A stretch of 64,000 nt of DNA, taken from an uncultured Pseudomonadota bacterium (GTDB lineage Bacteria; Myxococcota_A; UBA796; GCA-2862545). The notes beneath the pieces are model-generated. The model made no database searches, was not told the DNA's origin, and was given only the letters and a program-made list of their open reading frames with translations. The stretch is taken from NCBI GenBank assembly GCA_903861005.1, contig CAIOSP010000017.1:1-64000 (forward strand), read 5' to 3'. This document shows positions 1 to 64,000 of this stretch, in pieces; position 1 is the stretch's first letter; each line of letters begins with the position of its first letter. The translations under genes were made by a program, and so were the position numbers.

Positions 1-144
1 CCCCAGTCGCCCCAGTCGCCCCAGTCGCCCCAGTCGCCCCAGTCGCCCCAGTCGCCCCAGTCGCCCCAGTCGCCCCAGTCGCCCCAGTCGCCCCAGTCGC
101 CCCAGTCGCCCCAGTCGCCCCAGTCGCCCCAGTCGCCCCTGTCG
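1..144. repeat. 9-bp tandem repeat (CCCCAGTCG)n
   Basis: Fifteen exact head-to-tail copies of CCCCAGTCG occupy 1-135 and a sixteenth copy with one substitution (CCCCTGTCG) ends at 144. The array is cut by the left edge, so its true length is unknown. The unit is a multiple of three and all its frames lack stops; plus-strand frame 1 stays open (Pro-Gln-Ser repeat) until a TGA at 238-240, so the tail of a low-complexity protein entering from the left cannot be excluded. No convincing start, ribosome site or domain supports that. 145-289 is otherwise the GC-rich leader of proS with no further gene. Confidence 0.95.
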
Positions 145-289
145 CCCCGCCGATTCCGCGCGCCGCGCTACGCCCCGCGCCGATTCCAGGCGCGGCGCGC
201 GTCGCCCCCAGATGAACGATCGCGCGCCCGGTCTGGGTGAACGCGAGCGCCGCGCGCGATAGGGCAGGCCCCCCACGGAGTCCGCCCCT

Positions 290-2026
290 ATGCGCATGTC
301 CTCGCTCGTCGGCCGCACGCTGAAGGAAGTCCCCAAGGACGCCCAGACCGCCAGCCACATCTTCCTCCTGCGCGGCGGCTACGCGCGGCAGGTGTCGACC
401 GGCATCTACAGCCTGCTCCCGCTGGGCAAGCGCATCACGCGCAAGATCGAGCGCCTGCTCCGCGACGAGATGGATCGCATCGACGGCCAAGAGGTCCTGA
501 TGCCGGTCGTCCTCCCGCGCGAGCTGTGGGAAGAGTCCGGCCGCTACGAGTCCGTCGGGCCCGAGCTGCTCCGCATGAAGGACCGCAACGGCAAGGACAT
601 GCTCCTCGGCATGACCCACGAGGAGGCGGTGGTCGCGCTCGCCCGCACCGAGCTCACCTCGTACAAGCAGCTGCCGGTCATGATGTACCAGATCCAGACC
701 AAGTACCGCGACGAGGCCCGTCCGCGCGCAGGTCTGATCCGCGTGCGCGAATTCACCATGAAGGACGGCTACTCCTTCCACGACAGCCAGGACTCGCTGG
801 AGTCGTACTACTGGCGCTGCCATGAGGCGTACGAGCGCTTCTTCCGCCGCGTGGGCATGAAGCAGGTCGTGTCGATCGAGTCGGACACCGGCATGATGGG
901 CGGCAGCAAGGCCCACGAGTTCATGGCCGTCTCCGAGATCGGCGAGGACACCATCTTCCTGTCCCCGGACGGCACGTACCGGGCGAACAAGGAGGTCGCG
1001 ACGACCGCGCTGAAGTTCGTCAGCGAGGCCCCGCTCCCGCTCGAGCCCGTCTCCACCCCCGGTCAGACCACCATCGATCAGGTCGCCAAGTTCCTGGGCG
1101 TCCAGCCCTCGCAGACCGGCAAGGCCGTGTTCTACCGCCACCACGACGGCGGCCTCGTGTTCGTCGTCATCCGCGGCGACCTGGAAGTGAACGAGGCCAA
1201 GCTGCGCCGCGTCGTGCAGAGCGCCACGCTCGTCCCGGCCAGCGACACGCAGATCCGCTCGATCGGCTCGGTCCCGGGCTACGCGTCGCCGATGGGCGTC
1301 GACCCCACCCAGTGCCGCATCGTCTTCGACCGCTCGGCGGCCGAGTCGAGCAACCTGGTGGTCGGCGGCAACGAGGCCGACGTGCACGTGAAGAACTTCA
1401 ACTTCACCCGCGACATGGCCGCGGCGCTCTCCAAGATCGTGGTGACCGACGTCGCCGCCGTCCGCGCCGGCGACCCGTGCCCCCTCACCGGCGAGCCGCT
1501 GATCGAAGCCCGCGGCATCGAGGTCGGCAACATCTTCCAGCTCGGCGTGAAGTACTCCGCCGCCATGAACGCCAACTACCTGGACGAAGAGGGCAAGCTC
1601 CAGCCCTTCATCATGGGCTGCTACGGCATCGGCGTGGGCCGCGCGCTCGCCGCCGTCATGGAGCAGAGCCGCGACGACAACGGCCCGATCTGGCCGATCT
1701 CCATCGCCCCCTACGAGGTCCACGTGGTCGGCCTGTTCTACGGGCAGGAGCCTGTGCAGACCACGGCCGACGGCTTCGTCGCCGAGCTTGAGGCCGCGGG
1801 CATCGAGGTCCTCTTGGACGACCGCGACAAGAAGGCCGGCCCCATGTTCGCCGACGCCGACCTGATCGGCATCCCGTACCGCATCGTCGTCTCGCCCAAG
1901 GGCCTGGCCGACGGCCAGGTCGAGGTGAAGTCCCGCGACGGCGCGATCCACGAGCGCGTCGCGGTGGGTGAGGCGGTCGCCCGCGTCCGTGGCTTGGTGG
2001 AGGATGCGCGTCGGGCCTCGCTGTGA
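290..2026 (+). CDS. proS: Prolyl-tRNA synthetase (bacterial type)
   Basis: Class II aminoacyl-tRNA synthetase that charges tRNA-Pro in the cytoplasm. The 578-residue length matches bacterial-type ProRS (E. coli about 570). Motif 1 lies around residues 35-60 ([12 protein letters not shown]), the MTHEEA signature near 108-113, motif 2 near 139-164 ([17 protein letters not shown]) and motif 3 near 441-450 (GCYGIGVGR). The segment between motifs 2 and 3 fits the YbaK-like editing insertion, and the anticodon-binding domain fills the last ~110 residues. A GGAG lies just upstream; a second ATG two codons in (296) is an alternative start. Its stop overlaps the GTG start of the next gene (GTGA), so the two are probably translationally coupled. 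Confidence 0.97.
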
Positions 2027-2871
2027 AGCGCACCGCCGCGCTTCGGTACCCGACGCCCAAGGCGCCGGGCTCGCCGATCGTGCGGCACGCTGTCCCGGCT
2101 GATCCGTCGACCGGTCCGCTGGTCCGCGTCGCGATCTCTTCGGACGGCCGGGTGCTCGCGACCGCGGGCGCCGACGGTTGGCTGCATGTCGTCGAGCTGG
2201 AGGTCGGCCGCGTCGCCTTCTCGGTCGACCTCGGCGCGCCGGTCGTCGACCTGACGCTCACCGCGTCCTCGGTGTTCGCGGCGATCGGGCGCGAGGTGCG
2301 CCTGGTGAACGGGCTCGCCGGTCGCGCCCAGCCGCCGCTCGTCCTCGACGCGCCGGTCCGCGCCATCGCCGTGTCCCACGACGGCTCCGCCTACGCCGCC
2401 CTCGACGTCGACGGGCAGGTGGTCGTCGTTCGCACGCTCACCGGGCGTCGCACCTTCACGGGTCAGGTGGCAGGCGGGCGCTGCGTCGCGTTCACCCCGG
2501 ACGACCGCGGCCTGCGCGTCGGCCGGGACGACGGCGAGGTGAGCGTGGTCGCGATCGGCGCGACGACCGCGATGGGCGCGACGACCGCGGCTCCGTCCGC
2601 CGCATCGCCCGTCCTCCGCCTCCGCGACCGCGCCGCCCAGCTCGGCGATCGCGTGCTCGGCCCCGACGGTGCGACGCTGGCCGACGGCGTCACCACGTTG
2701 GACGCGATCGGCGATGTCGTCCTGGTCGGCGGCCCGACCGGGTGGTCGGTGGTGGGCGAGGGGATCGTGACCTCCGCACCGGTCGTCGACCTTGCCCTGC
2801 ACCCGGGCCTGACCCACGCGGTGATCGCCACGAGCGACGGCGCGGTCGAGCTGGTGGCGCTGCCGGCCTGA
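2023..2871 (+). CDS. WD40-like beta-propeller protein
   Basis: A 282-residue protein with no signal peptide, so probably cytoplasmic. It has recurring blade-like segments of the type [36 protein letters not shown] and [17 protein letters not shown], each followed by a short V-V-x-L strand; this is the pattern of a WD40/YVTN-type propeller of about six or seven blades. No catalytic motif is visible, so a scaffold role is the default inference. The GTG start overlaps the proS stop by 4 nt. The final twelve codons (ending AVELVALPA-stop) form the first copy of a 36-bp tandem repeat that continues beyond the stop, which suggests the C-terminus has been reshaped by repeat slippage. Confidence 0.75.
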
Positions 2872-3017
2872 CTCGGCGCGGTCGAGCGTGTCGCGCTGCC
2901 GGCCTGACTCGGCGCGGTCGAGCGTGTCGCGCTGCCGGCCTGACTCGGCGCGGTCGAGCGGGTCGCGCTTCCGGCCTGACGCGGCGCGGTCGAGCGGGTC
3001 GCGCTGCCGGACCGACG
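2838..3017 (+). repeat. 36-bp tandem repeat spanning a gene end and its stop codon
   Basis: Five consecutive 36-bp units start at 2838, 2874, 2910, 2946 and 2982, beginning CGGCGCGGTCGAGC and ending near GCCGGCCTGACT. The first unit is the last coding stretch of the WD40-like gene with its TGA; the following three preserve the same reading frame and an in-frame TGA, and the fifth is more diverged (GGACCGACG in place of the stop region). Units 2 and 3 are nearly identical, which points to recent duplication. The array fills most of the 273-bp space before the convergent MopE-repeat gene; the remaining 3018-3144 shows no gene. Confidence 0.9.
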
Positions 3018-3144
3018 CGGCGCGCGCCGAGCGGGCAGAGCTCCGCCCGCCGACCCAGGTGCGGTCGGCGGAGCGTTTGGGTGTCGACACCCTGGCGGCG
3101 GTCGGGGAGGCAGCGGCTCGTGCGCCGCCTCCCCAACCCGCGGC

Positions 3145-6100
3145 TCAGCGGGTGGCGACCGCGCGCTGACGGCGGCGCAGCGAGATCAGCAGCAGGCCGG
3201 CGGGCAGCAGGAACAGGCGACCGGCGCCGTTCGAGCTGTCGTCGCAGCCGCAGACCTTCGGGGGCGGCACGAGCTTGTCGGTGCACAGCTCGCCTTCGGC
3301 GCTGTTGCCGTCGATGACGCCGTTGCAGTCGTTGTCGACGCCGTCGCAGATGTCCTGCGCGTCGGGGTTGGTCCAGCCGTCGTCGTCGTTGCAGTCGCAG
3401 TTGGAGTCGACCTCGACGCAGCCGGCCTCGACCGACAGGAAGCCGTCGCCGTCCTTGTCTGCCTCGGTCTCGTCGGTGAACCCGTCGCAGTCGTCGTCGA
3501 GGCCGTTGTTCGCGACCTCGTCGGCGCCGGGGTGCACGTTCGGGTTGGCGTCGCCCTCGCAGTCGCCCTCGTAGATCGAGAAGCCGTCGCCGTCGTTGTC
3601 GAAGGCGTCGGTGTTCTCGTCGACCTGGCCGTTGCAGTTGTCGTCGATGTGGTTGGGGAAGCCGTCCGGCGTCTCCGACTGACCAGGGTAGATCTGGTTG
3701 TTGAAGTCGTTGCAGTCGCCGTTGGCCTCGGAGAAGCCATCGCCGTCGTCGTCGTAGTTGGACGTGCCCTCGTCGGTGGTGCCGTCGCAGTCATCGTCGA
3801 TGCCGTTCGCGGTCTCGGGCGCGCCGGGGAAGATGGTGCTGATGCCCTCGTTGCAGTCGCCGCCGGCCTCGGTGTAGCCGTCGCCGTCCGGATCGTAGGT
3901 GCCGCCGTCGACGCTGCCATCGCAGTCGTCGTCGATGCCGTTGCCCATGATCTCGGTGGCGCCCGGGCTCACGCGCGGATCGGCGTCGTTGCAGTCGCCG
4001 ATGCCGGTGGTCTCGGACCAGCCGTCACCGTCGTCGTCCGAGCGCACGGTGTCCTCGTCGACCTTGCCGTCGCAGTCGTCGTCCTTGCCGTTCGCCGTCT
4101 CGATCGCGCCGGGGTGGGCGACCGCGTTGGTGTCGTCACAGTCGCCGCCGACCTCGGCGTAGCCGTCGTTGTCGTCGTCGGCGTAGATCGTGCCGTCGTC
4201 GATCTTGCCGTCGCAGTCGTCGTCCACACCGGTGAAGCCGGTGAGCTCGCTGGCGCTCGGGTTGATCAGGATGCCGATGCCCGGGACGTCATTGCAGTCG
4301 ACGTTGTGGTTGAAGCCGTCGCCGTCGAGATCGTCGTCCCGCGTGGCCAGGTTGCAGTCGTTGTCCAGGCCGTCGTAGGGCACCTCGGTCAGGCCAGGGT
4401 GCGCCGCCGCCGACCGGTCGTTGCAGTCGGTGTGGTCCTCCACCTTGCCGGCCACGGGGTCACACGCGGGCGTCGGCGTCGCGGTCATGTCGCCGTACAG
4501 GTCACGGTCCAGGTCCGGGTAGAACGCGTGTGGGTTCGTCGCGTCGATCGTGCCGATCGCCGCGTTGAAGTCGTCGTCCGCCAGGCCGTTGCAGTTCTCG
4601 TCGACGTTGAGCGGGTCGCAGATCTCCGGCATGCCGGGGTTGATCGCGCCGTTGGCGTCGTTGCAGTCGCCGGTCTGTTTCACGTAGCCAGGGCCGGGGC
4701 TGTTGCACTTGGCCACGGCGCCGGTGCTGACGCCCCACAGGTCGTGGTCCACGTCCAGGTACCAGACGCTCTGCGACGCCAGGTTGGGGTCGGCGTCGTC
4801 GATGAGCGTGTCACAGTCGTCGTCGACGCTGTTGCAGACCTCGATCGCGGCCGGGTTGATGTCGTGGGCGTTCACCGCCAGGACGCTGCCGAAGTCCACA
4901 CAGTCCGTGCGGTTCGAGGCTTCACCCTGGTCGAGGCAGTCGAGATCGTTGCCCGCGGTCACCGCGCCGGAGCCGAAGCTGTCCTGATCCTGGTCCACGT
5001 AGCAGGCGTCGGTGCCGTTGCAGTCTTCGTCCACGCCGTTCGCCGGGACCTCATTCGCGTCGGGGTTGACCGTCGCGACGCTGTCGTTGCAGTCGCCACC
5101 CTTCGCGGCGGCGCCGGCGCCCGTGCACGAGAAGTTCGGCGTGTTGATCGTGCCCGTCCCGCCGAAGCCGTCGCGGTCCTGGTCGACGAAGCAGGTCTCG
5201 CCGCCGTCGCAGTTCTCGTCGATGCCGTTGCCGAAGATCTCCACGGCGCCGGGGTGGACCGCGTCGCCGCCAGGCAGCACGTCCAAGCAGTCGTCGCTGC
5301 GCGTCGACACGCCGATGCCCTGGCAGGTCAGGCTGGTGGACTGCACCACGGTGGTGGTGCCGTACGTGTCGCCGTCAAAGTCGCGGTAGCAGTCCTCCTT
5401 GCCGTCGCAGTTCTCGTCCGTGCCGTTCACGGGCGTCTCGACCGCGTTCGGGTGCACGTTGAGGTTCTGGTCGTTGCAGTCGTCGCTGCGCTTGGAGTAC
5501 CCGACCGCCGAGCAGTCGGTGACCGCGGTCAGGCCGGCCACCGGGCGACCGTAGGTGTCGTGGTCGCCGTCGAGCCAGCAGTTCTCCTTGCCGTCGCAGT
5601 CCTCATCCAGGCCGTTGCCGGTGATCTCGGCCGCGCCGGGGTGGATGCCGGCACCCTCCGGCGGCAGGTCGTAGCAGTCGTCGTTGCGCGCCGACGTGCC
5701 CGCCGCCGTGCAGTTGAGCGTGGCGCTCTGCACGATCGACGTGCTGCCGTACGTGTCGCGATCCTGGTCCAGGTAGCAGTCCTCCTTGCCGTCGCAGTTC
5801 TGGTCCTTGCTGTTGGCCGGCGTCTCCGCCACGCCGGGGTTCACCGTCGCGTCGTTGTCGCTGCAGTCGGTGCCCAGCAGGCTCAGGCCCGGGGTCTGGC
5901 AGAGCAGGTTGGTGGACTCCACCGTGGTGGTGCCGCCGAACCCGTCACGGTCGGTGTCCACGTAGCACTTGTCCTTGAGGTCGCAGTTCGAGTCGATGCC
6001 GTCGCCAGGCGTCTCAGGCGCGCCCGGGTAGATCAACGCGCCGTTCGGGGGCACGTCGTAGCAGTCGCCCGCGATCTGCGCGACGCCGGTGGCGTTGCAC

Positions 6101-9100
6101 AGCAGGCCGGACGGGCTCGCCACCTGGATGCTCGACCCGTAGTGGTCGCCGTCCAGATCCTGCCAGCAGTCGTCCGCGTTGTCGCAGTTCTCGTCGAACC
6201 CGTTGACGGGGATCTCGGCGCGGCCGGGGTTGCGCAGCGCCGTCGTGTCGTCGCAGTCGTCCTTGTTGTTGGTGTAGCCGTTGCCACCCACGCAGGTCAG
6301 GTCGGCCGACGGGTACTTGGTCGTGCCGCCGTACTTGTCGACGTCCAGGTCGATGTAGCAGTCTTCCAGGCCGTTGCAGGACTCATCGACGCCGTCGACC
6401 GGGATCTCCGGGGCATTCGGGTAGATGGCCGCGCCGTTGGCCGCGGGGTTGTCGTTGCAGTCCTGGTTGTTGGCCGACACGCCGAGCGCGTTGCACTGCA
6501 GATCCGGCGACAGGAGGGTGTTGAGGCCGCCGTAGCCGTCGTTGTCCTGGTCCTTGTAGCAGAGCTCGAACCCGTCGCAGTCCTGGTCGACGTGATCGTT
6601 GAGCAGCTCGGTGGTGTTCGGGTGGATCGCCGCGTTGTTGTCGTCGCAGTCGCTGGCGTTGGGCGACATGCCCGGCGTGGTGCAGGTGGCCGAGCCGCCC
6701 GAGGGCACCTGGACGTTGCGGCCGTAGCCGTCGCCGTCGGTGTCCTGGTAGCAGAGCGCGGTGCCGGAGCAGTCGTAGTCGACGCCGCCGAGCGGGCCGT
6801 TCGGCGCGCCGGGGTAGACGGCCGCGTTGGTGTCATCGCAGTCGTTCGGGTTGTTCGCGACGCCCGACGTGGTGCAGGTGATCGACACGGACGGCACGGT
6901 GGACGGGATGCCGAAGTGGTCGACGTCCACGTCGCGGTAGCACATCTCGAACCCGTCGCAGTCCTCGTCCTTGTTGTCGGCCGTGACCTCGGTGGCGCCC
7001 GGGTAGACGCGCGGGTCGGCGTCGTTGCAGTCGTCGGTGTTGTTGGACGCGCCGAACCCGTTGCAGGTGGTCGACGTCGACAGGATCAGCGTGTTCACGC
7101 CGTGACCGTCGGAGTCGTTGTCCTTGTAGCACTGCTCCAGGCCGTCGCAGTTCTCGTCGATGCCGTTGTTGAGCACCTCCGTCGCGCCGGGGTGGATGGA
7201 CGCGCCCAGCGGAGGCACGTCATTGCAGTCGGTCTTGTTGTTGGACACGCCCGGCGCCGTGCAGGTGAACGACGTGCTGTTGGTCAGCGTGTCGCGGCCG
7301 TACAGATCGCCGTCGGAGTCGGTGTAGCAGGCCTCAAAGCCGTCACAGTTCAGGTCTACGCCGTCGAGCGGGATCTCGGTCGCGCCGGGGTTGACCGCGC
7401 GGTTGTTGTCGTCGCAGTCGCCGGAGCGGTTGGAGATGCCGGGCGCCGCGCAGTTCGGCACCGCCGACGACACGTAGGTGCTGCCGCCGTAGGTGTCGCC
7501 GTCCGCGTCGCGGAAGCAATCCTGCAGGCCGTCGCAGTTCTGGTCGATGCCGTCACCGGGCGTGTCGGGCGCGCCGGGGAAGATCGTGTTGTTGCCGTCG
7601 TTGCAGTCCGAGCTGTTGGGCGAGATGCCGGAGCCCACGCAGGTGAAGGTGCCGCTCGGCTGCTTCTGGCCGAAGTTGTTGCCGAAGGTGTCGCTGTCCG
7701 CGTCACGCCAGCAGTCCTCGGAGCCGTCACAGTTCTGGTCGATGCCGTCGGCCGGCAGCTCCGTCGCGAACGGGTAGATCGCAGCACCATTCAGGCTCGG
7801 CTCGTCGTTGCAGTCCGCGCTGTTGATCGACACGCCCGGGCCCACGCAGGTGATCGACGTGGTGAGCTTGGTGGTGGTGCGGCCGTAGGCGTCGCCGTCG
7901 CGGTCCTCGAAGCAAAGCTCCGATCCGTCGCAGTTGCTGTCCTTGCCGTCGACCGGGAACTCCACGGCGCCCGGGAAGATGAAGCGATCCAGGTCGTTGC
8001 AGTCGCCGCCGACCTTGGCTACGCCGCCGCCGACGCAGGTCAGGTTGCTCGACGACACGACCGTGTTGCTGCCGAAGCCGTCGCCGTCCTGATCCAGGTA
8101 GCAGTCTTCCTTGGCGTCGCAGTTCTCGTCGATGCCGTCCGCGAGGATCTCGACCGCGTCCGGGTGCGTGGCGGGGTCGGAGTCATTGCAGTCGTCGCTG
8201 CGGTCCGAGTAGCCGGAGCCGATGCACGAGACGTTGGTCTCCTCCTGGAGGAGCAGCGTGCCGTAGTGGTCCAGATCGGCGTCGGTGAAGCACAGCTCCA
8301 GCCCGTCGCAGTTCTGGTCCTGCTTGTCGCCGGGGAGCTCTTCGGCGCCGGGGTTGAAGAAGAAGCCGTCGTGCGTGGGGTCGTCGTTGCAGTCGTCGCC
8401 GCCGCAGATGCCGTCGACGGCCCTGAAGTAGTCGCCGTCCTTGTCGCAGCACGCGTTGAAGAAGATGCAGTCCTCGTCTTCGCAGTCCGTCTTGCCGTCG
8501 AAGTCGTTGTCGCGGCCGTCGTCGCAGATCTCCTTGCAGGGGCCGGGGCAGTCGGGGTCTTCGCAGTCGCGGAGCGAGTCGATGTCGTTGTCGAAGCCGT
8601 CGTCACAGGCGCCGATCAGCTCGGGGTGGTTGCGATCGTAGCCGGGCAGGGGGCGCTCGTAGCACTTGGCGGTCAGCGTGTAGCCGAAGCTGTCGTCGCA
8701 GTGGCAGTCCCAGCTGGAGAAGATGTTGAGGGAGTCGATCCAGCCGGCCGCGTTGTAGTCGTTCACTTCGACGGCGATGTAGTAGATGCTGCCGGGGTCG
8801 CAGATGAAGCGATCGGACGCGGACGCCGGGTAGGCGTCGACGCCGCCGCCGCCGAGCGTGCTGTCGCCAGCGCAGGCGATGTTCGCGTCACAGTCGCGCG
8901 GGCCGACCACGTACAGGTTGGTGTTGCAGCCGGCGTTGCGAAGCTCGAACTGGATGTCGCCGCCGGGCGGGCAGGTGAACTCCCAGATGTCCTCGGGGCC
9001 TTGCTCGTTCGGCGAGCCAGGGCAGAGGCCATAGACGTCGTTGTCTAGGAAGGTCTTGCCGACGCAGTTCCAACTGTCCCCGCCGACCGACGTGCTGCGG

Positions 9101-9249
9101 GGCTGGTTGCAGCTGATCTGGCCGCGGTTGTGATGCGGCGCGCCGCCGAACGTGCCCGACGACGGATTGCACGCGCTGGCCTCGGCCTCGCTGGGGGCGA
9201 CGAGCAGGGCAGCCGCGAAGAAGGGCAGGGCGAATGCAAACCAGCGCAT
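3145..9249 (-). CDS. Giant secreted MopE-repeat protein with MYXO-CTERM-like anchor
   Basis: 2034 residues. A Sec signal peptide (MRWFAFALPFFAAALLV, then small residues) is followed by a PPC-like beta domain to about residue 210, then about 28 'putative metal-binding motif' units (MopE/PF11617 type). Most units follow DCND-x-PGAxE-x-DGxDxNCDG with a linker CYxDxDGDxYG; those nearest the C-terminus are shorter and lack the Cys-Tyr linker. The tail has CGC, a hydrophobic helix and LRRRQR, as in MYXO-CTERM proteins recognised by myxosortase. Known for the family: MopE-like proteins are surface or secreted and bind metal (copper in methanotroph MopE). The Asp ladders here would suit Ca2+, which is inference. 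Start chosen by the signal peptide and a GAGG 7-9 nt upstream. Transcribed alone, divergently from the OmpA operon. Confidence 0.9.
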   Translation of the reverse strand: MRWFAFALPFFAAALLVAPSEAEASACNPSSGTFGGAPHHNRGQISCNQPRSTSVGGDSWNCVGKTFLDNDVYGLCPGSPNEQGPEDIWEFTCPPGGDIQFELRNAGCNTNLYVVGPRDCDANIACAGDSTLGGGGVDAYPASASDRFICDPGSIYYIAVEVNDYNAAGWIDSLNIFSSWDCHCDDSFGYTLTAKCYERPLPGYDRNHPELIGACDDGFDNDIDSLRDCEDPDCPGPCKEICDDGRDNDFDGKTDCEDEDCIFFNACCDKDGDYFRAVDGICGGDDCNDDPTHDGFFFNPGAEELPGDKQDQNCDGLELCFTDADLDHYGTLLLQEETNVSCIGSGYSDRSDDCNDSDPATHPDAVEILADGIDENCDAKEDCYLDQDGDGFGSNTVVSSSNLTCVGGGVAKVGGDCNDLDRFIFPGAVEFPVDGKDSNCDGSELCFEDRDGDAYGRTTTKLTTSITCVGPGVSINSADCNDEPSLNGAAIYPFATELPADGIDQNCDGSEDCWRDADSDTFGNNFGQKQPSGTFTCVGSGISPNSSDCNDGNNTIFPGAPDTPGDGIDQNCDGLQDCFRDADGDTYGGSTYVSSAVPNCAAPGISNRSGDCDDNNRAVNPGATEIPLDGVDLNCDGFEACYTDSDGDLYGRDTLTNSTSFTCTAPGVSNNKTDCNDVPPLGASIHPGATEVLNNGIDENCDGLEQCYKDNDSDGHGVNTLILSTSTTCNGFGASNNTDDCNDADPRVYPGATEVTADNKDEDCDGFEMCYRDVDVDHFGIPSTVPSVSITCTTSGVANNPNDCDDTNAAVYPGAPNGPLGGVDYDCSGTALCYQDTDGDGYGRNVQVPSGGSATCTTPGMSPNASDCDDNNAAIHPNTTELLNDHVDQDCDGFELCYKDQDNDGYGGLNTLLSPDLQCNALGVSANNQDCNDNPAANGAAIYPNAPEIPVDGVDESCNGLEDCYIDLDVDKYGGTTKYPSADLTCVGGNGYTNNKDDCDDTTALRNPGRAEIPVNGFDENCDNADDCWQDLDGDHYGSSIQVASPSGLLCNATGVAQIAGDCYDVPPNGALIYPGAPETPGDGIDSNCDLKDKCYVDTDRDGFGGTTTVESTNLLCQTPGLSLLGTDCSDNDATVNPGVAETPANSKDQNCDGKEDCYLDQDRDTYGSTSIVQSATLNCTAAGTSARNDDCYDLPPEGAGIHPGAAEITGNGLDEDCDGKENCWLDGDHDTYGRPVAGLTAVTDCSAVGYSKRSDDCNDQNLNVHPNAVETPVNGTDENCDGKEDCYRDFDGDTYGTTTVVQSTSLTCQGIGVSTRSDDCLDVLPGGDAVHPGAVEIFGNGIDENCDGGETCFVDQDRDGFGGTGTINTPNFSCTGAGAAAKGGDCNDSVATVNPDANEVPANGVDEDCNGTDACYVDQDQDSFGSGAVTAGNDLDCLDQGEASNRTDCVDFGSVLAVNAHDINPAAIEVCNSVDDDCDTLIDDADPNLASQSVWYLDVDHDLWGVSTGAVAKCNSPGPGYVKQTGDCNDANGAINPGMPEICDPLNVDENCNGLADDDFNAAIGTIDATNPHAFYPDLDRDLYGDMTATPTPACDPVAGKVEDHTDCNDRSAAAHPGLTEVPYDGLDNDCNLATRDDDLDGDGFNHNVDCNDVPGIGILINPSASELTGFTGVDDDCDGKIDDGTIYADDDNDGYAEVGGDCDDTNAVAHPGAIETANGKDDDCDGKVDEDTVRSDDDGDGWSETTGIGDCNDADPRVSPGATEIMGNGIDDDCDGSVDGGTYDPDGDGYTEAGGDCNEGISTIFPGAPETANGIDDDCDGTTDEGTSNYDDDGDGFSEANGDCNDFNNQIYPGQSETPDGFPNHIDDNCNGQVDENTDAFDNDGDGFSIYEGDCEGDANPNVHPGADEVANNGLDDDCDGFTDETEADKDGDGFLSVEAGCVEVDSNCDCNDDDGWTNPDAQDICDGVDNDCNGVIDGNSAEGELCTDKLVPPPKVCGCDDSSNGAGRLFLLPAGLLLISLRRRQRAVATR
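3318..8401 (-). repeat. MopE repeat region, two unit classes (approximate limits)
   Basis: Within the 2034-residue protein about 21 long units (roughly 45-55 residues, each with a D-x-D-x-D-x-YG linker and an extra Cys pair) are followed toward the C-terminus by about 7 short units (roughly 35-40 residues, DDDGDG-type linker). On DNA the units diverge more than the 63-bp arrays of the two rod genes further right, so this array looks older. Unit counts were made by eye from the DC(N/D)D and NCDG/DCDG landmarks. Confidence 0.75.
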
Positions 9250-9583
9250 CAGGTACCTCGAAGGGTAGCGGAAGGGGGCGCGTCTAGAAACCTAAAGCTC
9301 TGTGCGCGCGCACGACCAGAAGGTGCATGATTGCACCTTCCGCGCCCGCTGCCAAGGGGATTCCTGCGCCGATTTCAGACTCGCCGTAGAAGCGTTGGAT
9401 CGGGTGGCGGATCCGGTGGATCCAGGGGGGCGGGGAGGCCACATGGTCGCGCATCTCACCAACCCCGTCATCGCAGCCGCGGTCGAACCCGGCTAGAGAC
9501 GCCCATCCAGATCGCTGCGGGAGTCGCGCCGATGGCCCTCATGGGCTAGAAGTGCGGCCGTTGCCGCGCACCAGGTGGAACGC
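9250..9583. other. Divergent intergenic region (333 bp)
   Basis: Lies between the MopE giant gene (minus) and the OmpA operon (plus), so promoters for both are expected here. Visible elements: a perfect inverted repeat at 9319-9340; TAGGTT on the minus strand at 9294-9289, a possible -10 box for the MopE gene; and TAGAAG at 9546-9551, a possible -10 box for the OmpA operon 33 nt before its ATG. No convincing -35 partners are seen. Short open frames here (for example 9302-9496) have no protein-like features. Confidence 0.6.
9319..9340. promoter_or_regulatory. Perfect inverted repeat, candidate operator
   Basis: GAAGGTGCA at 9319-9327 is followed by TGAT and the exact reverse complement TGCACCTTC at 9332-9340. 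The nine-base arms, short spacer and A/T content unlike the surroundings fit a dimeric regulator site. It sits about 70 bp upstream of the MopE giant gene in the divergent region. No T-run follows, so it is unlikely to be an intrinsic terminator. The regulator is unknown. Confidence 0.5.
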
Positions 9584-11473
9584 ATGAAGATCTTCGTCTC
9601 GCAGCGCCTCGGCCGTCTTGCTCTCACTGCCCCGGTCGGTGTTTTGCTCGCGTGCCTCCCGTCCGCCGCGTTCGCGCAGCAGGGCTTCTCGGCGGACCCG
9701 GAGATCATCCTCCCGCGGTTCGGGCAGTCGGGCGTGCCCGGCGTAGAAGCGGCGGACGCCGACGTGAAGAACACGGTTCGGTGGGGCCTTTTCACGCAGT
9801 ACCAGCGCAACCCGGTGACCGGCTACCGCCTCAACGAGGAGGTCGGCACCATCGTCGCCAACCGCTTCGTCGGCCAACTGGGCGCGTCGTGGGACTTCAC
9901 CGACTGGGGCACGCTGCGCGGCGTCATCCCGGTGAACGCCAACTGGGGCACCCAGATCCCTGAGCTTGAGGCCGGCGGCGCGGGCCTGGGCGACATCTCG
10001 GTCGGCCTGCAGATGCTGCCGCTCCGTACTCCGTACTTCAACCTGGGCTTCCAGGGTGACGTGTGGCTGCCCACCGGCCGCCACAACGCCTACATGGGTG
10101 AGGCCAGCGTCCGCGGCGGCGGCGGCGTTCAGCTCATGGGCAAGGCGCCGCTGGGCAACCTGGTCAAGCTCGACATCCTCGCGGACGCCAGCGTCTACGG
10201 CCGCAAGGTGCTCGACACTCGCCAGGACTTCGAGAACGGCCCTGAGCTCCAGCTGAGTGAGGCGCTCCGCCTGCGGCTGGCCTGGCTCAAGGTCCCGGTG
10301 GCCTTCACGCAGTCGCTGGTCGGCCGCGGGCAGTTCACCAACTTCTTCCAGGGCGGCGCCGAGAACGCGCTCGAGATCCTGGGCGGTGTGCAGCTCCCGT
10401 TCAACGACGTGGCCTACAACACCAACATCCTGCTCGACGTGATGGCGGGCCGCGGCACCAACCAGGGCTACGGCACCACCGACCTGCGCATCGTGGCGGG
10501 CCTGACCTTCGTCCGCCACCCCGGCCACAAGCCGCGCGTGGACGTGGTCGAGGTCCCCAAGCCCCCGCCCCTGCTGCCACCTGAGCCTGAGCCCGAACCC
10601 GAGGTCCCGGAAGAGTGGGGCACCGGCATGGTCGCTCGCCAGGTGGACGACCGCATCGAGATCAAGGAGCCGATCGAGTTCTTCGTCGACACCTCGGACA
10701 TCAAGCCCGAGTCGCTGCACGTCGTGCAGGCCGTCGCCGACATCATGAACAAGAACGCCAAGATCAAGCACATCGTGATCGAAGGCCACGCCTCCGCGGA
10801 AGGCGACTTCGCGTACAACTACGACCTGTCCACCAACCGCGCGGAGTCCATCTTCAAGCAGCTGGTGATGGACGGCGTGCCGCCCGAGCGCATGAGCTAC
10901 CGCGGCATGGGCGAGACCCGCCCCAAGATCGACGGCGACACGGAAGAGGCGTGGTCGGTCAACCGCCGCGTCGAGTTCAAGGTCGTCGCCCAGTACGATA
11001 TCGACAACAAGGACTGGCCGGACTTCGGCAGCAGCACCGTCGTCCCGTGGGACGGCAGCATGCACTCGGTCGTCACGCCGCCCAACCCGACGTTGATCGC
11101 CGAAGCCAAGCGCAAGGCCGAGGCCGCCGCCGCCGAAGAGCAGCGAAAGAAGGACGAGTTCCGCGAGACGCCGACCAACGAAGAGATCCAGCTCGAAGGC
11201 GACAAGCCCCGCGAGGCGCCCCGCCGCCCCGCGCGTGAGGCCGACGGCCTCGACGACGCCCGCTTCGACGCGGGCGACGAGGACGAGGACGGCCCGGTCG
11301 ACGGCCGCAAGCCGACGCCGGCGCCCGCTTCGGCGCCCGCCCCCGTGGACGCCCCGGCGCCCGCCCCCGCGGACGCGCCGTCCGTCGACGCCGCCCCGGC
11401 GCCCGCCCCCGCGGACGCTCCCCCGGCAGATGCCACCCCGGCCGCCCCTGCGCAGCCCGGTCAGGAGGGCTGA
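9584..11473 (+). CDS. OmpA-family outer membrane protein with Ala-Pro tail
   Basis: 629 residues from the ATG at 9584, which has AGGTGG five bases upstream; an in-frame GTG at 9575 is less likely. Signal peptide ends AAFA-QQ. Residues ~25-325 alternate hydrophobic and polar as in an outer-membrane barrel; a Pro/Glu linker (~326-345) leads to an OmpA-like peptidoglycan-binding domain (~358-470) with EFFVDTSDIKPES, GHASAEGD and the NRRVEF ending. A charged stretch and an Ala-Pro-rich tail of about 70 residues follow, unusual for the family. Predicted to link the outer membrane to peptidoglycan. First gene of a three-gene operon: its TGA overlaps the next ATG by one base (TGATG) with AGGAGGG just before, so coupling to the two TSP3 proteins is likely. 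Confidence 0.88.
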   Translation: MKIFVSQRLGRLALTAPVGVLLACLPSAAFAQQGFSADPEIILPRFGQSGVPGVEAADADVKNTVRWGLFTQYQRNPVTGYRLNEEVGTIVANRFVGQLGASWDFTDWGTLRGVIPVNANWGTQIPELEAGGAGLGDISVGLQMLPLRTPYFNLGFQGDVWLPTGRHNAYMGEASVRGGGGVQLMGKAPLGNLVKLDILADASVYGRKVLDTRQDFENGPELQLSEALRLRLAWLKVPVAFTQSLVGRGQFTNFFQGGAENALEILGGVQLPFNDVAYNTNILLDVMAGRGTNQGYGTTDLRIVAGLTFVRHPGHKPRVDVVEVPKPPPLLPPEPEPEPEVPEEWGTGMVARQVDDRIEIKEPIEFFVDTSDIKPESLHVVQAVADIMNKNAKIKHIVIEGHASAEGDFAYNYDLSTNRAESIFKQLVMDGVPPERMSYRGMGETRPKIDGDTEEAWSVNRRVEFKVVAQYDIDNKDWPDFGSSTVVPWDGSMHSVVTPPNPTLIAEAKRKAEAAAAEEQRKKDEFRETPTNEEIQLEGDKPREAPRRPAREADGLDDARFDAGDEDEDGPVDGRKPTPAPASAPAPVDAPAPAPADAPSVDAAPAPAPADAPPADATPAAPAQPGQEG

Positions 11474-13664
11474 TGACCCGCCTCCTCGTCACCTCACTGG
11501 CCCTGGGCGCAAGCCTCGCGTGTGCGTCCTCCGCCTACGCGCAGGACTTTGCGGTGCTCGGGGCGTCGAGTCAGTCGACCGCCGTGGACAACGTCGCCGC
11601 GTCGCTGACGGCCAGCGGCCGCATGCCGGGCACCCTCACCACGATCGACGCGGGCGCCACCACGCCCACGCTGTCGCAGCTCCAGCAGTACTCGGCCGTG
11701 ATCGTGTTCACGGACGACCTGCCCTTCGCCGACCCGATCTCCCTGGGCGAGGCGCTGGCCGACTACCAGGACGGCGGCGGCGGCGTGGTCCTCGCGGGCA
11801 ACGTGTTCGTCCCCGGGTTCGACCTGGGCGGGCGCTACCACGACGGCACCTACTCGGTCCTCTCGTGGAATGGCCGCGTCACGCAGGGCTCGGAGCAGAA
11901 GCTCGAGTTCGTGCAGGCGTCCGACACCACCGTTCGCTTCGTCGTTCGTGTCTACGGCGGCGAACAGTCGCCCCACGACGAGGGCCTGTCGGTCGTGAAC
12001 AACGGCACGCTGATCGGCGAGTGGACCGACAAGGCGCCGTTCGTCGTGCGCCGCTTCTCGCTCGCCCGCGGCAACGTGGTGGCGCTGAACTTCAACCCGG
12101 TCTCCGACACCCTGCGCGCCGGGTACTGGCGTGACTTCACCGACGGCGAGCAGCTGCTGGCCAGCGCGCTGCTCTACGCGGGCAAGCTGTCGCCGGTGTG
12201 CGCCAACTCCAGCATCGACCAGGACATCAACTGCAACACGATCGACGGCGCGGATGAAGACCTGATCGACCTGACCGACCCGAACTGCGAGTCGCTGTTC
12301 GTCGAGTACGGCTGGGCGACGGAAGACTACTTCTACCAGTACGACCTCTTCAAGTGCGCGGTGCCCATCCTGCTCATCCCGCCGCCCATGGGCGCGCCCG
12401 AGCCGGACGCCGACGGCGATCTGCTCGTCCGTCACGACCAGATCCCGGTGCCCACGTCCACGGAAGATCCGTACAACCCGTCCGGTGGCACCTACTCCAC
12501 CGTGGCGCTGGTCTGCGACAACTGCCCGGAGGACGCCAACCTCCTCCAGCTCGACGGCGACTGCGACAACATCGGCGACCAGTGCGACATCTGCCCCACG
12601 GTGCCGGACGGCGGTCAGGATCCGTTGAACCAGGGCGACATCGACATGGACGGTGTCGGCAACCTCTGCGACAACTGCTTCCGCAACCCCAACGAGGATC
12701 AGGCGGACGTGGACTTCGACGGCGTCGGCGACGCCTGCGACAACTGCCCGAACTCGTACAACCCCGACCAGCTCGACTCCGACGCCGACAAGCTCGGCGA
12801 CGTGTGCGACAACTGCCTCTTCGCCCCCAACCAGGATCAGGCGGACGAAGACGCCGACGACGCGGGCGACGCCTGCGACGTGTGCCTGGGCCTGAAGAAC
12901 CCGCAGCAGGACAACAGCGACTCCGACCAGTTCGGCGACGCCTGCGACACCTGCCGCTACCTCGACGACATCATCACCGACGCGTCCCCCGGCGGCACCG
13001 AGTGCACCTCGCCGGGCCACACGCACGTCTACCAGATCCAGGATCCGGGTGGGAAGACCTACCTAATCTGCCAGGAAGATGAAGACCGCGACGGCGTCGG
13101 CGACAGCTGCGACAACTGCTTGGGCAACCCCAACACGCTGCAGCTGGACTTCGACCTCGACGGCTTCGGCAACGACTGCGACACCTGCCTCGCCGTCTAC
13201 AACCCGACGCAGACCGACTCCGACTTCGACGGCATCGGCAACGCTTGCGACAACTGCATCGGTAAGGAGAACCCCGCCCAGGTCGACGCCGACCAGGACG
13301 GCCGTGGTGACGCGTGTGACAACTGCAAGGCCGACACGAACGCCGAGCAGATCGACCGCGACAACGACGGCGTCGGGGACGCCTGCGACAACTGCCCGCT
13401 GCTGGCCAATGACGGGCAGGGTGACGCGGACGGCGACGGCATCGGCGACGCCTGCGACAACTGCCCCGGCCGGGCCAACCCCGGCCAGGCCGACCACGAC
13501 TTCAACGGCGTCGGCGACATCTGTGACATCCAGGTGCGCGGCGGCGGTGAGCACTACGCGGGCTGCGACGGCGGCCTCGGCTCGCCCCGCGGCGCCACGA
13601 CCGGGATCTTCGGCGCGATTGCGCTGCTCGCGCTGCGCCGCCGCGCGCGGAAGGGAGGCGTCTG

Positions 13665-13665
<1 letters not shown>
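11473..13665 (+). CDS. Secreted TSP3-repeat protein with amidotransferase-like N-domain (copy 1)
   Basis: 730 residues. Signal peptide ends SAYA-QD. Residues ~26-235 resemble the class I glutamine amidotransferase-like fold used as a non-enzymatic domain: LGASSQSTAVDNVAASL, then SAVIVFTDDLPF and GGGGVVLAGNVF; no Cys-His-Glu triad could be assigned. Next come 13 TSP3-like units built on GDACDNCP-x-NPxQxDxDxDG, which in thrombospondins wrap Ca2+. The C-terminus (AGCDGG, hydrophobic helix, LRRRARKGG) is MYXO-CTERM-like and predicts cell-surface anchoring. One-nucleotide overlaps on both sides and AAGGGAGG before the next ATG make it the middle gene of the OmpA operon. Sister of the next gene. 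Confidence 0.85.
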
Positions 13666-15746
<2,081 letters not shown>

Positions 15747-15755
15747 AGCGCGCGC

Positions 15756-15791
15756 CGCGCCGGTCGATCGAGGCTTCGGTCGACCGGCGCG
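15756..15791. terminator. GC-rich hairpin between convergent genes
   Basis: CGCGCCGGTCGA (15756-15767) and its exact reverse complement TCGACCGGCGCG (15780-15791) form a 12-bp stem around a 12-nt loop, ten bases after the stop of the plus-strand operon and before the end of the minus-strand CotH gene. No T-run follows on either strand, so a classic intrinsic terminator is not shown; a bidirectional stop or mRNA-end stabiliser is the likeliest role. Two related GGTCGACC-type motifs follow at about 15850-15870. Confidence 0.5.
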
Positions 15792-15885
15792 CGCTCGCTA
15801 GCGCGCTGCGCGTTCGGGCAAGTCGAGCGACGCGACGAGCGTGCCTGCGCAGGTCGACCGAGGGGTCGACCCGGAAGCGCGCTCG

Positions 15886-18582
15886 CTACGGTCGCTCACA
15901 CAGCGTGCCCATCTCGGCCTCGCAGTTGTTGTCGTTCCACTGGGCGGCGGTGCTCCAGTAGTGGGCGCAGTCCTCGTAGCCGCCCCAGTCGTTCGGCTCG
16001 CCCGCGGCCCACGCCTTGAAGTTGGCGGTCGTGCCGTCGGCGTCGGTGAACGTGCCCTCGCTGGTCAGGTCGTTGCGGCCGATCCAGTAGGTGTTCGGCG
16101 CGATCGACTGCGCGAAGGCCCAGACCTTGCCGTTCTCGAACGAGCTGTCGATCGACACCAGGTCCATGCCCATCGACTGGCACTGGTCGCGGCCGTCTTC
16201 CCAGGTGCGTGCGGCGGGGCAGGCGGCGTAGGTGCCGGCGCCGCCGATGGTCTGGGTGACGCAGTCGGGGCAGCTGGGCGGCCCGTCGATCTGGCCGTCG
16301 CAGTCCTGGTCGACGCCGTCGCCGCAGGTCTCGGTCGCGCCGGGGTGCACGTCCGGGTCGCTGTCGTCACAGTCGTCGCCGCAGCGCAGGAAGCCGTCGT
16401 GGTCGTCGTCCTGACCGGGGGTGCAGGCGTCCTCGCACAGCGCGGCGGTGCGGCGGGAGCACGGCTGGTCGTTCCAGCTGCCGTCCACGGCGATGAGCCC
16501 GCAGTCCTGACCGCCGGAGTCGTTGGGCTGGCCGGCCGCCCAAGGGGCCCAGGTGATCGGCGCGCCGTCCACCCCGAGCCAGGTGCCCTCGGTCGCCGCG
16601 TCCGTGATGCCGAGCCACGACTCCTGGTCACGCGCCATGGTCCGCAGCGTCACGGCGACCTTCTGCTCGGCGGGGCTGTTGGGGATCATCAGCGCGGATC
16701 CGAGCGACGCACAGTTCGCGGCGGCGTCATCCCAGGTGCGCGGCGTGGTGCACGCCAGGTACCGATGCCCAGCCACCCGAATCGGCGTGCAGTCCGGGCA
16801 GGAGGGGTCGTCGTCCGCCCAGCCCGAGCAGTCCTGGTCGATCCTGTCGCCGCACACGTCGAACGCGCCCGGGTGGATCGTCGCGTCGCCCTCGTCGCAG
16901 TCACGCCGGCACCACGCGCCGTCGCCGTCCAGGTCGCCCGTGGGGTCCAGCTCGCAGTCCACGATGGGGGCTGCGTTCACGCGTCGGCTGTAGAGGAAGT
17001 CGATGGTGCCCTGCAGGCCCGCGTCAAAGTCCTCGATTGAGCTCTCCTTGCGCGGGTCTGCGATCACGCGCGGGCGCAGGAAGGCCGACAGGTTGCGCAG
17101 CTCCGTCTCGAAGTCCCGGCTGTCGATCGTGGTCATCAAGTCGTCGAGCGCGGTGGCGTAGTCCATCCAGCACACCGAGTCGGTGAGGCAGGCGTTGAGC
17201 AGCCGGCCCTGCCCGGAGAACATGTCGATCTGAGAGGCGAAGGTCTGGTCCGCGCCCGACGCGAGCAGGCTCAGCACGCCCTGATCGTCGATGTGGAACG
17301 AGTAGTTGTTGCGCGTGGGGCCGTAGCCGTCCCAGTGGCCGATCCACGTCTCGATCGCCATCGTGGTGATGACCTCGTCGCGGTTCAGCAGCGGCTCGGC
17401 GGCCTCCCACTCGTGGCCGTAGGGGGCGCCGTCCATGGCGGCGATGAGCTCCACGAGGTCGCTGCGGTCGACCTGGTCGCCCATGTCGGCCTCCAGGTCG
17501 TCGATGTTCTCGACCACCAGGTCCTGGCCGTACTTGCCCTCGTACACGTGCTGCGTCGACGGAAAGGTGCGCGGCACCAGCACATCGTCCACGGTCTCGA
17601 TGTTGAGGTACAGCCCCATGTCGGCGCCGTTGAGCCTGACGTGCGCGTAGCCGGTGCGCGGCGTGGGCACGCCCTGCGCGCGGAACAGCGAGTACGCGAG
17701 CCACTCGTGGATCTTGGAGCCGTCCTGGACCATGTTGTTCAGCGTGAACTTGTGCACGCCGAGCGCGTCGCCGCCGATCCCGTTCCAGTCCAGGTCGAGC
17801 TTGAGCGCGGCCTTGCCGTCCAGCGTGCGCGCGCTGCCGTACTGGCCCTTGATGCGAACGCCGATCGGCCCGTTGTACAGCACGGTGCTGTCGAACCCGG
17901 TGATCCGCGCCGTCGCGGCCGTGTACGTGCGCGAGTCCACCGCGAGCGCGTCGACGGACGCCTGCGGCAGCGTCAGGCGCACCTCGAACGGGCGGTACGG
18001 GTCGAACAGCGCGGAGTCATCCAGGCGCACCCAAGCGACGTTCGGGAGCGACTCGGACGGCGAGGTGACGGCCCAGGCGCCGCTGCCGTCGGGCACGCGA
18101 CCAAAGGCCTGACCCACCAGCTGCGGCGGGATCACCACCCGGTCGACCTCCGCGCCCGACGGGTCGATCAGCACGACGGTGTCGCCATCACAGTCGATGC
18201 CGAACGGCAGCGCGTCCACGCCGACCAGATCCCACGCGATCGCGGTGGAGCCGCCCGGGAACACGGCGCCGGATCCGGCGACGTCGGGGGTCTTGGTCAG
18301 CCGGTAGCCGCTCAGGTCCATGTCCGCGCCGCTGATCGCCAGCTCGACCCACTCCGGTGAGCGGCAGCTGACCTCGTTGATTGTGACCGCGCCGATTGGG
18401 GCGGTGTCGACGCTCCCGTCGGTGTCGGTGTCGGTGTCGGCGTTGGCGTCCGTGTCCGACGTCACGTCGGTGTCGGTCCCGCCGTCCGGGTCAACCACGG
18501 CGTCGGGATCTCCGCCCGGATCCTTGGATCCACAGGCGGCGAGGATGGCGAGGGAGATCAAAAAAGGCGCGCGGCGGTGCAT
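15886..18582 (-). CDS. Lipoprotein: lamin-tail domain, CotH kinase-like domain, two C-type lectin domains
   Basis: 898 residues from the ATG at 18582, chosen because it gives a lipobox (AILAAC, Cys17) and has GAGG upstream; an in-frame ATG at 18675 gives a poor signal. Order: lipid Cys, Asp-Thr-rich linker (~35-60), lamin-tail domain (~65-160), CotH domain (~200-520) with IGVRIKGQYGSARTLDGKAA, IHEWLAYSLFRAQGVPTPR and GPTRNNYSFH, a MopE unit, C-type lectin domain 1 (GHRYLACTTPRTWDDAAANC to AALCEDAC), a second MopE unit, C-type lectin domain 2 (WIGRNDLTSEG to GTLCERP). CotH proteins are protein kinases in spore coats; bacterial surface versions are mostly uncharacterised. Probably surface-exposed and able to bind sugars. 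Downstream of the transglutaminase gene, gap 97 bp. Confidence 0.88.
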   Translation of the reverse strand: MHRRAPFLISLAILAACGSKDPGGDPDAVVDPDGGTDTDVTSDTDANADTDTDTDGSVDTAPIGAVTINEVSCRSPEWVELAISGADMDLSGYRLTKTPDVAGSGAVFPGGSTAIAWDLVGVDALPFGIDCDGDTVVLIDPSGAEVDRVVIPPQLVGQAFGRVPDGSGAWAVTSPSESLPNVAWVRLDDSALFDPYRPFEVRLTLPQASVDALAVDSRTYTAATARITGFDSTVLYNGPIGVRIKGQYGSARTLDGKAALKLDLDWNGIGGDALGVHKFTLNNMVQDGSKIHEWLAYSLFRAQGVPTPRTGYAHVRLNGADMGLYLNIETVDDVLVPRTFPSTQHVYEGKYGQDLVVENIDDLEADMGDQVDRSDLVELIAAMDGAPYGHEWEAAEPLLNRDEVITTMAIETWIGHWDGYGPTRNNYSFHIDDQGVLSLLASGADQTFASQIDMFSGQGRLLNACLTDSVCWMDYATALDDLMTTIDSRDFETELRNLSAFLRPRVIADPRKESSIEDFDAGLQGTIDFLYSRRVNAAPIVDCELDPTGDLDGDGAWCRRDCDEGDATIHPGAFDVCGDRIDQDCSGWADDDPSCPDCTPIRVAGHRYLACTTPRTWDDAAANCASLGSALMIPNSPAEQKVAVTLRTMARDQESWLGITDAATEGTWLGVDGAPITWAPWAAGQPNDSGGQDCGLIAVDGSWNDQPCSRRTAALCEDACTPGQDDDHDGFLRCGDDCDDSDPDVHPGATETCGDGVDQDCDGQIDGPPSCPDCVTQTIGGAGTYAACPAARTWEDGRDQCQSMGMDLVSIDSSFENGKVWAFAQSIAPNTYWIGRNDLTSEGTFTDADGTTANFKAWAAGEPNDWGGYEDCAHYWSTAAQWNDNNCEAEMGTLCERP

Positions 18583-18679
18583 AGAAAACCTCGGACTGCA
18601 CCCCATCGTCGGTTGGACGCGAGGTTTCAATCCGTAGAAAGCCGCAATTGCCGATGCTGTTCGAAAGTGTTGCACCCTC

Positions 18680-20143
18680 TCAGGTCGACGGATCCAGCAC
18701 GTCGATGGTCAGCTCACCGAGCACCTGCACCACGGCCGTGAACGTGGAGAGGATCGCGCCGTCCTCCAGGCCAGACACCGACAGGGCGATGTGCGTGGCG
18801 TCAAACGCCGCCTTGTCGGTCAGCGCCGCGTCCACGTCGACCCAGGTCGGGACGCCGTGCACCGTGAGCAGCGCCTGCGTCCACATGTGGAACACGAACA
18901 CCTGATCGCGGCCCATGAACGAGTCGCTGTAGACCAGGCCCGACGCCACGCGCGACGGCACGCCCGCGACGCGCAGCAGGCCCGCGAGCAGCACGGCGTG
19001 CTCGGTGCAGTCGCCGCGACGGCCACGCGCCACCTCGGACGCGGTGCCAAAGCCGACCGACAGGTCCTTGTGCGTGATGTAGTGGTACACGAACCGGCGC
19101 AGCGCCTCGGCCTTGGCGGCGGCGTCGGTGGACTTCACGCCGATCAGCGCGTCGGCGGTGAGCTGGGCCAGCTTGGGGTCGCCGGTCTCCAGCAGCAGCG
19201 TGCTCGCGGTCCAGCGCGGATCCTGCGCGTCGGTCGCGGGGGCGCGGTGTCGCAGATCCACGTCGACCACGGCGCTGTCGCCGTCCATGCGGACGCGCTG
19301 CGCGCCGGCGCTCGGCAGCAACGGCAGCGTGCCCGCCTTCATGGCCAGCCGGTAGCGACCCGCCTGGGCCCTGCGAGGCTTGTCGATCGGCGTAGGCGCG
19401 GGGACGAAGGTCTGCACCATCAGCTCGAGCGGCGCGTCCAGCGTGACGGGGCCGTCGTTGCGGCGCATCACCATCTGGATTGCGCCGACCGACACCTCGG
19501 TGCGGAACATGCGCCCGTCGGCCAGGATCCACTCGCGCGTCGGCACGCCGGGGATCATGTCCGTGGTCCACAGGGTGGGCGTCGCCGTCACGTCGCCGAG
19601 CGCGTCCGACGTCGTCGCTTGCGGATCCACCACGAACTCCAGCGACGAACCGCCGCTCGCCGACATCACGTTCGCGGTGCACACGGAGAACTGGGTCTCC
19701 CCTGCGGCGATGTGGTCCAGGGTCTGGGCGCGCAGGGCGACGGGCCCGACGCAGCCCTTCTGGATCGGCTTGGTCGACGTCAGCTCGCGGTCGCCGGACT
19801 TGCTGACCACGGTCGCCACGCCGTCGGTCACGCTGATCTTGATGGTGGACGTGGCACCCGAGCTGTTCGCGGTCACCTCCATCGACAGGAGCGCGCCCGC
19901 TTCATCCTCCACGCTGGTGGAGCGGGTGAGCGTCTTGATCACGGTCGCGCCGCGCGCGATCTCGATGTTCGTCTCCTGGACCGCGGTCCACTTGCCGTCC
20001 TCGTGCGTCCAGACGTCGTGCATCCAGCCCGTGACGCGGTCCTGCATGACGATGGCGTACCACTGGTCGTGCGGCTCGACGGCGGTCGCGGGGCCCGCGA
20101 CGGACAAGGCGACGAGCAACGCGAGCGGACGGCGGAAGGTCAT
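18680..20143 (-). CDS. Secreted transglutaminase-like protein
   Basis: 487 residues with a signal peptide (MTFRRPLALLVALSVAGPA, then TA-V). The C-terminal third is a transglutaminase core: Cys379 in RRGDCTEHAVLLAGLLR, His419 in FHMWTQ and Asp436 in TWVDVD form the expected Cys-His-Asp triad, and HYITHKDLSVGFGTA precedes them as in the family. The N-terminal ~300 residues are beta-rich and not assigned. Such enzymes are cysteine proteases, amidases or cross-linkers in the periplasm or outside. It lies just upstream of, and on the same strand as, the CotH-lectin lipoprotein, so the two may act on the same envelope target (inference). TAGGAT about 45 nt before the start could be a -10 box. Confidence 0.85.
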   Translation of the reverse strand: MTFRRPLALLVALSVAGPATAVEPHDQWYAIVMQDRVTGWMHDVWTHEDGKWTAVQETNIEIARGATVIKTLTRSTSVEDEAGALLSMEVTANSSGATSTIKISVTDGVATVVSKSGDRELTSTKPIQKGCVGPVALRAQTLDHIAAGETQFSVCTANVMSASGGSSLEFVVDPQATTSDALGDVTATPTLWTTDMIPGVPTREWILADGRMFRTEVSVGAIQMVMRRNDGPVTLDAPLELMVQTFVPAPTPIDKPRRAQAGRYRLAMKAGTLPLLPSAGAQRVRMDGDSAVVDVDLRHRAPATDAQDPRWTASTLLLETGDPKLAQLTADALIGVKSTDAAAKAEALRRFVYHYITHKDLSVGFGTASEVARGRRGDCTEHAVLLAGLLRVAGVPSRVASGLVYSDSFMGRDQVFVFHMWTQALLTVHGVPTWVDVDAALTDKAAFDATHIALSVSGLEDGAILSTFTAVVQVLGELTIDVLDPST

Positions 20144-20191
20144 GGACGCCCCGAGGTCGCGCGGGCTCCGGCCGTCGCGAACCCGGTCATC

Positions 20192-20782
20192 CTACTCTAC
20201 GGCGTCATCGGGCGTCGCAGAGAACTCCTTGAGCAGCTGGAACAGCTTGCGGTTGGAGCGGGACGCGTTCGGACCTTCGCCGCGCGCCTCGCGGGCCGCG
20301 GCCCGGATCTGCTGGCTGTCCCCCGTGGGGAACTCCTCGAGGAACGCGTGGATGTCGTCGTTGCCGCCCTGGAGGATGCGCGTGCGCCAGCGCTCCAGCT
20401 CGCGGCCGCGCGCCGCCGCGGGCGTGTCGCCGTCGAGCGCCGCCTGGAGCTTGTCGAAGTCGATGTCGCGCATGAGCAGCTTCAGGCGCATCAGGAAGCG
20501 TCGGCGCTCGCTCGACACGCCCGCGTCCGCGACCTTGTCGAGCTGGTCGAGGATCGCCTCGTCGAGCGGGAGCGCGCGGCGCGCGCTGCGAGGCAGCTTG
20601 GACAGCTTGTTGGCGAGCGCCTTGAGGTCGCGCATGGCCTCGCGGTGCAAGCCGCGCTCGGGCCTGCGCTCGCCGGCGTCCTCGTCCTCCGCGATCGCGT
20701 CCGCGACCTTGGTGTTGAGCACGATCTCGAAGCCCTTGTCGCTCTCGCGGACTTCGTAGAAGGTCGTCTTCTTCCGGCCCAT
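20192..20782 (-). CDS. darP: Ribosome-associated protein DarP (YjgA/DUF615 family)
   Basis: 196 residues from the ATG at 20782; an in-frame GTG at 20815 would add 11 residues. The sequence follows the DUF615 layout: an N-terminal segment ending in an acidic stretch, LHREAMRDLKALANKLSKLP, then LPLDEAILDQL, SSERRRFLMRLKLLMRDIDF and the C-terminal NRKLFQLLKEF. In E. coli YjgA/DarP binds the 50S subunit and promotes late assembly of the peptidyl transferase centre. Highly charged and cytoplasmic, as expected. It is followed by the transglutaminase gene on the same strand (gap 48 bp) but no functional link is implied. Confidence 0.85.
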   Translation of the reverse strand: MGRKKTTFYEVRESDKGFEIVLNTKVADAIAEDEDAGERRPERGLHREAMRDLKALANKLSKLPRSARRALPLDEAILDQLDKVADAGVSSERRRFLMRLKLLMRDIDFDKLQAALDGDTPAAARGRELERWRTRILQGGNDDIHAFLEEFPTGDSQQIRAAAREARGEGPNASRSNRKLFQLLKEFSATPDDAVE

Positions 20783-20855
20783 CTCCAGCCATCCTGCATG
20801 CGACGGAGTCGTCACGGCGCCGGTTATCGCGCCAGCGGCCCCCGCGTCGGCCTGT

Positions 20856-21818
20856 TCAGCCCAAGCGGGGCGGGAACGTGAGCGCGAGGGTCGGCGACAA
20901 GCGCGTCCAGCGCGTGGTCTCGACGCCCTCCAGCCGCCGCGACACCACCTCCCACCGGTCCAGATCGAAGTGGTCCAGCTGCAGCTCGGTCATCCACGAC
21001 GCCAGCGCGAGCGCCGTGTCGGCCTCGTCCGCCGCGTCGTGTGCGATCGGCCAGCCCGCGTCCTCGGTCCGGTCCAGGGCCCGCGCATAGGCGCGCGTCA
21101 CGGCCGCCGCGTCATAGCCCCAGCGCGTCAGCACCAGCGCGATCAGGCCCGCCCGGTGCGTGACGTCCTCGGGCAGCGTGGCCTCGGCGTCCAACATCAC
21201 GTCGTCGAGCGAGCCCGGCAGCATGTCGAAGCGCAGGCCGTCGAAGGTCGCGCGCACGGCTTCGGCCACCTCCTCGGTGTTGCCGACGTGCCAGAAGTTG
21301 AAGACCGCCGACCGCCGCTGCCGCTTGGCCGGCGTCACCGCGTGGTGCGACGAGGGCGTCTGCGCGAACGCGAACGCGGCGTCGTACCGGGGCAGCATGG
21401 AGGCCACCACCTGGCCGCCGTCGGCCTGGGTGTGGACCTCGAGCAAGCCGCCGTCCTCGTCACGCCAGTCGTGGTTGAATTGCACCACCACGCGCGCGGC
21501 CTCGTAGCCGACGAGCGGGCGATCGGTGTGCACCAGGGCGTGGTCGCCGGGCTCCATGCGCTGCACCGTGACGTGCACGCGGTCGGTCAGCGGCACGCCC
21601 AGCAGCACGCCGATCTTCCCGGGCAGCGAGGCCAGCAACGCGGGGTCGATCCGGTCGGTCACCACCGCCAGGAAGCACGCGTAGAACGACGCGTCATGGC
21701 GCGCCCAGGGCACGTCCTCGTCAAACAGGCGAGCTACCGCGGCCGACGCCTCGTCGCCCAGCGCGTGCGCGCTCATCGCAAACCGGTAGGGCGACCGGTG
21801 AACGGTCGCGTCGGCCAT
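20856..21818 (-). CDS. 2-oxoglutarate/Fe(II) dioxygenase-like protein
   Basis: 320 residues from the ATG at 21818 (GGAG close upstream; an in-frame GTG at 21842 is possible). The Fe(II)-binding HxD...H set of the prolyl 4-hydroxylase-like fold is visible: His97-Thr-Asp99 in LVHTDRPLVGYEAARVVVQF and a distal His at 158/159 in SSHHAVTP, followed by RQRRSAVFNFW, where an Arg would bind 2-oxoglutarate. A long helical C-terminal domain follows with no match I recognise. Cytoplasmic; the substrate (protein side chain or small molecule) is unknown. Co-directional with darP, gap 73 bp, and divergent from the lipoprotein at 21920. Confidence 0.75.
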   Translation of the reverse strand: MADATVHRSPYRFAMSAHALGDEASAAVARLFDEDVPWARHDASFYACFLAVVTDRIDPALLASLPGKIGVLLGVPLTDRVHVTVQRMEPGDHALVHTDRPLVGYEAARVVVQFNHDWRDEDGGLLEVHTQADGGQVVASMLPRYDAAFAFAQTPSSHHAVTPAKRQRRSAVFNFWHVGNTEEVAEAVRATFDGLRFDMLPGSLDDVMLDAEATLPEDVTHRAGLIALVLTRWGYDAAAVTRAYARALDRTEDAGWPIAHDAADEADTALALASWMTELQLDHFDLDRWEVVSRRLEGVETTRWTRLSPTLALTFPPRLG

Positions 21819-21886
21819 CAGCTCCAAGCGTCCTCCGCGCACGGCCCCGGAGTAGCACAGCTCAGGCGGGGTGGGGACCGGCTTGC

Positions 21887-21892
21887 TACAAT
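21887..21892 (+). promoter_or_regulatory. Candidate -10 box (TACAAT)
   Basis: TACAAT in CTTGCTACAATGCGG differs from TATAAT at one base and lies 27 bp before the ATG of the lipoprotein at 21920, giving a short leader of about 20 nt. No good -35 hexamer is seen 16-18 bp upstream, so support rests on the -10 box and its position in a divergent intergenic region. Confidence 0.35.
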
Positions 21893-21919
21893 GCGGGGCG
21901 TCTACCCTGGGTGCCGGTC

Positions 21920-22858
21920 ATGACCTTCCGCTCGCTGTTCGTGCTCGTCTTGCTCGCAGGCTGCAGCGGTGGCTCCAACGGGTCCGACGACACGGACGAC
22001 ACGACCTCGGCGGACACCGACGTGGCGGACACCGACGCGTTCGACACGGATGTGGCGGACACGGACCTCGCCGACACCGACGCGGCCGACACCGATGTCG
22101 CCCCCAACGACGTGGACGGCGACGGCGTGACTGACGCCGCCGACAACTGTGGCGCCACCTGGAACCCTACGCAGGCCGACGCGGACAGCGACGGCAAGGG
22201 CGACGCCTGCGACGTCTGCCCGAACGCGTCCAACCCCGGCACGCAGGGCTGCCCGGTCACGGTGTACGACGTGAAGAGCGGCGTGGCGTCCGTAGGCGAC
22301 GCCGTGCGCTTGTCGGACGTGCTGGTGACCGCGGTCGCTCCGCAGGGCTTCTTCGTGCAGGTCAAGCCGGGCGACCTCGACTACCTCGGCGACAACTTCT
22401 CCGGGCTCTACGTCGTCCCCAGCGCCTTCTACGGCGCGGGCGCGACGGTTGGTAGCCGCGTCAGCTTCGACGGCGTCGTCGACGACCAGTCCGGAGCCGT
22501 CGGCGTGGGCGACCTGACCAGCTTCGTCACCACCGCGGTCGGCCCTGAGGCGCTGCCGTTGCCGATCACGGTCACCGCCGCCGAGGTCCAGACCGGCGGC
22601 ACCCGCGCCGTGCCGCTGGAGGGTGTCCTCGTCAAGCTGAGCGGGGTCGCGCAGGTCACCGCGGTGGACTCGGTCGGCCTCGGCTTCACGGCGACTGACA
22701 CCACCGGCGCGGTCGAGGTCGGGGCGCTGCTCTACAGCTACGCCCCGCCCGTGTTCGGGCTTACGTACGCCGACCTCGGCGGTGTGCTCGCGCTGCGGGC
22801 CGGCGTGTCGACCATCCTCCCGCGAGATGGCACGGACTTGATCCTCTCCGGCCCCTGA
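21920..22858 (+). CDS. Lipoprotein with Asp-Thr linker, TSP3-like unit and OB-like domains
   Basis: 312 residues from the ATG at 21920 (an in-frame GTG at 21911 is weaker). Lipobox VLLAGC (Cys15), then a low-complexity ADTD linker to about residue 65, one TSP3-like unit (DVDGDGVTDAADNCGATWNP, ending GDACDVCP), then about 210 residues forming two similar beta segments: SVGDAVRLSDVLVTAV with GFFVQV, and VPLEGVLVKLSGV with LGFTATD. This pairing resembles the OB-fold modules in front of extracellular nucleases of the YhcR/ExeM type, but no nuclease domain follows. Anchored in the envelope; the ligand is unknown. Followed by the sulfatase gene after 53 bp. Confidence 0.72.
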   Translation: MTFRSLFVLVLLAGCSGGSNGSDDTDDTTSADTDVADTDAFDTDVADTDLADTDAADTDVAPNDVDGDGVTDAADNCGATWNPTQADADSDGKGDACDVCPNASNPGTQGCPVTVYDVKSGVASVGDAVRLSDVLVTAVAPQGFFVQVKPGDLDYLGDNFSGLYVVPSAFYGAGATVGSRVSFDGVVDDQSGAVGVGDLTSFVTTAVGPEALPLPITVTAAEVQTGGTRAVPLEGVLVKLSGVAQVTAVDSVGLGFTATDTTGAVEVGALLYSYAPPVFGLTYADLGGVLALRAGVSTILPRDGTDLILSGP

Positions 22859-22911
22859 CCTCAAGGCCGCGGCGCCGCGCGCGCGGTACACCGTTTGTGG
22901 TGGGGGCGTGG

Positions 22912-24231
22912 ATGCGATCGTGGCTCGCCGTGATCGCGCTGACGGGCTGCGCGTCGCCGCCCCCGGACAACGCCGCGCTCAGTCCAGGCAACGTGCTGCT
23001 GGTGGTGCTCGACGACGTCGGCGCCTACGACGTGCGCGCCTACGGGTTCGAGCCGGACGCGCCGCGCACGCCGACGCTCGACGCGCTCGCGGCGCAGGGG
23101 GTTCGCTTCACCCGCGCTTGGGGCAACCCGCTGTGCAGCCCCAGCCGCGCCTCCATCCAGACCGGGCTCTACCCGTTCCGGACGGGCGTCGGGGACAACC
23201 TCCCGCGGCAGGGCGACGCGTTCGCGCTCCCGGTCGACACGCCCAACCTGCCCACCTGGCTGCGGGATCACGCCGGCTACACCACGGCGGCGATCGGCAA
23301 GTGGCACCTGTCGACCGACCGCGACCCGCAGGGCGCCACGCCCCTGTCCTACGGCTTCGACAGCTATGTCGGCCAGCCCACCAACCTCCTCGACGTGGAG
23401 AGCGAGGGCGAGGTCGTGCGCACCAGCTACACCCGGTGGCATGAGTGGCGCGACGGCTATCGGTGGCACGAGGGCTACCTGACCCACACCGAGATCGACG
23501 ACGCGATCGCCACGGTCGCGACGCTGCCGTCGCCGTGGTTCCTCCAGGTCGCGGTGCACGCCGTCCACCTCCCGCTGCAGCTGCCGCCGGACACGCCCGA
23601 GCCGGACGGCGGCTGGACCGGCCGCCTCAAGTACGTGACGATGTTGGAGGACCTGGACGCGCAGCTTGGGCGGCTGCTCGACGCGGTCCCGGAGGACACG
23701 ACCGTGGTCGTGGTGGGGGACAACGGCGCGCCCAACAGCCTGGACATCCCTGACTTCGACGCCGCCGACACCAAGGGCTCCGTGATGGAGGGCGGGATCC
23801 GCGTGCCGATGATCGTGCGCTCTCCGTGGGTGACGCAGCCAGGCGTGGCGGTCGACGCGCTCGTCCACCTCGTCGACCTGTTCCCGACGCTCGCGCAGAT
23901 CGCGCAGGCGCCGGTGGACGACGCGCTGTCGCTGGACGGTCGAACCCTGACGCCGTTCCTGAACGACCCGCACGCGCCCGACACGCGGCCCGTCGTCTAC
24001 AGCGAGCGCTTCCAGCCCAGCGGCGATCCGGCCCTCGCCACGCTGCGCGAGCAGGCCATCCGCGACACCCGGTACAAGCTCACGCGATCGGACGGTGTAG
24101 ACGCCTGCTTTGACCTGGGTGACGACGTGCACGAGGCCGCGGACCTCCTCACCTCGCCCACGGTGTCCGCCGCCGCGCGGGCCGACTGCACCGCGCTCGC
24201 CGCCCGGCTGGACGCCGGCGACGTCCGCTAG
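22912..24231 (+). CDS. Sulfatase-family lipoprotein
   Basis: 439 residues from the ATG at 22912; a GTG at 22897 adds five residues but is less suited to the signal. Lipobox ALTGC (Cys13). The type I sulfatase core is complete: metal-binding DDVG at 34-37, the formylglycine motif C75-S-P-S-R79, GKWHLS, HAVHLP and the distal DNG. The Cys form of the motif (CxPxR) needs oxidation by a formylglycine-generating enzyme, not present in this window. Family members cleave sulfate esters of polysaccharides or phosphonate esters. Envelope-anchored, facing the periplasm or the outside, so probably a scavenging enzyme. Confidence 0.9.
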   Translation: MRSWLAVIALTGCASPPPDNAALSPGNVLLVVLDDVGAYDVRAYGFEPDAPRTPTLDALAAQGVRFTRAWGNPLCSPSRASIQTGLYPFRTGVGDNLPRQGDAFALPVDTPNLPTWLRDHAGYTTAAIGKWHLSTDRDPQGATPLSYGFDSYVGQPTNLLDVESEGEVVRTSYTRWHEWRDGYRWHEGYLTHTEIDDAIATVATLPSPWFLQVAVHAVHLPLQLPPDTPEPDGGWTGRLKYVTMLEDLDAQLGRLLDAVPEDTTVVVVGDNGAPNSLDIPDFDAADTKGSVMEGGIRVPMIVRSPWVTQPGVAVDALVHLVDLFPTLAQIAQAPVDDALSLDGRTLTPFLNDPHAPDTRPVVYSERFQPSGDPALATLREQAIRDTRYKLTRSDGVDACFDLGDDVHEAADLLTSPTVSAAARADCTALAARLDAGDVR

Positions 24232-24287
24232 ACGCGCCACCGGAGTAGGTTGGCGCATGGCACGCCCGGTGCTGGCACGCGGATCCC

Positions 24288-28514
<4,227 letters not shown>

Positions 28515-28532
28515 GCGCCCGTCGCGCCCCGA

Positions 28533-29597
28533 TCAGCGCGACGGCGGCGTGGTCCGCGTGCCGCGTGGCGCCAGGCCAATGTCCATCAGCGTCTGGATCG
28601 TGTACGTCCCGGCGAGCGCGGGCGGGCGGTAGGCGGCCACCGCCGTTGGCGTGCGGAACGGCGCCAGCGGCGTGAGCGTCCGCAGCGGGTGCACGTGCAC
28701 GAAGTGCGCGAGCGAGGTGCGACCCCAGCCCGGGGTGGACGGCGCGCGGATCACGTGGGGCGTGGCGAGCAGCCGACCGCCGGTCAGGATCTCCAACTGC
28801 TGCCCGACCTGCGCGAGCAGGTGCCCCTTGGGCGCGCGCCCGTAGACCAGCTCACCCTGCGGGTGCGACGCCGTCGGCCGGGTGCGGAGGTAGAGCCCAG
28901 CTGTGCCGTCCGGTCGGTCCGCCGCGCGACCGCTTGGGTCCAGGAAGCGACCGCCGCCCAGCACGGTCAGCAGGTTGAAGTCGGTGTGCTCCTCGCCCCA
29001 CAGCACGCCCTGGTTCACGCTGTCGGCGTCGAGCGGCAGGTAGCGCAGCGCGCGCGTGACGTGCGCGGCGCCTGGCGTGAGCGCGGTCAGTTCGCCTGCC
29101 TCCAGCGACAGCGCCCGCTCGCACCCGTCGAGCAAGGTCAGCCCGACGGCGTGCAGGCGCGCGCCCAGGTCATGGTGCACCGACGCGAACGCCTCGCCGC
29201 CCTCGGGGATCAGGTTGGGCGCGTACAGCGCGGGGAACGCCGCCACGCCGTCAGCGTCTCCGTCGTGGGGGGCGGCGAACCAGCACTCCTTGAAGTCGGG
29301 CTGCCCGCCCGACGCCACCGCCACCTCGCTGTTCGGCGGCGTCCAGCCGCGGTTGCACCACAGGTCGGGTCGATGCCAGCGGCGCTTGTCTGACTCGGGC
29401 CGGTCGGTGAGCGCGGTCCAGGTCTGGTGGAAGGCGGCGAGCGTGTCGTCGTCCAGATCGTGCCCCGCGACCGTGACCAGACCGAGGGTTCCGAACCCGA
29501 CGCGCACCGCGTCCACCGCGCGCTCGCGGCGGCGCGTCTCGTCCGAGCGCAGGTCATCCAGATCGACGGCGGGCACGTCGGGGGCGGCGACGGACAT
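28533..29597 (-). CDS. Isopenicillin N synthase-like 2OG-Fe(II) oxygenase
   Basis: 354 residues from the ATG at 29597, which has AGGAG five bases upstream; an in-frame start at 29639 would add 14 residues. Shows the DIOX_N segment (VPAVDLDDLRSDETRRRE) and the catalytic double-stranded beta helix: His204-Thr-Asp206 in GEEHTDFNLLTVL, His281 in LLATPHVIRAP and Arg293-Thr-Ser295 in GWGRTSLAHFV, matching HxD...H...RxS of the IPNS/2OG oxygenase family. Cytoplasmic, Fe(II)-dependent; substrate unknown and no biosynthetic cluster surrounds it. Divergent from the acyltransferase gene at 29712. Confidence 0.88.
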   Translation of the reverse strand: MSVAAPDVPAVDLDDLRSDETRRRERAVDAVRVGFGTLGLVTVAGHDLDDDTLAAFHQTWTALTDRPESDKRRWHRPDLWCNRGWTPPNSEVAVASGGQPDFKECWFAAPHDGDADGVAAFPALYAPNLIPEGGEAFASVHHDLGARLHAVGLTLLDGCERALSLEAGELTALTPGAAHVTRALRYLPLDADSVNQGVLWGEEHTDFNLLTVLGGGRFLDPSGRAADRPDGTAGLYLRTRPTASHPQGELVYGRAPKGHLLAQVGQQLEILTGGRLLATPHVIRAPSTPGWGRTSLAHFVHVHPLRTLTPLAPFRTPTAVAAYRPPALAGTYTIQTLMDIGLAPRGTRTTPPSR

Positions 29598-29711
29598 GGG
29601 GGCTCCTGCGCCGAGGGCCGTATCGCGATCGGGCCTCACCGAGCCCGTCGCGAGGGGCCTCGTCCGGGCGCCCTACGATCGGATACGCTCGTTGCAAACA
29701 GGGGAGTCAAG

Positions 29712-30569
29712 ATGGGAAACGTCGCGCTGGTCCACAAGCGGGGGCTGTCCTCGTTCCGCATGCTGGCGATGGGCACGTGGCGCACGGCCAAGGACCCGTC
29801 GGTCTACGGCGCCATCGAGATCAACATGGACGCGTCGCTCCGCTTCCTGGAGGCGTTCCGCGCGCGCACCGGAAAGCGCGCGACCGTGACGCACCTGATG
29901 GCGATGGCGATCGCGCGCGTGCTGCATGAAGTCCCCGACGCGAACGCCGTGCTCCGCTTCTGGCGCGTCTACCTGCGCCAGGACGTGGACGTGTTCTTCC
30001 AGGTGGCCATGAAGGACCCGGAGTCGGGTCAGGTCGACCTGTCGGGCGTGACGCTGCGCCGCGTCGATCAAAAGTCGCTCACCACGATCGTCGACGAGTT
30101 CGAGGCGGCGGCGGCGAAGGTGCGCGCGGGCAAGGACGCGGAGAAGGAGAGCACGCGGCAGCTGTTCAAGAAGATGCCGGGCTTCATCGTGGGTCCGGTG
30201 CTGGACCTGGTCGCGTTCCTCACCTACACGCTCAACCTGAACCTGAGCTTCCTGGGCCTGCCCAAGGACCCGTTCGGCGGCGTGATGGTCACCAACGTCG
30301 GCTCGCTGGGGTTGGAGGAGGCGTACGCGCCGCTCGTGTCCTACAGCCGCGTGCCGCTGCTCGTGGGCGTGGGTGCCATCCGCAAGGTGCCGGTGGTGGC
30401 GGAGCACGACACCATCGTCGTCGCGCACATGATGCGGCTCTGCGCCACCTTCGACCACCGGCTGCTCGACGGCGCGCACGCCGCCAAGATGGTCGCGATC
30501 CTCAAGGACTCGTTCGCCCACCCGGAGAAGCACTTTGGGGGCGAAGGCGTCGACGCGCGTCGGTCGTGA
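29712..30569 (+). CDS. Stand-alone 2-oxoacid dehydrogenase acyltransferase (E2) catalytic domain
   Basis: 285 residues. The open frame extends upstream to 29427, but the ATG at 29712 has AGGGGAG before it and begins the conserved sequence, so it was chosen. The protein is only the E2 catalytic domain: an early helix-strand pair (TVTHLMAMAIARVLHEVPDA), FGGVMVTNVGSLGLEEAY, and the DHRxxDG motif in CATFDHRLLDGAHAAKM with the catalytic His. No lipoyl or subunit-binding domain and no E1/E3 genes are near. The transferred acyl group is unknown; chloramphenicol-acetyltransferase-like chemistry is the family norm. Confidence 0.88.
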   Translation: MGNVALVHKRGLSSFRMLAMGTWRTAKDPSVYGAIEINMDASLRFLEAFRARTGKRATVTHLMAMAIARVLHEVPDANAVLRFWRVYLRQDVDVFFQVAMKDPESGQVDLSGVTLRRVDQKSLTTIVDEFEAAAAKVRAGKDAEKESTRQLFKKMPGFIVGPVLDLVAFLTYTLNLNLSFLGLPKDPFGGVMVTNVGSLGLEEAYAPLVSYSRVPLLVGVGAIRKVPVVAEHDTIVVAHMMRLCATFDHRLLDGAHAAKMVAILKDSFAHPEKHFGGEGVDARRS

Positions 30570-30621
30570 GCGCGCCGCGCGAGGGTCGGCAATTCCGTGT
30601 CTGAACGCAAGGCGCGCCCGC

Positions 30622-31878
30622 CTACCCGTGGCCGCCGTCGGTCGCGTCGATCGGCCCGAGCTCGAACCGCTCCTCCGGCACGCCGCCGCCGCCCGGTACC
30701 AGCTTGATCACGGTGTGCAGCGGGATCGGCAGGTGCGGGACCTTGTGCGCCGGCTCGCCCGTCAGGTACGCATACAGGGCGCGCAGCACCGCCTGATGTC
30801 CGACGATGAGGACGGGCTCGCGGTGACGCTCCAGCTCCAGGATCACCGGCTCCAGGCGCGCGATGAGGTCCTGGTAGGACTCGCCGCGCGGGTAGCGGTA
30901 GCGCAGCTTGTCGCTCTTGCGGGCGCCGTACTCCTCGGGCATCCGCTGCGCGATCTCCTCGTAGGTCATGCCGTCGCACGCGCCGGCGTCGATCTCGTCG
31001 AGCAGCTTCCACGGGCGCGTGGGGCGGCCCAGGTGACTGCCCGTCTCCACGGTGCGACGCAGGGTGCTGGTCCACACCTCAAGCGGGTTCGCCGGGTCGA
31101 TCTCCTGGTTGAGCCAGCTCGACAGGTTGTCGGCGTAGCGCTGCCCGCTCGCGGCCAGGGAGCTGTCGCCGCCGATGCGTCCGGCCACGTTGAACGTGCT
31201 CTGGCCGTGGCGGGTCAAGTAGACCGCGCGCGGCAGGATGTGCACGTTCATCAGGAACACCACCAGCTTGCTGGGCAGGTGGCCGTCGATGCGGTTCAGC
31301 TCGATCCGGCGGCCCAGATCCACGTTGCGGATCCAGCTCGCGTCGGGCTCGTCCACGGTCTCGTAGACGCTCTCGTAGTGGTCCAGGCGCGCCATGAAGT
31401 CGCGCATGGCCTCCTCTGGGTCGCGGCCCACGTAGTCGGGGCCCTTGAGCTTGGAGACGCGCACGTTCTTCTCGATCACCGAGCGGTCGTCGCAGACCAG
31501 CTCGACCATCACCACCTGCACGCCCGCGGCCTCGCAGCGCGCCCGCACCCGGGCGCGGCGCTCGCGGGTGCTGTTCGTCGCGTCGAACACCGCGACCTCA
31601 CCGCCGCCCGCCACCCACGCCAGCACGTCGACCAGCGCCTCGTCGGCCATCTGCTCGCGCGCGAACGTGCCCTCGGCGTTGGCCGGATCAAAGAAGGTGT
31701 GCTTCTGGCCTGCGCCCAGACGCGCGCGCCGGTAGCTCCCGACATTAAACACCTTCGAACGGTATCCCAGCCACGTGGTGTACCGGGCGATGCGCCGCGC
31801 GGTGAACGACTTCCCGCGCGCAGGCAGGCCCACCATCACCAGCACCAACGGGCGCTCGTCGAACGGGTTCATGGTCAT
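30622..31878 (-). CDS. 6-phosphofructo-2-kinase/fructose-2,6-bisphosphatase (PFKFB type)
   Basis: 418 residues from the ATG at 31878 (GGAGG upstream; longer start at 31932 and ATG at 31872 possible). The kinase half has the P-loop GLPARGKS (17-24), FNVGSYRR and a DATNSTRERR stretch. The phosphatase half keeps the histidine phosphatase residues: TRHG with His224, EIDAG with Glu295 and GHQAVLRA with His361, equivalent to His258, Glu327 and His392 of the rat liver enzyme. RYRYPRGESYQDLIARLEP is almost identical to the animal enzymes. Known role: makes and destroys fructose 2,6-bisphosphate, a regulator of glycolysis mainly in eukaryotes. No regulatory N-terminal tail is present. Convergent with the E2-domain gene. 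Confidence 0.93.
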   Translation of the reverse strand: MTMNPFDERPLVLVMVGLPARGKSFTARRIARYTTWLGYRSKVFNVGSYRRARLGAGQKHTFFDPANAEGTFAREQMADEALVDVLAWVAGGGEVAVFDATNSTRERRARVRARCEAAGVQVVMVELVCDDRSVIEKNVRVSKLKGPDYVGRDPEEAMRDFMARLDHYESVYETVDEPDASWIRNVDLGRRIELNRIDGHLPSKLVVFLMNVHILPRAVYLTRHGQSTFNVAGRIGGDSSLAASGQRYADNLSSWLNQEIDPANPLEVWTSTLRRTVETGSHLGRPTRPWKLLDEIDAGACDGMTYEEIAQRMPEEYGARKSDKLRYRYPRGESYQDLIARLEPVILELERHREPVLIVGHQAVLRALYAYLTGEPAHKVPHLPIPLHTVIKLVPGGGGVPEERFELGPIDATDGGHG

Positions 31879-32012
31879 CTTGCGGGTGCCTCCGACGGGC
31901 CTCACCATGCCACGAACGCCGCACGCAGGCACGTTCGGGCAGGGCGCACGTCAACGTGACACGACCGTGGCCCGCAGGATGCTAAGGTGCGGCGCAACGA
32001 CGGAGAGCGAGC

Positions 32013-32843
32013 ATGCGGCGCAAGGTTCTGTGGGTGGGCTTGGCCTGGGCGATGGGCGCGTGCGCGCCGCCGGAGGCGCCGACCGAGCTCAATGACCTGT
32101 CGCGCTACATGTACCGGGAGTGGGACGCGACGGACGAGCGCACCCGCGTGGCGGGCATGGCCAACCTCGACGCCTTCTTGACCACGGTGGACGTCGGGTC
32201 CGACGTGCTCGACGACCGCACCTGGACCCTGACGGACCTTCAAGACGAGGACGTCGCGACGATCACGCGCCCCGACCGGCCGCTGGAGAACTGCTTCGGG
32301 ATCGGGATGGCCTACCAGTCACGGTGGCCCGCGAGTGATCACGCCCGGCTCCAGATCGAGCCCGACCAAGTCCCGACCGAGCCGACGGCCGAGTTCTACG
32401 ATCGGACCATCACCAACGTCGACGACCCGAGCTGCTTCGTCGACCAGTCCTGCGACCACATCGACACGTCGAACGACATGCGTCGCAAGACGCTGCTGTA
32501 CTCGGTGGACTCGGTCCTGTTGAAGAACTTCCGCTGGGTGAACTACACGGACGCGGAGGGTGTCGAACGGACGTCGTTCTACTCGCGCTCCTGGTACGAC
32601 CAGCCCTGGCCGGGCGACAAAGACAAGACCACCGTCTGGCAGTCCTACTCGATCGATGTGTGGATGGACCGCGGGGACGGCACTGCCTGGCGCTACCAGA
32701 CGCTGTGGAACGAGACTGAGATCGGCGGCATCGTCGTGACGGACGGCGCGGCGACCGCGACCGTGCGCCCCGGCACCGAGAACGTGTTCGAGGCCGGTGA
32801 CGACGCCATCGGCACGCTCTACCACGACGAGCCCGCGCCCTGA
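32013..32843 (+). CDS. Hypothetical lipoprotein
   Basis: 276 residues with a short signal and lipobox AMGAC (Cys17), GGAGAG before the ATG. The mature part is soluble, rich in Asp, Trp and Tyr, with LENCFGIGMAYQSRW and SFYSRSWYDQPWPGDKDKTT; cysteines at CFVDQSCDHID may form a disulfide. I recognise no family. Divergent from the PFKFB gene and 71 bp before another lipoprotein on the same strand. A -10-like CTAAGG lies about 30 bp before the start. Envelope-located by the lipobox; function unknown. Confidence 0.75.
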   Translation: MRRKVLWVGLAWAMGACAPPEAPTELNDLSRYMYREWDATDERTRVAGMANLDAFLTTVDVGSDVLDDRTWTLTDLQDEDVATITRPDRPLENCFGIGMAYQSRWPASDHARLQIEPDQVPTEPTAEFYDRTITNVDDPSCFVDQSCDHIDTSNDMRRKTLLYSVDSVLLKNFRWVNYTDAEGVERTSFYSRSWYDQPWPGDKDKTTVWQSYSIDVWMDRGDGTAWRYQTLWNETEIGGIVVTDGAATATVRPGTENVFEAGDDAIGTLYHDEPAP

Positions 32844-32914
32844 TCCTGCGGTCTAGGTGCAAACCGCGCGCGGGTGTCGCCCACACTGCGGTATGGTCCG
32901 CGCGAGGGTGGCCC

Positions 32915-35488
32915 ATGCGTGTTTGGGGGCTCGCGCTGGTCGCGGCGGTCGGCTGTGCGTCTTCACCCCACGGTGTGGACGACACCGGCGTCGTCGTGCT
33001 CGCGGACACGGACGTCGACACGGACGACGGTCAGATCGACACCTCGCTCGACACCGACCTGCCGCGGACCAACCACCCGCCGCCCGCGCCCACGTTCGTG
33101 CTCAGCCCCGCGGACCCGGTCACCGGCGACACGCTGACGGTCGCGGTGGAGGAGGGCGCGGACCCCGACGGCGACGCCGTGACGGTGCGCATCACCTGGG
33201 AGGTGGTGTCGGGCGCCGCGCTGGGGAAGGTGATCCAGGGCGACACGGTCGACGGCGGGTTCGTGCAGCGCGGGCAGGTCTGGGAGGTTCGCGTCGACGC
33301 CGACGACGGCGTGGACAAGAGCGCGGTCGTCTCCGACATGCTCACCGTCGGCAACGCGGTCCCCCAGATCGTCGACCTCACGGTGGAGCCCACCCGCCCG
33401 CACGCGGGGGACGCGATGCTGGTCACCCCCACGGTCGTCGACCCCGACCACGACTCGGCGATCTGGCTCTGGCGCTGGACGATCAACGGCGCCACGGTGC
33501 TCGAGGGCCTGGGCGAGACGCTGCTCTCGGGGTTCGGGCTCGTGCGCGGCGACGAGGTGACCGTCACGCTGGACGTGAACGACGGCTTCGGCGGCCGGGC
33601 GCAGCGCACCATGGGCCCGATCGTCGTGGAGAACTCCGCGCCCGGCTCCGCGCGGGTGGCCGTGACCCCACCCGCGCCGCAGGTCGGGGCGGCGCTGCGC
33701 TGCTTGGTGACCGTGCCGTCCTCGGACACCGACAATGACCCCGTGACCTACACCGCGCGCTGGCTGCGGGACGGCGTGCCCTTCGTCGGCGCGACCTCCG
33801 ATCGGATCCCCGGCGACACCATCCCGGAGGGCCTCGTCGCGGACGGGGAGCGCTGGACCTGCGCGGTCGAGCCGAACGACGGCCTGGTCGTGGGCCCCGA
33901 GTCGGCGGCGTGGGTGCAGGTGGGCGCGGACGATCCCGCCGTCGTCTCGCTCGACGTTGGCCTGGGCTACGCGTGCGCCGCCGAAGACGACGGCGACGTG
34001 CGGTGCTGGGGCTACAACGACAACCGCAAGGCCGAGGCGCCGGACGTGGCGATGGGCGCGCTCGCGCTGGCGGACAACTCGGCGTGTGGCATCGGCTTGG
34101 ACGGGACGATCTCCTGCTGGGGGCTCGCCGGCGCGCGCAGCACCCCGCCTGAGGGCGTGTTCGTTCAGATCGACGCGGCGTTTGACCACACCTGCGCCCG
34201 CGATCTGGACGGCAGCGTCGTGTGCTGGGGCGCGGACTACCTGGGGCAGCTGGCCCCTCCGGACGGCGCGTTCACCGACCTCGCGGTCTCTCAGAGCCGC
34301 GGCTGCGTCCTCGACGAGGGCGGCGCGATCACCTGCTGGGGGATGTACTTCGCGGGGCTTCCCATCCCGTCGGGCCGCTTTGACGCGGTGTCGCTCGGGA
34401 GCTTTCACGGCTGCGCGCTCACGGCGCCCGACGATGAGGTCCGCTGCTGGGGTGACGGCGGCGCAGGGCAGACGGCCTCCCCGTCGGGGACGGGCTTCTC
34501 GCAGCTGGTGTCTGGCTCCACGCACTCGTGCGCGCTCGACGCGACCGGCCACGCGCGGTGCTGGGGCAGCGACTACTACCACCAGCTCGATCTGCCGGAC
34601 GGCGAGTACGACGCGCTGTGGGCGGGGGCGTCCAACACCTGCGCGCACGCGAGCGGGGGCGGGCTGGTGTGCGTGGGGAATTGGCAGGGCGGCGTGAACC
34701 AGCCGCCGGTGGAGCGCGCGGTCGCGGTCGACGTGGGCGGCCTGGACCTGTGCTGGCTGGACGCGAGCGGCAACCACACCTGCATCGGCGTGCAGGGGCA
34801 GACCCTCTCCCCGCCGTCGCTGACGCCGTGGACGCAGCTCGACGTGGGGCTGCTGCACGGCTGCGCGGTCGAGGACGCGGGCGCGGTCGCGTGCTGGGGC
34901 TACGATCTGTTCGGCGAGACCGTGCCGGCCGCGGGCACCTTCGACCAGGTCGCGGTGGGGGACGCGCACTCCTGCGGCCTCAAGACCAACGGCAACGCGG
35001 TGTGCTGGGGTTCCACGTCCTCGGGCGCGACCTCGGCGGCGGTCGGGCCGTTCTACCGGATCACCGCGGGCGTGGTCCACACCTGCGCGGTGCACACCGA
35101 CGGGTTGGGCGAGTGCTGGGGCGCGAACGGCGACGGGCAGCTCAACGTGCCGCAGGGCGTGACCTACTCGGACCTGTCGGCGGGCGGCTACCACACCTGC
35201 GGCGTGCGCGTGGACGGCGGCCTGGACTGCTGGGGCAGCTCCTTCCTCGGCCAGACCGCGGCGCCCTCCGGCCTGTACACCGCGGTGTCGGCGGGGCTGT
35301 TCCACTCCTGCGCGCTGCGCTTGGACCAGTCGCTGACCTGCTGGGGCGACGACACCTTCAACCGGGCGGAGGCGCCGCCCGGGCTGTACCAGTCGCTGTC
35401 GTCAGGCTCGACCTTCTCGTGCGCGATCGACGTCGACGACCGCGTCCACTGCTGGGGCGCGTGGCGGCGTGATCCGCTCGGTCAGTAG
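32915..35488 (+). CDS. RCC1-like repeat lipoprotein with PKD/cadherin-like N-domains
   Basis: 857 residues. Lipobox VAAVGC (Cys14) with GAGGGTGG before the ATG. An Asp-Thr linker (~20-50) is followed by three Ig/PKD-like domains (VTVRITWEVVSG, VTVTLDVNDGF, VTYTARWLRDGVPF), then fourteen ~37-residue repeats each ending in a strand CWG (twice CVG or CIG), for example HTCARDLDGSVVCWG. Fourteen blades would fit two seven-bladed RCC1/BNR propellers. Such Cys-rich RCC1 proteins are common on myxobacterial surfaces; no enzymatic motif is seen, so binding or adhesion is likely. TATGGT at 32892-32897 could be the -10 box. The 3' end overlaps the convergent glutaredoxin gene by 7 bp. Confidence 0.85.
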   Translation: MRVWGLALVAAVGCASSPHGVDDTGVVVLADTDVDTDDGQIDTSLDTDLPRTNHPPPAPTFVLSPADPVTGDTLTVAVEEGADPDGDAVTVRITWEVVSGAALGKVIQGDTVDGGFVQRGQVWEVRVDADDGVDKSAVVSDMLTVGNAVPQIVDLTVEPTRPHAGDAMLVTPTVVDPDHDSAIWLWRWTINGATVLEGLGETLLSGFGLVRGDEVTVTLDVNDGFGGRAQRTMGPIVVENSAPGSARVAVTPPAPQVGAALRCLVTVPSSDTDNDPVTYTARWLRDGVPFVGATSDRIPGDTIPEGLVADGERWTCAVEPNDGLVVGPESAAWVQVGADDPAVVSLDVGLGYACAAEDDGDVRCWGYNDNRKAEAPDVAMGALALADNSACGIGLDGTISCWGLAGARSTPPEGVFVQIDAAFDHTCARDLDGSVVCWGADYLGQLAPPDGAFTDLAVSQSRGCVLDEGGAITCWGMYFAGLPIPSGRFDAVSLGSFHGCALTAPDDEVRCWGDGGAGQTASPSGTGFSQLVSGSTHSCALDATGHARCWGSDYYHQLDLPDGEYDALWAGASNTCAHASGGGLVCVGNWQGGVNQPPVERAVAVDVGGLDLCWLDASGNHTCIGVQGQTLSPPSLTPWTQLDVGLLHGCAVEDAGAVACWGYDLFGETVPAAGTFDQVAVGDAHSCGLKTNGNAVCWGSTSSGATSAAVGPFYRITAGVVHTCAVHTDGLGECWGANGDGQLNVPQGVTYSDLSAGGYHTCGVRVDGGLDCWGSSFLGQTAAPSGLYTAVSAGLFHSCALRLDQSLTCWGDDTFNRAEAPPGLYQSLSSGSTFSCAIDVDDRVHCWGAWRRDPLGQ

Positions 35489-36414
35489 CGCGGGACCGTC
35501 GGGTCGATGCGGGTGCTCCACGCGTCGATGCCGCCGGTCAGGTTCCAGATCAGCTTGAAGCCCTGGCGGAGGAAGTGCTCAGCCGCGTGGGCGCTGCGCA
35601 CGCCGTGGTGGCACTGGAAGACCAGCTTGGTGTCCTTGGGCAGCGTGCCCAGCCAGGTCTCGGTCTCCTCGTCGAGCAGGCGCGCGCCGGGGATGCGCGC
35701 GATCTCGGCCTCGCCGTCGGTGCGCACGTCGACGAGCACGAAGTCCTCCCGGCGGTCGATCCACAGCTTGAGGTCCTCAGGCTGCATCTGGCGCACGCGC
35801 GGCGGCTCGTTGGGGTTGTCGACGACGATGCCGGACCCGCGGGGGCCAGACACGTAGTCGAGCGACACACCGTTCGCGCGGGCGGCGCTGGCGCGGTCCA
35901 TCACGATCTGCAGGCCATTCGCCACCACGACCACGTCACCAAAGCCGGGCTCCTGCACGGGCTGGAAGCCGTACTGGAAGCGCGCGTCGATGCTCAGGCG
36001 CAGCGGGAAGTTCGCGTTCTCCATGACCTGCTTGATGCGGTCACGGCAGGCGTCGGTCACGGTGAGGGTGGGGACGGAGGGCGGCGGCTTGGCGTCGGCG
36101 CCCAGCAGCGCGGCCAGCTCACCCGACGAGGCCATCTGCCCGATGATGTCGGCGCCGCCGACGAACTCACCCTCGACCCACAGCTGCGGGTAGGTGGGCC
36201 AGTTCGCGTACTCCTTGAGCGCCTCGCGGAGGTTCATGTCGTCGAGGATGTTGACGGTGGCGTAGTCGGGCAGGTGGCCGTCGAGCAGCTCGATCACGCG
36301 CGCCGAGAAGCCGCACTGGGGCTGGTCGCGGGTGCCCTTCATGAACAGCACCACGCGGTCGCTGCGGATCAGGCCATCCAGGTGGGCGCGCATCTCGTGG
36401 GTCAGCAGGGACAT
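35482..36414 (-). CDS. Monothiol glutaredoxin - degenerate IscA-like - rhodanese fusion
   Basis: 310 residues in three domains. Residues 1-108 are a Grx4-type monothiol glutaredoxin with Cys34-Gly-Phe-Ser37 and WPTYPQLWVEGEFVGGADI, the glutathione-binding segment of [2Fe-2S]-carrying members. Residues ~115-205 align with the A-type carrier (HesB/IscA) fold (LTVTDACRDRIKQVME, SLDYVSG, GIVVDNPNEPPRV), but the Cys positions used for Fe-S binding are gone. Residues ~210-310 are rhodanese with the active-site Cys268 in FQCHHGVRS. Predicted to work in cytoplasmic Fe-S or sulfur transfer. Convergent with, and overlapping by 7 bp, the RCC1-like gene. Confidence 0.9.
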   Translation of the reverse strand: MSLLTHEMRAHLDGLIRSDRVVLFMKGTRDQPQCGFSARVIELLDGHLPDYATVNILDDMNLREALKEYANWPTYPQLWVEGEFVGGADIIGQMASSGELAALLGADAKPPPSVPTLTVTDACRDRIKQVMENANFPLRLSIDARFQYGFQPVQEPGFGDVVVVANGLQIVMDRASAARANGVSLDYVSGPRGSGIVVDNPNEPPRVRQMQPEDLKLWIDRREDFVLVDVRTDGEAEIARIPGARLLDEETETWLGTLPKDTKLVFQCHHGVRSAHAAEHFLRQGFKLIWNLTGGIDAWSTRIDPTVPRY

Positions 36415-36519
36415 GTGGGCTCCAAGCCGCGCCGCCTAACCCGGTCGACGCGGACCTGGGGCGGCGGGCAGCAACCGGTGACAGGTGGGAGCGGACCGCT
36501 GGCCGTGTTCAAGGGGCAG

Positions 36520-37392
36520 ATGCCCCAGCCCATCCCGACCCCAGAACCCATCCCGCGCCGCACGCAGGCCGCGCTGCCCGACGTCCGCTACGTCCCGGGC
36601 CTGACGCCGCACCCTGGCCACCTCGCGGCCCCGACGTGGGACCCAGGCCTGGCCTGGGAGCGGGACGAGCGCTGGCTCACCACCCTCGACCTGTTCGACC
36701 TGCGCTACCTGTGGGAGGCGCACGAGGCGTGGGAGGCCATGTGGCGGGACCTGCCCGCGGCGTCGCCCAGCCGCGGCGTGCTCCAGGGCCTGATCCAGCT
36801 CGCGGCGTGGCGGCTCAAGCGGCACCAGGGGGATCTGGGCTCGGCGGCCTCGCTGTTCGGGCGCGCGCTCGGGCGGCTGCGGGCGGCGGTCGACGTGTTC
36901 GGGCCCAGCTGGCGCGGCCTGGACCTGTCGGCGCTGGTCGCGTCGTGCGCGGACGACGATCGCTGGCTGACCCTGCCTATGGTCACGCTCCCCAAGGGGC
37001 GGATCGTGCGGGTGGTGGGCGCGGCGACGGTGCGCCACGGCGCGGTGCTGGCGGCGCGGCGCAGGCCGGACCTGGCGCGCGGCGGCCTGTGGGAGCTGCC
37101 CGGGGGCAAGGTGGAGAGCGGTGAGTCCGACCGCGACGCGCTCGCCCGCGAGCTGCACGAGGAGCTGGGGCTGACCGTGACGGTGGGACCGTGGCTGTCG
37201 GAGGTGATCCACGACTACGGCGACGTGGCGATCCGACTGGTCGCCTACGCCACCGACGCGCCGTCGAGCGAGCCCGCGCTCCGCGACCACGACGCCGTCC
37301 GCTGGCTGGGGCCAGACGCGCTCGACTCGGTGGCGTGGGCGCCCGCCGACGTGCCGTTGCTGCCGTCCGTCGCCGCGTGGCTCAAGCGCTGA
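36520..37392 (+). CDS. DUF309 - NUDIX hydrolase fusion
   Basis: 290 residues from the ATG at 36520, which has AAGGGG upstream; the open frame runs back to 35575 but that part is antisense to the glutaredoxin gene. Residues ~50-130 match DUF309 (DLFDLRYLWEAHEAWEAMW, LIQLAAWRLKRHQGD). Residues ~155-290 are a NUDIX domain with the full box GGKVESGES...RELHEELGL of Gx5Ex7REUxEExGU, typical of nucleotide-pool sanitising (MutT-like) hydrolases. An insert just before it (TLPKGRIVRVVGAATVRHG) begins the NUDIX fold. DUF309 function is not established. Convergent with the EI24 gene after 4 bp. Confidence 0.88.
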   Translation: MPQPIPTPEPIPRRTQAALPDVRYVPGLTPHPGHLAAPTWDPGLAWERDERWLTTLDLFDLRYLWEAHEAWEAMWRDLPAASPSRGVLQGLIQLAAWRLKRHQGDLGSAASLFGRALGRLRAAVDVFGPSWRGLDLSALVASCADDDRWLTLPMVTLPKGRIVRVVGAATVRHGAVLAARRRPDLARGGLWELPGGKVESGESDRDALARELHEELGLTVTVGPWLSEVIHDYGDVAIRLVAYATDAPSSEPALRDHDAVRWLGPDALDSVAWAPADVPLLPSVAAWLKR

Positions 37393-37396
37393 GCGA

Positions 37397-38206
37397 TCAC
37401 TCGGGCAGGGCGTCGGCCCGCTGCATGGCGATGAACAGCTCGGTCGCCGCGATCACCGCGACCGGCGTGACGACGAACCCGCCGAGCGGGACCAGCAGCA
37501 AGATCCACGACCCGAACCCGAGGCCGAGCATGGTGGCGCGGTGGGCCCACAGCCAGCGCAGCTTCTGCCACCATCCATAGCGACGGCGGGCCAGGCTGAA
37601 GTCCAGGACCTCGATCGCCACCAGCCAGGACGACATCAACGTCCCGCCGATCACGCCCAGGATCTCGCCGAGGAACGGGATGCCCTGCACGCAGGCGAGG
37701 GGGCAGGAAAGCGCCATGTAGAGCGCGAAGTTCGCGAAGCTGTGCAGCACGCCCACCGCGATGTCGCCGGCGATCTGCGCGGGGGAGGTGACCGGCCGCG
37801 CGGGCGTGGCGTCGTGCATGCGCTCGACCTGCTCAGACAGGCGGTCGTAGAACGGGCTGGCCAGGATGAGGCCCACGAACCACGCGGCCACCGTCGACAG
37901 CACCCAGGAGGTCACGAGCAAGAAGGCCCACAGCGTGTTTCGGACGAGCAGCTGCGCGGCAGGGAGCTTGGCCTCGGTCAACGGCCAGAGCGTGTCGGTG
38001 ACGCGCGGCGCGAACGTGATCGCCGCCCAGGTCGCGCCGCCCATCAGGGTGGTCGTGATCAGGATCGGCACCACCACCCACGGCCAGAGCGCCTGGTGTG
38101 CGCCCAGCGTGCGGAAGGCCCCGAACGGCGCGCGAAAGCCGCGCATGAACCGCGCCGAGGGCGTGGCGTTCGCGTCGAAGGGCTCGATCGGGCTGACCGC
38201 GTTCAT
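37397..38206 (-). CDS. EI24/CysZ-like integral membrane protein
   Basis: 269 residues with several hydrophobic segments: ALWPWVVVPILITTTLMGG, TLWAFLLVTSWVLSTVAAWF, LHSFANFALYMALSCPLAC, FLGEILGVIGGTLMSSWLVA and LGFGSWILLLVPLGGFVVTP. The LILASPFYDRLSEQVE stretch between the second and third is typical of the EI24 domain family, which includes the sulfate transporter CysZ. Located in the inner membrane; the substrate is not evident and no sulfate-assimilation genes are near. Divergent from the SprT-like gene with only 33 bp between start codons, so promoters must reach into the coding regions. Confidence 0.82.
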   Translation of the reverse strand: MNAVSPIEPFDANATPSARFMRGFRAPFGAFRTLGAHQALWPWVVVPILITTTLMGGATWAAITFAPRVTDTLWPLTEAKLPAAQLLVRNTLWAFLLVTSWVLSTVAAWFVGLILASPFYDRLSEQVERMHDATPARPVTSPAQIAGDIAVGVLHSFANFALYMALSCPLACVQGIPFLGEILGVIGGTLMSSWLVAIEVLDFSLARRRYGWWQKLRWLWAHRATMLGLGFGSWILLLVPLGGFVVTPVAVIAATELFIAMQRADALPE

Positions 38207-38239
38207 GCCGCTACGTTAGCCCTGGCCGCGGAGTCCTGC

Positions 38240-39298
38240 ATGGTCGCGGTGGAAGACATCCTGCTCCAGGAGATCCGCGCGTGGTGGCGCAAGCTGAACA
38301 CCGCGCGCTTTGGGGGCAAGCTCCGCGCCCCGGTCCTGGTGATCGAGCGCCGCGCTGAGCTGGGACGCTGGTCCGCGTCCACCCGCACGCTGTCGCTGTC
38401 GTGGTCGCTGGTGATCGACCGCCGCTGGGGGGAGGTGGTCAGCGTGCTCGAGCACGAGATGGCGCACCAGTACGTGAGCGAGGTCCTGGGCGTGCACGAC
38501 GAGACCGCCCACGGCGCCTCCTTCCGCACGGTCTGCGCCGAGCGCGGCATCGACGCCCGCGCCGCGGGGGCGCCCGAGGACGGCGGACAGGCCGAGTCCG
38601 CGATCGTGCGTCGGATCCGCAAACTCCTGGCGCTGGCCGACAGCCCAGTCGAGTCTGAGGCCCGCGCCGCCATGAACGCGGCCTACCGGCTGATGCTCAA
38701 GCACAACATCGACCTCGCCTCGGCCGCAGCGCCGCAGCGCTACGTCGTGCGTCAGGTCGGCGAGACCAAGACCCGGCACTCGTCGTGGGAGCACGTGCTG
38801 ACCGGCATCCTCGCCGGGCACTTCTTCGTCGAGGTCACCATCGTCCCGGCGTTCGACGTGACCACCGCCAAGCCCGCCACCGCGTTCGAGATCGCCGGCT
38901 CCCCGGAGAACGTGGAGATCGCCACCTGGGTCTGGGACTTCCTCGCGCACACCGGGGAGCGCCTGTGGCGCGCGCATCGCCTCAAGCACGGACTGAACGG
39001 GGACGCGGCGCGGCGGCCCTTCCTGGAGGGGCTGATGACCGGCTTTCGCGAGAAGCTGGAGGGCGAGACCACCCGCACCGCGCAGGAGGAGGGCCTGGTC
39101 TGGGCGGGTGACCCTGGGCTCGATGGCTTCCTCCATCGGCGCTGGCCCAGTCGGTCCGGTGGGCGTCGATACTTCATGGGACGCGGAGATGCGCATGACG
39201 CGGGACGGGCCGCGGGCCGCGAGATTGTGCTGCGAAAGCCGATACGCGACCAGGGTACGGGGCCGGTGCGCGCGATCACCGGCCCTTCGCGCGGTTGA
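38240..39298 (+). CDS. SprT-like zinc metallopeptidase with DUF2786
   Basis: 352 residues from the ATG at 38240, with GGAG upstream; the longer open frame from 37541 is antisense to EI24. The SprT-like domain has His72-Glu-Met-Ala-His76 and a probable third zinc ligand His91 (DETAHGASF). DUF2786 follows at ~118-160 (IRRIRKLLALADSPVESEAR pattern, LMLKHNID), then a helical region to ~300. SprT/Spartan-like proteins are zinc peptidases, in eukaryotes acting on DNA-protein cross-links; the bacterial role is unclear. The basic C-terminal tail after residue ~315 looks unstructured. The gene ends 35 bp before the tRNA gene. Confidence 0.85.
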   Translation: MVAVEDILLQEIRAWWRKLNTARFGGKLRAPVLVIERRAELGRWSASTRTLSLSWSLVIDRRWGEVVSVLEHEMAHQYVSEVLGVHDETAHGASFRTVCAERGIDARAAGAPEDGGQAESAIVRRIRKLLALADSPVESEARAAMNAAYRLMLKHNIDLASAAAPQRYVVRQVGETKTRHSSWEHVLTGILAGHFFVEVTIVPAFDVTTAKPATAFEIAGSPENVEIATWVWDFLAHTGERLWRAHRLKHGLNGDAARRPFLEGLMTGFREKLEGETTRTAQEEGLVWAGDPGLDGFLHRRWPSRSGGRRYFMGRGDAHDAGRAAGREIVLRKPIRDQGTGPVRAITGPSRG

Positions 39299-39322
39299 CG
39301 CGCCGGGCAGGGCGGTTAGAAG
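39295..39322 (+). promoter_or_regulatory. Sigma70-type promoter for tRNA-Thr
   Basis: TTGACG (39295-39300) and TAGAAG (39317-39322) are separated by 16 bp, with the tRNA 5' end 11 bp after the -10 box. The -35 element overlaps the last codon and stop of the SprT-like gene. A one-base shifted reading of the -10 box (TTAGAA) is also possible. Confidence 0.6.
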
Positions 39323-39333
39323 CGCCCCGCTTC

Positions 39334-39406
39334 GCCGATCTAGCTCAGTTGGTAGAGCAGCTGATTCGTAATCAGCAGGTCTCCGGTTCGAGTCCGGAGT
39401 TCGGCA
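39334..39406 (+). tRNA. tRNA-Thr (anticodon CGU)
   Basis: A 73-base cloverleaf: acceptor GCCGATC/GTTCGGC with one U-U mismatch, D arm with AGTTGGTAGA, anticodon stem GCTGA/TCAGC closing the loop TTCGTAA (anticodon CGU, reading ACG), T arm TCCGG-TTCGAGT-CCGGA and discriminator A. CCA is not encoded. The sequence closely resembles bacterial tRNA-Thr(CGU) such as E. coli thrW. Flanked by its own promoter and an intrinsic terminator, so it is a single-gene transcription unit. Confidence 0.97.
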
Positions 39407-39412
39407 GTCCTT

Positions 39413-39452
39413 CAGCCCCGTGGATCTTGGTCCACGGGGCTGTTTGCGTTTT
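39413..39452 (+). terminator. Rho-independent terminator after tRNA-Thr
   Basis: CAGCCCCGTGGA (39413-39424) pairs perfectly with TCCACGGGGCTG (39431-39442) around the loop TCTTGG and is followed by TTTGCGTTTT. It starts six bases after the tRNA and is the clearest intrinsic terminator in the window. Confidence 0.93.
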
Positions 39453-39532
39453 GGCGTACGGCCAATTCCTCGCGAGGAACGCGTGCGACCGAGGTGGCGT
39501 CCAGGCTACAACCCTGGCTCCTCGGGGGCCGA

Positions 39533-41290
39533 ATGTCGGAAGATCGCACCCAGCTCACCGTCCGCGCCGCGGTCGCAGGCATGCTGCTCGGCGGCGTGAT
39601 GAGCCTGTCCAACCTGTACGTCGCGCTCAAGACGGGCTGGACCTTTGGCGTGTCCATCACGGCGGGTATCCTGGCCTTCGCCATCTTCGCGGCGCTCCAC
39701 AAGGTGGGCGCGTCCAAGAAGCCGTTCGGCATCTTGGAGAACAACGCCATGCAGTCGGTCGCCAGCGCGGCCGGGTACATGACGGGCGGCGGTACGGTCG
39801 CGGCCATCCCGGCGCTGATGATGATCACCGGCGAGCCGATGGTGTGGACCACGATGATGCCCTGGATCGCGTCGATCGCGGCCTTGGGCGTGGTGATGGC
39901 CATCCCCATGAAGCAGCAGATGATCGACGTGGAGGGGCTGCGCTTCCCGTCGGGCATCGCCGCGGCGGAGACGCTGCGCGCGCTGCACGGCGACGCGGAC
40001 TCGGGCGGCCAGGAGAAGGCGCGCTTCTTGGGCGTGAGCGCCTTCATCGGCGCGTTCGTCGCGTTCTTCCGCGACGCCAAGGCGGCGTGGATCCCCTACA
40101 ACTTCCTGGAGAAGGTCACGCTCCCGGGCCTCACCTTGGGTGGGCGCCGCATCTGGGAGTACACCATCTCGTTTGAGACCTCGCTGCTGCTGGTGGGCGG
40201 CGGCGCGATCATGGGCTGGCGGGCCGCCTGGAGCCTGTTGCTCGGCGCCGGCATCAACTACTTGATCCTCGTGCCCCGGATGTACGAGCTCGGCGCGATC
40301 GATCCCAAGCTCGGCTACAAGAACATCGTCGCGTGGAGCGTGTGGTTCGGCTCCACCACCATCCTGACCAGCGGGCTGCTGTCGTTCGCCTTTCAGTGGC
40401 GCACGGTGATGCGGGCGATGCAGTCGGTGAGCGCCGCCATGAAGGTGGACGCGGTCGACGACGGTCAGGTGCCCATGCGCTGGTTCTTCATCGGCATGGC
40501 GATCTTCGCGCCGATCGTGATCTTCCTGGAGTGGCTGTTCTTCGGCATCGCGCCGTGGCTCGGCGTGATCAGCGTCGTGCTCGGCTTCTTCATCGCGATC
40601 GTCGCCTGCCGCGCCACCGGCGAGACCGACACCACGCCCACCGGCGCGCTCGGCAAGATCACGCAGATCACGTTCGGTGCGCTCGATCCGGGCAACACCA
40701 CCACCAACCTGATGACCGCCCACGTCACCGGCGGCGCCGGCCTGCACGCCGCCGACCTGCTGACGGATCTGAAGAGCGGCTACATCCTGGGCGCCGACCC
40801 CAAGCAGCAGTTCTGGGCGCAGTTTCTGGGCGTGCTCGCGGGCTCCGTGTTCGTCGTGCCCGCGTACCGTTTGCTGATCCCCACCGCGGATCTGATCGGC
40901 ACCGACAAGTGGCCCGCGCCGGGGGCGCAGACCTGGAAGGGCGTCGCCCTGCTGCTCGCGAACGGCCTGTCGAGCCTGCACTACACGGCGCAGATCTCGA
41001 TCGTCGTGGGCGCCGTCGTCGGCGTGGCGCTGGTGCTGCTGGACCGCTTCCTGCCTCGCTTGCGCCACCTCATCCCGTCCGCGATGGGCTTTGGCCTAGC
41101 CTTCACGCTGCCGGTCTACAACACGCTCGCCATGTTCCTGGGCGCGTCGATCGCGATGATCCTGGAGCGCACGCGTCCCGCGCTCGCCGAGCGCACCGTG
41201 GTGCCGGTGTCGTCCGGCTTCATCGCGGGCGAGAGCCTGATGGGCATCGCGGTCGCGATCGCCGTGGTGTCCGGCCTGCTCCATGGCTGA
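39533..41290 (+). CDS. OPT-family oligopeptide transporter
   Basis: 585 residues from the ATG at 39533, preceded by GGGGG; an in-frame GTG at 39494 adds 13 residues. The protein is almost entirely transmembrane helices. Family signatures: LTVRAAVAGMLLGGVMSLSN with LYVALKTGWTFG, LENNAMQSVASAAGYM, DVEGLRFPSGIAAAETLRAL and YILGADPKQQFWAQFLGVLA. OPT proteins are proton-coupled inner-membrane importers of peptides or metal chelates; the substrate is unknown. The stop overlaps the next gene by 8 bp, suggesting cotranscription with the beta-lactamase-like lipoprotein. Confidence 0.93.
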   Translation: MSEDRTQLTVRAAVAGMLLGGVMSLSNLYVALKTGWTFGVSITAGILAFAIFAALHKVGASKKPFGILENNAMQSVASAAGYMTGGGTVAAIPALMMITGEPMVWTTMMPWIASIAALGVVMAIPMKQQMIDVEGLRFPSGIAAAETLRALHGDADSGGQEKARFLGVSAFIGAFVAFFRDAKAAWIPYNFLEKVTLPGLTLGGRRIWEYTISFETSLLLVGGGAIMGWRAAWSLLLGAGINYLILVPRMYELGAIDPKLGYKNIVAWSVWFGSTTILTSGLLSFAFQWRTVMRAMQSVSAAMKVDAVDDGQVPMRWFFIGMAIFAPIVIFLEWLFFGIAPWLGVISVVLGFFIAIVACRATGETDTTPTGALGKITQITFGALDPGNTTTNLMTAHVTGGAGLHAADLLTDLKSGYILGADPKQQFWAQFLGVLAGSVFVVPAYRLLIPTADLIGTDKWPAPGAQTWKGVALLLANGLSSLHYTAQISIVVGAVVGVALVLLDRFLPRLRHLIPSAMGFGLAFTLPVYNTLAMFLGASIAMILERTRPALAERTVVPVSSGFIAGESLMGIAVAIAVVSGLLHG

Positions 41291-42407
41291 TCGCGCGGTT
41301 CTCCTCGCGGCGCTCTGCGCGCTCTGCGGCTGCGAGGCCGCGCCGGTCACCACGCTCGACCTGATGGGCGCGGTGGAGAAGCGCGCCGCGCAGACCGACG
41401 GGTTCGGCGGCGTGTCGCTCGGCGTGCACGCGTCGGCCGAGGACGCCTGGTGGTTCCAAGGTGCCGCGGGCCACGCCTGGGTCGGCGGGCCCGAGATGTC
41501 CGCCGACGACACGTTCGAGATCGCCAGCATCACCAAGACCTTCACCGCGGTCGCGACCCTGCGGCTGGTGGAGCAGGGGAGGCTCTCGCTCGACGACACC
41601 CTCGGCGAGCGCCTGCCCGCCTACGCGGACGGGCTCCTGGTGATCGACGGCCACGACTACGGCCCCGAGATCACCGTCCAGCAGCTGCTCCACCAGGACT
41701 CGGGCCTGCCGGACTACTGGGCGGATCCGCCGTTCGTGACGCGCGGCACCAACGCGTTCCTCAAGGCCTTCAACGCGGACACGGAGCGCGTGTGGACGCC
41801 CAATGAGCTGATCGCCGCTGCCGCCAAGCTGGATCCGATCGGCGCGCCCGGCGAGGTCTGGCACTACTCGGACACCAACTACGTGCTGCTCGGACTGCTC
41901 CTGGAGGCGGTCGAGAAGAAGCCGTACGACGCCGTGATCCGCGAGCAGCTCTTGGACCCGCTGGCCCTGGGCGACACATGGCTGACCTACCACGAGCAGC
42001 CGACGTCGGACGCGACCGAGTCCCACCGGTTCGAGGGCACCGACGACCTGTTTCGCGTGCCGCGTCAGGGCGCCGACTGGGCGGGCGGCGGACTGGTCAG
42101 CTCGCAGCGCGACCTGGTGACGTTCATCGAGGCCGTCGCGCGCGGCGACGTGTTCGACGACCCGGACATGCGGTTCACGCTCGTCGACCTGCAGCCCACC
42201 GACGAGGCGGACATCACCTACGGCCTCGGCGTGTTCGGCGTCGACCTGGGCGCGGACGGCTACCTCTGGGGCCACGACGGGTACGGCGGCTCCTTCGTCT
42301 ACACCTGGCCGCAGCGCGGCCTGACCATGGTCGGCACGGTCAATCAGACCGACGTGGACTGGTGGCCGCTGGCGCTGGCGACGATTCGGGCGGCGGACGC
42401 GCTGTAG
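41283..42407 (+). CDS. Class C beta-lactamase-like serine hydrolase lipoprotein
   Basis: 374 residues. Lipobox ALCGC (Cys17). The penicillin-recognising fold is shown by Ser82-Ile-Thr-Lys85 (SxxK), Tyr195-Ser-Asp in HYSDTNYVLLG at the YxN position, and WGHDGYGGSF with the HxG third motif. LHQDSGLPDY and GLVSSQRDLVTF are typical of esterase/DD-peptidase members of the family rather than proven beta-lactamases. Anchored in the envelope. Overlaps the OPT gene by 8 bp, so peptide hydrolysis and peptide uptake could be linked (inference). Confidence 0.88.
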   Translation: MADRAVLLAALCALCGCEAAPVTTLDLMGAVEKRAAQTDGFGGVSLGVHASAEDAWWFQGAAGHAWVGGPEMSADDTFEIASITKTFTAVATLRLVEQGRLSLDDTLGERLPAYADGLLVIDGHDYGPEITVQQLLHQDSGLPDYWADPPFVTRGTNAFLKAFNADTERVWTPNELIAAAAKLDPIGAPGEVWHYSDTNYVLLGLLLEAVEKKPYDAVIREQLLDPLALGDTWLTYHEQPTSDATESHRFEGTDDLFRVPRQGADWAGGGLVSSQRDLVTFIEAVARGDVFDDPDMRFTLVDLQPTDEADITYGLGVFGVDLGADGYLWGHDGYGGSFVYTWPQRGLTMVGTVNQTDVDWWPLALATIRAADAL

Positions 42408-42440
42408 GTGGGCCGGGCCTGGATCCAGCCCGCTTCGGAG

Positions 42441-42454
42441 GCGCTGCGCAGCGC
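42441..42454. repeat. 14-bp perfect palindrome in the leader of the rod operon
   Basis: GCGCTGCGCAGCGC is its own reverse complement. It lies within 42408-42629, the 222-bp gap before the rod-lipoprotein cassettes, between two GGATCC-containing segments (a second palindrome, CTGGATCCAG, is at about 42419-42428). Either could fold in RNA or bind a dimeric protein. No T-run follows. The rest of the gap shows no gene; an open frame from 42408 is continuous with the rod gene but lacks protein-like composition. Confidence 0.45.
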
Positions 42455-42629
42455 GGATCCGCCGAGATGGCCGCGCGAACCAGGGGCGTGCGCGTGCGCG
42501 CCGCTCCCGGGAATTCCGGTTTGCATCGTGCCTGCCGCGAGTGGGGGACCACCCGTACCTGCGAAATGGCCGGGGATAGCGGCATTGGGAGGCGTCACGG
42601 GATATCCGCGCCGCTTGCCTTTGTGCAGG

Positions 42630-45600
42630 TTGCGCCGTTCCCTCCCGGTCGGTCCGAGGTGTGTCATTCGACTCCTGGCTTCACTCGGTGCTGTCGTGGT
42701 TCTGTTGGCGAGCCCTGCGACGGCCCGCGCGGCCAACTGCACAGTGGACTACGGCGTGACGACCCCGTTGACGTGCGACTTCTCCTACGTGGGCCGCGCG
42801 GACAACATCAACCACCGTTCAAGCTGGTGCGGGAACCCGTCGGACACCGGCGCGGATGCCATCTTCCAGTTCACCCCGCCCAATGGCACCTCGGTCTCGG
42901 TCATTGGCGGGCTGCTCGAGGATTACACCACCTCCATCTTCACCGACATCGACCTGTTCGTGACCGAGGACGACTGCGGCGTGGCGGCGCCCTGCGTGGC
43001 GTTCGACAACTCCTCCAGGAACCAGTCCAAGCTCAACTTTGTGGCGAATGGTTCGACGTACTACGCCGCGATCGACGACTTCGGCGCGGCGGACGGGCGG
43101 TACCGCTGGGGTATCGAGGTGAGCTGTGGGGGCGCCTGCGCGCCCACCCACGTCGGCCAGACCTTGACATGCTCCAGCGACCTGTCGTCTTCGACGACGA
43201 GCAGCGTGAACTACCTGAGCTACTACGCCTGCGGAACGCCGTACCCGAGCGTTCGTCAGGACGGTCCCGAGTCGATCTACGCGTTCAGCCCGCAGCGTAC
43301 CGGGTCGGTCACGTTCAAGCTGTCCGGCATGACCAGCGACCACGACCTCTACGTGTTGGAGGATGCGTGCGCCGCGGCCGCTTGCATCTCCAGCGCGAAC
43401 GACCTCTCGGTCAACACCGATCAGGTGACCTTCAGCGCCGTGAAGGGTCACGTCTACTACATCGTGGTCGAGGCCTACGGCGGAGTGGGCTCGTACAACC
43501 TCTCGTTCGCCGACAACACCGGCGGCTGCGTCGAGGACTGCAATGACCGCGTCGACAACGACCTCGACACCTTCGTGGACTGCGCGGATCCGGACTGCGC
43601 GGGCGACCCCGTCTGCAACCAGTGCGACGTGGATCACGACGGCTTCCAGGCGGTGTCCTGCGGCGGGCACGACTGCAACGACAACGTGGCCAACTTCGGC
43701 GACACCGACAGCGATCTGATCCCGAATGACTGCGACAACTGCAAGACGGTCGCGAACCTCTCCCAGTCCGACGTAGACGCCGACGGCTTCGGCGACGCGT
43801 GCGACATCTGCGGCGGCGGCAACGACGCGCTCGACGGCGATCACGACACGCGCCCTGACGCGTGCGACATCTGCCCAGGCTCCAACGACTTCGTCGACGC
43901 CGACGTGGACGGCATCCCGGACGGCTGCGACATCTGCCCCGGGTTCAACGACGCCGCCGACGCCGACCACGACAGCGTGCCCGACGGCTGCGACAAGTGC
44001 GCGAACGCGCCCGACCTGCTCGACGGCGACCTCGACGGCGTGCCGAACGCCTGCGACATCTGCCCCGGCTTCAGCGACCTCGTCGACTCGGACCTGGACC
44101 TCGTGCCCAACGGCTGCGACACCTGCCAGGGCTTCGACAACCGCCTCGACGCGGACCATGACCTGGTGCCGAACGGCTGCGACGTGTGCGTTGGCTTCGA
44201 CGATCGCCTCGACGCGGACGCCGACACGCGCCCCGACGGCTGCGACATCTGCGCGGGCTTTGACGATCGGCAGGACGCGGACGCCGACGGCGTGCCGAAC
44301 GGCTGCGACTCCTGCGTGGGCGCCACCACCGACTCCGACCTCGACACCGTGCCGGACGCCTGCGACATCTGCCCGGGCTCGAACGACTTGGTCGACACCG
44401 ACGTGGACGGCGTGCCGAACGGCTGCGACGTCTGCCCCGGGTCGCCCGACGGCGCCGACGCCGACGCGGACACCACGCCGGACGGCTGCGACATCTGCGC
44501 CGGCTACGACGATCGCCTCGACCCGGATCTGGACGGCGTGCCCGACGGCTGCGACGTGTGCCCTGGCGCCGACGACAACGTCGACACCGACGGCGACGGC
44601 GTGGCGGACGGCTGCGACGTGTGCGCGGACGGCGATGACGCGCTTGACGGCGACCTGGACACCGTGCCCGACGCGTGCGACGCCTGCGACCCGGGCGATG
44701 ACTTCCTGGACGCAGACGCGGACGCTGTGCCGGACGCCTGCGACGTGTGCGAAGGCTTCTCCGACCTGGTCGACGCCGACCTCGACACCGTTCCGAACGG
44801 CTGCGACGTGTGCCCCGGCGCCGACGACGCGCTCGACGCGGACGCCGATGGCGTGCCCGACGGCTGCGACGTCTGCGTGGGCTTCGACGACCTGTCCGAC
44901 GCCGACGCGGACACCGTGCCCGACGGCTGCGACATCTGTCCGAACGCCGACGACCTGCTCGACGCGGACGCGGACGGATTTCCGAACGGCTGCGATGTCT
45001 GTCCGGGCTCCGATGATCTGGCCGACGTCGATCTCGACGGCGTGCCGGACGGCTGCGACATCTGCGGCGGCTTCGACGACAAGATCGACGGCGACAGCGA
45101 CGGCGTGCCGGACGGCTGCGACATCTGCCTCGCGGGCGACGACTTCACGGACTCGGACGCGGACCACGTGCCCGACGCATGCGATGTCTGCGCCGGCCAC
45201 GATGACGCGGTGGACGCGGACGGCGATGGCGTGCCCAACGGCTGCGACTCTTGCGTCGGCTCGCTCGACGACGCGGATCAGGACGGCGTGCCCGACGCTT
45301 GCGACGTCTGCCCCGGCGCGGACGACACGCTCGACGCGGACCAGGACGGCGTCCCCGATGCCTGCGACGTCTGCCCCGGGGCGGACGACGCGCTCGACGC
45401 GGACCAGGACGCCGTGCCGGATGCCTGCGACGTCTGCCCTGGCGCCGACGACGCGATCGACTCTGACGTCGACGGCGTACCTGACGCCTGCGACGCCTGT
45501 CGCATCGGCAACGACGCGCTCGACGCCGACCAGGACGGCGTGCCTGACGCCTGCGACGTGTGCGCGGACGCGAACGACGCCCTCGACGCGGACGCCGACG

Positions 45601-47165
45601 GCGTGCCCAACGGCTGCGACATCTGCTCCGCGGGCGATGACACGGTGGACGCCGACGGCGACCATGTCCCTGACGCCTGCGACATCTGCGCGTCCGGCGA
45701 CGACGCGCTCGACGCCGACGGCGACACCGTGCCCGACGCGTGCGACGTGTGCCCGGGCGGCTCGGACCTGACGGACGCCGACCACGACAGCGTGCTCGAC
45801 GGCTGCGACGTCTGCCCTGGCGCCAACGACCTCGCCGACGGCGACGCCGACGGCGTGGCCGATGGCTGCGACACCTGCCCGACCGCGGCCAACCCCACGC
45901 AGCTCGACAGCGACGGCGACGGTAACGGCGACGTCTGCGACCCGTGCCCGCAGATCGCGAACGAGCCCGACGCGGACGGCGACGGCTTCCCGTCCTGCAA
46001 GGACTGCGACGACGGCGACGCGACGCTCAACGATTCAGACGTGGACCAGGACGGCACCACGTCCTGCGGCGGCGACTGCAATGACCTCGTGGACAGCATC
46101 CTCGCAGGCAGCGCTGAGACACCTGACGGCATCGATCAGGACTGCGACGGCACGGTCGACGAGGGCACCATCTGGTACGACGACGACGGCGACGGCTACA
46201 CTGAGGCCGGCGGCGACTGCGACGACACCACCGTCACCCTGGCGCCCAACCGCGTCGAGGTGTGCGACGGCGTCGACCAGGACTGCGACGGCGTGATCGA
46301 CGAGGGTACCACCTGCTTCGACGACGACGGCGACGGCGCCTGCGAGGGCCCGAGCTGCCATGACGGCTCGCGTCCCGGCGACTGCGACGACAGCAACGCC
46401 ACCATCACGCCCACCGCGACGGAGGTCCCGCTCAACGAGATCGACGACAACTGCGACGGCGAGGTCGACTTTGGCACTGTGGATCCGGACGCCGACGGCT
46501 ACCTCGAAGGCGGCGGCGACTGCGCGCCCAACAACGGCGACGTGCACCCCGGCGCGATCGAGCTGGTCAACGGCGTGGACGACGACTGCGACGGCCTGAT
46601 CGACGAGGGCACCACCGCGTACGACGACGACGGCGACGGCACGTCCGAGGACCAGGGCGACTGCGACGACGGCGACGCCGCCGTGCATGACGGCGCGCTC
46701 GAGGTGGCCAACGGCGTGGACGACGACTGCGACGGCCTGGTCGACGAGGGCACCGAGGTCTACGACGACGACGGGGACGGCCGCTCCGAGGCGGCGGGGG
46801 ACTGCGACGACACCAACCCGTCGATCCACCCCGTGGCGGACGACATCGCCAACGGCGTGGACGACGACTGCGACGGTCGCGTCGACGAGGACATCGTCGA
46901 CCTGGACGGCGACGGCTACGCCACCGCCACGGGCGACTGCGACGACAGCAACGGGTGGGTCCACCCGAACGGCCGCGAGTTCTGCGACGCGATCGACAAC
47001 AACTGCGACGGCGTGGTCGACGAAGACTGCGTGGAGGACGTGGTGACGCCCACCAAGCCCACCAAGCCCACCGACACCTGCGGCTGTGACCAGTCTGGCT
47101 CGCCGGTCAGCCTGCTGTGGGGCCTGCCGCTCGGGCTGCTCGCGCTCCGCCGGAGGCGCGCATGA
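42630..47165 (+). CDS. Giant surface rod protein, cassette copy A (33 repeats)
   Basis: About 1511 residues. No ATG fits; the TTG at 42630 aligns exactly with the ATG of copy B (same AGG-NTG-CGC context, eight codons to the shared AGG-TGT), so it was chosen. Order: signal peptide ending TARA-AN; two PPC-like beta domains (~35-300; [30 protein letters not shown]); Cys-rich spacer; rod of 33 repeats of CDxCPGxDDxxDADxDGVPDG; seven MopE units; CGC, hydrophobic helix, LALRRRRA tail (MYXO-CTERM-like). Predicted to be exported, calcium- or metal-stabilised and anchored to the cell surface by a myxosortase. The codons of the terminal arginines contain GGAGG that serves the next gene (ATGA overlap). 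Paralogue of the gene at 48625. Confidence 0.85.
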   Translation: MRRSLPVGPRCVIRLLASLGAVVVLLASPATARAANCTVDYGVTTPLTCDFSYVGRADNINHRSSWCGNPSDTGADAIFQFTPPNGTSVSVIGGLLEDYTTSIFTDIDLFVTEDDCGVAAPCVAFDNSSRNQSKLNFVANGSTYYAAIDDFGAADGRYRWGIEVSCGGACAPTHVGQTLTCSSDLSSSTTSSVNYLSYYACGTPYPSVRQDGPESIYAFSPQRTGSVTFKLSGMTSDHDLYVLEDACAAAACISSANDLSVNTDQVTFSAVKGHVYYIVVEAYGGVGSYNLSFADNTGGCVEDCNDRVDNDLDTFVDCADPDCAGDPVCNQCDVDHDGFQAVSCGGHDCNDNVANFGDTDSDLIPNDCDNCKTVANLSQSDVDADGFGDACDICGGGNDALDGDHDTRPDACDICPGSNDFVDADVDGIPDGCDICPGFNDAADADHDSVPDGCDKCANAPDLLDGDLDGVPNACDICPGFSDLVDSDLDLVPNGCDTCQGFDNRLDADHDLVPNGCDVCVGFDDRLDADADTRPDGCDICAGFDDRQDADADGVPNGCDSCVGATTDSDLDTVPDACDICPGSNDLVDTDVDGVPNGCDVCPGSPDGADADADTTPDGCDICAGYDDRLDPDLDGVPDGCDVCPGADDNVDTDGDGVADGCDVCADGDDALDGDLDTVPDACDACDPGDDFLDADADAVPDACDVCEGFSDLVDADLDTVPNGCDVCPGADDALDADADGVPDGCDVCVGFDDLSDADADTVPDGCDICPNADDLLDADADGFPNGCDVCPGSDDLADVDLDGVPDGCDICGGFDDKIDGDSDGVPDGCDICLAGDDFTDSDADHVPDACDVCAGHDDAVDADGDGVPNGCDSCVGSLDDADQDGVPDACDVCPGADDTLDADQDGVPDACDVCPGADDALDADQDAVPDACDVCPGADDAIDSDVDGVPDACDACRIGNDALDADQDGVPDACDVCADANDALDADADGVPNGCDICSAGDDTVDADGDHVPDACDICASGDDALDADGDTVPDACDVCPGGSDLTDADHDSVLDGCDVCPGANDLADGDADGVADGCDTCPTAANPTQLDSDGDGNGDVCDPCPQIANEPDADGDGFPSCKDCDDGDATLNDSDVDQDGTTSCGGDCNDLVDSILAGSAETPDGIDQDCDGTVDEGTIWYDDDGDGYTEAGGDCDDTTVTLAPNRVEVCDGVDQDCDGVIDEGTTCFDDDGDGACEGPSCHDGSRPGDCDDSNATITPTATEVPLNEIDDNCDGEVDFGTVDPDADGYLEGGGDCAPNNGDVHPGAIELVNGVDDDCDGLIDEGTTAYDDDGDGTSEDQGDCDDGDAAVHDGALEVANGVDDDCDGLVDEGTEVYDDDGDGRSEAAGDCDDTNPSIHPVADDIANGVDDDCDGRVDEDIVDLDGDGYATATGDCDDSNGWVHPNGREFCDAIDNNCDGVVDEDCVEDVVTPTKPTKPTDTCGCDQSGSPVSLLWGLPLGLLALRRRRA
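43800..45866 (+). repeat. 63-bp coding repeat array, 33 units (rod A)
   Basis: The rod is 2067 bp: 31 units of 63 bp (21 residues) plus two units of 57 bp (19 residues), which accounts for the length exactly. The short units start at 44304 and 45243 (CDSCVGATT... and CDSCVGSLDD...), splitting the array into blocks of 8, 14 and 9 full units. Units at 45300, 45363 and 45426 are nearly identical in protein and DNA, a sign of recent unit duplication. Each unit has CxxC plus an Asp ladder DxDxDG. Confidence 0.95.
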
Positions 47166-48574
47166 ACCGCCGCATCCTGATCGCGGTCGCGCTGTGCGGC
47201 GCGTGCAACAGCACGGTCCTCTCCTCCGCGGCGGCCGTCGTCGTCCCAGCGCCGCCGCTGCTCGACCTGGGCGTCGTGCTCGTCGGGGAAGAGGTCACGG
47301 GCCACGTCACGCTCGGCGTGAAGAACGGTCCGGCGAGCCTGCTCGACGTGAACCTGCTGCCCACGGAGGGCGACGGCTTCGTCTTCGAGGCCGAGACGCC
47401 CTACGTGATCGACGTGGACGACAACGACGGGTTCGACCTGACCTTCCGCCCGACGGAGGCCGGCTACGCGTCGGCCGTGGTGCAGATCACGACCGATGCC
47501 CGTGATCCGCTCGTGGAGATCGAGGTCCGCTCCCGCGCGGTCGCCGCCGACCTGCTCGCCTCGCCCGCCATCCTCGACCTGGGCGTGGTGCCCACGGGCA
47601 CCACCGGCACCGGCCTGGTGAAGCTGGAAGACCTGGGCGACATCAGCGTGCCCATGTCGGGCGCGTCCTCCACCACGCCCGGCCTGGGCGTGTCCACGGC
47701 GTTCCCGCTCACCGTGCTCGCGCACGGCTCGGTCGACCTGGAGGTGGCGTACACCGCGCCCAACCAGGCGCCGATGCTCGGGCGCGTGTCGCTGCTGGTC
47801 GGCGGCGTCCCGGTGTCGGACGTGGTGATCGTGCGCGCCAACAGCTGCGAGCAGGGCCTGCCCTCCGCCTACGACGTGGACGGCGACGGCGTCACCAGCT
47901 GCGGCGGCGACTGCGACGACGGGGATGCGGCCAAGGGCCCCGCCGGCGTCGAGGTCATCAACGGCGACGACGACGACTGCGACGGCCGCGTCGACAACGG
48001 GACCACCGTGTACGACGACGACGGCGACGGGTTCTGCGAGGGCCCCACGTGCCTGGGCAGCGCGCGTCCGGGCGACTGTCAGGACGCGGATCCGGCGGTG
48101 TCACCTGGCGCCACTGAGGTCCTGGACAACGGCGTCGACGACAACTGCGACGGCATCCTGGATCCGAACGCCATCGACCGTGACGGCGACGGCTTTGGCC
48201 CGTCGGGCGGCGACTGCGACGACACCAACGCCTTGGTTCACCCGGGCGTGGTCGAGGTCCTCAACAGCAAGGACGACGACTGCGACGGGGTGGTGGACGA
48301 CCACACGTCGGTGTTCGACGACGACGGCGACGGCTTCTGCGAGAGCCCGTCGAGCTGCCTGGGCGGCGCGCGGACCGGCGACTGCTCCGACGTGGACGAG
48401 GACCGGTTCCCCGGCGCCACCGAGACGCCCAACTTCGTCGACGACGACTGCGACGGCGAGGTGGACGAGGGGACGACCCGCGGCGACGACGACGGCGACG
48501 GCTACACTGAGGTGGGCGGCGACTGCGACGACGCGGATCCACTGCGCAATCCGGCCCGAGGAAACTGTCCGTAG
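47162..48574 (+). CDS. Lipoprotein with Hydin-like Ig domains and MopE units, cassette copy A
   Basis: 470 residues. ATG overlaps the stop of rod A (ATGA), with GGAGG at 47152-47156 inside the rod gene. Lipobox ALCGAC (Cys15). Residues ~30-240 are two Ig-like domains of the Hydin/choice-of-anchor D type ([52 protein letters not shown]). Then [20 protein letters not shown] and four MopE units ending at GNCP with no C-terminal anchor. Presumably membrane-bound by its lipid and translated in fixed ratio with the rod; the shared MopE modules may let the two proteins associate. Paralogue of the gene at 54234. Confidence 0.85.
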   Translation: MNRRILIAVALCGACNSTVLSSAAAVVVPAPPLLDLGVVLVGEEVTGHVTLGVKNGPASLLDVNLLPTEGDGFVFEAETPYVIDVDDNDGFDLTFRPTEAGYASAVVQITTDARDPLVEIEVRSRAVAADLLASPAILDLGVVPTGTTGTGLVKLEDLGDISVPMSGASSTTPGLGVSTAFPLTVLAHGSVDLEVAYTAPNQAPMLGRVSLLVGGVPVSDVVIVRANSCEQGLPSAYDVDGDGVTSCGGDCDDGDAAKGPAGVEVINGDDDDCDGRVDNGTTVYDDDGDGFCEGPTCLGSARPGDCQDADPAVSPGATEVLDNGVDDNCDGILDPNAIDRDGDGFGPSGGDCDDTNALVHPGVVEVLNSKDDDCDGVVDDHTSVFDDDGDGFCESPSSCLGGARTGDCSDVDEDRFPGATETPNFVDDDCDGEVDEGTTRGDDDGDGYTEVGGDCDDADPLRNPARGNCP

Positions 48575-48624
48575 CGCGCTGAGGTCGCGATCGTTTGCTG
48601 CAATTGGGTGACGATTGGCGTAGG

Positions 48625-51600
48625 ATGCGCGTGGGTCCTCTACGCGCATCGAGGTGTTCCATCCGCACTCTGGCTGCATGCGGCGCGTTCGCGCTGTTCA
48701 TGGCGATCGACGGGTCTGCGTCCGCGGCATCCTGTGTCGTCGACACGGTGATCCCCGACGCGAGCGCCTGTGGTTTTTCGGCCTTCGGCACGACGAACAC
48801 CACCAGCGACGTGACCTTGCTCTGCGGGGCGCTCACCCAGGGCTCGGACGTCACGTTCCAGTTCACGCCGCAGGCGGGTCAGACCGTGACGGTCACGGGC
48901 GGCATCAAGTACCCGGGCGTGACCGGCTTCCAGGCGGTGGACCCCGACCTGCTGATCACCAAGAACGACTGCTCGATCCTGTCCACCTGCACGGCGAGCG
49001 AGCAGAGCTCGGCGCTGGCGGGCTCGGTCAGCTTTGTGTCGGACGGCTCGACCTACTTCGCGACCTTGGACGACGGAAACGGGATCGCCGCCATCTTGGG
49101 TCCCAAGGCCTACCCCTGGGGCATCGAGATCAGCTGCAGCGGCACGTGCGCGCCGTCGCAGGTCACCGCGAACGTCACCTGCTCAAGCGACCTCACCGGC
49201 ACCACGGTCGGTGCGACCAACTTCTTCAACTACTACGCGTGTGGCACCCCCAACGTGGGCGTCGGTCAGACCAACGGCGAGCGCATCTACGCGTTCACGC
49301 CACAGAAGGCGGGCTCGGTCACGTTCAAGCTGTCGGGCCTGACCAAGGACCACGATCTGTACGTGCTCGCGGACACCTGCACCACGGGAACGTGCATCGC
49401 GGGCGCCAACAGCAAGTCCGCCGTCAACACCGAGTCGGTCACCTTCGACGCGCTGCTCGGTCACACCTACTACATCGTGGTCGAGGCCTACGGCGGCGGG
49501 AGCACCTTCTCGCTCTCATTCCAGGACAACACCAGCGGCTGCGCTGAGGACTGCGACGACCTGACGGACAACGACGTCGACGGCGCGATCGACTGCGCGG
49601 ACTCCGACTGCACCGGCGACCCGGCATGTAGCGCCTGCGACGTGGACCACGACGGCTTCCTCGCGGTGTCGTGCGGCGGCCACGACTGCAACGACACGGT
49701 CTTCAACACCGGCGACACCGACGGCGACCTCGTCCCCAACACCTGCGACAACTGCCAGACGGTGGCGAACGTCACGCAGGTGGACGGCGACTCAGACGGC
49801 TACGGCAACGCCTGCGACGTGTGCCCGGGCAGCCCGGACGGGCTCGACGCGGATCACGATCTGGTGCCCGACGGCTGCGACATCTGCAGCCGCGGCCCGG
49901 ACAACGTGGACGCCGACGTCGACACCATCCCCGACGCCTGCGACGTGTGCCGCGGTCACGACGATCGCGTCGACCCAGACGGCGACGGCGTGCCGACCGG
50001 CTGCGATCTGTGCGAGGGCTTCCCCGACAGCGTCGACCCGGACTTCGACACCGTGCCGACCGGCTGCGACATCTGCCTGCGCGGCAACGACTTCCTCGAC
50101 GCGGACTTGGACACCGTCCCCAACGCCTGCGACGTGTGCGCGCGCAACGACGACCGCCTCGACGCGGACGGCGACGGCGTGCCCGACGGCTGCGACCTGT
50201 GCGCGAACTACAACGACGCGCTCGACCTGGACGGCGACGGCGTCCCCAACCGTTGCGACAAGTGCCTTGGCTTCCCGGACTCGGCGGACGCGGATCTGGA
50301 CACGATCCCCGACGGCTGCGACCAGTGCCGCGGCCACGACGATCGCCTGGACGCGGATCTGGACGGCGTGCCCGACGGCTGCGACATCTGCGTGGGCTTC
50401 AATGACAAGGCGGACGCAGACGCGGACGGCGTTCCGAACGGCTGCGACCAGTGCTCGAACTTCAACGACGCGCTCGACGCGGACCACGACGGCGTCCCGA
50501 ACCTCTGCGACATCTGCCCGAACGCCAACGACAAGGCGGACGCGGACGCCGACGGCGTGCCGGACGGCTGCGACGCGTGCATCGGGTTTGACGACAACGT
50601 CGACTCCGATCTGGACGGCACGGCCGACGGCTGTGACCTGTGCCCGACCTTCGACGACCGCCTCGACGCGGACCACGACGGCGTGCCGAACGGCTGCGAC
50701 GAGTGCCCGGGCGCCGACGACAACGCCGACGCGGATCTGGACGGCGTGGCCGATGCCTGCGACGCCTGCCCTGGCGAGGACGATCGACTCGACGCCGACC
50801 TCGACCTGGCGCCGGACGCCTGCGACGTGTGCCCCGGCGGCGACGATCGCCTCGACGCGGACGCGGACACCGTGCCCGACGACTGCGACATCTGCCCTGG
50901 CTTCAACGACCTGCTGGATGGCGACGGCGACGGCGTGCCGAACGGCTGTGACTCCTGCGTGGGCGCGCTCACCGACACCGACCAGGACGGCGTGCCCGAC
51001 GCCTGCGACGTCTGCCCCGGCTTCAGCGACTCGGCGGACGCGGACCACGATGGCGTGCCCGACGGCTGCGACGAGTGCCCCGGCTTCAACGACGCGGCGG
51101 ACGCGGACCACGACACCATCGCGGACGGCTGCGACATCTGCGCGAACGCGGACGATCTGGCCGACGAGGACGGCGACAGCGTGCCCAACGGCTGCGACGT
51201 CTGCGCGGGCTTCGACGACTTCGCGGACATCGACGTGGACACCGTGCCGGACGGCTGCGACGTGTGCGCGGCGGGCTCCGATCTGTCCGACGCCGACGCG
51301 GACACCGTGCCCGACGCCTGCGACATCTGCCCGAACGCGGACGATCTGAGCGACGGCGACGCGGACACCGTGCCCGACGGCTGCGACATCTGCCTGGGCG
51401 CCGACGACTTCCTCGACGCGGACGCCGACGGCGTGCCGGACGGCTGCGACGCGTGCCCTGGGTTTGACGACGGCCTGGACGGTGACTTGGACGGCGTGGC
51501 CGACGGCTGTGACGTCTGTGACCCGGGCGACGACCGCCTGGACGCCGACCGCGACACCGTGCCTGACGCCTGCGACGTGTGCGCGAACGGCGACGACCGC

Positions 51601-54237
51601 CTCGACACCGATCTGGACGGCGTGCCGAACAAGTGCGACACCTGCCCCAACGCCAACGATCTGGCCGACGCGGACCACGACGGCGTGCCCGACGCCTGCG
51701 ACATCTGCCCCGGCTTCGACGACGCGGCGGACACGGACGGGGACGGCGTGCCGAACGGCTGCGACGTGTGCCCCGGCTTCGACGACGCGGCGGACGCGGA
51801 CGGCGACGGCGTGGCCGACGGCTGCGACGCCTGCGAGGGCGCGGACGACAACCTCGACGCGGACGGCGACGGCGTGGCCGACGGCTGCGACGCCTGCGCG
51901 AACGCGAACGACGCGCTCGACGCGGACTTCGATCTGGTGCCCGACGCGTGCGACGTGTGCCCCGGCGGCGACGACGGCGTCGACAGCGACGCCGACATGG
52001 TGCCGGACTTCTGCGACGTCTGTCCCGGTCATGTGGACGCGATCGATCCGGACGGCGACGGCGTGCCGAACGGCTGCGACGTCTGCCCCGGCGCCGACGA
52101 TCACATCGACACGGACCGCGACGGCGTGGCCGACGGGTGCGACGTCTGTCAGGGCTTCGCGGACTCCGTGGACGCGGATCTGGACACGGTCCCGAACGGC
52201 TGCGACGTGTGCCCCGGCAAGGACGACCGCCCGGACGCGGACGGCGACGGCGTGCCGAACGGCTGCGACGTGTGCCCCGGCTCGGACGACGCGCTCGACG
52301 CGGACGGCGACGGCGTGCCTGACGGCTGTGACCAGTGCGTCGGCTTCGACGACAGCCTCGATGGAGACGCGGACGGCGTGCCCAACGACTGCGACGTCTG
52401 CCTGGCGGGCGACGACCACGTCGACACCGACGCGGACCTCACGCCCGACGCCTGCGACGTCTGCCCTGGCTTTGATGACAGCATCGACGCGGACGGCGAC
52501 GGCGTGCCGAACGGCTGCGACGACTGCGTCGGGTCGCTGGATGACTTCGACGCGGACGGCGTGCCGGACGCGTGCGACGTGTGTCAGGGCTACGACGACG
52601 CGATCGACACGGACGGCGACGGTGTGCCCGACGGCTGCGATCTCTGCGATGGCGCGGACGACTCGGCCGACGCGGACGCGGACGGCGCGCCCGACGCGTG
52701 CGATGTGTGCGAGGGCTACGACGACCGCCTCGACGCCGACCTCGATCAGGTGCCCAACGGCTGCGACATCTGCAGCGCGGGTAACGACGGCGTCGACGCC
52801 GACCGCGACGGCGTGCCCGACGCGTGCGACGTCTGCCCGAACGGCTCCGACTCGATCGACTCCGATCGCGACGGCGTGTTCGACGGCTGCGACACCTGCC
52901 CGGGCTTCAACGACCTGGCGGATCGCGACGGCGACCTGGTGGCGGACGGCTGCGACAACTGCGCGTCCGTCGCGAACCCGACCCAGGTCGACCGCGACGG
53001 CGACCTGGTGGGCGACGTGTGCGACGCCTGCCCGCTCATCGCCGACGAGCCCGACGCGGACGGCGACGGCTCGCCGGTGTGCACCGACTGCAACGACGCG
53101 GACCCGCTCCGCAGCGTGACCGACGCCGACGGCGACGGGTTCACGTCGTGCTTTGGCGACTGCGACGATCACGACGCCACGACGCACCCGAACGCGGCTG
53201 AGCTCGCCGACGGCGTGGACCAGGACTGCGACGGCACGGTCGACGAGACCACCGTGCGGTTCGATGACGACGGCGACGGCTACTCGGAGCTCGGCGGCGA
53301 CTGTGACGACGGCAACAGCGGCCTGTCGCCGGCCCGCGTCGAGGTCTGCGACGGCGTGGACCAGGACTGCGACGGCACGATCGACGAGGGCACCGCCTGC
53401 TTCGACGACGACGGCGACGGCAGCTGCGAGGGCCCGACCTGCGCCGACGGCACGCTGCCCGGCGACTGCAACGACACCACCACCGCGGTGTCGCCGCTGC
53501 AGTCTGAGATCCCGAACAACGAGATCGACGACGACTGCGACGGCTCGGTCGACGGCGGCGCCTACGATCCGGACGACGATGGCACGACGGAGGCGGGCGG
53601 CGACTGCGCGCCCACCAACCCGGCGATCCACCCCGGCGCGACCGAGGTCGAGAACAACCTCGACGACGACTGCGACGGCCTGATCGACGAGGGTACGCTC
53701 GCGTACGACGACGACGGCGACGGCGTGTCCGAGGACGACGGCGACTGCAACGACGCGGACGCCTCCATCCACCCCGGCGTGACCGAGACGGTCGACGGCG
53801 TGGACGAGGACTGCGACGGCCTGGTCGACCAGGGCACCAACGTCACCGACGACGACGGCGACGGGCGCTCCGAGGCGGCAGGCGACTGCGACGACACGCT
53901 CGCGTCGGTGCACCCGGGTGCTGAGGATCTGGCGGACGGCGTGGACAACGACTGCGACGGTCGCACCGACGAGGACGTGCTCGACGCGGACGGCGACGGC
54001 TACGCCACCACCACCGGGGACTGCGACGACACCAACGGCTGGGTGCACCCCTCCGGCCAGGAGTTCTGCGACTCGGTCGACAACAACTGCGACGGCGTGG
54101 TCGACGAAGACTGCGCAGGAGACGCACCGACGGTGAAGCCACCGAAGGAATGCGGGTGCGCTGAGCGCGGCGCGCCGACCTCGATGCTCTGGATGGCCCC
54201 CCTCGCGCTCCTCGCGCTCCGTCGGAGGCGCGCATGA
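48625..54237 (+). CDS. Giant surface rod protein, cassette copy B (50 repeats)
   Basis: About 1870 residues from the ATG at 48625, 50 bp after copy A. Same architecture as rod A: signal peptide ending SASA-AS, two PPC-like domains ([30 protein letters not shown]), Cys spacer ending [12 protein letters not shown], rod of 50 repeats, [12 protein letters not shown], seven MopE units and CGC[13 protein letters not shown]. The ends match copy A closely while the rod has 17 more units, so length variation is confined to the rod. The ATG has only a weak ribosome site; GAGGTGT further on (before an ATC codon) is conserved in both copies and leaves the true start open. The stop overlaps the next ATG (ATGA), with GGAGG at 54224-54228. 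Confidence 0.86.
49813..52950 (+). repeat. 63-bp coding repeat array, 50 units (rod B)
   Basis: 3138 bp made of 48 units of 63 bp plus two 57-bp units starting at 50947 and 52516 ([10 protein letters not shown]... and [10 protein letters not shown]...). The full-length blocks are 18, 24 and 6 units. The 19-residue variants lack two residues between the CDxC motif and the Asp ladder, as in rod A. Neighbouring units such as those around 51700-51820 (CPGFDDAAD twice) are near duplicates. Confidence 0.95.
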
Positions 54238-55652
54238 ACCGCCGCAGCTGGATGGCCGTCGTCGCCTTGCTGGGCGCGTGCAACAGCACCGTCCTCACCG
54301 ACATCAAGCCTGAGGTGGTGGCCTCGCCGCCGGTGCTCGACCTGGGCACCATCGTGCTCGGGTCCGAGGCGACCGGCCGAGTGGGGCTGACGGTGCGCAA
54401 TGGCATCGGCAGCGTGCTCGACGTGAACCTGCTCCCCACGCTGGGCGAGGGCTTCGCGTACGACGGCGAGAGCGCGTTCGCGATCGACGCCGACGCCTCC
54501 AACGGGTTCGACCTCACGTTCCGGCCGACGCAGGCCGGCTACGCGTCCGCGCTGGTGCAGATCACCACCGACGGCCGCGTGAAGGTGGTCGAGGTGGCGG
54601 TGCGCGCGCGCGCCGTCGACGCCGACGTGATCGCGACGCCGTCGATCGTCGACCTGGGCGTGGTGCCCGCGGGGAGCACGGCGTCCGACGTGATCCGCCT
54701 GGAGAACCTCGGCGCGCTGGACGTCGACCTGTCGAGCGCGGTCGGCAACGCGCCGGGCCTGGTGGTCGACGCGACCTTCCCGCTGTCGCTCGTGGCGGGC
54801 GGCGACGCCGACCTGTCCATCGCGTACACCGCGCCGAACGACGCGCCGATGCTCGGCAACGTCACGTTCACCACGGGCACCGCGTCGATCACCGACGTGG
54901 TGATCGTGCGCGCGAACAACTGTGAGCAGGGCCTCCCGTCCGCGTACGACGTGGACGAGGACGGCGTGACCAGCTGCGGCGGCGACTGCGACGACGGCGA
55001 CGCGCAGGTCGGTCCGGGCCAGCCCGAGCGCCTCAACGGCGTCGACGACGACTGCGACCGCTTGATCGACGAGGGCACGCGCGCCGACGACGTGGACGGC
55101 GACGGCTACTGCGCCCACCCGACCGCCTGCGCGGGCTCGGCGTCGCCAGGCGACTGCCAGGACGACGACGCGGCGATCTCTCCCGGCGCGGCCGAGGTGG
55201 ACGAGAACGGCATCGACGACAATTGCGACGGCGTGATCGATCTCGGCTCGGTGGACGCCGATCACGACGGCTACGGGCCCACCGGCGGCGACTGCAACGA
55301 CAACGACGCCACGCGTCACCCCGGCGCGCCGGAGCTGGTGAACGGCCTGGACGACGACTGCGACCGCGCGGTGGACGAGGGCACCGTCGTGTCCGACGAC
55401 GATCACGACGGCTACTGCGAAGACCTGTCGCGCTGCGTGGGCGGCGCCACGCCGGGTGACTGCTCGGACGGCGATCCCCGGCGGCATCCCGGCGCCCCGG
55501 AGCTCGCGAACTTCCTGGACGACGACTGCGACCACCTGGTGGACGAGGGCACCGTGAACGGCGACGACGACCACGACGGCTTCACGGAGGCGGGCGGCGA
55601 CTGCAACGACGGCAACGCGAACGTGAACCCCGTTCGTGGCGGCTGCCCGTAG
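54234..55652 (+). CDS. Lipoprotein with Hydin-like Ig domains and MopE units, cassette copy B
   Basis: 472 residues, paralogous to the lipoprotein of copy A over its whole length: MNRR start, lipobox ALLGAC (Cys16), two Ig-like domains ([52 protein letters not shown]), [20 protein letters not shown] and four MopE units ending GGCP. Same ATGA coupling to its rod. Mature N-termini differ after the lipid Cys ([12 protein letters not shown] versus NSTVLSSAAAVV), so the two copies have diverged but are under similar constraint. Five bases after its stop the molybdenum oxidoreductase gene begins. Confidence 0.85.
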
Positions 55653-55657
55653 GGGCC

Positions 55658-57673
55658 GTGTTGGCCGCGCGCACGCAGCCGACCGTCTGCCGCCTCTGCG
55701 AGTCCGCCTGCGGCCTGATCGCCACGGTGGACGACGCGGGCGACGTGACGCTCGCGCCGGACCGCGCGCACCCGGTGTCGGCGGGCTTCGCGTGCCGCAA
55801 GGGGCTCGGCTTTGGTCGGATCCACGCGCACCCGACGCGCCTGCTCCAGCCGCGCCTGCGGGGCGCGTCGGGCGCGCGGGACGTGACTTGGAATGAGGCC
55901 TGGGCGGAGGTCGGCGGACGCCTCCGGGCGCTGCGCGCGGCCCACGGCCCAGACGCGATCGGGATCTACTCGGGCAACGCCGCGGGCCACAGCCTGGGCA
56001 CGGTGCTCGGGCTGGAGGCGTTGCACCGCGGCTTGGGCACCAGGCGGCACTTCTCGTGCCTGACGCTGGACAACAGCGGCATGTTTGTGGTGCTGGACGC
56101 GGTGCTCGGAAACCCGATGCGCTCGTTCCTCGCGGACTACGCGGGGTCGGACCACGTGGTCTTGATCGGCACGGACCCGCTGGTCTCGCAGCCCTCGCAG
56201 GCGCAGTCCAACCCGGACGGCGTGCGGCAGCTGCTCCGCGCGGGCGACCGCCTCACCGTGATCGATCCGCGCGCGTCCGCGACGGCGCGTCGCGCGGCGC
56301 ATCACCTCGCGCCCATCCCCGGCAGCGACGTGCACCTGCTGGCGTGGCTGCTCCACGCGGTGCTGGCGTCGGGTCGGCGCGATCCATGGCTGGACGCGGC
56401 GGACGTGGACGCGGTCGCGCGTGCCGTGGCGCCGTGGGCCTCGCGCGACGCGGTGGTGTTGGCCACGGGCCTGCCGCCCGACGCGCTGGCGGGCCTGCTG
56501 GAGCGCTTGCTCGCGGCGCGGCGCCCGCTGGTGTGGTCGGGCCTGGGCGTGCTCCTGGGGCCGCATGGGACGGTCGGCTACTGGCTGACGCTGGCGCTGC
56601 AGGCGGCGCTGGGCGGTCTGGACGTGGCGGGGGGCTGGGTTCACCAGCCGGGCGCGGTCGACATCCCTTCGCTGGGCCGGCGGATCGGGCTGCGCGGCGC
56701 CGATCCGACGCTGCGCGCGCGCACGGGCCACGCGGCGGTGCTGGGGACGATCGCCGCCGCCACGCTCGCCGACGACATCCTCGCCGGAGACCTGCGCGCG
56801 CTGATCGTGGTCGGAGGCAACCCGCTGCTCTCGCTCCCCGACTCGGACCGCGCGCGGGCGGCGCTGTCCAAGCTCGACCTGCTGGTGTGCGTCGACCTGT
56901 TCGAGAACGACACCGGCAGGCTCGCGCACGCGCTGCTGCCCGCGGCCGACTGGCTGGAGCGCGACGAGGTGGCGGTGCATCTGGCCCACACCCGCGCGCG
57001 CCCGCACCTGGACCGCGTGCGGGCCGTGGTGCCGCGCCGCGGCGACGTCCGCAGCGACTGGGAGATCCTGATCGGGCTGGCGCACGCCGCGGGGCGCCCG
57101 GCCTTTGGGAGCCGCGTGGCCGACGTGGCGGTGCGGGCGGGGTTGGGCCCATCTCACGTGGCGCGGCTCGCGCTCGCGACGGCGGGCGCGCCCGCGGAGA
57201 CGCCGGGCGTGCTGCGTCGGCGCGGGACCGATCGACCGGACGGCCGCGTGCGCTTGGCGGCGCCCGAGCTGATGGACGCGCTCGCGGCGATCGGCGGTCC
57301 ACGCGCGGCGCCGGTCGGCTTCACGCTGGTGACCTCGGTGCGGCCGGTGGAGTCGATGAACACCTGGGACCACTACCGCGTGCGAGACGCGCCGGTCGCT
57401 TCGCTTCATCCCGCGGATCTGGCGGCGCTCGGCGCGGCAGACGGCAGCACGATCCGGCTCTCTCGGCCCGACGGGCCGTCGCTGCGGGTGGCGGTCGCCG
57501 CAGACGACTCGCTGCGGCGCGGGGTCGTCGTGTTGCCGTTCGGCTGGGGAGAGGGCACGGGGCTGTCGGCGCCGGGACCGAACGCCAACGTGCTGGTCGG
57601 CGTGGACGCGCTCGACGCGATCACCGGCCAGCCCGTGTCCAACGGGGCGCGGGTTCAGGTGGAGGCAGGATGA
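55658..57673 (+). CDS. Molybdopterin-dependent oxidoreductase
   Basis: 671 residues from a GTG at 55658 with AGGGG just before it. An N-terminal [4Fe-4S] site is formed by Cys11, Cys14, Cys18 and Cys46 (CRLCESACGL, FACRKG), followed by the molybdopterin-binding core (GIYSGNAAGHSLG, SDHVVLIGTDP, LRALIVVGGNPLLSLPDS) and the C-terminal dinucleotide-binding domain (SMNTWDHYRVRDAPVASLHP, PGPNANVLVG). A DMSO-reductase/formate-dehydrogenase superfamily enzyme; the residue that ligates Mo and the substrate are not evident. No Tat signal, so cytoplasmic. ATGA overlap with the MOSC gene shows an operon with cofactor genes. Confidence 0.92.
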   Translation: MLAARTQPTVCRLCESACGLIATVDDAGDVTLAPDRAHPVSAGFACRKGLGFGRIHAHPTRLLQPRLRGASGARDVTWNEAWAEVGGRLRALRAAHGPDAIGIYSGNAAGHSLGTVLGLEALHRGLGTRRHFSCLTLDNSGMFVVLDAVLGNPMRSFLADYAGSDHVVLIGTDPLVSQPSQAQSNPDGVRQLLRAGDRLTVIDPRASATARRAAHHLAPIPGSDVHLLAWLLHAVLASGRRDPWLDAADVDAVARAVAPWASRDAVVLATGLPPDALAGLLERLLAARRPLVWSGLGVLLGPHGTVGYWLTLALQAALGGLDVAGGWVHQPGAVDIPSLGRRIGLRGADPTLRARTGHAAVLGTIAAATLADDILAGDLRALIVVGGNPLLSLPDSDRARAALSKLDLLVCVDLFENDTGRLAHALLPAADWLERDEVAVHLAHTRARPHLDRVRAVVPRRGDVRSDWEILIGLAHAAGRPAFGSRVADVAVRAGLGPSHVARLALATAGAPAETPGVLRRRGTDRPDGRVRLAAPELMDALAAIGGPRAAPVGFTLVTSVRPVESMNTWDHYRVRDAPVASLHPADLAALGAADGSTIRLSRPDGPSLRVAVAADDSLRRGVVVLPFGWGEGTGLSAPGPNANVLVGVDALDAITGQPVSNGARVQVEAG

Positions 57674-58140
57674 CGTTTGAGGTGCGAAACCTGTTCGTGG
57701 CGCCGGGCCACGCGTACTTCGGGCGCTACGGGCAGGCGCCCGACGACCACCCCCTGGTCGAGGTCGACGCGCTCGAGTGCGTCGCCGGGCGTGGGATCCA
57801 GGGCGATCGGTTCTTCGACTTCAAGGTCGACTACAAAGGCCAGATCACGTTCTTCGATCACGCGGTCCTGCGCGGGCTGGTCGACGCGCTGGGGCTGGTC
57901 GACGCGCCGGTGAGCGCGACGCGGCGCAACGTGCTGACGGACGGCGTGGACCTCAACGCGTGGATCGGCGCGGAGTTCACCATCCAGGGCGTGCGGTTCT
58001 TCGGGGTGGAGGAGTGCCGGCCGTGCGGCTGGATGAACGAGGCGTTCGGCCACGGGGGCGCCGAGGCCTGGCTGAAGGGCCGCGGGGGCCTGCGCGCCCG
58101 CATCCTGAGCGACGGCGTCATTCGGCGCGGCGCCGCGTGA
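57670..58140 (+). CDS. MOSC domain protein
   Basis: 156 residues from the ATG at 57670, with GGAGG four bases upstream and a 4-nt overlap with the oxidoreductase stop. The MOSC fold is shown by GIQGDRFFDF, SATRRNVLTDGVDLN, EFTIQGVRFFGVEECRPCGW and GLRARILSDG. The Cys in VEECRPC corresponds to the conserved Cys of MOSC proteins, which handle sulfur for molybdenum cofactors. It probably modifies or delivers the cofactor for the adjacent enzyme. A longer open frame from 56056 is a shadow of the oxidoreductase. Confidence 0.9.
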   Translation: MTFEVRNLFVAPGHAYFGRYGQAPDDHPLVEVDALECVAGRGIQGDRFFDFKVDYKGQITFFDHAVLRGLVDALGLVDAPVSATRRNVLTDGVDLNAWIGAEFTIQGVRFFGVEECRPCGWMNEAFGHGGAEAWLKGRGGLRARILSDGVIRRGAA

Positions 58141-58700
58141 GCTTCTCCGCGCTCATCCTCGCGGGCGGGCGCTCGTCGCGCATGGGCCGGGACAAGGCGC
58201 GCCTCACCCTGGACGGCGAGACGCTCGTCGCGCGGCAGGTGCGGCGGGCGCGCGAGGCGGGCGCGGTCGAGGTGTGGATCTCCGGTCGCGCCGGCGTGGA
58301 CTACGGGCCGCTCGACGCGCCGGTCCTGCTCGACGACACCCCGGACACGGGCCCGCTCGCCGGGATCGCGCGCGGCCTGGCGGTGATGCAGACGTCGCTG
58401 CTGCTGGTGCTCGCGGTGGACATGCCCCGGGTGGCGGACGCGTGGCTGGCGCGCGGTCGCGGCTTGTCAGAGACCGGCTTGATCGCGCGCTTGCCGACAG
58501 GTTTGGAGCCGTTGGCGGCGTGGTACCCAGGCGCGGCCGCCGGCCTGCTCGACGCCCAGCTGGCCCGCGGGCGACGCGCTGCGCGAGGCTTCGCGGAGGC
58601 CACCGTGGAGGCAGGCCTGACGCGGGTGGTCGACCTGGATGGGGACCAGGTCGCGGGCTTCAAGAGCTGGAACGAGCCCGACGATCTGCCCCGGTACTGA
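58137..58700 (+). CDS. mobA: Molybdenum cofactor guanylyltransferase
   Basis: 187 residues from a GTG at 58137 overlapping the MOSC stop (GTGA). The nucleotidyltransferase signature LAGGRSSRMGRDKARL sits at the N-terminus, followed by LLDDTPDTGPLAGIARGL and LVLAVDMPRV (metal-binding Asp), as in MobA. It attaches GMP to molybdopterin, giving the bis-MGD cofactor that the oxidoreductase two genes upstream needs. Last gene of the molybdenum operon. Confidence 0.9.
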   Translation: MSFSALILAGGRSSRMGRDKARLTLDGETLVARQVRRAREAGAVEVWISGRAGVDYGPLDAPVLLDDTPDTGPLAGIARGLAVMQTSLLLVLAVDMPRVADAWLARGRGLSETGLIARLPTGLEPLAAWYPGAAAGLLDAQLARGRRAARGFAEATVEAGLTRVVDLDGDQVAGFKSWNEPDDLPRY

Positions 58701-58756
58701 ATGGAGCGTGACTGATTTGGGTGGATGCGTCGCGCGGCGCGTGGCACGATGCGGGC

Positions 58757-60631
58757 ATGAAGCGCCTCCTTGTTCTGTCGGCCCTGATGCTGCCCGCGCC
58801 TGCGTTCGCGGTGCTCGACAACCTCGTGCTGGTCTACCTGACCGGCCCGGAGCGCGTGGTGGAGGGGCAGAGCGCGACCTTCACCGCGACCATCCAGAAT
58901 TCGGGTGTGGTCGACGTGACCGGCACCATCACGATCACGCTGATGTCGTCGACCGACAACGTGTACAGCCCGGTCAACGACGCGCTGGTGTGCACGGTGG
59001 CCTACACGGGCGGCGTGGCGTCCGGGCAGATCGTCAACGCGCCGGTGACCTGCACCTGGCCGGTGGGCGCTGCGGGGCCCTACGCGGTCGCGCACATCGA
59101 CGGGCCGCCGCTCACCGACCTGGACAACACCGACAACAACCAGCCCTGGGGCCCGATGGTCGTCGTGTCGCAGGACGCGCCCGATCTGGTCGGCGACTTC
59201 CGCAACGCCATCACCACCGTCCGCGCGGGCGAGACCACCAGCGTCGACGTGCGCGTACGCAACGACGGTCGCACCTCGTCGGTCGCCACCACGGTGACGG
59301 TGTTCCTGTCGGCCGACACCACGCTCGGCCCCGGCGACGTGTCGCTGTGCAACGCGCCGGTCGGGGCGCTCGCCTACAACGACCACGCGGACCTCACGCT
59401 CTCCAACTGCCTCGTGCCGTCGACCACGCCGCTGACCAGCGGCTACCTGATCTTCATGGTGGACTCGGGCGGCGCGAACATCGAGACCGACGAGCGCAAC
59501 ACGGTCTACCGGGCGGTCACCATCCAGCCGCCGCTGCCGGACCTGACGATCCGCGCGTTCTCGCCGCCGGCGAGCGCCATCGCGACGCACACCTTCAGCA
59601 TCCCGATCACGCTCGCGAACGAGGGCTACGTCTCGGTCGCCTCCGCGGTCGTCACGGTGCGCGCGTCGGCGGACACGACCTACGACGGCACCGACACGCT
59701 CGTCTGCTCGTCCAACGTGCCTGCGCCGGGCGCGTTCGCCACCGTGGACTCGGTGCTGAGCGGCTGCGCGGTCCCGTCGACCTACCCGGTGGGCACCTCG
59801 CACTTGGTCGCGCGCGTGGATCCAGCCGGGCTGATCGACGAGCGGAGCAACGCCAACAACGACGCGAACGCCAGTTTCACGGTGATCGCGCGGCGCCCCA
59901 ACCTGCAGGTCGGCGCGCTGACTCCGCCGCTCACGGCCATGCCCGGCGATGTCGTGAGCGTGGACTACTCGCTCGCGAACAACGGCGAGGTCGGCGTCAC
60001 GCTGGTGGGCCTCGACGTGCGCTTCTCCGCGGACGCCACCTACGATGCGGGCGACGTCGCGATGTGCGGCGGCACCGTGCCGGGCCCTGACGCCAGCACG
60101 CTCAAGTTGGGCACGCTCGCCAACTGCGTGATCCCGGGCAGCGCGTCGGGCGGCACCGGCTACGTGGTCGCGCGGGTCGACAACCTCCAGCTCGTCGACG
60201 AGACGGACGAGGGTGACAACGATCGCGCGACGGCCATCACCGTCGAGGCCGCGCCGGTCGACACGGACCTGCCGCCCGACACCGACGTTTGGGCCGACAC
60301 CGATCTCCCGCCCGACACCGACGTGGTGATCGACACGACCGACAGCGGCTCGCCGCACACGGGCGTGGGCCCCGGCGACACCGACGCGGACACGGACGTC
60401 GCGGACTCGGACGGGATCGACACCGACCTCGTGGACTCGGACACGACCGACACCGACACGGTCGACGTGCCCGACTCGGACGACGACACCGACGATTCGA
60501 TCGACGGGCCGCTCCAGGAGAACGCGCCGCCGTTCTGGTTCTGCAGCACGTCCGGCGGCAGCCCACAGGCCGCTTGGGTCGCGCTCGGCGCGGCCGCGAT
60601 GCTGATCCGCCGCCGTCGCGCGCGGCCCTGA
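58757..60631 (+). CDS. Secreted four-CARDB-domain protein with C-terminal anchor
   Basis: 624 residues from the ATG at 58757, chosen because it begins the signal peptide (MKRLLVLSALMLPAPAFA). Four CARDB-like Ig domains follow (~20-145, ~150-270, ~272-395, ~397-510), recognised by repeats such as TTLGPGDVSLCN, ADTTYDGTDTLVCSSNVPAP and DATYDAGDVAMCGG, each with a strand-end LVARVD-type motif. A long Asp-Thr-rich linker (~515-590) leads to WFCSTSGG, a hydrophobic helix and RRRRARP, an anchor of the MYXO-CTERM kind. Surface adhesin or scaffold by domain content. Convergent with the methyltransferase gene (16 bp). Confidence 0.85.
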   Translation: MKRLLVLSALMLPAPAFAVLDNLVLVYLTGPERVVEGQSATFTATIQNSGVVDVTGTITITLMSSTDNVYSPVNDALVCTVAYTGGVASGQIVNAPVTCTWPVGAAGPYAVAHIDGPPLTDLDNTDNNQPWGPMVVVSQDAPDLVGDFRNAITTVRAGETTSVDVRVRNDGRTSSVATTVTVFLSADTTLGPGDVSLCNAPVGALAYNDHADLTLSNCLVPSTTPLTSGYLIFMVDSGGANIETDERNTVYRAVTIQPPLPDLTIRAFSPPASAIATHTFSIPITLANEGYVSVASAVVTVRASADTTYDGTDTLVCSSNVPAPGAFATVDSVLSGCAVPSTYPVGTSHLVARVDPAGLIDERSNANNDANASFTVIARRPNLQVGALTPPLTAMPGDVVSVDYSLANNGEVGVTLVGLDVRFSADATYDAGDVAMCGGTVPGPDASTLKLGTLANCVIPGSASGGTGYVVARVDNLQLVDETDEGDNDRATAITVEAAPVDTDLPPDTDVWADTDLPPDTDVVIDTTDSGSPHTGVGPGDTDADTDVADSDGIDTDLVDSDTTDTDTVDVPDSDDDTDDSIDGPLQENAPPFWFCSTSGGSPQAAWVALGAAAMLIRRRRARP

Positions 60632-60647
60632 CGCGGCGCGGTCGTGA

Positions 60648-61301
60648 TCAGCCCGCGCGCGTGAGCCGGTAGAGGTCGGTCGACGCGCGGGAGACGCCCA
60701 GGCGGGTCTTCTCCTTCTCGTCGGCGGCGTCCGCGGGGCGCGCCAGGCGGGTGATCTCAAACGACGCCGCGTAGAGCGCCTCGACCTCCTCAGGCGGCAC
60801 CGCGAACGGCGGGCCCGCGCGCTCGGCCTGCGGGTAGTCGAACACGCACAGCAGCATGGTGCCGCCGGGCTTGAGCGCGCGGGCGAGCGTGGCGGCGTAG
60901 CGGCGACGTAGATCCGGCGGCAGGGCGACCGTGGCCGCGCGGTCCCAGATCGCGTCGAACGAGCCGTCGGTCGGCAGGTCGAAGACGTCGCCCTGCCAGA
61001 TCTCCAGGCCGGGCACGGACCATACGGTGTACGGGCCGCGGGGGGTGACGTCGGGTGTCAGGTCGTGCTCGCGGAAGAAGGCCTCGGAGGCCACCGCGGA
61101 CAGCTCGACGCCGACGACGCTGTGCCCCTGCGCGCGCAGCCAGGCCATGTCGTGCGTCTTGCCGCACAGCGGGACGAGCACGCGCGCGCTCGCGGCCAAG
61201 GCGAGGCCGGGCCAGCCGGCGACCAGATCCGTGTTGGGCTTGCCCTCGTGAAAGCCGATCTGACCCATCTGCCAGCGCTCGTGCCAGAAATCGGGATGCA
61301 T
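60648..61301 (-). CDS. tpm: Thiopurine S-methyltransferase family protein
   Basis: 217 residues, the usual length of bacterial TPMT. MHPDFWHERWQMGQIGFHEG at the start, LVPLCGKTHDMAWLRAQGH (SAM-binding loop), VVGVELS and WDRAATVALPPDLRRRYAA are close to known family members. Known members methylate thiopurines and in some bacteria selenium or tellurium oxyanions; the in vivo substrate here is unknown. Cytoplasmic. Convergent with the CARDB gene and downstream of the ATPase-TPR gene (gap 93 bp). Confidence 0.92.
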   Translation of the reverse strand: MHPDFWHERWQMGQIGFHEGKPNTDLVAGWPGLALAASARVLVPLCGKTHDMAWLRAQGHSVVGVELSAVASEAFFREHDLTPDVTPRGPYTVWSVPGLEIWQGDVFDLPTDGSFDAIWDRAATVALPPDLRRRYAATLARALKPGGTMLLCVFDYPQAERAGPPFAVPPEEVEALYAASFEITRLARPADAADEKEKTRLGVSRASTDLYRLTRAG

Positions 61302-61394
61302 GGGGTCTCCAGGGGCGGGCGGCGTGCGCCATGGGTTGGGGCGCCCGCGGTATCTCGTGGGGGCTCGCTTTGGGCGCGTCTGCCGATTCGTCGC

Positions 61395-64000
61395 TCAGCG
61401 CTGGGCGGCGATCGCCTCGTCCAGCGCGCGGACCTGCGCGCCCTGGCCCAGCAGCTGCCACTGACCGCGGGCGAGCGCCATCGCACGGATCGCGTCCTCC
61501 TTGCGGCCCGCGCGCGCGGCGATCACTCCGGCCGCCTCGGCCTGACGGGCCACGTCGATGTCGACGAAGGCGCTCTCGGTGAGCAGCCGCTCCGCCTCGG
61601 CCAAGCAGCGGGCCCAGGCGTCCCAGTCGCCCAGCGCGGCGCGGCAGGGGAGCGAGGCCGCGTACACCACGGCCAGGTAGCCAGGGCGACCCTGCGCCCT
61701 CCACGCATTCTCCAGCGCCTCCAGCTCCGGCAGAGCCTCGGCGTAGCGCTCCTGCGCGATCCGGCAGAGCGCCAAGTTCAAACGCGAGATGGACGCATCG
61801 CGCCCGAGCGACTCGTCCAGGCGGGACACCTCTTGGTAGCCGATCTCCGCCTCGGCGAGGCGACCCGAGTAGCGGTTGACCTCGGCCAGCCCGTGCAGGC
61901 CCAGCGCGATGCCGCCGCGGTGCCCTTCGGCGCGCAGCACGGCCAGGCTGCCGCGGTAGTGCGCCTCGGCCAGATCCAGCTCGCCGCGCATGCGGGCGAT
62001 GTCACCCAGGCCCGAGCGACACAGCGCCGCGCCGGTTCGGTCGCCGTGCCGCTCGCAGCGCGTCTGCGCCTCGGTGAGCTGGGCCTCGGCGCCGGCCATG
62101 TCGCCCATGTGGATGGCGACGCTCGACAGGTTGCGCAGCGTGTCGGCGACGCCGGCGTCGTCCTCCAGGCGCGCCCAGAGGGCCAGGGAGAGCTGGAACA
62201 GGCGCCAAGCCTCGGGCACCTCGCCGCGCACGCGGGCGATGTCGGCCTGCTCAGCCAGCGCCTCGGCCTCCTCGCGGGCCCAGCCGTGTTGTCGCGCCGC
62301 GTTCGCCGCGCTCCGCGCCTCGACCAGCGCCAGATCCAGCGCCTGGCGTGACTTGTCGATGCGCGCGGCGATCAGCGAGGCGCGCACGCTCCGCACGTCG
62401 CGCTGCACGTCCTTGATCCGAGCGAGCGCCGCCCGCGCGAGCTCCAGCGCGCGCTCGGCCTGGCGGGTGTCCTCGTTGAGGATGCGCAGTCTCGCCACGT
62501 CCAGCAGCACGGTGGCGGCGGTGTCGGCGTCGCCCGCGCGCAGCAGGTGCGCGCCTCGACGCGTCACGGCGCTCAGGTCGCGGCGGGAGGAGAGCATGGT
62601 CGCGCAGGCCTGGTTGATCGTCAGCCAGCGCCCGTCTTCGCGCGAGACGCGCTCGATGCTCTCGCGCAGCATGCCGTGGGCGAAGCGCCAGCCCTCGGGC
62701 GTGGGCGTGGCCAGCCGCTCGCGGACCAGCCGCGCGACCAGACCGGTGGGGACGTGCACGTAGGCCAGTCGGCAGGTCTCGCGCCACTCGACGTCGTCGA
62801 CCGAGGCGCCGAGCGCGGACGCCACCTCCAGCGCGGGGCGTGCGCCGTCGAGCGCGCCGACCAGCAGGCGCTCCAGGCGCTCCGCCCACACGCCGTGCAG
62901 GTCATCCGGCAAGGTGGGGACCGCGTCGTCGGTCAGGTCCCAGCCCTGCGGCGTGGGCCGGAGCAGGCCGCGCTGTACCCAATCGGCGACCAGGTGCACC
63001 AGGAAGAGCGGGTTGCCTCCGACGCGCTTCGCCACGCGCCGAGCGCGCGACGCCCGCAGCGGCAGGAGGCGCCGCACCAGCGCCACCGTGTCGGTCTCGG
63101 TGAGCGGGGCCAGATCCATCCGCGACGTGTTGGGGTGCTGCAGGATGGCGCTCAAGCGGTCGCGGGTGTCGCGGGCCTCCGACATCGCGTCGTTGCGCGC
63201 GGTCAGCACGAACAGCGCAGGGCCCGCGACGTTGTTCTCCAGCACGTGCGCGACGAACTCGATCGAGGCGTCGCCGTAGGGGATGTCGTCGATCCACAGC
63301 ACCACCGGCCGGACGCGCGTCTCCAAGAAGAGCAGCTTGACCAGCAGCGCCAAGCGCTCGCGCGGGTCTGGCGCGCGCGGTCCGGCCACGTCGAAGAGCA
63401 GCATGTCGCACAGGGCCCGAGCCTCGTCGGCGTCGGCGTCGCCGCGACGGTTCAGGTACTTGCGCAGCCGCAGCGTGGCCTTGTCCGGCGACAGCCCGTC
63501 CAGCCCGAAGTTGCGGCGGACGGTGGCGACCAGGCCCAGGTGACGGCCTCCGCCTTGCTCGTGGTGCACCTCGAACGGGTAGGCGGCGCCGCTCTCGTGC
63601 ACGCGCTCGACCAGCCAGCGCGCCAGCGCAGACTTGCCCACGCCCGCCGAGCCCTGGATGACGACCACCCGCACGCTCCGGTCGCGGTGGGCGCTGCGGA
63701 GCGCGCGCCACAGCGTGTCCTGCTCGGACTCGCGCCCGACCAGACCGAGCGCCCGCAGGCCGACCAGGCCAAGCCCCGTGCCGTGCAGCGGCAGCGGCTC
63801 GGACTCCAGCGGTTCGATCGTGCGCCAGTCGGCGGGCAACGGAGGCGTCTCGACGACCATCGGCGCGACGGCGGGCGAGGGCTCCTGCTCGGAGGGCTCG
63901 CTGGTCTGGTCGGCCAGCTCGGGGAACAGCGCGGTGTCGAGGAAGCCGTCCAGCGTCATGTCGGACTGTCGGCGCACCACGCGGCGGGTGTCGGCCGCCA
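61395..64000 (-). CDS. AAA ATPase - TPR regulator, N-terminus cut by window edge
   Basis: At least 861 residues. Possible starts are a GTG at 63980 and an ATG at 63959, but the frame stays open to the edge (codons up to 63998), so the protein probably begins further right. Visible order: Pro/Glu-rich linker, AAA/STAND ATPase with Walker A GSAGVGKS (~110-117) and Walker B VVLWIDDI, sensor region (LFVLTARND), a helical domain, then TPR-like helices to the end (GLGDIARMRGELDLAEAHYR). This ATPase-TPR half is typical of MalT/LuxR-like regulators and of myxobacterial Ser/Thr-kinase-AAA-TPR proteins; a kinase domain beyond the edge is my expectation, not seen. Confidence 0.82.
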   Translation of the reverse strand, partial: AADTRRVVRRQSDMTLDGFLDTALFPELADQTSEPSEQEPSPAVAPMVVETPPLPADWRTIEPLESEPLPLHGTGLGLVGLRALGLVGRESEQDTLWRALRSAHRDRSVRVVVIQGSAGVGKSALARWLVERVHESGAAYPFEVHHEQGGGRHLGLVATVRRNFGLDGLSPDKATLRLRKYLNRRGDADADEARALCDMLLFDVAGPRAPDPRERLALLVKLLFLETRVRPVVLWIDDIPYGDASIEFVAHVLENNVAGPALFVLTARNDAMSEARDTRDRLSAILQHPNTSRMDLAPLTETDTVALVRRLLPLRASRARRVAKRVGGNPLFLVHLVADWVQRGLLRPTPQGWDLTDDAVPTLPDDLHGVWAERLERLLVGALDGARPALEVASALGASVDDVEWRETCRLAYVHVPTGLVARLVRERLATPTPEGWRFAHGMLRESIERVSREDGRWLTINQACATMLSSRRDLSAVTRRGAHLLRAGDADTAATVLLDVARLRILNEDTRQAERALELARAALARIKDVQRDVRSVRASLIAARIDKSRQALDLALVEARSAANAARQHGWAREEAEALAEQADIARVRGEVPEAWRLFQLSLALWARLEDDAGVADTLRNLSSVAIHMGDMAGAEAQLTEAQTRCERHGDRTGAALCRSGLGDIARMRGELDLAEAHYRGSLAVLRAEGHRGGIALGLHGLAEVNRYSGRLAEAEIGYQEVSRLDESLGRDASISRLNLALCRIAQERYAEALPELEALENAWRAQGRPGYLAVVYAASLPCRAALGDWDAWARCLAEAERLLTESAFVDIDVARQAEAAGVIAARAGRKEDAIRAMALARGQWQLLGQGAQVRALDEAIAAQR

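Follow-up and report, generated by a model that had tools for sequence, protein, structure and literature searches.

A 64,000-nucleotide stretch of DNA, referred to here in its entirety as the window, carries the same two-gene unit twice, each consisting of a rod protein gene followed by a lipoprotein gene. This locus raises the question of whether the two genes belong together as a functional unit and, if so, what their products would build at the cell surface. The original prediction, made from the sequence alone, regarded the pair as the parts of a metal-stabilised fibre whose base is held by the lipid-anchored partner.

The tandem locus

The two units lie head to tail, with all four genes on the + strand according to their ORF coordinates, and the ORFs were found where the original prediction had placed them (Table 1). 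The ORF of rod 1 spans 42408-47165 and offers no suitable ATG; its start lies at about 42648, the GTG being uncertain (42630-42663), and the earlier value of 42630 is approximate. Both rod/lipoprotein junctions read GCGC-ATGA-ACCGCCGC in the same sequence context, so that, as originally described, each rod ORF runs four bases into the lipoprotein ORF, its stop overlapping the lipoprotein start (47162-47165 and 54234-54237). The gap between the end of lipoprotein 1 and the ATG of rod 2 is 50 bases. Module by module, the two copies are 50% identical in the signal and PPC region, 67% in the seven-unit MopE block and tail, 58% in the Ig pair of the lipoprotein and 63% in its MopE part, which indicates that the duplication is old or fast-evolving. 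The nearest relative of each window rod is the other window rod, and the same is true of the two window lipoproteins; the duplication therefore most simply copied the pair as a unit. The two-copy architecture is far beyond chance.

Table 1. Features of the tandem locus (window positions)
Feature	Position	Strand	Remarks
Rod protein 1	42648..47165	+	Signal peptide, PPC region, 36 CDxC 21-residue repeats, 7 MopE units, CGC-TM-RRRR tail
PPC domain match, rod 1	43275..43472	+	Pfam 22.0 bits, below cut-off 25.9
CDxC repeat, rod 1	43731..45947	+	TSP3-like, probably calcium-binding by sequence; TSP3 similarity measured on rod 2
Seven-unit MopE block, rod 1	45969..47030	+	Last unit with GDCDDxNGW signature, 46932-46958
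MYXO-CTERM-type tail, rod 1	47079..47159	+	CGC, hydrophobic helix, RRRR; just below NCBIfam cut-offs
Lipoprotein 1	47162..48574	+	Signal peptide ending CGAC, two Ig-like (choice_anch_D/ASH) domains, 4 full MopE units and a partial fifth
Rod protein 2	48625..54237	+	ATG start; signal peptide, PPC region, 53 CDxC repeats, 7 MopE units, CGC-TM-RRRR tail
CDxC repeat, rod 2	49744..53034	+	phmmer match to thrombospondin-2/COMP type 3 repeats
Seven-unit MopE block, rod 2	53121..54108	+	GW signature at 54016-54042
MYXO-CTERM-type tail, rod 2	54160..54234	+	Passes TIGR03382, 17.7 vs 15.85
Lipoprotein 2	54234..55652	+	Lipobox LGAC; two Ig-like domains 54318-54884; MopE units 54947-55618

Architecture of the rod and the lipoprotein

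Pfam finds MopE stretches in all four proteins, seven per rod and four per lipoprotein, the numbers originally counted. It also finds one sub-threshold PPC domain per rod, where two had been proposed; the second has no Pfam match and comes from the earlier reading. The middle of the rod is a CDxC repeat, strictly periodic at 21 residues (36 copies in rod 1, 53 in rod 2). The repeats of rod 2 match the type 3 repeats of thrombospondin-2 (E 5e-9) and COMP (E 1.5e-8) in phmmer, and Pfam TSP_3 scores 22.4 bits on this protein, below its cut-off of 25. An AlphaFold model of the rod C-terminal part gives a weak Foldseek match to 3fby (COMP) and 5wtl (OmpA TSP3). By its sequence, the CDxC rod is a TSP3-like variant and is probably calcium-binding. 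The metal-stabilised fibre of the original prediction thus finds support as regards the metal-binding kind of its rod, given the matches to thrombospondin-2 and COMP.

The Pfam name of the MopE units, Cu-binding_MopE, brings up a different metal. A surface system scavenging copper or another transition metal would account for the PF11617 matches throughout and for a short stretch of rod 2 that matches the solved MopE structure (2vov, E 3.5e-5). In MopE, however, copper is bound by two histidines together with a kynurenine that derives from Trp130 (PMC3423442); Trp is absent and His is scarce in the MopE parts of both window lipoproteins. The rod MopE parts, with 2-3 Trp, are rich in Asp (23-24%), the DxDxDG motifs belong to the calcium type, and purified MopE was stabilised by calcium (PMC3423442). 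Given this composition and the MopE site as described, a copper function read from the Pfam name was rejected; MopE-like copper binding is unlikely, and a metal-scavenging system is highly improbable as an account of the locus.

Both lipoproteins start with a signal peptide that ends in a lipobox cysteine as judged by eye, with the sequence MNRRILIAVALCGAC in one of them. Besides the MopE stretches, Pfam detects an ASH domain in each, and the NCBIfam model choice_anch_D matches two stretches in each. The AlphaFold model of lipoprotein 2 contains two high-confidence beta-sandwich domains followed by a mostly coiled MopE part, and Foldseek relates the sandwiches to HYDIN/CEP192-type domains, which agrees with the two Hydin-like Ig domains per lipoprotein described before. 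The AlphaFold models, each of one component, have low pTM (0.47 and 0.30) and are uninformative about a complex.

MYXO-CTERM-type tails and export machinery

The rods had been said to end in MYXO-CTERM-like tails. The tail of rod 2 exceeds the TIGR03382 cut-off, and that of rod 1 is just below both models (TIGR03901, 17.4 vs cut-off 20; TIGR03382, 14.1 vs 15.85); both tails are of the MYXO-CTERM type, although rod 1 taken alone does not strictly qualify. Two further rods of the same genome (on contigs C86 and C60; see below) also score above the TIGR03382 cut-off, the C60 protein above both models, and the genome encodes some 30 or more MYXO-CTERM tails over cut-off. MrtX cleaves MYXO-CTERM proteins, which are proposed to be lipidated on the signature cysteine and to reach the surface through type II secretion (PMC11980579). 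The genome encodes an MrtX-like CPBP protease (NF040593, 133 bits vs cut-off 180; controls in four unrelated genomes also respond below the cut-off) and, as the type II secretion component checked, GspD (512 bits vs cut-off 351). Under the myxosortase model the C-terminal cysteine of the rod would itself be lipidated (PMC11980579). The rod would therefore carry its own lipid anchor, and the proposal that the lipoprotein holds its base becomes possible without being required.

Further copies and the conserved core

Contig C86 of the same genome carries a third pair, in which the partner protein lacks both PPC and CDxC. A fourth is split by a contig break: a lipoprotein on C166 is divergent from a protein on C60 with PPC and seven MopE units and without CDxC. 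The presumed join between C60 and C166 is supported by the sister species, where a single contig carries this divergent pair unbroken. Two more lipoproteins of this genome (C54 and C187) form separate branches and have no neighbouring rod. The combination of PPC and CDxC, put forward as the defining composition of the cassette, was therefore rejected as such; it is optional, being absent or partial in the C86 and C60/C166 pairs. The core is instead a MopE-array protein with a MYXO-CTERM-type tail together with a lipoprotein of two Ig domains and MopE units, and the CDxC rod is, from sequence comparison, an elaboration on this conserved core.

A GDCxDxxGW signature occurs in the last MopE unit of most partner proteins. 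As a DNA pattern it has exactly four occurrences in this genome, one in each of the four paired rods; the sister species has three, which are likewise paired. Arrangements are tandem or divergent across both genomes. At least 150 MopE units are encoded in this genome. Orthology at the same locus between the tandem pair and the sister-species cassette was rejected, as the cassette alone aligns and the flanks do not. A unit-by-unit register between the MopE blocks of rod and lipoprotein, seen as a weak diagonal for three units, was not used.

Distribution and linkage across the class

The window belongs to a class of uncultured Myxococcota-like bacteria, and 52 of the 71 genomes of that class encode the lipoprotein. 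Across the phylum, sampled evenly with 379 genomes, all 49 lipoprotein matches fall within this class and none (0 genomes) outside it. No full-length relatives were found in plasmids and viral contigs, and a mobile or viral origin was rejected on this ground.

The class contains 92 distinct lipoprotein domains, 88 of which are resolvable once the 4 at contig edges are left out. Among these, 61 are linked to a rod (41 adjacent and 20 fused in one ORF) and 27 stand alone. The rod lies downstream of 21 adjacent lipoproteins, upstream of 15 and on both sides of 3, with one divergent and one convergent arrangement. An order that has been shuffled while adjacency was kept is hard to explain without a functional link. 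Seen from the rod, 43 of the 99 class-wide proteins with the GW signature have a lipoprotein within 6 kb (7/7 in this genus and 6/44 elsewhere in the family) and 56 do not. These 56 rods and the 27 solitary lipoproteins show that pairing is not obligate, and obligate co-occurrence from the side of the rod was rejected. The observation that would speak against the pair, rods occurring mostly without the lipoprotein, thus applies to adjacency and not to genomes: a lipoprotein is encoded in 42 of 45 genomes with a GW rod vs 10 of 26 without (Fisher p = 9e-7, a value that ignores phylogeny), and the three GW-rod genomes without one are incomplete MAGs (77-83%). As rods that are locally unpaired reside in genomes with a lipoprotein, one lipoprotein may serve several rods in other genera.

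Distances between lipoproteins and between rod blocks are correlated (r = 0.454, 62 pairs). When partners were swapped within genomes the mean r was 0.254 and the maximum 0.434, with 0 of 5000 swaps as high as 0.454; this shows inheritance of each pair as a unit. Since linkage alone makes neighbouring genes co-diverge, matched divergence is no proof of contact.

The lipoprotein could alternatively be a factor for assembly or export that sits on the periplasmic side of a membrane and helps to fold or lipidate the rod or to pass it to type II secretion or to myxosortase. Its two Ig/PapD-like HYDIN-type domains resemble periplasmic chaperone folds, and genomes with few lipoprotein matches and four to six rods (G007, G013, G014, G017 and G018) fit one helper with many clients. 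A general helper, however, needs neither one lipoprotein per rod, as found in the genus, nor the partner-specific co-divergence observed class-wide, and a chaperone would not usually carry a long MopE block like that of the rod. We consider such a factor unlikely, while still worth keeping in mind.

Fused rod–lipoprotein ORFs

All 20 fused ORFs keep the same order of elements: behind the rod tail (Cys, transmembrane segment, Arg-rich cluster) comes another hydrophobic segment, which ends in a lipobox cysteine. Some 15-37 residues separate this cysteine from the Arg cluster, and the loop has a net charge of +3 or more in the 20 fusions. The first hydrophobic segment was placed by eye in L210 and by script in the others. 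Of the fusion tails tested, 8 of 10 pass TIGR03901 and 8 of 10 pass TIGR03382. The geometry is what a helical hairpin needs, with the MYXO-CTERM helix running out-to-in and the lipoprotein signal in-to-out. In one fusion (L063, CANKOI010000022.1) there is no ATG, GTG or TTG between the Arg cluster and the lipobox, so a separate lipoprotein could not start at that place; internal initiation is possible in other fusions, for example L096.

By parsimony, the fused state requires nine changes on the tree, of which well-supported branches force at least two. One fused clade of four members (SH-aLRT 99) extends over four species. Every named source is a MAG, and one indel in the ATGA overlap suffices to join the frames, which brings up the explanation that the fused ORFs are assembly errors caused by one-base indels at this overlap. 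The 20 fused ORFs come, however, from many separate genomes, L063 lacks a start codon in the critical interval, and a fused clade across four species makes such an error unlikely as a general explanation; there is very little to be expected from it.

The fusions also bear on the view that rods and lipoproteins are co-expressed members of a large MopE repertoire, whose adjacency reflects shared regulation and co-inheritance with no physical interaction. MopE genes are numerous, both rods and lipoproteins also occur solitarily, and linkage by itself gives co-divergence. Adjacency nevertheless survives several arrangements, and the 20 fusions arose through repeated transitions, which makes mere co-expression quite improbable. 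Adjacency across genera, co-divergence and the 20 fused ORFs support the two genes as a real unit, and the pair first recognised in the window holds well beyond it.

A model for the cassette

From the architecture, the conserved linkage, the fusions, the co-divergence and the restriction to one class we infer processing, surface location, complex formation and adhesion as follows. The window would contain two old tandem copies of a class-specific, two-component surface cassette, whose lipidated products associate 1:1 at the foot of a rod that is stiffened by calcium and serves contact, a reading to which we assign a probability of about 0.5. Component A is a Sec-exported, Cys/Asp-rich rod with TSP3-like, probably Ca2+-binding repeats and a seven-unit MopE block near its C-terminus. 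A myxosortase-like protease would cleave its MYXO-CTERM-type tail, so that the rod, once through type II secretion, would stay attached to the outer membrane by a lipid. Component B is a dedicated lipoprotein with two HYDIN-type Ig domains and a MopE block of its own, which would be made in step with A through the ATGA overlap. The two lipidated proteins would then sit side by side at the base of the rod, and their complex may serve cell-cell or surface contact, by analogy with TraA and its ATGA-overlapping partner TraB.

In the fused relatives, a single precursor would contain the hairpin Cys-TM-Arg loop-TM-lipobox Cys, which myxosortase and LspA may cut into the same two lipoproteins. One precursor would thus give a two-protein surface complex: the MYXO-CTERM and lipoprotein signals would be joined as a single excisable membrane hairpin, two enzymes would release two lipid-anchored partners in a fixed 1:1 ratio, and the split form of the window would make the same pair from overlapping genes. 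We put this forward tentatively, at somewhat less than even odds.

Comparison with known systems

The components of the cassette resemble several described proteins. The MopE motif is common to MopE of Methylococcus capsulatus (PF11617), whose copper ligands are not matched in the cassette proteins. The CDxC rod matches the type 3 repeats of thrombospondin and COMP (PDB 1yo8, 3fby) by sequence, and the model of the rod C-terminal part has a weak structural match to 3fby and to the TSP3 repeats of OmpA (5wtl); the CDxC rod differs from them in its strict 21-residue CDxC period over 36-53 copies and in a Pfam TSP_3 score below cut-off. MtsC (NF047638), according to its NCBIfam name and description alone, is a TSP3-type MYXO-CTERM protein of cell-cell cohesion. 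Rod 2 matches this model with 1.7e-11 and 43.7 bits, far below the cut-off of 350, and rod 1 is not listed. The literature search found nothing relevant on MtsC, on choice-of-anchor D with MYXO-CTERM, or on polyproteins with a lipobox or internal signal peptide.

The nearest working analogue, in our comparison, is TraA/TraB of Myxococcus xanthus, which acts in outer membrane exchange. It likewise combines an exported Cys-rich stalk with a MYXO-CTERM tail and a partner gene, the two ORFs overlapping by four bases (PMC3325183), and TraB carries TSP3 repeats and has been modelled in a 1:1 complex with TraA (PMC12045341). The partners differ, TraB being a beta-barrel/OmpA protein and the cassette partner a choice_anch_D/ASH and MopE lipoprotein, and the cassette gives no evidence for membrane exchange. 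A Pfam scan found no PA14 or variable domain in the window rods, and TIGR04201 Cys repeats were not found in this genome, a search in which no positive control responded. As the rods and lipoproteins fail the TraAB domain tests, they would work like TraAB at most. The fused ORFs have their counterpart in MXAN_5598, in which an internal MYXO-CTERM motif within one long protein has been explained as an adhesin-partner fusion (PMC11980579). There, however, the C-terminal part is a beta-barrel/OmpA domain, whereas here a second lipoprotein follows, with two lipid anchors back to back, in 20 ORFs instead of one protein.

The cassette is more general than was known when the locus was first described, and differently bounded: it is of the MYXO-CTERM partner-operon kind, with natural fusions. 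These fusions make two processes testable, the myxosortase processing of an internal signal and the making of two lipid-anchored surface proteins in a fixed ratio, and they predict a specific partner for a probable calcium-rod family otherwise annotated as "metal-binding motif" proteins. For the myxosortase field, the cassette would stand next to TraAB as a second type of partner system built on MYXO-CTERM proteins, from a class of undescribed biology.

Genomic surroundings of the cassette

The tandem rod–lipoprotein cassette is tightly enclosed by a beta-lactamase-fold gene on one flank and a molybdopterin oxidoreductase gene on the other, and these flanks are not common to the cassette of the sister species. 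The window also encodes a MopE protein of 2034 aa with 25 Pfam MopE stretches, which no gene for the cassette's type of lipoprotein adjoins, and a protein in which CotH kinase, C-type lectin and MopE domains occur together with a sub-threshold lamin-tail match. A CARDB-domain protein ends in a MYXO-CTERM tail that scores above the cut-off.

Features of the window outside the cassette
Feature	Position	Strand
25-MopE protein	3145-9249	-
CotH kinase/MopE protein	15886-18675	-
Beta-lactamase-fold gene	41283-42407	+
Molybdopterin oxidoreductase gene	55658-57673	+
CARDB-domain protein	58721-60631	+
MYXO-CTERM tail of the CARDB-domain protein	60542-60619	+

Arrangements in relatives

Five lipoprotein loci (L026, L085, L088, L089 and L095) are solo Ig-MopE lipoproteins with a tyrosyl-tRNA synthetase-like gene nearby, the likeness being judged by eye from ORF ends. 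At L165 and L166, a single lipoprotein is flanked by two different MopE/MYXO-CTERM rods, one upstream and one downstream. Locus L208 (genome:contig G064:C88, 25000-44900) is a direct tandem of two ORFs, each fusing rod and lipoprotein. This tandem duplication is a separate one, and its genome carries at least six such fused ORFs.
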